Positions 1-28,444 of a stretch of 28,444 nt of DNA are shown in pieces. Below the pieces are notes generated by a model. That model did no database searches. It saw only the letters and a list, made by a program, of their open reading frames with translations, and was not told the origin of the DNA. Positions within the stretch are counted from its first letter, which is position 1. Each line of letters begins with the position of its first letter. Origin of the DNA: a virus; IMG/VR virus record IMGVR_UViG_3300020442_000867, positions 1-28,444 of that record; one strand, 5' to 3'. The position numbers and the translations under genes are program-made.

Positions 1-2
1 GT

Positions 3-272
3 TTTACAGTGACTAACTGTAACGGGCCATTTGAACCTTGTGAGGATTATCCCGCTGCTCAAATCCTGAAGCAAAAGTTTGGGTTTGGGTGTTCTTTGAA
101 ACTAGTTCCCGAAGTGGAACTTGAGAAAGAATCTTGGACAATGTTCGGTGGTAATTTCGCATCAACATCTGATTCAAGGTTTGGTGAGGCGTGTAGAAAA
201 ATTATGGGTGACGATGCTGGTAATGTCTTCAGTTTCGGCCCACTTCCAATTCACGATAGGGTTGAAGGATGA
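3..272 (+). CDS. Conserved phage protein of unknown function, 5' end probably cut by the window edge
   Basis: The frame is open back to the first base of the window, so the gene may begin upstream. The first possible start inside is a GTG at 9, without a visible Shine-Dalgarno sequence. From that GTG it would encode 87 residues. There are four cysteines (residues 4, 11, 28 and 62 from the GTG) and no membrane segment. I do not recognise a family. The stop overlaps the next start by 4 bp (ATGA at 269-272), a typical translationally coupled junction that supports the frame being real. Confidence 0.6.
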   Translation, partial: FTVTNCNGPFEPCEDYPAAQILKQKFGFGCSLKLVPEVELEKESWTMFGGNFASTSDSRFGEACRKIMGDDAGNVFSFGPLPIHDRVEG

Positions 273-400
273 AGGGTTACAAGAAAGGGACACTTCTTCA
301 AGAATACTTCTTGAACCCACATTTTAAACCCACTCCCGCAGAGAAAAAAAAGTTAAAAAAGCTGTTGACTTTTCCTGCCAAGGGTGGTACTATAGCTTAG
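269..400 (+). CDS. Small basic protein, 43 aa, unknown function
   Basis: An ATG at 269 overlaps the stop of the preceding gene by 4 bp, and the GAAGGA just before it can act as ribosome binding site. The 43-residue product is Lys-rich, with a KKKLKK run at residues 27-32, and has no cysteine. Its last codons contain a sigma70-type promoter (365-393) that serves the next gene, so coding and regulatory sequence overlap. No family is recognised. The coupling and start context are the only support. Confidence 0.5.
   Translation: MKGYKKGTLLQEYFLNPHFKPTPAEKKKLKKLLTFPAKGGTIA
365..393 (+). promoter_or_regulatory. Sigma70-type early promoter
   Basis: TTGACT at 365-370, a 17-bp spacer and TACTAT at 388-393. 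Predicted transcription start is near 400, about 27 nt upstream of the ATG at 427. The spacer carries CCTGCC three bases after the -35, the same block found in the promoters at 4793, 17511 and 18627. Confidence 0.7.
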
Positions 401-426
401 TAATTGATTGAGAGAGGTAATAAATT

Positions 427-789
427 ATGGCATATATTAGTCAAGAAGAGAAAAAAGTGATCGCTCCTGTTGTTAAGGGAGTCTTGAAAGAATATGGTTT
501 GAAAGGTACTTTGAGTATCGACCACCACAGCAGCTTGGTTTTGAAAATCAAGGATACTATCGGAATGTTTGCCGATAAGTTTGCAGAGGATGAGTTCACT
601 GCAAAGTGGGGATTGAACATTAATGAGTATTGGATTGAAGACCACTATGGTGCTGACCCTGTGAGGGTTGAGATGTTAAACAAAGTTGTCGATGCTATGA
701 AAGGTGACAACTGGTTCTGTCACGATGATAGTATGACTGACTACTTCCACAGAAAGCATTATACAGATATTAAGGTGTTCCCGTGTTGA
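427..789 (+). CDS. Conserved hypothetical protein of T4-like and other phages, 120 aa
   Basis: A strong ribosome binding site (GAGAGAGGTAA, 411-421) precedes the ATG. The same type of site precedes the genes at 17574 and 17858. The product resembles a widespread phage protein family of unknown function. As I recall that family, it has an N-terminal part rich in Lys with a 'KGxLSxxxHSxLVLxIK' pattern (here residues 26-43) and a C-terminal 'AMKGDxWFxxxDxxTDYF' block (here residues 89-106). It is probably cytoplasmic and has no membrane segment. It is transcribed from the promoter at 365-393 and is probably an early gene. The assignment is from memory of the family pattern, with no function known. 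Confidence 0.75.
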   Translation: MAYISQEEKKVIAPVVKGVLKEYGLKGTLSIDHHSSLVLKIKDTIGMFADKFAEDEFTAKWGLNINEYWIEDHYGADPVRVEMLNKVVDAMKGDNWFCHDDSMTDYFHRKHYTDIKVFPC

Positions 790-974
790 AGCCGATACCC
801 GATTTTGTAGTCCAGAAGTTGACTGCAATAGAAAAAATGATTGAGGTTCAGGAAAAAGAATTGGTCACTGCGACTGCGGCTAATAACCTTGAAAAGTTGC
901 CAACGATCCAATACTTGATTGCTGAATATCAAGAGATGTTAGAAGAGACAAAAAACTACTACGGAGTTGAGTAG
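783..974 (+). CDS. Small helical protein, 63 aa, unknown function
   Basis: The frame opens with GTG at 783 (or TTG at 786), overlapping the previous stop codon by 7 bp. No ATG is available near the 5' end, so a non-ATG start with translational coupling is likely. The product is Glu/Lys-rich and predicted helical, possibly a short coiled coil at residues 12-57. The gene ends 10 nt before tRNA-Gly. Confidence 0.55.
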   Translation: MLKPIPDFVVQKLTAIEKMIEVQEKELVTATAANNLEKLPTIQYLIAEYQEMLEETKNYYGVE

Positions 975-984
975 TAAAAGTTTT

Positions 985-1058
985 GCGGAGTTAGTTTAAT
1001 AGTAAAACAGTTCCCTTCCAAGGAACAGATTGCGGTTCAAATCCGTGACTCCGCTCCA
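985..1058 (+). tRNA. tRNA-Gly (anticodon TCC)
   Basis: The acceptor stem GCGGAGT/ACTCCGC (985-991 with 1048-1054) pairs perfectly. The anticodon stem GTTCC/GGAAC encloses a 7-nt loop with TCC. The T arm contains TTCAAAT, the discriminator is T1055 and CCA is encoded at 1056-1058. The D arm starts GTTTAATAGT. It reads into the structured region that follows without a terminator between them, so the two are probably co-transcribed. Confidence 0.93.
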
Positions 1059-1284
1059 AGATACTTTCTCACTATAGAGGTATCACGTGAAGAAGGTAGG
1101 AGAAGTAGCCCCCTGCCATAGATGAGAAAGTTAGAGTGTTAGGTGAACACAGTTGAGTAGGCTTTGGATGGATGTACCGCACTCGACCCGCAAGGGTGGT
1201 CTAAGTGTTTCTGCATTGCGTAGAGTTCTAATAGACCTATAACTAAACTTTAGAACAACTCTTGCAAGTTGTCTTTTACGGTGA
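1059..1284 (+). ncRNA. Candidate structured non-coding RNA between tRNA-Gly and a terminator
   Basis: About 225 nt without a convincing coding frame but with a dense series of helices. ACTTTCTCA (1063-1071) pairs with TGAGAAAGT (1123-1131) and encloses a GGTAGG/CCTGCC hairpin (1095-1100 with 1112-1117). Then come GTGTT/AACAC with a 5-nt loop (1136-1150), GTTGAGT/ACTCGAC (1152-1158 with 1181-1187), ACCC-GCAA-GGGT with a GNRA tetraloop (1186-1197), GTTCTAA/TTAGAAC (1225-1231 with 1250-1256) and ACAACT/AGTTGT (1255-1260 with 1267-1272). Some neighbouring helices compete for shared bases. It is followed by a strong intrinsic terminator. I cannot match it to RNase P RNA, tmRNA, 6S or 4.5S RNA. The RNA interpretation is an inference from base pairing. 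Function unknown. Confidence 0.65.
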
Positions 1285-1320
1285 GGGAGTTTTTGACCAA
1301 AATAAAACTCCCCTTTTTTT
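1285..1320 (+). terminator. Rho-independent terminator after the structured RNA
   Basis: GGGAGTTTT (1285-1293) pairs with AAAACTCCC (1304-1312), a 9-bp stem with a 10-nt loop, followed by one C and seven T residues (1314-1320). It separates the tRNA/ncRNA unit from the cupin gene. Confidence 0.92.
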
Positions 1321-1321
1321 G

Positions 1322-1333
1322 TGCATATATAAT
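1322..1333 (+). promoter_or_regulatory. Shared TGCATATATAA motif, possible -10 region
   Basis: TGCATATATAA starts at 1322 and contains TATAAT at 1328-1333. The same 11-mer recurs at 1768-1778 before the next gene. No matching -35 box is seen, so it may be an activator-dependent (middle-type) promoter. This is inference. Confidence 0.35.
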
Positions 1334-1354
1334 AATTGTAAACGGAGAACAATT

Positions 1355-1723
1355 ATGAAAGCAGGAAAAATATGGGGTAACACTGAGTTGATTGAACACA
1401 ACAATACGTTTGAATTTCATCGTATTGAGTTCAAAGCAAATCATTGTTGCAGTGAACACTATCATAAAACCAAGTGGAACGGTTTCTTTGTAGAGTCAGG
1501 ATGTCTATTAGTCAAGACTTGGCAAGAAGAACCAAATGATCTTAGACCTAATATGCTCTGTGATCAAACAGTTCTACGTGCGGGTGATTACTATAAGGTA
1601 GCGCCTGGCAAATGGCATCAATTCGTTGGTGTTGAAGATGGTGTTGCGTTTGAGTTATATTGGGCAGAGTTCGATGGTGACGATATTGTCCGTAGAACCC
1701 AAGGGCATAAACTGGAAAAATAA
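1355..1723 (+). CDS. Cupin-domain protein, 122 aa
   Basis: The ATG at 1355 is chosen because GGAG lies 7 nt upstream. The frame is open further upstream, but that part overlaps the terminator. The product is a single small beta-barrel cupin. Motif 1 shows H35-x-H37 and E47, and motif 2 shows P84-G85 and H88, giving a plausible metal site. Single-domain cupins of this size include sugar-phosphate isomerase-like and binding proteins. The substrate cannot be told from sequence. It lies alone between a terminator and the DUF6433-like gene, well upstream of the glycosyltransferase cassette. A sugar-related role would fit the neighbourhood but is not shown. Confidence 0.75.
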   Translation: MKAGKIWGNTELIEHNNTFEFHRIEFKANHCCSEHYHKTKWNGFFVESGCLLVKTWQEEPNDLRPNMLCDQTVLRAGDYYKVAPGKWHQFVGVEDGVAFELYWAEFDGDDIVRRTQGHKLEK

Positions 1724-1767
1724 TCAATATTTTTTCCACATTTTAATGGTGTCTAGAGGGTTCTAGA

Positions 1768-1778
1768 TGCATATATAA
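1768..1778 (+). promoter_or_regulatory. Second copy of the TGCATATATAA motif
   Basis: Identical 11-mer to the one at 1322-1332, here 14 nt upstream of the ATG at 1793. It is preceded by two TCTAGA-type repeats (1752-1757 and 1762-1767). It may be the -10 part of a phage middle promoter. Confidence 0.35.
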
Positions 1779-1792
1779 GCTAAGGAATAATT

Positions 1793-2221
1793 ATGGAAAA
1801 AGAAGTGTTTGAGATTTTTCAAGAATTTGAAAAACTGACAAAGCGATCCGATAAGATTAAATTCTTACAAGAACAGGGAAAATCAGTTCCCGCAATCAAA
1901 GACATTTGTCGTGGCATCTATGATCCACGTCTTAAGTTTGTCTTACCCGAAGGTAAACCACCTTACAATCCAAACAGACCAGAAAGTGTACCGTCATCGT
2001 TACGCAAATTGCATCGTCAATTTGGTGACTTTGTTGAGGGCGCTCGTTCTGCACAAATGCAACAGTTCAGGATCGAACAAAGATTCATACAACTCTTGGA
2101 GAGTATTCACGCCGAGGACGCACTAATCGTCATCGATATGGTGAATAAGAAATCTCCAGTAAAAGGTTTGACTAAGAAGTTAGTTACGGAGGCGTACCCC
2201 AATATGTTACCTTCCAGCTGA
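1793..2221 (+). CDS. DUF6433-like conserved phage protein, 142 aa
   Basis: The start at 1793 has AAGGA 8 nt upstream. The product matches my memory of the DUF6433 family of T4-like marine phages: an N-terminal helical region with 'SDKIKFLQE' (residues 19-27), a central 'YDPRLKFVLPEGKPPY' block (43-58) and a C-terminal 'RIEQRFIQLLESIHAEDA' plus 'KGLTKKLVTEAYP' (residues 93-139). Function is unknown. It is mostly helical with no membrane segment. A few bases after the stop there is a perfect dyad (2231-2246) before the next small gene. Confidence 0.75.
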   Translation: MEKEVFEIFQEFEKLTKRSDKIKFLQEQGKSVPAIKDICRGIYDPRLKFVLPEGKPPYNPNRPESVPSSLRKLHRQFGDFVEGARSAQMQQFRIEQRFIQLLESIHAEDALIVIDMVNKKSPVKGLTKKLVTEAYPNMLPSS

Positions 2222-2230
2222 TCTCTTTTT

Positions 2231-2246
2231 GTTATGTACACATAAC
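2231..2246 (+). promoter_or_regulatory. Perfect 16-bp dyad, possible operator
   Basis: GTTATGTACACATAAC has 7-bp arms separated by AC. A 2-nt loop is too tight for a good RNA hairpin, so a protein-binding DNA site is more likely. It lies between the DUF6433-like gene and the small gene at 2265. Confidence 0.35.
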
Positions 2247-2264
2247 TAAAATAAGGAGAAGTTT

Positions 2265-2441
2265 ATGCAGTGTACACAGGTAGAAAGATTGAAGAACGAT
2301 TCTAGAGAACTAGATCATTATATCTACAGACTCCAGAAACGAGGAAAACAAAATCTCGTTGTAAAGTTGACAAAGAAACGGGATTTTCTCAATCAGACTA
2401 TCAAGGATTTAGATTATGACAATCAATCTTTAACCGCATAA
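2265..2441 (+). CDS. Small basic helical protein, 58 aa
   Basis: The ATG at 2265 follows an excellent ribosome binding site (AAGGAG, 2252-2257). The 58-residue product is rich in Lys and Arg, begins MQCTQVERLK and ends in SLTA, with one cysteine at residue 3 and a probable helical hairpin. No family is recognised. Its last codons run into CATAAATA (2437-2444), one base off the late-promoter octamer. Confidence 0.6.
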   Translation: MQCTQVERLKNDSRELDHYIYRLQKRGKQNLVVKLTKKRDFLNQTIKDLDYDNQSLTA

Positions 2442-2466
2442 ATAAGGAAGGTGATCTTATCTCGTG

Positions 2467-2484
2467 GGGGGCGCAGTTGCCCCC
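2467..2484 (+). other. GC-rich hairpin in the leader of the FmdB-like gene
   Basis: GGGGGC (2467-2472) and GCCCCC (2479-2484) form a 6-bp all-GC stem with loop GCAGTT, followed by TTCGTT rather than a run of T. It could be a weak terminator or an mRNA-stabilising or attenuating element. It ends 22 nt before the chosen start at 2506. Confidence 0.5.
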
Positions 2485-2505
2485 TTCGTTAATGAAAGGA
2501 ATGAA

Positions 2506-2754
2506 ATGCCAAGATATGATTTTTTAAATAGTGAGACAGGTGAAATTGAAGAACACTCAATGAGTTGGAAAGACCTTGATCAGTTCAAAGAAGACAACCC
2601 ACATCTTACACAACAACTAAGTGTACCCAATATGATCTCTCAACACGGGTCAACTCTAAAACGAGCTGGCAAAGAATGGGAGAATCATCTATCTCGAATC
2701 AAGAAAAATTCTGCACCATCTAGAGGTGGCAGAAAAAATACAGTCCACGACTAA
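2506..2754 (+). CDS. FmdB-like small phage protein lacking zinc cysteines, 82 aa
   Basis: The ATG at 2506 is preferred over an in-frame GTG at 2464 because AAGGA lies 5 nt upstream and the upstream part is a GC hairpin. The N-terminus MPRYDFLNSETGEIEEHSM resembles the start of FmdB-type zinc-ribbon proteins ('MPxYDFxCxxCGxxFE'), but the protein has no cysteine at all, so no zinc ribbon can form. Related Cys-less proteins occur in T4-like marine phages. The C-terminus is basic and disordered-looking ('SAPSRGGRKN'). It is coupled to phoH through TAATG at 2753-2757. Role unknown. Confidence 0.7.
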   Translation: MPRYDFLNSETGEIEEHSMSWKDLDQFKEDNPHLTQQLSVPNMISQHGSTLKRAGKEWENHLSRIKKNSAPSRGGRKNTVHD

Positions 2755-3446
2755 TGCGTCCAAAACAAGGAAGAAAACCTATGACATTGAGGTTAGATCA
2801 TCTTTTAACCTATGACCCATTAACTGAAAATCAAGATTACGCATACCGTTCTTGGCGATCTGGAGATAACCTAGTTCTCTATGGAACTGCTGGTACAGGT
2901 AAAACCTTTATTGGTATCTACCTTGCACTTGAAGAAGTATTAGACAAAGCGCTTCCACAAAATAAACTTGTTATCGTAAGAAGCGTAGTTCCCACCAGAG
3001 AGATCGGATATCTGCCAGGCACACTAGAAGAAAAGATGTCTGCTTATGTTGCACCCTATAGAGCAATAATGTCTGAGATGTTTGAAGACTCAGAGGCATA
3101 CGATAAACTGATAGAGAAGAAACAACTAGAGATCATATCTACTTCTCATATTAGAGGTACAACTATAGACGATGCAATCATCCTAGTAGATGAATGTCAG
3201 AACCTAAACTTCCACGAACTAGATTCAATTATTACTAGGGTTGGTAGAAACAGTCGTATCATCTTTAGTGGTGATCACAAACAATCTGATTTTTATAAGG
3301 AAAGTGAAAAGGAAGGTGTTATGCGATTCCTAAATATAGTCGAACAGTTAAAGAACTTCGACATAATCGAGTTCACTTGGACAGACATTGTACGTTCAGA
3401 TTTTGTACGGGACTACATAATGACCAAGGAAATGTTAGGATATTAA
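2754..3446 (+). CDS. phoH: PhoH-like P-loop ATPase, 230 aa
   Basis: The start codon overlaps the previous stop by one base (TAATG). A Walker A motif GTAGTGKT lies at residues 44-51, a Walker B motif ILVDECQN at 143-150 and the PhoH-family SGDHKQ at 172-177. Length is near the size of the C-terminal ATPase domain of bacterial PhoH. PhoH genes are very common in marine phages, and although named after phosphate starvation their phage role is unsettled (RNA metabolism or host takeover have been proposed). No phosphate box is apparent upstream. It is followed after one base by the M15 peptidase. Confidence 0.95.
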   Translation: MRPKQGRKPMTLRLDHLLTYDPLTENQDYAYRSWRSGDNLVLYGTAGTGKTFIGIYLALEEVLDKALPQNKLVIVRSVVPTREIGYLPGTLEEKMSAYVAPYRAIMSEMFEDSEAYDKLIEKKQLEIISTSHIRGTTIDDAIILVDECQNLNFHELDSIITRVGRNSRIIFSGDHKQSDFYKESEKEGVMRFLNIVEQLKNFDIIEFTWTDIVRSDFVRDYIMTKEMLGY

Positions 3447-3447
3447 A

Positions 3448-3912
3448 ATGAAACTTAGCAAAAATTTTACACTCAAAGAGTTCACACGGTCAATGACTGC
3501 AACTCGTTTGGGTATCGATAACACACCAAAGGACGAACATCTGGAAGCTGCCAAAGCATTGTTTGAGAATGTAGTGCAACCTATCAGAGAACACTTTGGT
3601 ATTACTCGTATCAGTTCAGGATATAGAAGTCCCGCACTGAACGAGGCGATTGGTGGTTCTACTAGATCACAACACAGTAAAGGACAAGCAGTTGACTTTG
3701 AATGTGACGGTCAAGACAACCTTGAAGTCGCTAAATGGATTCGAGACAATTTAGATTATGATCAAGTAATCTCAGAATTCTACGAACACGGAGACCCCAC
3801 ATCGGGTTGGATTCACGTATCGTATGTCAGTCCCGAAGAGAATCGTAATAGACCTTTGACTGCACAACGAGTTAATGGTAAAGTACAATATTCGGTTGGA
3901 CTGCCTGAATGA
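3448..3912 (+). CDS. M15-family peptidoglycan peptidase, endolysin candidate, 154 aa
   Basis: The protein carries the M15 zinc signature: SQHSKGQAVD (residues 74-83, ligands H76 and D83) and WIHVS (H123). 'SSGYRSPALN' (56-65) is also typical of peptidase M15 carboxypeptidase and L-Ala-D-Glu endopeptidase folds. These enzymes cut peptide cross-links of the cell wall. No signal peptide is seen, so release would need a holin. The 131-aa two-segment membrane protein at 6132 and the 38-aa peptide at 15140 are possible partners. The stop overlaps the next start (ATGA, 3909-3912). Besides lysis, a structural role is possible. Confidence 0.9.
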   Translation: MKLSKNFTLKEFTRSMTATRLGIDNTPKDEHLEAAKALFENVVQPIREHFGITRISSGYRSPALNEAIGGSTRSQHSKGQAVDFECDGQDNLEVAKWIRDNLDYDQVISEFYEHGDPTSGWIHVSYVSPEENRNRPLTAQRVNGKVQYSVGLPE

Positions 3913-4787
3913 AGAACGCCATATTTCAATATATGATTATTGGCCCAGAGTGTGACGAACGTGGGCCAGTTCCACAGTGGCCACACGAATCAAGATCAGC
4001 ATTATATAAGAAAACTGCCGATCTATCTGCACTGTCCTTTAAAAAGTATGCAGAGAAAATAGATGCTTTCCATCACTACTCAGAAAAGAAAGTATTCACA
4101 AAAGATAAGACAGGGCCGACAGTTCTATTATTTGAATTGTTGCGTATAATCTACGATCCATTGTATGAACAATTCGACAATGTTTTGTTTTGCGATACTG
4201 ATATCATATGCGACACCGAAGAAAACATTTTTGATATTCACGTTGCAAGTGGAAAAGAAGTCTCTGGTATCACAGAAAGTGATATCTTAGTTGGTGCTAA
4301 TCCAGATGAATGCCTTAAAGGTAATGGTAAAAGTGGATATGCATCGTGGGATCACGATGACAATAAGTTGCAAGAACTTGTTGACAAGTATGATAGATTA
4401 GAAATTCCCGTAAAAACGGGAGAGGAAATGGGTACTAGACACCCAAGTAAAGTATTCATTATGAATACAGGTGTACACGTCTGGACTAAAGATGCACGTA
4501 TGCGTGCTAGAGAATGTTTCGATGATTGGTATACCTATATGATGGATGGCGTAGAACACGATAATCCATTCTGGTTGAATAATGATCAACCATATATCTC
4601 AGGAATGCTGGCAAAGTATGATTTTGAGATTAACCACCTAGAACAAACGTGGAATGATACTCCAACACATTATCACGATGGATATCCTTGTTGGAAAGGG
4701 AAGTCTAAATTCCTACATTACACGGGTGGACAGGGTAAGGCAAAGATGTTGCAATTACGTGAGGAAGGTCAATTTAATTACGTATAA
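3909..4787 (+). CDS. GT-A fold glycosyltransferase, 292 aa
   Basis: Overlaps the peptidase stop by 4 bp. A hydrophobic strand followed by D96-T-D98 in 'NVLFCDTDIIC' (residues 91-101) is the metal- and nucleotide-sugar-binding DxD of GT-A enzymes. 'IMNTGVHVW' near residue 190 matches the later part of such domains. No membrane segment. Donor and acceptor are unknown. It is the first gene of a ~10-kb cassette of sugar-modifying enzymes, although the promoter at 4793 starts a new transcript just after it. Confidence 0.8.
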   Translation: MKNAIFQYMIIGPECDERGPVPQWPHESRSALYKKTADLSALSFKKYAEKIDAFHHYSEKKVFTKDKTGPTVLLFELLRIIYDPLYEQFDNVLFCDTDIICDTEENIFDIHVASGKEVSGITESDILVGANPDECLKGNGKSGYASWDHDDNKLQELVDKYDRLEIPVKTGEEMGTRHPSKVFIMNTGVHVWTKDARMRARECFDDWYTYMMDGVEHDNPFWLNNDQPYISGMLAKYDFEINHLEQTWNDTPTHYHDGYPCWKGKSKFLHYTGGQGKAKMLQLREEGQFNYV

Positions 4788-4792
4788 AACGC

Positions 4793-4821
4793 TTGACAAA
4801 ACCTGCCTTACTTGTTATTAT
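4793..4821 (+). promoter_or_regulatory. Sigma70-type early promoter
   Basis: TTGACA (4793-4798), 17-bp spacer, TATTAT (4816-4821). The spacer holds CCTGCC three bases after the -35. Predicted start of transcription is about 4828, which makes the upstream ATG at 4830 leaderless and favours the ATG at 4851 for the HAD gene. Confidence 0.85.
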
Positions 4822-4850
4822 ACTAAGGTATGAAAAAAGAGAAATTTGAA

Positions 4851-5456
4851 ATGAGCAGTTATGACAACGTAATAGTCACGGACGTAGACGGGGTACTCCT
4901 GAACTGGGGATACGCTTTTGATGTCTGGATGAACGAACAAGGTTATAAGAAAGTAACAGATGAATGGAAGCACTACTGTGTATTTGAACAGTATGGTATT
5001 CCTGAAGCAGAAGGTAAGAAGATGGTTAACCTGTTTAACCAATCTGCGGTTGTTGGATTCTTACCACCCCTCAGAGATGCGATCCATTATGTAAGAAAAC
5101 TCCACGAGGAACACGGATATGTTTTCCACACCGTGACAAGTTTGCATAGTGATAAGAACGCACAAAAACTCAGAATTATGAACCTAGAGAAGTTGTTCGG
5201 TGAAACTGTCTTTGAGAGACACACAATATTAGGTTGTGGTGATGACAAGGACGAAGCACTTGCACCTTACAAGGGTACAGAGTTTTATTGGGTCGAAGAC
5301 AAAGTTGAGAATGCAATAGTCGGTAAAAAAGTTGCGGGACTCAACAGTATCGTGATGGAACACGGTTTCAATATGAACGATCCTGAATTACAAGAAGAAG
5401 GAATTCCTCTTGCTAAGAACTGGAAAGAGATATACGAAATTGTTACTGGTAATTAA
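4851..5456 (+). CDS. HAD-superfamily phosphatase, 201 aa
   Basis: The start at 4851 is preferred. An in-frame ATG at 4830 would lie at the predicted transcription start, while AAGAGAAA sits 7 nt before 4851. Motif I is D11-V-D13-G ('VIVTDVDGVLL'), motif II is T96/S97 and motif IV is E149-D150 ('YWVED'), so the HAD hydrolase core is complete. A roughly 55-residue helical cap lies between motifs I and II. Likely substrates are phosphorylated sugars or nucleotides. In this context a sugar-phosphate phosphatase is the natural guess, but unproven. Confidence 0.8.
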   Translation: MSSYDNVIVTDVDGVLLNWGYAFDVWMNEQGYKKVTDEWKHYCVFEQYGIPEAEGKKMVNLFNQSAVVGFLPPLRDAIHYVRKLHEEHGYVFHTVTSLHSDKNAQKLRIMNLEKLFGETVFERHTILGCGDDKDEALAPYKGTEFYWVEDKVENAIVGKKVAGLNSIVMEHGFNMNDPELQEEGIPLAKNWKEIYEIVTGN

Positions 5457-5460
5457 TTCC

Positions 5461-5468
5461 TATAAATA
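5461..5468 (+). promoter_or_regulatory. T4-type late promoter octamer
   Basis: Exact TATAAATA. The start codon at 5474 follows after only 5 nt, so the predicted late mRNA would be leaderless or nearly so. Confidence 0.65.
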
Positions 5469-5473
5469 CCAGT

Positions 5474-6121
5474 ATGGAAGTTCCATTTTACAGAAAGTAT
5501 TCTCTTGAACCTGAACAGCAGAAGATTCTAAAAACTGCTGTACTTGCATCTATTGAACATATGAAAACCTTGGGTGGTTTTTATTGGTATGATGACAAGG
5601 GCCCAAGAAACCCCGATTCTGTTGACCACGCAGAAGATCAGTCGGGTTTCCGTAAGTTCAATGAGATGAAACTTACATACAATAATATGACATACTCTGA
5701 CTATCATAATAATGGTAAAGAGGGTATGAGAGATTATTGCCCACCATATCGTAATATAGTAAGAACTTACGTACAACCTTTTTTACAACACTACGCAGAG
5801 ATGTGGGGTTGTAGAAATTGGGATATAAGACATCTATGGTTTGCTCAATACGAAGGTGAAGCAGACTTTGGATGGCACACTCACGAAGGTTGTAATATGT
5901 CTGCGATCTATTTCGTTGAAGCTCCCGAAGAACATCACATAACCGAATTTCACGGACTAGATGTGTCTACTGATAATCCTCGTTTCGGAGAATCTATTAC
6001 CGAAGGTGATCTAATGGTATTTCCTGCTATGGTGCCTCACCGTAGTAAACCCATATATAATACCAAGAGAAAAACTATCATCGGTATAAATGGCGAAATG
6101 ATGAATAGTTATCTCGATTAA
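5474..6121 (+). CDS. 2OG-Fe(II) oxygenase-like protein, 215 aa
   Basis: The C-terminal half looks like a double-stranded beta-helix oxygenase. 'WHTHEG' gives H135-x-H137, 'VPHRSKP' gives H189, and R199 in 'TKRKT' could bind 2-oxoglutarate. The usual HxD is HxH here, as in the phage/bacterial TIGR02466-type family ('HxHP' followed by 'LFPxxxPH'). Such enzymes hydroxylate proteins, nucleobases or small molecules. The target is unknown. It has its own late octamer and no upstream Shine-Dalgarno, and is followed after 10 nt by a membrane protein. Confidence 0.7.
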   Translation: MEVPFYRKYSLEPEQQKILKTAVLASIEHMKTLGGFYWYDDKGPRNPDSVDHAEDQSGFRKFNEMKLTYNNMTYSDYHNNGKEGMRDYCPPYRNIVRTYVQPFLQHYAEMWGCRNWDIRHLWFAQYEGEADFGWHTHEGCNMSAIYFVEAPEEHHITEFHGLDVSTDNPRFGESITEGDLMVFPAMVPHRSKPIYNTKRKTIIGINGEMMNSYLD

Positions 6122-6131
6122 GGAGATAAAA

Positions 6132-6527
6132 ATGGCTAAAGAAACAGTAGATTTAGGAGTAGGTGAAGCAAAAGTTGACCTAGAAAAATATACTGAACTT
6201 GTTCTGAAAGTGGACGAAGCGCAAGACAAAATCAAAGAGATGGAAAAACTCTCTAAAGAATTACAGATTGCGACAAAGGCTGCTAAACCCGTAGAAAAAT
6301 TTAGTTTAGGAGCGTTGTTCCGTGATGAGAATGACATTAATGAAAAAGCAATAGTAGGATTCGCATCATTCTTTATGATGGTGTGTTTTGGTATTGTTGA
6401 TTTGGTAACAGGATGGACAGGACAAGACTTTTCAATATCAGATACCATCTATACATCATTTGTCGTAGTGACACTTGGTTGTTTTGGTATATCTGAAGCA
6501 GGAAAGGCATTCAGTTCAAAACAGTAA
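6132..6527 (+). CDS. Two-segment membrane protein with coiled coil, possible holin, 131 aa
   Basis: AGGAG (6121-6125) precedes the ATG at 6132. Residues 17-50 are a charged helix likely to form a coiled coil. Two hydrophobic segments follow, at about 73-93 ('IVGFASFFMMVCFGIVDLV') and 104-122 ('DTIYTSFVVVTLGCFGI'), then a short basic tail. Size and topology fit a class II-like holin, but the long N-terminal coiled coil is unusual and the M15 peptidase lies more than 2 kb upstream. It could equally be an inner-membrane anchor for the sugar-modifying enzymes around it. It abuts the next gene with no gap. Confidence 0.55.
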   Translation: MAKETVDLGVGEAKVDLEKYTELVLKVDEAQDKIKEMEKLSKELQIATKAAKPVEKFSLGALFRDENDINEKAIVGFASFFMMVCFGIVDLVTGWTGQDFSISDTIYTSFVVVTLGCFGISEAGKAFSSKQ

Positions 6528-7343
6528 ATGGAAGGTCTACATAAGATCAAATGGCGTGGTACTTATGGCGTAGGTGACTTTATGCAGGCATTGAATGTCT
6601 GTCATAGGTATTGTTATGATTACAACTTAGGTCAAGTGAATCTAGAGATGCACTGGGAACACGATGAAGATTACATCTATCATCCCAAAGACCCTGAGAC
6701 CATAGTCGAACGTATGACGTGGATACACGAAAAATATAAAGAACCTGAACGTGTATTAGTAACCCACGTCTTTAACTCTATGGAGTTTCATTATGATGAT
6801 GTAGACCAGAAAGTAAAACGTAGGTTCGAGTTTGATAATGATCGGTATGATCCTACGGGCGCACCACCAAATGATTGGGTGTTCGCTGAACGTGAGTGGA
6901 TCAAACCAGAAAAACGAATTGTTATCTGGACACCACATTACAATAAAGAACAACCCCGAAGATGGAAAAGGTGGTTGACAGAAGATGATTGGTCTGATAT
7001 AATAGAGCTGCTCAGGTGGGATGGTTGGGTACTCACTGAGCTGACATATCGTACACCAATAAGAGCTGCGTATGAACAGATACAAAGATGTAAGTTCGTA
7101 GTTTCGTATGATGGAATGTGGCACTATATAGCAAGGAACTTTTGTAAACCACATCTGATACCCAGCAAAGAAGGGATAACAACTTATAATACACCACAGG
7201 CATATAAGTTAAAAAGTCCTGAAGATATGAAAGAGTTTTTCTTACCTGAAAATTTAGATGCAAATCTAAAGAAGATGAACGATAAAGCAAAACTCTTTAA
7301 AGATGATTTAATAGGGAGTATAAACTTCCAGAGAAAAGTATGA
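6528..7343 (+). CDS. Putative GT-B glycosyltransferase, 271 aa
   Basis: The start codon directly follows the preceding stop (TAAATG). The C-terminal half resembles the donor-binding Rossmann domain of GT9/heptosyltransferase-like proteins: 'RIVIWTPHYN' (residues 130-139), a central 'IELLRWDGWVLTEL' strand-helix and 'IQRCKFVVSYDGMWHYIARNF' (residues 184-204), where the last segment looks like the conserved donor site. There is no DxD, as expected for GT-B. No membrane segment. The stop overlaps the radical SAM start by 4 bp. A perfect-looking promoter lies inside this gene (6975-7003). Family call is moderate. Confidence 0.55.
   Translation: MEGLHKIKWRGTYGVGDFMQALNVCHRYCYDYNLGQVNLEMHWEHDEDYIYHPKDPETIVERMTWIHEKYKEPERVLVTHVFNSMEFHYDDVDQKVKRRFEFDNDRYDPTGAPPNDWVFAEREWIKPEKRIVIWTPHYNKEQPRRWKRWLTEDDWSDIIELLRWDGWVLTELTYRTPIRAAYEQIQRCKFVVSYDGMWHYIARNFCKPHLIPSKEGITTYNTPQAYKLKSPEDMKEFFLPENLDANLKKMNDKAKLFKDDLIGSINFQRKV
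6975..7003 (+). promoter_or_regulatory. Consensus sigma70 promoter inside a coding region
   Basis: TTGACA (6975-6980), 17-bp spacer, TATAAT (6998-7003). It could give internal transcription of the radical SAM and later genes. It lacks the CYTGYY spacer block of the other early promoters, and chance occurrence within coding sequence is possible. Confidence 0.4.
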
Positions 7344-8320
7344 AGACTATAATTGAACCTGTATTAGACCGTGCTGTAATAGAAGTTAACGGTGGGTGTA
7401 ATTACAGTTGTAGTATGTGTCCTCAAGATATGAGAACTGGGGGACGTGACAAGAGATTCTTAAGAAAGATGAATCTTCTTGAATTCGAAAACAACGTAGA
7501 ACAATGCGCTGAGATGGGTTTGCGTGTTGTCAATCTAGAAGGTTCTGGTGAACCTACTCTAAACAGAAACTTACCTGAATATATTAAGATCGTAAAGAAA
7601 TATGGTGCGAAAGCATTCTGTTTCTCCAACGGTTTTAGGATGCAAGGTGACTTTATGAAGAGGTGTGTCGATGCTGGTTTAGATTTCTATCGATTCTCTT
7701 TTATAGGTTACAGTAAAGAAAAGTATACTGAATGGATGCATAACAGAGTCGGGGGTAACTTCGATCTGATTTGTAACAACATACGTGAGATGAAAAAGTA
7801 TGTTGATGAGAGTGGTAGTGATTGTGTCGTTGCGACATATCATTTGATCACAGATAACGATAACCTAGAGGAAGAGTTAGATGCGTATAAAAAACTGGTT
7901 GATGACCTTGGAGTTAAAACAGAAATTTGGAAAATGCATAACTGGTCTGGAGTCTATGATAACAAAGATAAACGAACAGGTGAAATCAAAACGTGTGGTA
8001 GACCGTTTTCTCCTGACATTGTTATCCGTGCTGGTGGACTTGATGGACATAGTGGTGCAGTCGCTCCGTGTTGCCAAGTCTTGGGTAGAGACGAAGAAGC
8101 AGTCCTTGGACATACATCCGAAAAGTCAGTAAAAGAAATATGGAATGATATTCCTTACGTAGAACTTAGAGAGGGTCATATTAATGGTGACTATCCAGAC
8201 TACTGTAAAGATTGTGATTTTCTGCTTGACGATCCTGAAGTTTTAGTGTATACTAATCACGAAAGAGACCTGTACAAAATGCACGGTACTGAATTTGATC
8301 TAGATGATTATAGAGAGTGA
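7340..8320 (+). CDS. Radical SAM protein with SPASM-like domain, 326 aa
   Basis: C20-x3-C24-x2-C27 ('CNYSCSMCPQD') is the radical SAM 4Fe-4S motif, and 'NLEGSGEPTLN' (residues 65-75) is the following SAM-binding element. The C-terminal part holds C219, C244, C245, C289 and C292 ('YCKDCDF'), the SPASM-type pattern for extra Fe-S clusters. 'EIWND' (266-270) is typical of that module. Such enzymes modify peptides or small molecules. SPASM members linked to glycosyltransferase clusters are known, but the substrate cannot be inferred. It is coupled to the neighbour at its 5' end by ATGA. Confidence 0.92.
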   Translation: MKTIIEPVLDRAVIEVNGGCNYSCSMCPQDMRTGGRDKRFLRKMNLLEFENNVEQCAEMGLRVVNLEGSGEPTLNRNLPEYIKIVKKYGAKAFCFSNGFRMQGDFMKRCVDAGLDFYRFSFIGYSKEKYTEWMHNRVGGNFDLICNNIREMKKYVDESGSDCVVATYHLITDNDNLEEELDAYKKLVDDLGVKTEIWKMHNWSGVYDNKDKRTGEIKTCGRPFSPDIVIRAGGLDGHSGAVAPCCQVLGRDEEAVLGHTSEKSVKEIWNDIPYVELREGHINGDYPDYCKDCDFLLDDPEVLVYTNHERDLYKMHGTEFDLDDYRE

Positions 8321-8327
8321 CGATAAA

Positions 8328-9113
8328 ATGAGATGTCTAATATATCAAGTTGCGGTTGGTAAACCATCCAAACTATACGAACATTGTATTGACAGTGTTA
8401 GAGAGTATTGTTCAAGATATGGTATTACTCACATTGTACAAAACACACCTAAGATGTGGATCAAACCCGATCCATTTACAACAAACCGTAGTAAAGAAGC
8501 GGTAAGTCGAGTCGGATGTTTACCCATCTTTGAAAAAGAGAATGCGTTCGATTACCTTGATGACTTTGATATGATTGCAATTATCGATGCTGACGTATAC
8601 GTCCGTCCAGATGCAGATAACATATTCTTAGAACCTATGCAAAAGAATTGTGCAATTGCGGTTGCAAGTGAACGTGATATGAATATCAAACCGTGGTATG
8701 CTGAGAAGATCAAGAACTATAGTCATATGCAATACGGATTGTTGCACAGTAACAAAGTTAATTTCTTACCAAACCACCTTGGATTTGAATTCTTTAATAT
8801 GGGAGTTATGTTGATTAACTCTAAGAACTTCAAACCATTCTTACAAGGACAGACAGGCAAACAGTTTATACAGAGAGATGAATTTAAGAGATTCGTTGAC
8901 GGAGAAGGTGCGTGGAAATGGTCAACAGACCAAACACTACTAAACTATTTCCTTAAGAAATATAAAGTACCCACCAAAAAATTACGATCCAAATTTAACG
9001 GATTGTTTACTGCGGTCAATGATATAGAAGATTGTGACTTTGTACACTTCTTCTTAAAAGACAAACTACCTGAACGTGGGGAGAATGTCGAGGAGTTGAT
9101 GAAACAAATATGA
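8328..9113 (+). CDS. GT-A fold glycosyltransferase, 261 aa
   Basis: An in-frame ATG at 8304 would overlap the upstream gene. The ATG at 8328 is chosen because GAGAG lies about 10 nt upstream and the protein proper starts with a beta-strand ('MRCLIYQVAVG'). The DxD is D87-A-D89 in 'FDMIAIIDADVYV'. 'FEFFNMGVMLINS' (about residues 157-169) and 'STDQTLLNYF' (199-208) are the later GT8-like landmarks. Soluble, substrate unknown. The stop overlaps the sulfotransferase start by 4 bp. Confidence 0.8.
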   Translation: MRCLIYQVAVGKPSKLYEHCIDSVREYCSRYGITHIVQNTPKMWIKPDPFTTNRSKEAVSRVGCLPIFEKENAFDYLDDFDMIAIIDADVYVRPDADNIFLEPMQKNCAIAVASERDMNIKPWYAEKIKNYSHMQYGLLHSNKVNFLPNHLGFEFFNMGVMLINSKNFKPFLQGQTGKQFIQRDEFKRFVDGEGAWKWSTDQTLLNYFLKKYKVPTKKLRSKFNGLFTAVNDIEDCDFVHFFLKDKLPERGENVEELMKQI

Positions 9114-9811
9114 AGAGGATTTTTGTACATATCCCGAAGAACGGTGGAATGACATATCGAAAGAACCCTAACATTCGAAATCAGATCATTCTCGCAACAC
9201 CAAATATGCACGTGAGTAAAGAATACACTCGTAAGTTACACGAGGTAATGCATCATCACGGAGAACACGAAGGTAACGAACACGCACGATATATTGATTG
9301 GAATGAAGACATTCGAAACAAATATAAAGCAGTTGCGATAGTACGTAACCCGTGGAGTAGAGTTGTATCTCGATTTGAGTTTGCACGTAAAGTGATATAT
9401 CAAGAGAAAGAATCAGATCATTACGGTGAAACTGACTATATCGATTGTTCATCTTTCGAAGCATTTTTAGATACCAGACATATCTGGGGTAATAAAGAAT
9501 ACTTCTGGCATCGTGCGATACGTGGATGGTATCCCGCATTGGATTATGTCACAGATGAGAACGGTAAAGTGTGTTGTGATATTCTACGATTCGAAAACTA
9601 CAACGAAGATACCAAGGACTATTTTAACCTATTGAGTAACCCTGAACCAAGAAACGTAACTGGATATCTACAGTCTACATATAAGAGTTACTACAATAAA
9701 GACACCATACAAGTCGTAGCAGATTGGTATAAACGTGATATTGATCATTGGGGTTTTGATTTTGATACTGGTGCAACGAGGAATTTTTGGAATGTTAGAA
9801 AACCTGTTTAA
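9110..9811 (+). CDS. Sulfotransferase family protein, 233 aa
   Basis: The N-terminus 'RIFVHIPKNGGMTYR' is the 5'-phosphosulfate loop of PAPS-dependent sulfotransferases (K10 to T15). 'AVAIVRNPWSRVVSRFEF' (residues 74-91, with R79 and S83) is the 3'-phosphate-binding element. Together these match the carbohydrate sulfotransferase group (heparan/chondroitin type), which moves sulfate from PAPS to a sugar hydroxyl. No membrane anchor, so it acts in the cytoplasm. Its place between two sugar-enzyme genes suggests that the product glycan is sulfated. The 3' end overlaps the methyltransferase by 20 bp. Confidence 0.88.
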   Translation: MKRIFVHIPKNGGMTYRKNPNIRNQIILATPNMHVSKEYTRKLHEVMHHHGEHEGNEHARYIDWNEDIRNKYKAVAIVRNPWSRVVSRFEFARKVIYQEKESDHYGETDYIDCSSFEAFLDTRHIWGNKEYFWHRAIRGWYPALDYVTDENGKVCCDILRFENYNEDTKDYFNLLSNPEPRNVTGYLQSTYKSYYNKDTIQVVADWYKRDIDHWGFDFDTGATRNFWNVRKPV

Positions 9812-10406
9812 CAAATATCAATGTGACAAAAGTAAAAAACACAAGTACCATCTTATCTACGAACCTTATTTTGAGAAGAAGCGTTATGATGAAATTAACA
9901 TCCTTGAAGTAGGAACGTTCAAGGGTGCTAGTACATCTGCATTTAGAGATTACTTTCCTAATGCAAACATCTACACAATAGATATCTTTGTACGTACACA
10001 ACCTGAAGACCTATCAATATTACAGGACAAACGAGTACACTGGTTGAAACACGATACAATGAATGCTGGGTTACCTTATGCTATACAAGATGCTTGGGGA
10101 GATATTGAGTTCGACTTTATAATTGATGATGGTGCTCATTGGCCAATGGCAAACCTTCTTACCCTAAAAAACTGTATTCGCTTCCTGAAAGAGAAAGGTG
10201 TTTACTTTATTGAAGATGTTTGGCCGATGGATATTATGTCTTGGAACGAATTGCAAAACCCTTGGTTAAGAGGGAGACCAGAAAGGTATAATAATTTAGA
10301 CAACAATATGTTTGTCGAAGAACTAAAAAAATATAACGTCACTCCGCACGATAATCGTAAACTGTGTGCGCCTGACTCATTCATATATGCGATTAAAACT
10401 AAATGA
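9792..10406 (+). CDS. Class I SAM-dependent methyltransferase, 204 aa
   Basis: The ATG at 9792 is chosen because GAGGAA lies 8 nt upstream. A more upstream in-frame ATG (9735) would overlap the sulfotransferase far more. Motif I is 'ILEVGTFKGAST' (residues 37-48), the acidic end of beta-2 is D64, and 'FDFIIDDGAHWP' (107-118) places Asp-Asp-Gly-x-His as in the cephalosporin hydroxylase/macrocin and rhamnosyl O-methyltransferase group, where these residues bind a metal. A sugar O-methyltransferase is therefore likely. The stop overlaps the next start (ATGATG). Confidence 0.82.
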   Translation: MLENLFNKYQCDKSKKHKYHLIYEPYFEKKRYDEINILEVGTFKGASTSAFRDYFPNANIYTIDIFVRTQPEDLSILQDKRVHWLKHDTMNAGLPYAIQDAWGDIEFDFIIDDGAHWPMANLLTLKNCIRFLKEKGVYFIEDVWPMDIMSWNELQNPWLRGRPERYNNLDNNMFVEELKKYNVTPHDNRKLCAPDSFIYAIKTK

Positions 10407-11134
10407 TGAAAGCACTTATAATATCTCTTACTAATAGTTATCCCGCTCAAATGGCAACACGTCATTTGATGGGTAGTATTAAAAGAACAAAGTCTAAGTT
10501 AGAACCATTGACTATCGATGCAACTACCCCTATGACTTTTCAAGAAGACCTTGATAAGATCGATGAGATTGATGCACGGAATTTGCAATGGACGTGGCCC
10601 ATCGATCCTTCTCAAGATGGTATGGACTTGAACACTGGATTATATAAAAGACACTATGTTACAGACGATATGTTAAAAGTAGTTGCGTGTATGGTATCGC
10701 ATATGAGATGTTGGCAGATGTGTATCGATCTAGATGAGACCGTTGTGATCTTAGAACACGATGCAGAGTTTACTCGTAAGTTTGACTTCGATGATCTCAA
10801 AGAAGACTTTAAAGGTGGGATCATAGGATTGAATCATCCAAAGAATGCAACTCGTAGAGCAAAGGTATTCCACGATAAGGTATCTCAAACAGAAGGTTTA
10901 CAACCTGTACCATCTGTACAGGAATCACACGAAGACCCATTACCGCAAGGACTAGCAGGAAATTCTGCATATGTGATATCACCAGCGGCAGCTAAAAAAT
11001 TACTAAATAAAACAAAAGAGGTTGGTTTGTGGCCGAACGATGCCATAATGTGTAAACAACTATTCCCTTGGATGCAAGTAGTATTCCCATATTACACCAA
11101 GGTACAAGGACTGAAGAGTACAACAACAAAATGA
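10403..11134 (+). CDS. GT25-like glycosyltransferase, 243 aa (first of two)
   Basis: Typical GT25 (LPS-type) landmarks: 'VACMVSHMRCWQ' (residues 94-105), the acidic triad 'ILEHDAEF' (E118-H-D120) on a hydrophobic strand, and 'GNSAYVISPAAAKKLL' near 190-205. GT25 enzymes usually add galactose or glucose to lipooligosaccharide or collagen. The acceptor here is unknown. A second, diverged GT25 lies at 11325. Both starts, at 10403 and 10406, are in frame. The end is coupled to a 63-aa gene by ATGA. Confidence 0.8.
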   Translation: MMKALIISLTNSYPAQMATRHLMGSIKRTKSKLEPLTIDATTPMTFQEDLDKIDEIDARNLQWTWPIDPSQDGMDLNTGLYKRHYVTDDMLKVVACMVSHMRCWQMCIDLDETVVILEHDAEFTRKFDFDDLKEDFKGGIIGLNHPKNATRRAKVFHDKVSQTEGLQPVPSVQESHEDPLPQGLAGNSAYVISPAAAKKLLNKTKEVGLWPNDAIMCKQLFPWMQVVFPYYTKVQGLKSTTTK

Positions 11135-11322
11135 TTACTCCAGTAACAGAAGTAACTGCAATGCCTACAGTATCAAGACGTGTGAATACAGTAGAACGTG
11201 TTCACAATGTAGGAGACGGACAACACAAAGTGGTTGCAACAACATATATTGTAACTACATATGATGATAAAGGGAGACTTGTTTATACGACTAACACTAG
11301 TCAAGTAAGTTATACAGTTTAA
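11131..11322 (+). CDS. Small beta-rich protein, 63 aa, unknown function
   Basis: The ATG at 11131 overlaps the preceding stop by 4 bp. The product is rich in Val and Thr with alternating hydrophobic residues ('HKVVATTYIVTTYDDKGRLV'), suggesting beta-strands, and has no cysteine. No family recognised. It is wedged between two GT25-like genes and conserved in frame with tight spacing, so it may be an accessory subunit. This is inference. Confidence 0.55.
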   Translation: MITPVTEVTAMPTVSRRVNTVERVHNVGDGQHKVVATTYIVTTYDDKGRLVYTTNTSQVSYTV

Positions 11323-11324
11323 TT

Positions 11325-11972
11325 ATGAAACCATTTGTTATAACCATTGAGGATTTGAAAGAGTCGGTAGAGAGTGCCGAACGCTGTATCAAGTCTGGAA
11401 AAAAATATGGTATAAAGGTAAACAAATTTAGTGCCTTTACACCCAAAGACGATCCACTAAAGTTCTTTAAGGAAGAAGGACTTTCACCTATGGGGTTTGA
11501 TGAGGATAAAAAGTATTCTCGAAACCTCAACTGTCTATCCGCATTCAGATCGCATTACTCGTTATGGAAACAATGCGTCAAGGAAAATGTCAACTATCTT
11601 ATCCTTGAACACGATGCAGTTTTTAAAGACAAACTACCGATCATAGGATTCGGTGATATCTGCAACTTTGGAGCACCATCCTATGGATCATTTAATACAC
11701 CACATAGACTAGGATTGAATGGACTCACTTCTAAGTTATATTTGCCAGGAGCTCACGCATATGCAATTACCCCATTGGGAGCACGCTTACTCATTAACCA
11801 AGCTAAAGTTTACGCAAGACCAACAGACGTTTTCATTAACCTACACGCTTTCCCCGACATCAAAGAATACTACCCTTGGCCCGTGGAAGCAGTTGATGAC
11901 TTCACAACCATACAACACGAAGGTGGATGTGGAGCTAAACATCGATACAGTGAGGAGTACAAAATAATATGA
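11325..11972 (+). CDS. GT25-like glycosyltransferase, 215 aa (second of two)
   Basis: Same layout as the protein at 10403 but clearly diverged: 'CLSAFRSHYSLWKQC' (residues 70-84), 'YLILEHDAVF' with E95-H-D97, and 'PGAHAYAITPLGARLLI' around 141-157. Soluble. Starts 2 nt after the previous stop and ends in an ATGA overlap with the next gene. Two GT25 enzymes in one operon suggest two successive sugar additions or different linkages. Confidence 0.78.
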   Translation: MKPFVITIEDLKESVESAERCIKSGKKYGIKVNKFSAFTPKDDPLKFFKEEGLSPMGFDEDKKYSRNLNCLSAFRSHYSLWKQCVKENVNYLILEHDAVFKDKLPIIGFGDICNFGAPSYGSFNTPHRLGLNGLTSKLYLPGAHAYAITPLGARLLINQAKVYARPTDVFINLHAFPDIKEYYPWPVEAVDDFTTIQHEGGCGAKHRYSEEYKII

Positions 11973-12616
11973 ATATGTTCGTAACAGGATGTGACAGTAA
12001 CACAGAATGGCAGTTACCGTGGTTTCTTGCAAACTACAAAAGTCACACTACCTCACCTATATTGATCTGTGATTTCGGTATGACCGAAGAGATGCAAGAC
12101 TTTTTAGTAGACTACAATGTAGTTAAAGTAACACCAGATGCAGAAGGTTGGTTCAAGAAACCCTTTGCAATACTCGAAGCGTTAAACTTCGCAGATAAGG
12201 TTTGTTGGATCGATACTGATTGTCAAATCAAAGCAAATCCAGACGATATCTTTTTGCACAGTGAACCAAACAAACTAAGTATGGTTGAAGATAGACCTTG
12301 GTCTAATCGAAGACCCGACCTTGGTAAGTGGTACAACTCTGGTGTTGTTATGGTGGAACGAACACCATATATATTAAAAGAGTGGGCAAAAAACTGTTTA
12401 CGGGAAGCGAATCCTGTACAGGGAGACCAAGAGGTTTTACATATGATGATGGGTGGTGATGAACTAACCAAACTCATTTACATAAACCCCTTACCACATA
12501 AGTATAACACCCTACGTATTGATTACATCGATGGGATCGCAGATAAGAATCCTGTCATAGTACATCATACAGGACGTAAGGGAAAAGAAGAAATAAGAAG
12601 GCAGATAGATAAATGA
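11969..12616 (+). CDS. GT-A fold glycosyltransferase (GT8-like), 215 aa
   Basis: DxD at D82-T-D84 in 'KVCWIDTDCQIK' and a 'YNSGVVMVERTPYIL' segment near residues 117-131 with the conserved N-S/T-G of GT8-like enzymes. A late 'HHTGRKG' (residues 198-204) supplies the usual C-terminal His ligand. Overlaps neighbours at both ends by ATGA. Substrates unknown. Confidence 0.78.
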   Translation: MNMFVTGCDSNTEWQLPWFLANYKSHTTSPILICDFGMTEEMQDFLVDYNVVKVTPDAEGWFKKPFAILEALNFADKVCWIDTDCQIKANPDDIFLHSEPNKLSMVEDRPWSNRRPDLGKWYNSGVVMVERTPYILKEWAKNCLREANPVQGDQEVLHMMMGGDELTKLIYINPLPHKYNTLRIDYIDGIADKNPVIVHHTGRKGKEEIRRQIDK

Positions 12617-12831
12617 ATTATTTAATCGAAGCGTTAGTTAAAAAACTCGAAGGAGAGATCGCTGTTGCTAAGGCAAACATCGATGTCTATTGTAAAAACG
12701 CCGCTGGTATTGGGGAACATCCTGATATCGTAGAAGCGATTGAAACACAAATCGCTAGGATTGCGGAAGCGGAAGATAAATTAAATGTTGCTCATAATCA
12801 TTTTGGGCACGGGAAATATAAAGATGTATGA
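12613..12831 (+). CDS. Small helical conserved phage protein, 72 aa
   Basis: An alpha-helical hairpin: residues 1-30 and 37-65 are both amphipathic helices separated by 'GIGEHPD' (residues 32-38). Similar small proteins occur in T4-like cyanophages, with no known role. ATGA overlap upstream and an 8-bp overlap with the nuclease gene downstream. Confidence 0.65.
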   Translation: MNYLIEALVKKLEGEIAVAKANIDVYCKNAAGIGEHPDIVEAIETQIARIAEAEDKLNVAHNHFGHGKYKDV

Positions 12832-13186
12832 ATATAGATGCAAACTCGATAGGGTTGTTGATGGGGATACTGTTGATGTTGACATTGATCTGGGATTCGG
12901 TGTCTGGTTACGAAAGCAAAGGATCAGACTTTTTGGAATCAATGCGCCAGAAAGCAGAACAAGAGACCTTGAAGAAAAGAAAAAAGGATTAGCTGCAAAA
13001 CAATTTGTGGTTGACTTTTTGGATGATGAGTATCTAATTCTCAAAACTGAGACTTATGATGCTACTGGTAAATATGGTCGTATCCTTGGATCGATCTTTA
13101 GAACAACAGATTATGCAGATAAGTCTGTTAATGAATACTTGGTTGAGAAGGGTCACGCAGTACCCTATTTTGGCGGAAAAAGGTAA
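12824..13186 (+). CDS. Thermonuclease (SNase-like) protein, 120 aa
   Basis: 'VVDGDTVDVDI' (residues 11-21), 'RLFGINAPE' (35-43) and 'GKYGRILG' (82-89) are the three staphylococcal nuclease-like motifs, giving R35, E43 and R86 as the catalytic set and Asp residues for calcium. Position 40 is Asn where S. aureus nuclease has Asp, a common variant. No signal peptide, so it should act inside the cell or in the virion on DNA or RNA. The start at 12824 overlaps the previous gene by 8 bp. It is out of place functionally among glycosyltransferases. Ends in TAATG coupling. Confidence 0.9.
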   Translation: MYEYRCKLDRVVDGDTVDVDIDLGFGVWLRKQRIRLFGINAPESRTRDLEEKKKGLAAKQFVVDFLDDEYLILKTETYDATGKYGRILGSIFRTTDYADKSVNEYLVEKGHAVPYFGGKR

Positions 13187-13836
13187 TGAGAGTAAATATC
13201 TTAGGTAATGGTGATAATGCTGGTATCTTTCAAAGAGGTACTGAAGGTAAGTTACTAGTATGTAATATGCCTCCATTTGAATTGACTAAAAAAGAAGTCT
13301 TTGCAACTGTTATGGTCGATTTCAAAATGATGAAAGCATTGACTGAAGGTAAGATCAAACTGGATATGTATGATTGGATTCTTGGAACACGTCCACGTAA
13401 ATGGATGGAGTTGCGAGGAGACTTCTACCTAAGATATGCACCAAATGTAAAAGCATTCTACCAACACGTACCCAAGTATGCCGCTGTGGATGGTAATCCC
13501 GCAATGGCAGCCACTAACTTTAATTGTGGACATATGGCAACACACTATGCGTGTGCTAAAATGAATGCAACTGAAGTACACCTATATGGATTCGATAGTC
13601 TGTTTGAAATGAATCTTAACTCATTTACAGACTTGTTATTAGAATCAGACCGTAGTCAGAACAACACCTTTAGACTTAACAATAACTGGAGACCAATCTG
13701 GTATCATATGTTTAGAGAGTTTAAAGATGTGAAGTTCGTACTTCATCATATCCACGATAAAATAAAGATAGATATTCCAGAGAATGTCGAAGTAGAAGCA
13801 CATAACAAAAAGGTTGACAAAAAGGGTTGGGGTTGA
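13186..13836 (+). CDS. Rossmann-like protein, possibly GT42/DUF115-type glycosyltransferase, 216 aa
   Basis: It begins with a strand-loop 'VNILGNGDNAGIF' (residues 3-15) reminiscent of the CMP-sialic-acid-binding start of GT42 sialyltransferases and MptE/DUF115 proteins. 'FNCGHMATHYACAKMNATEVHLYGFDSLF' lies near residues 112-140 with the typical 'LYGxD' turn. No DxD. Coupled by TAATG to the nuclease and last in the cassette. The early promoter for tRNA-Arg starts inside its last codons. Call is tentative. Confidence 0.5.
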   Translation: MRVNILGNGDNAGIFQRGTEGKLLVCNMPPFELTKKEVFATVMVDFKMMKALTEGKIKLDMYDWILGTRPRKWMELRGDFYLRYAPNVKAFYQHVPKYAAVDGNPAMAATNFNCGHMATHYACAKMNATEVHLYGFDSLFEMNLNSFTDLLLESDRSQNNTFRLNNNWRPIWYHMFREFKDVKFVLHHIHDKIKIDIPENVEVEAHNKKVDKKGWG

Positions 13837-13842
13837 TATAAT
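13814..13842 (+). promoter_or_regulatory. Perfect consensus sigma70 promoter for tRNA-Arg
   Basis: TTGACA (13814-13819), 17-bp spacer, TATAAT (13837-13842). Predicted start 13847-13850 coincides with the first base of the mature tRNA at 13850. It lies partly inside the end of the preceding gene. Confidence 0.85.
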
Positions 13843-13849
13843 ACACAAT

Positions 13850-13924
13850 GCCCTTGTAGTTTAACGGATAAAATAGTGGTCTACGAAACCATTGCTCTAG
13901 GTTCGATTCCTAGCAAGGGCGCCA
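13850..13924 (+). tRNA. tRNA-Arg (anticodon ACG)
   Basis: Acceptor GCCCTTG/CAAGGGC (13850-13856 with 13914-13920). Anticodon stem GTGGT/ACCAT with loop CTACGAA, anticodon ACG. T arm CTAGG-TTCGATT-CCTAG. Discriminator G13921 and encoded CCA 13922-13924. A34 would be read as inosine if the host TadA modifies it. The next gene's ribosome binding site starts right after the CCA. Confidence 0.95.
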
Positions 13925-13934
13925 AGAGGAAATT

Positions 13935-14459
13935 ATGAAAAATATTATTAAGTTATTTGATAGTGATCCAATCGATATTACTCTAGAAGAGTTTGATGAG
14001 GTTGCAGTTAACTATCCTTGGAAACACAACGGTAAAACGGGACTAGAGGATGAACCGTTTAGACACTGGGCAATCAATGATGCAGATTTCTTAAAGAACG
14101 ATGACTTCGTTAATAAGATGTGGTCTAAGGTCAATGACCAACTAAAACATCAAGGTTACAACCTAGAACGTAAGAAAACACTTCTGAATAGGTATGACTT
14201 TGGAGACAGTTCTTGGGCTCATATTGACACCCACGACTATACAATTATATTGTATCTCAATCCATTCTGGAATGTTAATTGGGGTGGTGAGACCCTATTC
14301 TTTGCAGAGTCAAAAGATAAGATTCTATATGCAGTATATCCGAAGGGTGGTACGTTTGTATTGTTCTCAGGTAAGATTCTACACAAACCTAACTCACCTT
14401 CAAGAGAGGCGATCATACCTAGAATTGGATTAACGTTTCAGTGTGACGTGATTACCTAG
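13935..14459 (+). CDS. 2OG-Fe(II) oxygenase, 174 aa
   Basis: A complete facial triad and co-substrate Arg: H96-I-D98 ('SWAHIDTHD'), H150 ('GKILHKP') and R163 ('IPRIGLTF'). 'NWGGETLFF' (115-123) is the typical strand after the triad. This matches the prolyl-hydroxylase-like phage oxygenases. AGAGGAAA lies just upstream of the ATG and directly abuts the tRNA-Arg 3' end, so tRNA processing would leave a short-leader mRNA. The last 8 bp overlap tail to tail with the kinase gene on the other strand. Confidence 0.88.
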   Translation: MKNIIKLFDSDPIDITLEEFDEVAVNYPWKHNGKTGLEDEPFRHWAINDADFLKNDDFVNKMWSKVNDQLKHQGYNLERKKTLLNRYDFGDSSWAHIDTHDYTIILYLNPFWNVNWGGETLFFAESKDKILYAVYPKGGTFVLFSGKILHKPNSPSREAIIPRIGLTFQCDVIT

Positions 14460-15135
14460 TAATACCACGTTTCTCTTTTTCTTGTTTGATCCAGAGTTTA
14501 GCAAGTCTGCTATCAGGTTCACGATTTACAAATTTAGTCATCTCACGGTATGCACGAACTGTTTCTTTTTCGTAGTTCTTACCGATTGAGTTATCCACAA
14601 CAACAAAGTCTTGTTTACCGAATTGTCTTTGGAACGCACCTATGTTCTTCTGAACAGTTTTCCACATAGATTCGACTTCATCATCGGGTAGTGTTCGATC
14701 ACGGTCTCTATTGCGTTGTAATGCGGTCTCAAGGTCAGTATTGACATAGATCATTGCAGTATCATAACCGATACCTTCTAATGCTTTTGCTTGTCTCTGT
14801 ACCTTATTGAAATCTTTACCTGTACCATCGATGACTAGACCTAAACGTCCTTTGATGTATATTTCTTGTTTTTTAGCAGTAAGTTTCTTTGCCTTACCAC
14901 GAAGTTCTTGACCTTTAACTGAGAAAATATCGTCTGGGGTAGTAGTTAACCCTGCTTTCTTCAATGCGTTTTCGAATGCATCGTCTGAGTTTACCACACG
15001 AAAACCAAGAGCGGGAAGACCCGTTTTACCAACGATAAAACTCTTCCCACTGCCAGGCCCGCCAGCAAGGAACACTGCCTTGAAAATAGCGGGGTCATTG
15101 ACACCTTCTTCTAAGAAAGTCTTGAATCGTATCAT
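14452..15135 (-). CDS. P-loop kinase (zeta-toxin/predicted kinase type), 227 aa
   Basis: Walker A GGPGSGKS at residues 25-32 in 'AVFLAGGPGSGKSF'. 'VVNSDDAFE' (48-56) is the Asp-rich substrate loop, 'LVIDGTGKD' (99-107) a Walker B-like strand, and the 'NRDRDRTLPDDEV' lid (141-153) is arginine-rich. This matches the zeta-toxin/AAA_33 kinase group found in T4-like phages, some of which act on polynucleotides or sugars. With the stand-alone 3'-phosphatase at 16540 it could form a split version of T4 Pnkp. This is inference only. Last gene of the minus-strand late operon. Confidence 0.78.
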   Translation of the reverse strand: MIRFKTFLEEGVNDPAIFKAVFLAGGPGSGKSFIVGKTGLPALGFRVVNSDDAFENALKKAGLTTTPDDIFSVKGQELRGKAKKLTAKKQEIYIKGRLGLVIDGTGKDFNKVQRQAKALEGIGYDTAMIYVNTDLETALQRNRDRDRTLPDDEVESMWKTVQKNIGAFQRQFGKQDFVVVDNSIGKNYEKETVRAYREMTKFVNREPDSRLAKLWIKQEKEKRGITR

Positions 15136-15139
15136 AGTC

Positions 15140-15256
15140 TTAGAACCACCATACTAACAATAATGCTAGTACAAATCCTTCTACGAAATGTCCCCATCGA
15201 CCAAAAGGTTCGATAAGTCCATCGTGCCATTCTACGAGTTTATTAATGATATCCAT
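15140..15256 (-). CDS. 38-aa single-pass membrane peptide
   Basis: Begins MDIINKLVEWHDGL and ends in one hydrophobic segment of about 15 residues ('VEGFVLALLLVWWF', residues 25-38). AGGG lies about 9 nt before the ATG at 15256. It fits exactly between the neighbouring genes (starts 1 nt after one stop, ends 4 nt before the next start), which strongly suggests a real gene. As a small membrane protein in a late operon it could act in lysis or membrane anchoring. No family call. Confidence 0.7.
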   Translation of the reverse strand: MDIINKLVEWHDGLIEPFGRWGHFVEGFVLALLLVWWF

Positions 15257-15257
15257 A

Positions 15258-16181
15258 TTAGTATACCCTTATTTTTTTATTAAGCGACTCGATTTGTTTC
15301 TTAAAAGAGTTCTTATCATTAGTTCTGAAAACAGCTTCAATACCGTCTCCTGCCCTGTGATAATTTTCTTTCTTAAGATCATCGGGTGTTATAATATCTA
15401 GTAATGTATTGATGTCACTTCTAACATTCTTCGCATTATATATGCGATGATCATCAGTGAATTCGTGAGTATTAAACTCAATCAAATCAAAGTCATCAGT
15501 ACATAAGTGTTGGAAGTCCCTCTTCAATGCATATGAATTAAATCTTGCATCTGTTGATTCGGGTACATCCATTAATACAACTGCGTCATATTTTTCTTCA
15601 GTTGTTCCTTTCAGATGACGGAAATAGTTCTCATCACCTATTGTATAATACTCGTCTGAACGAGCAATATTTATGTTTTGAAAAGGTCTGTTCTCTGTTG
15701 GAGCAGCGCCAGCATACATCTTGTACAAGAAGTCAAAGAAACTTTCTGCACTGGTTACTGTTGCTATAGTTAACTGAGCATCACATTCGTTATACCAGTG
15801 AACTACAGGGAAGTAGTGTATCGCTGAACCACCATATGGCATATAACTGTTTTTCTTAGTTTGTGTTAATCGATTGAATCGATAAGCACGATCATTCCAA
15901 GAAGGGATTACTAGGACGTTTTTATATCCACGTACTGCGAGGAATCCAGAATAGATGCTTCCACCTAGACATAGAGAACCCCACGCTTGTGCGTCTACTG
16001 TGGCGTCTGGAGCGTCTCGATCCATTTCCATTCTAACACCGTGGGCGTTAGGGAAGTTCTGGTATCTCCAGTACATATCATTGAAATCTCCCCACATACG
16101 AAACTTGTACATACGGGGCGTAAGTTGAGACTTTATTGTCCCATCTGAGTTTCTTCCTCGTGGTTGATGAGTGTATATCAC
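15258..16181 (-). CDS. Conserved-looking orphan protein, 307 aa, unknown function
   Basis: The start is taken as GTG at 16181, one base after the upstream stop, because AAGGGA lies 8 nt upstream. An ATG at 16229 in the same frame would overlap the upstream gene by 47 bp and has no good ribosome binding site. The product is rich in aromatic residues and Arg/Asp, with a Gly-rich central stretch ('AWGSLCLGGSIYSGF') and no membrane segment, coiled coil or catalytic motif that I know. Late promoters upstream point to a late role, such as a virion component or assembly factor. I do not recognise it. Confidence 0.7.
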   Translation of the reverse strand: MIYTHQPRGRNSDGTIKSQLTPRMYKFRMWGDFNDMYWRYQNFPNAHGVRMEMDRDAPDATVDAQAWGSLCLGGSIYSGFLAVRGYKNVLVIPSWNDRAYRFNRLTQTKKNSYMPYGGSAIHYFPVVHWYNECDAQLTIATVTSAESFFDFLYKMYAGAAPTENRPFQNINIARSDEYYTIGDENYFRHLKGTTEEKYDAVVLMDVPESTDARFNSYALKRDFQHLCTDDFDLIEFNTHEFTDDHRIYNAKNVRSDINTLLDIITPDDLKKENYHRAGDGIEAVFRTNDKNSFKKQIESLNKKIRVY

Positions 16182-16182
16182 G

Positions 16183-16452
16183 TTATGATCCCTTGTAAAT
16201 CTTTTGAATATGGTCTTCGAATTGTTCAATCTTATCTAAACGATTCGGCCACTTAATATATTCCTTTTCAGGATTCAGTTTGAGATTGTTCAATAGCGGT
16301 GCAATTGCATTGAACAACTTATCTAATCTTTCTTGAGTTTCGGAAACAGAACTTGAGGTAGAGGCGACTTCCGCCTTGATCTCTTGGACTACATCGAGTT
16401 CATCCTCATCTACGAGAGTGAATCCAAAATCAAATAGTTCTTCTGTGCTCAT
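16183..16452 (-). CDS. Conserved small T4-like phage protein, 89 aa
   Basis: Acidic N-terminus 'MSTEELFDFGFTLVDEDEL', a central coiled-coil helix (residues 22-55) and a C-terminal 'NPEKEYIKWPNRLDKIEQFEDHI' block near 61-83. This matches my memory of a conserved cyanophage and T4-like hypothetical protein without assigned role. First gene of the minus-strand late operon, with one late octamer 5 nt and a second about 70 nt upstream. Confidence 0.75.
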   Translation of the reverse strand: MSTEELFDFGFTLVDEDELDVVQEIKAEVASTSSSVSETQERLDKLFNAIAPLLNNLKLNPEKEYIKWPNRLDKIEQFEDHIQKIYKGS

Positions 16453-16457
16453 ATGTT

Positions 16458-16465
16458 TATTTATA
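16458..16465 (-). promoter_or_regulatory. T4-type late promoter octamer
   Basis: TATAAATA on the minus strand, 5 nt before the ATG at 16452, predicting a leaderless or nearly leaderless mRNA. Confidence 0.65.
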
Positions 16466-16477
16466 CCAATTTAACGC

Positions 16478-16506
16478 TTGACAAACCGTGTTTGTCCGCT
16501 TATAAT
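16478..16506 (+). promoter_or_regulatory. Perfect consensus sigma70 early promoter
   Basis: TTGACA (16478-16483), 17-bp spacer, TATAAT (16501-16506). The spacer has CGTGTT three bases after the -35. It drives the 3'-phosphatase gene at 16540 and sits between two minus-strand late octamers. Confidence 0.9.
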
Positions 16507-16520
16507 AGTGTTAGTAATGG

Positions 16521-16528
16521 TATTTATA
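16521..16528 (-). promoter_or_regulatory. Second T4-type late promoter octamer of the minus operon
   Basis: TATAAATA on the minus strand, about 70 nt upstream of the ATG at 16452. This copy would give an mRNA with a normal leader and lies in the 5' leader of the plus-strand phosphatase gene. Confidence 0.55.
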
Positions 16529-16539
16529 CGAGAAATATA

Positions 16540-16986
16540 ATGGATGTAATATTTGATGTGGATGGAACGTTAATGGATATCTCCCAAAGGAGAAAGTTCA
16601 TTGATGGTTCTATGGGTAAAAAAGATTGGGACGCATTCCGTGATTCGGAAAATGTGATGCAAGATACACCCAAGTTTGAAATATTCGCACTTGCAAAAGC
16701 AATGAAAGCGGTAGGTCACAGGATCATCATATCTTCTGGTAGAAACAAATCCCAAAGAGCGCAGACACTAAAACAACTTATGATGCAAGGACTTGTATTC
16801 GATGCAGTCTATATGAGATCAGATTCAGATTATCGTCCAGACTTTGTAGTCAAAGCAGATATGCTTACCAAAATGAAAAAAGATGGGTTCGATCCAATAA
16901 TGGCGGTTGACGATAGACAACAAGTTGTTGATATGTGGAGAGCGAATGGGTTGACTGTCTTACAAGTTGATGAGGGTAATTTCTAA
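16540..16986 (+). CDS. Stand-alone Pnkp-type polynucleotide 3'-phosphatase, 148 aa
   Basis: The ATG at 16540 is chosen because the promoter at 16478-16506 places transcription start near 16513, excluding the in-frame ATG at 16453. 'VIFDVDGTL' (D6 and D8), 'IIISSGR' (62-68), K105 and 'AVDDRQQVVDMWRANG' (122-137) closely follow the C-terminal phosphatase domain of T4 polynucleotide kinase/phosphatase ('AIDDRTQVVEMWRRIG' in T4). The kinase half is missing. It probably removes 3'-phosphates or 2',3'-cyclic phosphates from nicked RNA, as in T4 tRNA repair. Coupled by TAATG to the next ORF. Confidence 0.85.
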   Translation: MDVIFDVDGTLMDISQRRKFIDGSMGKKDWDAFRDSENVMQDTPKFEIFALAKAMKAVGHRIIISSGRNKSQRAQTLKQLMMQGLVFDAVYMRSDSDYRPDFVVKADMLTKMKKDGFDPIMAVDDRQQVVDMWRANGLTVLQVDEGNF

Positions 16987-17315
16987 TGGGAACAATTAAT
17001 TTAGTCAATTCGTTACGATATGATATGTCAGGTCGTAAACGTAAAACAGTAGCGCTTAAGACCCGTTCGTCTAGTCAGGTCAGGACACTAGGTTTTCATC
17101 CTAGCAACGGGGGTTCGAATCCCCCACGGGTCACCAGACCTACACCACAGGAGTGGGATGACTTCAGGGAAAGACTGAAACAATCCAAATACACTCCAGA
17201 ACCAGATACTTCTTGGAAACGTGAGATATCCAAACAGTATACTGTTGCACCCGCTTATAACAAAGGTGCATATCAAGTCATTCCTAAGAGTGACATTAAA
17301 CATATAGGAAAGTGA
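16986..17315 (+). CDS. Basic phage protein whose frame contains a whole tRNA gene, 109 aa
   Basis: Starts in TAATG overlap with the phosphatase gene. The N-terminus 'MGTINLVNSLRYDMSGRKRKTV' (1-22) and the C-terminus 'AYNKGAYQVIPKSDIKHIGK' (90-109) resemble the two ends of a small basic protein family of marine T4-like phages, so the frame looks authentic at both ends. Residues 25-51 are encoded by tRNA-Glu (17060-17136) on the same strand without a stop. Either the protein tolerates a tRNA-encoded linker, or the gene has been interrupted and happens to stay open. tRNA processing would cut this mRNA. Confidence 0.6.
   Translation: MGTINLVNSLRYDMSGRKRKTVALKTRSSSQVRTLGFHPSNGGSNPPRVTRPTPQEWDDFRERLKQSKYTPEPDTSWKREISKQYTVAPAYNKGAYQVIPKSDIKHIGK
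17060..17136 (+). tRNA. tRNA-Glu (anticodon TTC), inside a coding frame
   Basis: Acceptor GACCCGT/ACGGGTC (17060-17066 with 17126-17132). Anticodon stem CTAGG/CCTAG with loop TTTTCAT, anticodon TTC. T arm GGGGG-TTCGAAT-CCCCC. Discriminator A17133, encoded CCA 17134-17136. It is complete and lies entirely within the 109-aa open frame on the same strand. Confidence 0.95.
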
Positions 17316-17316
17316 T

Positions 17317-17490
17317 ATGGAAACAATATTCGGAATAGTATGCGTAATAACCGCTGGATTCTTCTGTTACATTTCATTCGTTTGTGTTGAAGAAGAGAAG
17401 ACGGGTAAGAGAGTCCCCTTGTTTTGGGAAAAAGACTTCAAACTCTTCAACAAAAGCGATGTTAAGTACAGGGATGGCGATAATACTTAA
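17317..17490 (+). CDS. Small single-pass membrane protein, 57 aa
   Basis: The ATG at 17317 is one base after the previous stop. Residues 4-24 ('IFGIVCVITAGFFCYISFVCV') form one membrane segment, followed by a charged tail ('EEEKTGKRVP' then 'FWEKDFKLF'). N-out or N-in topology cannot be fixed. Unknown role. It ends before the promoter at 17511. Confidence 0.6.
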   Translation: METIFGIVCVITAGFFCYISFVCVEEEKTGKRVPLFWEKDFKLFNKSDVKYRDGDNT

Positions 17491-17510
17491 AAAAAAGTTT
17501 CAAAAAACGC

Positions 17511-17539
17511 TTGACATTTCTTGCCACGCTTGTTATTAT
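17511..17539 (+). promoter_or_regulatory. Sigma70-type early promoter
   Basis: TTGACA (17511-17516), 17-bp spacer, TATTAT (17534-17539), with CTTGCC three bases after the -35. It drives the gene at 17574, which has a strong GAGAGAGG ribosome binding site. Confidence 0.85.
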
Positions 17540-17573
17540 AATAACATATGATGAAAAAAGAGAGAGGTAAGTA

Positions 17574-17846
17574 ATGAAAAACTTTGTAACTGGATATGAA
17601 TACACTGGACAGAACGTTGATATTCTGTGTGCCGCTGGTCTTGGTGGTGAGGACGATGCAGTCTTGACCTTCAAACAGGCAATCAAACTTAACGGAATGT
17701 GTGGTGCGAAGATGAAAGGTCTGAAGAAAGCTGCTACTCTGATCGGATACAAAACTGTTGAAGATGAAGAGGGTAAGAAAGAGAAGAAACCTTTTTTCTT
17801 CGGTGTTTTTGATGCTAAGGCGGTTCTTGCGAGGGCTGCCGCTTAA
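17574..17846 (+). CDS. Conserved small phage protein, 90 aa, unknown function
   Basis: Strong ribosome binding site and promoter indicate high early expression. The product has 'FVTGYEYTGQNVDIL' at the N-terminus, a central 'MKGLKKAATLIGYKTVED' and a basic region (residues 65-73). It looks like a small DNA- or RNA-associated protein, and I recall similar proteins in marine T4-like phages and related mobile elements without known role. Twelve nt to the next start. Confidence 0.7.
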   Translation: MKNFVTGYEYTGQNVDILCAAGLGGEDDAVLTFKQAIKLNGMCGAKMKGLKKAATLIGYKTVEDEEGKKEKKPFFFGVFDAKAVLARAAA

Positions 17847-17857
17847 GAGAGGTAACT

Positions 17858-18349
17858 ATGGCGAAACTTGTAATTCAAACTCAATACAAAGAGAACTATG
17901 CTTGGAACGAGGATGGTTCTCTCGGCACAGGCGCTGATGCGTACTGGAAGTTCAAAGGTGGTGACACCTACGTGGTGGAGAATCTAACCACCGCTCAAAT
18001 CAATAAGATTGCACAGGAAGGTATTCCTACCTTGTCTGCTCTTATTGAGTATTCTAATGAAGCTGCTATGGAGTACATCCTTGATTGGTCTATCGAGGAA
18101 GACGATGCAGAAGTGTGTCAGGAATGGGAAACCCCTATCGTTTGTGTGTGGAAAGGTGACAGATGGATTTTCACGCAGAATCAAATCAATGGTGAGTTTG
18201 GTTATATGAGAAAAGAGATCGCTTCTGTTTTCTCTTCTTGGATTCCTACAGAGAGAGACAGATATTTCGATATGAAGAAAGTTTACACTATGGAAGATGG
18301 TGCTGAACTATCTCATAAACAACTCACGGAGTTTTTGGAGGCATCTTAA
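17858..18349 (+). CDS. Conserved phage protein, 163 aa, unknown function
   Basis: Ribosome binding site AGAGAGGTAA precedes the ATG. Acidic protein with 'LVIQTQYKENYAW' at residues 4-16, 'YWKFKGGDTYVV' (29-40) and four Trp residues in the second half. The N-terminal signature is shared, as I recall, with hypothetical proteins of many phages and plasmids. No catalytic motif recognised. Linked to the next gene by a one-base TAATG overlap. Confidence 0.7.
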   Translation: MAKLVIQTQYKENYAWNEDGSLGTGADAYWKFKGGDTYVVENLTTAQINKIAQEGIPTLSALIEYSNEAAMEYILDWSIEEDDAEVCQEWETPIVCVWKGDRWIFTQNQINGEFGYMRKEIASVFSSWIPTERDRYFDMKKVYTMEDGAELSHKQLTEFLEAS

Positions 18350-18630
18350 TGGGTCAATATGATGACGTAGTTGAGAAGCAACGTGCAAAATTAGCTGCTG
18401 AAAAATGGAAAGACGAATTTATGTCTATGCACATTCATCAGCTAAAAAGTATGTGGTACGATGACAGACCACAAGATACCGATAACGGATCGGTCACTGA
18501 TATCCAGTATAGGGATAGACGTATCGAGAGATACAAAGACGGTGTATTGATCCATACCTTTACTGGAGAACAGGTATCGGGTGATGCGTTGATTGATCAA
18601 TTCTTAAAAGAAAATCAAAAATTTGCTTGA
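18349..18630 (+). CDS. Small phage protein, 93 aa, unknown function
   Basis: Begins in the TAATG junction. It has an N-terminal helix rich in charged residues (1-35), then a predicted beta hairpin 'VTDIQYRDRRIERYKDGVLIHTF'-like region around residues 49-71. No cysteine and no membrane segment. Not recognised. Its last bases contain the -35 element of the promoter at 18627. Confidence 0.6.
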   Translation: MGQYDDVVEKQRAKLAAEKWKDEFMSMHIHQLKSMWYDDRPQDTDNGSVTDIQYRDRRIERYKDGVLIHTFTGEQVSGDALIDQFLKENQKFA

Positions 18631-18655
18631 CAATACTTGCCAGTCTTGGTATAGT
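18627..18655 (+). promoter_or_regulatory. Sigma70-type early promoter
   Basis: TTGACA (18627-18632), 17-bp spacer, TATAGT (18650-18655), again with CTTGCC three bases after the -35. The -35 overlaps the stop of the upstream gene. Confidence 0.82.
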
Positions 18656-18681
18656 GTTGTTTTGAATGTAAGAGTATTGTT

Positions 18682-18855
18682 ATGGAACTTGATAATTTAA
18701 TTAACCACTACATTTGCCTTTGTGAGGTGCGTGGTGAGTTGTCACCTGAGAACAACGCCAAACTCGATCATCAACTTGATATCCTTGCGAAGCGAATCAA
18801 GGTGGAAGAACTACTCCTTCAGCTGAAGGAATTGCAGGCGGAGGCAAAACAATGA
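18682..18855 (+). CDS. Small helical protein, 57 aa
   Basis: First gene after the promoter at 18627. The ATG at 18682 lies about 20 nt from the predicted transcription start and has only a weak ribosome binding site. Product MELDNLINHYICLC with a long amphipathic, Leu-rich helix at residues 29-57 ('LDILAKRIKVEELLLQLKE'), a likely coiled coil. Two cysteines at 12 and 14. The stop overlaps the next start (ATGATG). Confidence 0.65.
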   Translation: MELDNLINHYICLCEVRGELSPENNAKLDHQLDILAKRIKVEELLLQLKELQAEAKQ

Positions 18856-19100
18856 TGACATTTGCAGAACACTCTTACGTAGAAGAGTTACGAAAAAAGT
18901 TTGATATCTTGACAGAAGGTATGGACGATTGGAAGATGCCAATCGATACAGTGATTCCTGTTCGTGATCTTGATATCTATCGAGACGCTTGTGAGTTCTT
19001 CACAGGTTCAAAACTATATGTAGTCAAACAGGTCAACGAACCTAACTTTGGAGATATGCGTGTAAAAGCGGATGGGTATTATAATGCAATCTCAAGTTAA
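18852..19100 (+). CDS. Small acidic protein, 82 aa, unknown function
   Basis: Coupled by a 4-bp overlap to the upstream gene. Helical N-terminus ('SYVEELRKKFDILTEGM') and a mixed C-terminus with 'RDLDIYRDACEFF'. No motif known. The last 17 bp overlap the next start. Confidence 0.6.
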   Translation: MMTFAEHSYVEELRKKFDILTEGMDDWKMPIDTVIPVRDLDIYRDACEFFTGSKLYVVKQVNEPNFGDMRVKADGYYNAISS

Positions 19101-19314
19101 TAGTTATCAAAAGGTGTATCAATTCCCAAATGGGTATGGTGCATCTGTAGTCTGTCACGAGTTCTCTTATGGACATAAAGACGGACTCTTTGAAGTCGCT
19201 GTGCTTGACAAAGACGGCGACTTGTGTTATGATACACCCATCACTGACGATGTTTTAGGTTACCTCAACTTTGATGGGGTTGCCCAGACACTCGAAAGGA
19301 TTAAGAGTTTATGA
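19084..19314 (+). CDS. Small phage protein, 76 aa, unknown function
   Basis: The ATG at 19084 is preferred over one at 19072 because it reduces overlap with the preceding gene. Neither has a strong ribosome binding site. Contains 'YQKVYQFPNGYGASVVCHEFSYG' near the N-terminus and 'EVAVLDKDGDLCYDTPI' in the middle, suggesting a small beta-sheet domain. ATGA overlap with the next gene. Confidence 0.6.
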   Translation: MQSQVNSYQKVYQFPNGYGASVVCHEFSYGHKDGLFEVAVLDKDGDLCYDTPITDDVLGYLNFDGVAQTLERIKSL

Positions 19315-19865
19315 ATATTTTTCACTTATCAATTGACACCAGAGAAGCAGCTCATATGCATCTAGACAAACACGTAGTCAAGATGATTATCGAGTATGCT
19401 CAGTTGATGTCTACTGCACATCGTGTTCTTGATGGTGAAGAGTATTACGACAAAACAAAAAACGGAAGACGTATCAAACGTTGGAAGTTACAAGACAAAG
19501 AGATGGAGTCGATGCTATACAAAGCATCACACGTGAATCATCCTAGTGGAATATGGACACGTAAGACCCATACTAATTATCTGTATCTGTATGCAATGTG
19601 GAAAGAACTTTGCAAAGAGTATACATACAGGTACGGAAAGATTCACTTAACCCAATCTAAACTAGAGGGGTTATTGAGTAAAGCACCTAAGAATATATCT
19701 CAAGGTGCAAGAACGGAGTTTGCACAGGCAATGCCTGACTACTGTAAACGTGACAATGCCATCGAAGCATATCGTTTCTACTATATTAATGAGAAGAAAG
19801 GATTTGCCAAATGGACAAAAAGAAATGTACCCTATTGGTGGTACGAAGGAGTAAACTATGGCTGA
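19311..19865 (+). CDS. Conserved phage protein resembling pyrimidine-dimer glycosylase-type proteins, 184 aa
   Basis: The N-terminus 'MNIFHLSIDTREAAHMHLDKHVVKMIIEYAQLMSTAHR' has the shape of a phage family in which an N-terminal 'D..xAA..x.DKHV.KM..E.AQ...TA' pattern recurs, sometimes annotated as pyrimidine-dimer DNA glycosylase-like (Pyr_excise). 'NHPSGIWTRKTHTNYLYL' and 'KRNVPYWW' follow. All helical, basic, no membrane segment. If the link is right it would repair UV damage, useful to a surface-water phage. I am unsure of the enzymatic call. Overlaps the next start by 8 bp. Confidence 0.5.
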   Translation: MNIFHLSIDTREAAHMHLDKHVVKMIIEYAQLMSTAHRVLDGEEYYDKTKNGRRIKRWKLQDKEMESMLYKASHVNHPSGIWTRKTHTNYLYLYAMWKELCKEYTYRYGKIHLTQSKLEGLLSKAPKNISQGARTEFAQAMPDYCKRDNAIEAYRFYYINEKKGFAKWTKRNVPYWWYEGVNYG

Positions 19866-20145
19866 AGAAAGTAATTATCCTGATACCGAACAGGTAATCG
19901 GGATTCCTACTGTGATTGATCTGCCTCTTGCGGATGATATCACAATTAAGAATCTTCAGATGACGTTGTTAGACGCTGAAGATGCTGAGGTATTTGACAC
20001 CGAAGAAGAACTAGAAGCATTTCGTGATGCAGTTCATCTGGTTGTTAAATTTATGTTAAACGATGACAACTTTGAAAGTTGGTTGTTCGAACTAGAAAAG
20101 ATTCGTCTTGATATCGATCAACAAAAAAAGAAGGATGCAAAATAA
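19858..20145 (+). CDS. Small acidic protein, 95 aa, unknown function
   Basis: Strongly acidic, with helical segments in the C-terminal half ('EEELEAFRDAVHLVVKFML') and a Lys-rich end ('QQKKKDAK'). GGAG lies 5 nt before the ATG, within the previous gene. No known motif. TAATG junction with the DUF2693-like gene. Confidence 0.6.
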   Translation: MAEESNYPDTEQVIGIPTVIDLPLADDITIKNLQMTLLDAEDAEVFDTEEELEAFRDAVHLVVKFMLNDDNFESWLFELEKIRLDIDQQKKKDAK

Positions 20146-20420
20146 TGGATTTTGAAATTGGTAATTTGACTCGTGAAGAAATTCTCAACGTACTACGTGA
20201 GAATACTGTGAACCTATCTTTTACAAAAGTAAAGGATGGTCTTACACGTGAGATGCGTGCTACACTGGTATCTGATATGATACCACTGGATAAAATGCCT
20301 AAGGGTGGTACTGTAGATCAGGCAGTTGGTGGTGATTCAACTGTACGTGTGTTTGATCTTGACTTGAATGAGTGGAGATCGTTCCGTGTGGATAGTTTGT
20401 TAACTTTCTCTGCGGTATAA
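20145..20420 (+). CDS. DUF2693-like small phage protein, 91 aa
   Basis: 'REEILNVLRENTVNLSFTKVKDG' (residues 10-32) and the C-terminal 'VRVFDLDLNEWRSFRVDSL' (73-91 region) follow the DUF2693 pattern of T4-like phages, a small beta-rich domain of unknown role. Its stop codon TAA lies inside the late octamer TATAAATA (20416-20423), so the end of this gene is also a promoter. Confidence 0.65.
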   Translation: MDFEIGNLTREEILNVLRENTVNLSFTKVKDGLTREMRATLVSDMIPLDKMPKGGTVDQAVGGDSTVRVFDLDLNEWRSFRVDSLLTFSAV

Positions 20421-20423
20421 ATA
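20416..20423 (+). promoter_or_regulatory. T4-type late promoter octamer
   Basis: Exact TATAAATA overlapping the stop of the upstream gene and 6 nt before the ATG at 20430. Confidence 0.65.
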
Positions 20424-20429
20424 ATTTCT

Positions 20430-21098
20430 ATGGCAAAGAAACTTACTCCAGCACAAAAGGCAGCTGAAACTCGAAAGAGGAAACAAGACGCTGCCTTAAA
20501 GTCTATGGGTTTCGAAAGGAAAAAGGTGAAGCGTCAACGCAAACCTATGACCGAAGAACAGAAAAAGGCAGCTGCAGAAAGGTTAGCACTTGCTAGAGAA
20601 AAACGTGGTCACGATGGATCGAAGTCCGTCCACCACAGTATTAGAGATTTACCTGAAGACCATTTCTTACACTGGAAAGAAGTAAAGAAATGGATCAAAG
20701 AATGTTCCAGTGAACTTCAGGGAATTAGGTCATATAAAAATAGTAAGTCATCTAAAGAGCGACAAGAATATCACGATTTAGATATTTACATTAAGAATAT
20801 GAAAAGTTACATTAGTCACGGACACTGGAGTGACTTTAGATATGGTGCAGATCGCCAAGGTCGAATGCAGAGAATAAGTATTGCAATGGCATACGACAAT
20901 GACGGAAGACCGAAGCGACAGTATGGTGTTTGGTATCCAGACATCAATGCTACATATACCAAAGAGATCGAAGAGTTGTGGGTAAGAGACTATGATGATG
21001 AATTGGTTGAAATCAAAAAGACTGAAAGAAAGAATCGCAAAGTTCCAGAGATTTTGGATACAGAAGATAGAGATTCCGATTTCGTGCTTCTTGATTAA
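20430..21098 (+). CDS. Lys-rich conserved T4-like phage protein, 222 aa
   Basis: The N-terminal ~65 residues are a very basic, probably disordered or helical tail ('KKLTPAQKAAETRKRKQDAA', 'KKVKRQRKP'). The C-terminal part has 'HFLHWKEVKKWIKECSSEL' and 'RQYGVWYPDINATYTKEI', which I recall from cyanophage hypothetical proteins located near gp33. It may bind nucleic acid. Late promoter, no ribosome binding site visible upstream. Confidence 0.65.
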   Translation: MAKKLTPAQKAAETRKRKQDAALKSMGFERKKVKRQRKPMTEEQKKAAAERLALAREKRGHDGSKSVHHSIRDLPEDHFLHWKEVKKWIKECSSELQGIRSYKNSKSSKERQEYHDLDIYIKNMKSYISHGHWSDFRYGADRQGRMQRISIAMAYDNDGRPKRQYGVWYPDINATYTKEIEELWVRDYDDELVEIKKTERKNRKVPEILDTEDRDSDFVLLD

Positions 21099-21130
21099 AC
21101 GCCGTATCTCTAAATTAAAAAGAGAATACT

Positions 21131-21379
21131 ATGATCAAGAGCGAAGACAGCGCAGAGAACAATTTCTTAACAAAGAAAAAGTTTTCTAAGATGGTTGAAA
21201 CGGCAGTTCACGAATTGAATCTTAACTACATAGATGCGATAGTGCATCTTGCAGAGAAGAACAATATGGAACTCGAAGATATTAACAAGTTCGTAACCCC
21301 ACAGATAAAACAAAAGATTGAATTTGAAGGTCAACAATTAAATATGTTACCTAAAGGGAATACGCTACCCGATGTCTAA
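21131..21379 (+). CDS. gp33: gp33-like late-transcription coactivator, 82 aa
   Basis: 'LNYIDAIVHLAEKNNMELEDINKFVTPQIKQKIE' (residues 31-64) and 'QLNMLPKGNTLP' (69-80) match the gp33 family of T4-like phages ('DAIVHxxE....PExVxxxxxxxxKEKIExxAxxLNxLP'). gp33 bridges the sliding clamp gp45 and host RNA polymerase carrying gp55 at TATAAATA promoters. The protein is shorter than T4 gp33, as in cyanophages. Its position shortly before gp32 matches the T4 order 33-59-32. Overlaps the next gene by 8 bp. Confidence 0.82.
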   Translation: MIKSEDSAENNFLTKKKFSKMVETAVHELNLNYIDAIVHLAEKNNMELEDINKFVTPQIKQKIEFEGQQLNMLPKGNTLPDV

Positions 21380-22001
21380 ATTTGTTAGAAGAGAAAAGAT
21401 ACTATCAAAACAACAGATCAAACAACTTCTTAATGTTAAGAAGAAAGTTGATCCTGTGCCAGCTAGTGTTTATAACAAAGGTGGTTTAGTTAGTGGTGCA
21501 ATAGATCAGGATATTCGTGATACTAATAAGTATCCCATCGTACACAAAGACTACCCAAAAATTTGTAAGACCTATGAATCATACCTAGAGGAGAATTATG
21601 ATCACGGTCATAACATAACTCAGTTTGATTATTTGGATTATGGTAAGGGTCAGTTCTTTAAGATGCACACCGATTCTCAACACCACAGGCAAGAGTTAGG
21701 AGATAACTCAAACGTTTCTGGTAGGATATGGTCATCATCCACTCTACTAGAACAAAGTAAAGATTTACAGGGCGGAGATTTATTGATCTATGGCCCAAAA
21801 CCGAATAACTATCCGATGAGGGTTCAACTCGAAGTCGGAGAAACAGTTTGGTTTCCCTCTCACTTTTTTCACGAAGTGACACCAGTGACTAAGGGAAAAC
21901 GAACCGTCCTTGTAGTATGGGCGGGCGAGACAGATGATGAAATTAAAAAACGTCATTCTGTAGCGGCACAAATGGCACGGGGAAATACTTCAATTTTATA
22001 A
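21372..22001 (+). CDS. 2OG-Fe(II) oxygenase (prolyl-hydroxylase type), 209 aa
   Basis: Facial triad H99-T-D101 ('FFKMHTDSQ') and H167 ('FPSHFFHEVTP') with R177 ('GKRTVLVVW') for 2-oxoglutarate. 'LQGGDLLIYGP' (132-142) is the usual strand. Clear P4Hc-type oxygenase, possibly hydroxylating protein or nucleobase. It occupies the place of T4 gene 59 (helicase loader) between gp33 and gp32. The stop codon TAA is embedded in the next late octamer. Confidence 0.88.
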   Translation: MSKFVRREKILSKQQIKQLLNVKKKVDPVPASVYNKGGLVSGAIDQDIRDTNKYPIVHKDYPKICKTYESYLEENYDHGHNITQFDYLDYGKGQFFKMHTDSQHHRQELGDNSNVSGRIWSSSTLLEQSKDLQGGDLLIYGPKPNNYPMRVQLEVGETVWFPSHFFHEVTPVTKGKRTVLVVWAGETDDEIKKRHSVAAQMARGNTSIL

Positions 22002-22004
22002 ATA
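21997..22004 (+). promoter_or_regulatory. T4-type late promoter octamer before gp32
   Basis: Exact TATAAATA overlapping the upstream stop codon, seven bases before a sigma70 -35 box, giving gp32 both an early and a late promoter. Confidence 0.65.
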
Positions 22005-22010
22005 AAAGTA

Positions 22011-22039
22011 TTGACAAAACCTGTTCATTATGATACTAT
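22011..22039 (+). promoter_or_regulatory. Sigma70-type early promoter of gp32
   Basis: TTGACA (22011-22016), 17-bp spacer, TACTAT (22034-22039), with CCTGTT three bases after the -35. Confidence 0.85.
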
Positions 22040-22052
22040 ACTTAACAATATT

Positions 22053-22121
22053 ATGAATAAAGTGGATAAGAAGATTATACGAAAATTATACGGAGAAAAT
22101 ATATGTCTTTTGCAAATCTAA
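22053..22121 (+). promoter_or_regulatory. gp32 leader: direct repeats and a 22-codon upstream frame, possible autoregulatory site
   Basis: The AU-rich leader holds the direct repeat ATTATACG at 22074-22081 and 22085-22092. The second copy ends just before the gp32 ribosome binding site (GGAG, 22092-22095). A 22-codon open frame (22053-22121) overlaps the gp32 start in another frame but has no clear ribosome binding site. T4 gp32 is known to repress its own translation by binding its leader. This leader is a plausible equivalent, by inference. Confidence 0.45.
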
Positions 22122-23035
22122 AGTCTAACAGAACCGATGTTAGCAAACTGGTTTCCGCAGCTCAGGAACTCACTGGCGGTGGAGACAAATCTAAAAAATC
22201 CTATGAAGATGAACGATTCTGGAAACCTACTGTCGATGAGGCGGGTAATGGTTTTGCGGTTATTCGTTTTCTTCCTGCTGTCGAAGGTCAAGAACTTCCT
22301 TGGGTTCGATATTGGGATCACTTCTTCAAGGGCCCTACAGGTCAATGGTACATCGAGAAGTCTTTGACTACTCTTGGTAACAATGATCCTGTTAGTGAAC
22401 TGAACTCCAGACTATGGAACTCAGGACACGATGAGGACAAGGAGACTGCGAGGAAACAGAAACGCAGACTTCATTATGTCGCAAATATCTTGGTCGTATC
22501 TGACCCATCAAATCCTGCCAATGAAGGTAAAGTATTCCTTTACGACTTTGGTAAAAAAATCTTTGACAAGATTATGGATGTGATGCAACCACAATTTCCA
22601 GGCGAAGAACCAATCAATCCTTTTGATTTCTGGAATGGTGCTGACTTTGCATTGAAGATCAGAAACGTTGCGGGTTATAGAAACTACGACAAGTCTGAGT
22701 TTAAAGATTCTACTGCACTCTTTGAGGCAGATGAAACTAAACTCGAAGGCATCTACAATCAACTGTTTGATACAGAAGAGTTTGTCGATCCTTCCAACTA
22801 CAAGACCTATGACGAATTGAAGTCACGTCTTGAAGTGGTACTTGGTGAGTCAACAGGTGCGGGTTCTACTGTAAAGAATGAATCCCTTGCACAATCGCAA
22901 GAACCATCTCCTATGAAGGAGAAACCGACTCCAGTTGTTTCTAATGAAGCACCTACACCAGATATCGTATCCTCAAATGCTGAGGACGAAGATGAGACAC
23001 TAAGTTACTTTGCGAAATTAGCGCAAGAAGACTAG
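22103..23035 (+). CDS. gp32: gp32 single-stranded DNA-binding protein, 310 aa
   Basis: The core region 'RLHYVANILVVSDPSNPANEGKV-FLYDFGKKIFDKI' (about residues 121-156) and 'DFALKIRNVAGYRNYDKSEF' (184-203) align with T4 gp32 ('[20 protein letters not shown]', 'FGKKIWDKI', 'SGFSNYDESKF'). N-terminal 'KLVSAAQELTGG' is the cooperativity region, and the C-terminus is acidic (residues about 297-310) for partner binding. The protein has no Cys, so the zinc site of T4 gp32 is absent. It coats single-stranded DNA in replication, recombination and repair. It has early and late promoters and a terminator downstream. Confidence 0.95.
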   Translation: MSFANLKSNRTDVSKLVSAAQELTGGGDKSKKSYEDERFWKPTVDEAGNGFAVIRFLPAVEGQELPWVRYWDHFFKGPTGQWYIEKSLTTLGNNDPVSELNSRLWNSGHDEDKETARKQKRRLHYVANILVVSDPSNPANEGKVFLYDFGKKIFDKIMDVMQPQFPGEEPINPFDFWNGADFALKIRNVAGYRNYDKSEFKDSTALFEADETKLEGIYNQLFDTEEFVDPSNYKTYDELKSRLEVVLGESTGAGSTVKNESLAQSQEPSPMKEKPTPVVSNEAPTPDIVSSNAEDEDETLSYFAKLAQED

Positions 23036-23089
23036 TGTAGTCCCGAAAGGGGCCAGGCGGGTAGGGATATCACTATACTGTCGAAACTT

Positions 23090-23115
23090 GGGAGACCTTC
23101 GGGTCTCCCTTTTTT
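23090..23115 (+). terminator. Rho-independent terminator with UUCG tetraloop
   Basis: GGGAGACC-TTCG-GGTCTCCC (23090-23109) followed by six T residues (23110-23115). It terminates gp32 transcription 5 nt before the 5' end of tRNA-Arg(TCT). A smaller CCC-GAAA-GGG hairpin lies at 23042-23051. Confidence 0.93.
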
Positions 23116-23120
23116 GTATA

Positions 23121-23197
23121 GCACTCGTAGTTCAACTGGATAGAACAACGGTCTTCTAAACCGTAGGTTGTAGGTTCGAGTCCTACCGAGTGCGCCA
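23121..23197 (+). tRNA. tRNA-Arg (anticodon TCT)
   Basis: Acceptor GCACTCG/CGAGTGC (23121-23127 with 23187-23193). Anticodon stem ACGGT/ACCGT with loop CTTCTAA, anticodon TCT. T arm GTAGG-TTCGAGT-CCTAC. Discriminator G, CCA encoded at 23195-23197. Reads AGA/AGG codons, which are frequent in this genome. Confidence 0.95.
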
Positions 23198-23202
23198 ATT
23201 TT

Positions 23203-23288
23203 GCCCTCTTGGTGGAATAGGTAGACACAAAAGACTTAAAATCTTTCGTCCTTTGGACGTGCCAGTTCGAGTCTGGCAGAGGGCACCA
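23203..23288 (+). tRNA. tRNA-Leu (anticodon TAA)
   Basis: Acceptor GCCCTCT/AGAGGGC (23203-23209 with 23278-23284). Anticodon stem AAAGA/TCTTT with loop CTTAAAA, anticodon TAA. A class II variable arm (CGTCCTTTGGACG), T stem GCCAG/CTGGC and encoded CCA at 23286-23288. Five bases after tRNA-Arg. Confidence 0.95.
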
Positions 23289-23344
23289 ATTTTAACTACG
23301 TCCACCCCAAGGTAGAATCCAGTATTTAAAAAATATCTTACACA

Positions 23345-25324
23345 TTAGTCTTCTGGTTTTAGATTATTATCTGTTGCACCTTGAGAGTCACCAGATATTG
23401 CTATTCCACTAGAGGAGTTAGATGAGTTGTCAGTAGATGAATTGTCAACGATGTTTACTGTGTTTCCAGAACTTTGCATTTCAGCAGTTTCTAGTTGTTG
23501 TTCTGAGATTTGCATACCCGCACCATTACCACCTGCTACTGCAAGTGTAGGAGAAATACCTAGTGCGCCTGTTATTTGTTGTATCTTTCCACTGATCTCT
23601 TCGATCTTAAGACCTTCATCTAGGATACCGTGAGGCCCAAAATCTACACCACCACCAAAGAAACCACCACCGACATTTACAGATTTGCCAGCTAATTGTT
23701 CAGGATGAGTACCACCAAGTGCCTGAATAAATGGTATCGCTTGTCCGACACTACCAAGTAATTGTGTAAAGTCAATCGATGGCCCAGTTAGATTCAGTGA
23801 AGAGAATCTCTCAAGTGCAACAACCATTCTTGAAATGTTTCGTTCAGTGGATGCGATCTCTTGGTCTTTTTCTGCAAGTTTTAACATCTCATCAATAGGA
23901 GATTCACCACCAGTAAAGAAGTTTAGGATACCAGTAGCTGCGTTTGCAAGAGATGATACAAAAGTACCACCAGCGAACTTTCCTAAACCTTCTGATAGAT
24001 GACCCATTGCAACATTTACTTGAGATGCTTTCTCTTCTATATTACCGTCAATTGAATCAGGGATTGATAATAGTTGTAGTACGTTTTCTTTTATCTTCGC
24101 ACCAAACTCAGGTGATTGGAATGAGTTTAGAATAGAACCAATACCAAAGGCAGCTAGTCCTAGACCAATACCTGTCATTGCAAGACCGAACGCACCACCA
24201 TCTGCCAACATATCAAGGTTTCCGCCAAGTGAATCTTTTATTGATAATAAGGTTAGTACGTTTGTTTTTATGTTTTCTGCGAATTCACCAGATTGGAATA
24301 ACTCTGTTGCACCAGCAAGTCCAGCGATACCTGAACCAACACCGAATACTGCAAGACCAGTACCTATACCTGTCATCGCCGCTAAGAATACACCACTGGT
24401 TGTCAATAAATCTACGTTACCGCCAAGTGAATCTTTGATGGATAATAGGGTTAGTACATTTTGTTTGATACCTTCTGCAAATTGACCACTAGTAAATACA
24501 TCCATCGCTGTTGATATACCACCAACAGCAGAACCCGCTCCAAAGACTGCAAGACCAGCAGCGATACCTGTCATCGCAAGTAAGAATGCAGCTGAGTCTC
24601 CAATAAATGCCAATGCACCACCAAGTTCATCACTGATGGACATTAAGGTGATTACGTTTTGTTTGATACCTTCTGCCCAGTTACCTTGACCAAAGTAATC
24701 TAGAAGACCTTGGGACATACCCGCAACAGTAGAACCAACACTGAATACTGCAAGACCAAGACCGATACCTGTCATTGCAAGTAAGAATGCACCACCGCCT
24801 ACAAAGAAATCACCAGCACCACCCACATCATCTTTAATTGATATTAGAGTTTTTACCTTTTCTTTGATCTCATCGGCATCCATCTCATTAAGAGAATTGA
24901 TGAGCATTCCAGCACCACCCGCCAATAAACCAGCACCAGCGAGTAAAGCACCACCACCCATAAGTCCACCTTTGAGTGTTTTACCCATACTCGCAAGTAG
25001 TCCACCAGCACCTTTAGCAGCTTTTGATGACGCACTTACTGTTGCTTGTTTAACACCACTAATTCCATCCGCAATTTTTCCAAAGAGATTTCTGTTCTCT
25101 CGTTCTTTTTCTGCGTTATCACCTTGATTTTTCTTGTTCTCTTTTTGTTGAGTACCAAATCCAGTTTGAAGAACAGAACTGATATCAAGGAGTTTTTCTC
25201 CCGTATCAGTCTTCAGCGTATCAGCTATATGATCTGTATTCTTAGCATCTGTAGTCTGATTCGCTTGTAATTGCTCTAAAATCTTCTGTAGTTTAGCAGC
25301 TTGTGTTTCTTTGTTTATGGGCAT
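23345..25324 (-). CDS. Tape-measure-like tail protein with internal repeats, 659 aa
   Basis: Three regions are visible. Residues 1-95 are a polar, Gln/Lys-rich helix. Residues 105-456 are Gly/Ala/Leu-rich with hydrophobic helices and four to five repeats of about 66 residues ('IKxNVLTLLSIKDSLGG...AMTGIGxGLAVFGxGS'). Residues 560-659 are Gly/Ser/Asn-rich. Length, repetition and position right after the chaperone-like gp26/frameshift pair fit a tape-measure protein, the role of gp29 in T4. At the usual 1.5 angstrom per helical residue it would span a tail of roughly 100 nm. No direct similarity to T4 gp29 that I can see. Confidence 0.65.
   Translation of the reverse strand: MPINKETQAAKLQKILEQLQANQTTDAKNTDHIADTLKTDTGEKLLDISSVLQTGFGTQQKENKKNQGDNAEKERENRNLFGKIADGISGVKQATVSASSKAAKGAGGLLASMGKTLKGGLMGGGALLAGAGLLAGGAGMLINSLNEMDADEIKEKVKTLISIKDDVGGAGDFFVGGGAFLLAMTGIGLGLAVFSVGSTVAGMSQGLLDYFGQGNWAEGIKQNVITLMSISDELGGALAFIGDSAAFLLAMTGIAAGLAVFGAGSAVGGISTAMDVFTSGQFAEGIKQNVLTLLSIKDSLGGNVDLLTTSGVFLAAMTGIGTGLAVFGVGSGIAGLAGATELFQSGEFAENIKTNVLTLLSIKDSLGGNLDMLADGGAFGLAMTGIGLGLAAFGIGSILNSFQSPEFGAKIKENVLQLLSIPDSIDGNIEEKASQVNVAMGHLSEGLGKFAGGTFVSSLANAATGILNFFTGGESPIDEMLKLAEKDQEIASTERNISRMVVALERFSSLNLTGPSIDFTQLLGSVGQAIPFIQALGGTHPEQLAGKSVNVGGGFFGGGVDFGPHGILDEGLKIEEISGKIQQITGALGISPTLAVAGGNGAGMQISEQQLETAEMQSSGNTVNIVDNSSTDNSSNSSSGIAISGDSQGATDNNLKPED
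23957..24868 (-). repeat. Four to five tandem ~200-bp coding repeats in the tape-measure-like gene
   Basis: Repeat units start at residues 153, 220, 286, 352 and 411, each opening with IKxxV and, for the first four, containing AMTGI. Units 1-3 are 66-67 residues, the fourth 59 and the fifth is partial. Units 3 and 4 share 'NVLTLLSIKDSLGGN'. Confidence 0.85.
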
Positions 25325-25326
25325 AA

Positions 25327-25518
25327 TTACGTGCCTTTATTTTGTTGTTTCCTTCGTTCGTTTTCTTCCTTAATATAATCTAACAATAATGAAACATATA
25401 TCTCCCTCTCCCAAGGCATCATCATCTCAAGTTCAGTTAAACTGTAATGATGATGTTGCATCATACTAAAGTTAGTCTGATAATGATTGACTAACGTTTC
25501 GTGAGAGAGGCCTATTAG
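25327..25518 (-). CDS. 63-codon -1 frame extension of gp26 (tail chaperone-type), reached by frameshift
   Basis: After the slippery site this frame runs 63 codons to the TAA at 25327-25329. It encodes a helical, charged peptide with 'LVNHYQTNFSMMQHHHYSLT' and 'PWEREIYVSLLLDYIKEEN', of a type seen as a small gene behind gene 26 in T4-like marine phages. It has no start codon near its 5' end. The first ATG pair (25464, 25461) is 19 codons in and lacks a ribosome binding site. A 7-bp hairpin GTTAGTC/GACTAAC (25495-25489 with 25477-25471) lies downstream of the slippery site. It ends 3 nt before the tape-measure start. Confidence 0.7.
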   Translation of the reverse strand, partial: LIGLSHETLVNHYQTNFSMMQHHHYSLTELEMMMPWEREIYVSLLLDYIKEENERRKQQNKGT

Positions 25519-26225
25519 AAAAAATCTATGAGTCCTCTTAGTTCTCTATCATTCTCGTGTTCACATTTCTTACAAGTGAACTTAACATTTTCAGTAAGAG
25601 TTGGGATTTTTCCTAACCACTCAGCGACCATCTTAAATTGATCTCCTGTCATAGACTCTACGAATTCACGTAGATCATTAACAGAAATTTCGCTACAGTC
25701 GATTCTTTCCTCTTCTGTTTGAATACCTACAAGTGATGCAATCAACGTATTAACCAATGTTTCGGTTTGTGATGCTTCAGATGTTGCAACTTTTAAAAGT
25801 CTTTCAGCAGATGGGAATGCAACTTCAACAGAAATACCATCTTGTATTTCAATAACTCCAGTTGTTTCATCAACAACAGAATCCATTGAAACGTTTGCAA
25901 GATTCACTTCTACTAAATTTGCAGTATTACAACTTTCACAACTAATGTTAATATTACTTGTTTCACCTACAGACTTCGCACGAATCTGAGTAAACATATA
26001 CTCAACATCGAAAGTCTTAAGGGTTTTGCGATCTAGATTACCATCAACACAAACTAATATTGTATCGATGATTGCCTTCATCGCAGCTTTTGGATCATTC
26101 TGTTCGAATGCCATCAATAACACCTTTTCCTCTTTAACGAGGTAAGGTCTATAACGAACCGTCTCTTGAGTAGACGGAATCACCATTTCATATTTTGGTG
26201 ATGTATTCAGCTTTGGTAGTGCCAT
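25515..26225 (-). CDS. gp26: gp26-like baseplate hub/tail assembly protein, 236 aa (fusion about 299 aa by frameshift)
   Basis: Matches the T4 gp26 (T4_baseplate) family in overall layout: N-terminal 'RYRPYLVKEEKVLLMAFE' (25-42), 'FDVEYMFTQIRAKSVGE' (72-88) and two Cys pairs, C96-x2-C99 and C218-x2-C221, that could bind one zinc. The second ATG (26225) is preferred to 26228 since AGGAG then stands 6 nt upstream. The gene ends 'GLIDFF' with T_TTT_TTC and then TAA TAG. In T4, gp26 is needed for baseplate hub assembly. The arrangement here is that of tail assembly chaperones. Confidence 0.82.
   Translation of the reverse strand: MALPKLNTSPKYEMVIPSTQETVRYRPYLVKEEKVLLMAFEQNDPKAAMKAIIDTILVCVDGNLDRKTLKTFDVEYMFTQIRAKSVGETSNINISCESCNTANLVEVNLANVSMDSVVDETTGVIEIQDGISVEVAFPSAERLLKVATSEASQTETLVNTLIASLVGIQTEEERIDCSEISVNDLREFVESMTGDQFKMVAEWLGKIPTLTENVKFTCKKCEHENDRELRGLIDFF
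25518..25524 (-). promoter_or_regulatory. T_TTT_TTC slippery heptamer (-1 frameshift site)
   Basis: The heptamer is in the exact X_XXY_YYZ phase relative to the gp26 frame: GAT TTT TTC followed immediately by TAA. Slipping by -1 bypasses the stop and enters the 63-codon frame. Confidence 0.7.
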
Positions 26226-26238
26226 CATATTCTCCTAA

Positions 26239-26949
26239 TTATGATAAAAATTTCTGTATCAATGTTCCCGCAAGTCCTTCTGCGAAACCATCGTTTTCGG
26301 TGACTTGATCACCGTCTTTACTTATCCAATCCTTATAAGATAACTGTACAGTTACCTCAAGGAGTGAATCCGCTTCACTAGTCAATTCAATTGCACTTAG
26401 TGATGTAGGGTAGGCCTTCTCTAATACACAAGTATAAGTGATTTTATCACCAGTGATAAAGTCGAGATCAAACTCACCTTGTGCTAAGTCGAGAGGGCCC
26501 AATCTAGGTAATCTACCCGCAATCCCTGAAGGTATTTTACCAGAATCAAATAATTTTCTTTTCTTTACAGGGAAACCAACTCCCTTTTTAATGTGTTGAA
26601 GAATAACTGGGTGAGTGTAGTCATTGTAATAACCCACTTCGTAGTTCGCACGGTTTACTGCGAGTTCTTGCCAGTCTTCAAAATATCTACGTATCTTATA
26701 GTCATTCATTAAGTAGAATACTAGAGTTACGTCTTCAACTATGAATCCGTTTGCTATTTTCTTTTGTGTGAGACCCATCATCTTTTCTGTAGATTGAATC
26801 TGTCTGCCTGGGATGTTAAACCCTTTACACAAAACATCTAGGGATCGAGAATCGCCTTTTAGTGGTGGTAGAAAAACTCTGAACAGGTTGTTGACTGCAA
26901 ACCCGCCTGCTTTACCTACTTCTGATTTAAAATCGTCTATGTTATGCAT
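26239..26949 (-). CDS. Tail-tube-fold baseplate protein, 236 aa
   Basis: 'LDVLCKGFNIPGRQI' (38-52), 'IVEDVTLVFYLMNDYKIRRYFEDWQ' (70-94), 'YYNDYTHPVILQHI' (107-120) and the C-terminal 'EVTVQLSYKDWIS' (199-211) are the landmarks of the gp19/Hcp-like tail tube family in T4-like phages. At 236 residues it is larger than gp19, so a baseplate tube-initiator role (gp54/gp48-like) is more likely than the main tube protein. Overlaps the upstream gene by 8 bp. Confidence 0.7.
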   Translation of the reverse strand: MHNIDDFKSEVGKAGGFAVNNLFRVFLPPLKGDSRSLDVLCKGFNIPGRQIQSTEKMMGLTQKKIANGFIVEDVTLVFYLMNDYKIRRYFEDWQELAVNRANYEVGYYNDYTHPVILQHIKKGVGFPVKKRKLFDSGKIPSGIAGRLPRLGPLDLAQGEFDLDFITGDKITYTCVLEKAYPTSLSAIELTSEADSLLEVTVQLSYKDWISKDGDQVTENDGFAEGLAGTLIQKFLS

Positions 26950-27544
26950 CTATCATCTTCCTAGAATCTGAATATACTTTCTGTCTACTTGCCTTTCTAA
27001 ATTGTGCGGTTGGTAAGAAAGTTGCGATCTCCCATTCTGGTGCCTCAACTTCTGAAAACTTACTTTGTACGTGTGCATTCAAATAGTGTTTGAAACAAGG
27101 TTTATAGTATTTTAGTTTAGAAACCCTTTGTAGAGTTTTATATGTAAGTGCGAATGTTTCGTTTGCACCTTTACCCCTAGTTCCAATCTCCATCAACGCA
27201 TCTAACATCTTTGCACGTAATACGGGCGGAAGATAATGTAGATTCAAACCATAGAATCCACCCTTCGCTGGCCCAACCACAATGACAAGAGGAAAGTAAT
27301 CGTAATAGGGTAGAGTATCTTTTGTCTTTGGATCGTAGAAAAACATCTGCATAGTACCAATTAATGCACGTCCCTTTGGTAACGCAGTACGTTGGGTCAA
27401 AGGGTCTTCTTTCATCAACTCTTGTCTCTTGATAGAACGTAAGTTAGATGCCTTCTTTTGAAACCAAGCACGGGATTCCTTAGTACGTGGTGTAATACCA
27501 GCACGGAATGCCTGTAACTCTAATCTATTAAATATGTTCGACAT
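26942..27544 (-). CDS. Conserved T4-like phage protein in the tail/head module, 200 aa, identity uncertain
   Basis: Basic protein with 'GRALIGTMQMFFYDPKTKDT' and 'LPYYDYFPLVIVVGPAKGGF' (residues 58-97), then 'YGLNLHYLPPVLRAKMLDALME' (98-119). I recall this central block from marine T4-like phages as a virion-associated or DNA-end-related protein, but cannot fix its T4 equivalent. It does not look like gp53. The start at 27544 is 5 nt behind a late octamer, and AGAAG within that short gap is the only ribosome-binding-like sequence. Confidence 0.65.
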   Translation of the reverse strand: MSNIFNRLELQAFRAGITPRTKESRAWFQKKASNLRSIKRQELMKEDPLTQRTALPKGRALIGTMQMFFYDPKTKDTLPYYDYFPLVIVVGPAKGGFYGLNLHYLPPVLRAKMLDALMEIGTRGKGANETFALTYKTLQRVSKLKYYKPCFKHYLNAHVQSKFSEVEAPEWEIATFLPTAQFRKASRQKVYSDSRKMIDA

Positions 27545-27549
27545 ACTTC

Positions 27550-27557
27550 TATTTATA
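27550..27557 (-). promoter_or_regulatory. T4-type late promoter octamer
   Basis: TATAAATA on the minus strand. It contains the TAA stop of gp4 and lies 5 nt before the ATG at 27544. Confidence 0.65.
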
Positions 27558-28035
27558 CAGATTTCTTACGTCTTTTAAATGGTTTCAGAGGTTTTGTGGA
27601 TTTAGGCATAATACCCATACTGGTTAGAGTTTTCTCTGTCCATATTTGGAACTCCCATCCTCGATCCTTTGCGTAATTATCAGCTGCTTCCCACTTATTC
27701 ATATTCTTGACATAGGTTGCAGCTTCTGTCATAAATTTGCGAGTACGTCTTGATCCTGTAGGGGGTTTGGTTTCTTTGTCGGGTTTTACTTCCACTAGAA
27801 TGGTTTTACCATCCTCAAAACTTATTTTGAGATCAATAAAGTATCGATGCGGTCTTTTGTCTACCTCATATAGATAAGGTATAACGACTTCTTCAGAAGA
27901 CCACGATTTTACCTTGGGGTTTACATCACACCATCTGAAGCAATGTCTCTCCCACAGAGAACGAAAAATGACTTGTGTATGGTCACCACTGTACTTCTCT
28001 GGATTTTTTACTCTGTATCTACCTTTATATGCCAT
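27553..28035 (-). CDS. gp4: gp4-like head completion protein, 160 aa
   Basis: 'MAYKGRYRVKNPEKYSGDHTQ' corresponds to 'MAYSGKWVPKNISKYRGDPKK' of T4 gp4. 'RSLWERHCFRWCDVNPKVKSW' (25-45), 'VIPYLYEVDKRPHRYFIDLKI' (51-71) and 'ILVEVKPDKETKPP' (79-92) carry the nuclease-like E/D...E-x-K core (D68, E82, K84). gp4 finishes the packaged head before tail joining. Slightly longer than T4 gp4 (150) with a basic C-terminal tail. No clear late octamer is seen directly upstream on this strand. Confidence 0.92.
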   Translation of the reverse strand: MAYKGRYRVKNPEKYSGDHTQVIFRSLWERHCFRWCDVNPKVKSWSSEEVVIPYLYEVDKRPHRYFIDLKISFEDGKTILVEVKPDKETKPPTGSRRTRKFMTEAATYVKNMNKWEAADNYAKDRGWEFQIWTEKTLTSMGIMPKSTKPLKPFKRRKKSV

Positions 28036-28043
28036 ATAACCCT

Positions 28044-28051
28044 TATAAATA
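28044..28051 (+). promoter_or_regulatory. T4-type late promoter octamer for the divergent gene
   Basis: Exact TATAAATA, 38 nt before the ATG at 28090 and 8 nt upstream of the gp4 start on the other strand. Confidence 0.6.
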
Positions 28052-28089
28052 AAACAAAAGACTTATAAACTATTTAGTCGGAAAATACA

Positions 28090-28444
28090 ATGGCAGAAAC
28101 TCAAACAGCAACTCAAGCAGAAAAGAAACTGAGACGAAACAAACGATTGGAGTATCCTCTCAACAATCCCGATGATTATCTGGGTAGACTCGTCTTTACT
28201 GTATTAGAAGAACCACCTACTGAACTTGGAAACATAGTTGGTACAGTTACTAAGGCAGGTGAAGCACTTGCAAGTAGGGTTACGGGTACAGTTGAAAACA
28301 TTATCGGTGGTCAAGATATCGATGATGCCGCTGTTGCTTCACGAACACCCGAACAGAAAAAGAAAGAAGAAGATACAGTAAACGGATTTCTTAACATTCC
28401 CGTGAAAGGTGAAAGACAGTTGATAGACACAGGTAATAGTGTTT
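28090..28444 (+). CDS. Virion/baseplate protein, 3' end outside the window (118 codons seen)
   Basis: Only the N-terminal part is in the window. 'RRNKRLEYPLNNPDDYLGRL' (residues 15-34) resembles the start of baseplate tail-tube cap proteins (gp48-like) of marine T4-like phages, followed by an Ala/Gly/Val-rich helix and a polar linker ('RTPEQKKKEED'). Divergent from gp4 with its own late octamer. The gp48 suggestion is tentative. A structural role is likely from context. Confidence 0.5.
   Translation, partial: MAETQTATQAEKKLRRNKRLEYPLNNPDDYLGRLVFTVLEEPPTELGNIVGTVTKAGEALASRVTGTVENIIGGQDIDDAAVASRTPEQKKKEEDTVNGFLNIPVKGERQLIDTGNSV

Follow-up and report, generated by a model that had tools for sequence, protein, structure and literature searches.

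The window, by which we mean the whole stretch of DNA that was analysed (28,444 nucleotides, positions 1 to 28,444 of IMG/VR virus record IMGVR_UViG_3300020442_000867), carries on its minus strand, in this order, genes for head closure, a DNA end protector, the tail tube and a gp26-type protein, followed by a -1 frame extension of the last of these and by a gene for a 659-aa protein. The features of the region are as follows:

27553..28035, minus strand: head closure gene (gp4-like), syntenic neighbour (phrog_218, E 1e-54)
26942..27544, minus strand: DNA end protector gene (gp2-like), syntenic neighbour (phrog_429, E 1e-48)
26239..26949, minus strand: tail tube gene, syntenic neighbour (phrog_45 tail tube, E 3e-32)
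26232..26236, minus strand: Shine-Dalgarno (SD) sequence AGGAG of the gp26-type gene, from sequence and anti-SD energy
25515..26225, minus strand: gp26-type gene, 236 aa, putative short form (equivalent of G / TAC-N)
25533..25538, minus strand: internal SD-like motif AGAGGA upstream of the heptamer, proposed stimulator
25518..25524, minus strand: slippery heptamer T_TTT_TTC, in phase, read directly
25512..25517, minus strand: zero-frame stops TAA TAG immediately 3' of the heptamer, from sequence
25327..25518, minus strand: -1 frame extension, 63 codons and a stop, putative T / TAC-NC extension (gp51 C-terminal domain)
25471..25495, minus strand: 7-bp hairpin GTTAGTC/GACTAAC (arms 25489-25495 and 25471-25477), from folding, possible stimulator
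23345..25324, minus strand: gene for the 659-aa protein, tape-measure candidate by position only, 2 nt after the extension stop

The gp26-type gene runs from an ATG at 26225-26223 to a TAA at 25515-25517 on the minus strand, and family searches assign its product to Pfam PF12322 (T4_baseplate, E 3e-50) and to phrog_150 (E 4e-50). Its relatives begin MALPKL at the ATG corresponding to 26225, where the anti-SD energy is -7.3 kcal/mol. Read directly on the minus strand, the 3' end of the gene is ...GGA CTC ATA GAT TTT TTC TAA TAG, which bears out a sequence-only reading of this DNA that had placed T_TTT_TTC in phase with a stop directly after it. The -1 frame starts at the C of TTC, is open from 25518 down to 25330 and closes with a stop at 25329-25327; its translation is LIGLSHETLVNHYQTNFSMMQHHHYSLTELEMMMPWEREIYVSLLLDYIKEENERRKQQNKGT. 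The 63 open codons and the fusion of ~299 residues claimed in that reading were both recovered (236 + 63 residues, giving a predicted fused product of 299 aa), and its 3-nt distance to the next gene is corrected to 2 nt, counted from the stop to the ATG at 25324. In PHROG searches the extension hits phrog_634, 'baseplate hub assembly catalyst', at E 1e-27 and, at E 2e-5, the C-terminal part of phrog_150, some members of which are evidently fused forms. ATG codons do occur inside it, at codons 18-19 and 31-33, but those at codons 18, 19 and 31 are without anti-SD pairing (+0.4 kcal/mol) and those at codons 32 and 33 pair weakly (-1.5 and -2.7, as against -7.3 at the gp26 start), so that the extension can still be said, as before, to lack a usable start.

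To ask whether the slip site and the -1 frame are conserved in T4-like relatives, the check that the sequence-only reading had proposed, relatives were drawn from IMG/VR and isolate records, giving 185 loci, 151 of them distinct over the gp26 C-terminus plus extension. The -1 frame is kept, and TTTTTTN stands in phase at the same place in all 151 distinct loci (N being C in 84, T in 55, A in nine and G in three). The codon before the T run is AGT, GAT, AAT, TCT or GCT, all ending in T although the residue encoded may be S, D, N or A. A zero-frame stop follows within 0-1 codons of the heptamer in 147 of the 151, and in 37 loci a stop codon lying 0-3 nt before the heptamer closes the -1 frame on its upstream side, so that in these the shift must happen at the T run. 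Conditional on the amino acids and on the codon usage of each gene, the probability of retaining the heptamer by chance is ~1e-19 over 42 clusters (<50% identity), a value to be read as an order of magnitude since the clusters are not wholly independent. Of 70 internal x-Phe-TTN triplets elsewhere in gp26, used as a control, only 8 form TTTTTTN, and the conservation of the heptamer exceeds chance. It is found in Pseudomonas, Sinorhizobium, Rhizobium, Agrobacterium, Stenotrophomonas, Aeromonas and Vibrio phages, and was seen again in two phages read afterwards, S-CREM2 and one of Desulfovibrio. One relative (L068:1501-2260) has a zero frame that runs nine codons past the heptamer before its stop.

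The sequences flanking the slip site hold two candidate stimulators. Upstream, the start of an SD-like motif clusters 12-15 nt before the heptamer in most loci, and the motif pairs with the 16S tail more strongly than synonymously recoded sequences do (z -4.1 for 42 clusters and -5.9 for 73), while for a single locus alone (L001, near-identical to the window locus) the AGAGGA motif is not significant. The E. coli dnaX frameshift has a comparable SD-like upstream stimulator. Downstream, folding confirmed the 7-bp hairpin noted previously, which begins 22 nt after the heptamer. Across the family, excess foldability is greatest ~20 nt beyond the heptamer (mean z -1.62, s.e. 0.18, with control offsets between -0.4 and +0.4), a peak that coincides with the offset of the window hairpin. 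The register of the hairpin is not common to the family: no consensus downstream RNA structure was found over 61 relatives, and an Rfam search gave no match.

The same two modules are recognisable in T4. T4 gp26 consists of the T4_baseplate domain alone, and T4 gp51 of a T4_baseplate domain followed by ~48 residues homologous to the extension. An HMM built from the extensions of frameshifting phages matches the C-terminus of T4-type gp51 (1e-13 for phiP4-3, 5e-12 for Aeromonas 31 and 1e-7 for T4) and gives no match to T4 gp26. The family profiles of one-gene gp26 and of gp51 align along almost the full domain (E 4e-13), a family-level comparison that supersedes an earlier, weak one between an 8-sequence gp26 profile and the single T4 gp51 sequence. 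PF12322 is present in two copies in each of six genomes (T4, RB43, Aeromonas 31, Acinetobacter KARL-1, an RB49-like phage and phiP4-3) and in one copy in each of a further 14. The heptamer is present in 13 of these one-copy genomes and missing from that of Klebsiella phi1_146041. By these counts, phages with the predicted frameshift carry one T4_baseplate gene, and T4, RB49, RB43 and their kin carry two (gp26 and a fused gp51). The window and T4 thus share a homologous PF12322 domain and a homologous C-terminal extension, but T4 has two paralogous, divergently oriented genes and no frameshift where the window has one gene and a predicted frameshift.

The closest counterpart in organisation is the pair formed by gp26 and a short 'gp51' in cyanophages (Kyanoviridae, e.g. 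P-SSM2 and S-RIM8), which have the same gene pair, heptamer and -1 frame, although the two are annotated there as separate genes and the window gp26 is only 33-39% identical to those of P-SSM2, C48C1, Melnitz-3 and S-RIM8. It was remarked in 2010 that cyanophage gp51 is ~20% as long as T4 gp51 and lacks its first 200 residues (PMC3037559); the frameshift would explain this, with gp26 supplying the residues in question.

A predicted structure of the window gp26 (pLDDT 93.5) connects the protein to known tail assembly chaperones (TACs). Its N-domain matches 3FGX (Z 8.0) and the HK97 TAC 2OB9 (Z 7.5), scores that the tool's own note treats as borderline; the matches span the first ~90 residues (about 85 aligned), and the next row has Z 3.5. 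3FGX (Rbstp2171) is regarded as a tail assembly chaperone (PMC9603447). A fold search with a T4-type gp51 model had no TAC among its top matches. Like lambda gpG/gpGT and HK97 gp13, the window locus combines a short form with a -1 frameshift extension, and the N-domain fold match is to HK97 gp13 itself (2OB9); unlike them, it shares no sequence family with these proteins and has a further domain after about residue 96. The lambda slippery site, G_GGA_AAG, also differs from that of the window.

Taken as a whole, these features make it highly probable that this marine T4-like phage produces a 236-aa short and a 299-aa long tail assembly chaperone from one gene by programmed -1 frameshifting. In this reading, most ribosomes in the cell would stop at the TAA, yielding the 236-aa short form (TAC-N, like lambda gpG), and a minority would slip one base back on U_UUU_UUC and add a helical C-terminal extension, yielding the 299-aa long form (TAC-NC, like lambda gpGT). 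Slippage would be helped by the upstream SD-like motif and probably also by downstream RNA structure. In the lambda model, gpG binds the tape measure and the T domain recruits the tube protein (PMC5009743); by analogy, coating of the tape-measure protein would fall to the short domain and recruitment of tail-tube subunits to the extension. T4 would make the same two products from its paralogous genes 26 (short) and 51 (long, fused). The earlier proposal of a -1 frameshift making G/GT-type chaperones, and with it a link between T4 hub-assembly factors and the G/GT system, is therefore supported by the conserved heptamer and -1 frame, the lack of a usable start, the homology to the gp51 C-terminus, the HK97 fold match and the short and long paralogues of T4.

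The frameshift could be real and its products nevertheless be components of the baseplate hub rather than G/GT-type chaperones. The annotation is that of baseplate hub proteins, older T4 genetics put gp26 in the hub, and, against a chaperone reading, the LIMEstone1 record labels its gp26 a confirmed structural protein. In the S-CREM2 virion, however, the proteome contains ORFs 203, 204 and 208-213 but neither gp26 (ORF 206) nor the extension (ORF 207) (PMC10665884), as expected for assembly factors, and together with the TAC-like fold, the G/GT-like architecture and the published identification of TACs in T4-like phages (see below) this makes a hub role in place of a chaperone role unlikely. 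The two roles may in fact be compatible, the T4 tape measure gp29 being itself a hub protein; PMC3004832 lists T4 gp26 and gp51 among the hub assembly chaperones, with gp51 essential and of unknown function.

A second alternative is that the extension is a small gene in its own right, as cyanophage gp51 is annotated, translated from its own start or by termination-reinitiation. Databases do annotate it as its own CDS, with inconsistent starts, and 55 of 142 loci have an ATG three codons beyond the slip site. Yet 14 of the 142 have no ATG before the conserved motif and three contain no start codon of any kind, the first ATGs available in the -1 frame are without an SD across loci (median anti-SD energy +0.1, versus -5.9 for gp26 starts), and the extension residues upstream of any ATG are conserved among relatives. 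A separate gene would also leave the heptamer unexplained, and T4 gp51 carries the extension fused; we consider it very unlikely.

RNA polymerase slipping on the T run, instead of the ribosome, could change the frame as well, and T runs of 7-8 are present in 55 of 151 loci. In the other 96, the window included, the run is exactly six, which is shorter than usual for polymerase slippage, and the SD-like motif and RNA structure are intelligible only if ribosomes do the slipping, leaving this explanation with a very small probability. Finally, the homopolymer at the site invites the idea that an assembly or sequencing artefact created the stop and that the gene is one plain ORF; conservation refutes this, the same break recurring at the same codon and always into the -1 frame in 185 loci that include isolate genomes.

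With programmed frameshifting as the preferred reading, we compared trees to place it relative to the two-gene state. In a tree of T4_baseplate domains, one-gene proteins, gp51 domains and gp26 proteins form separate groups, except for RB43 gp26, which sits on a long branch; this agrees with a single duplication. In a portal-protein tree, the two-gene phages form one group (98/95) that adjoins the frameshifting Aeromonas phage Ahp1 (100/99), with frameshifting Vibrio phages (94/92) and then Pseudomonas Milchi (97/98) further out. Because the two-gene phages are nested among frameshifting ones, the frameshift is probably older and the two-gene state of T4 probably derived, a polarity that is inferential since the tree was rooted at its midpoint and that holds unless the root falls inside this group.

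One set of phages departs from the canonical site. CBA120, LIMEstone1, KNP4, phiA8-29, Vibrio D531 and Klebsiella phi1_146041, which belong to the Ackermannviridae or are similar to them (loci L185:2580-2770, L275:3190-3400, L276:3210-3440, L279, L280 and L281), keep a -1 extension without a canonical X_XXY_YYZ heptamer. The extension is conserved, with an MPWH motif, and is phrog_9633-like in the three of these phages that were scanned. Immediately ahead of the stop, all six have NTT TTC A in frame, which may serve as the slip site unless the extension is started in another way. The sequence-only reading had held that relatives without a slippery site, in which the downstream frame has its own start and ribosome binding site, would refute frameshifting; these phages go part of the way towards that, keeping the -1 frame while lacking the canonical heptamer. 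On balance we lean towards a scheme in which the T4 superfamily makes one chaperone pair in three ways: by an ancestral U6 frameshift with SD-like and structural stimulators, in marine and many other lineages; by a single later gene duplication giving 26 and 51 in the T4/RB49/RB43 clade, as the portal-tree nesting suggests; and by an unrecognised non-canonical site, NUU_UUC_A, in the Ackermannviridae.

Much of the general picture has been published before. A 2016 review described the G-T frameshift as widely conserved and named T4 as an exception. As reported in papers that cite their work, Vladimirov, Gautam and Davidson (Virology 2022, 566:9-15) identified gp26/gp51 as the tail assembly chaperones of T4-like phages, some of which are said to combine a short gene with a longer, fused one (PMC10885494), and the TAC-N genes of such phages are already known to contain poly-T frameshift signals (PMC12846349); to judge from these accounts, the assignment of gp26/gp51 and most of the general picture date from 2022. 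The TAC locus of Vandenendeviridae and Andersonviridae (PMC12846349) resembles that of the window in having a poly-T slippery signal that ends TAC-N and a -1 extension annotated separately, but its motif is GTTTTT and the phage families are different. The portal-tree polarity, the stimulator statistics and the Ackermannviridae exception were not found in the literature searched, in which Vladimirov 2022 was represented by the papers citing it.

Most T4-like lineages sampled thus carry the very tail-chaperone frameshift that the 2016 review denied T4, and T4 itself appears to have lost it by splitting the products into two genes, which suggests a case of gene duplication replacing a programmed frameshift. 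It is probable that the starts annotated for 'gp51' genes across hundreds of cyanophage genomes are false, and these genes should be merged with gp26.

We infer from position only that the 659-aa gene downstream is the tape measure. The protein has no match to a tape-measure family, nor indeed to any Pfam or PHROG family; its phiM12 counterpart has weak matches to tape-measure PHROGs (best E 1.8e-5). In S-CREM2, whose tail measures 418 nm, two giant virion proteins called 'endolysin' (ORFs 208 and 209, 1565 and 1456 aa; L269:2184-11255) directly follow the chaperone gene, and their counterparts in S-N03, with a tail of 138 nm, have 933 and 722 aa. It is possible that ORFs 208 and 209 are tape-measure proteins misnamed endolysin, a suggestion only, as tail-length scaling among these cluster C cyanophages is not clean and neither ORF after the extension scales threefold between S-CREM2 and S-N03. 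Inspected by eye, the translation of the 659-aa gene shows several Gly-rich hydrophobic repeats (GIGLGLAVFGVGS-like). On the plus strand, a run of ORFs adjoining the structural genes (3909-13836 of the window) has translations that, again by eye, resemble glycosyltransferase, methyltransferase and radical-SAM type enzymes.
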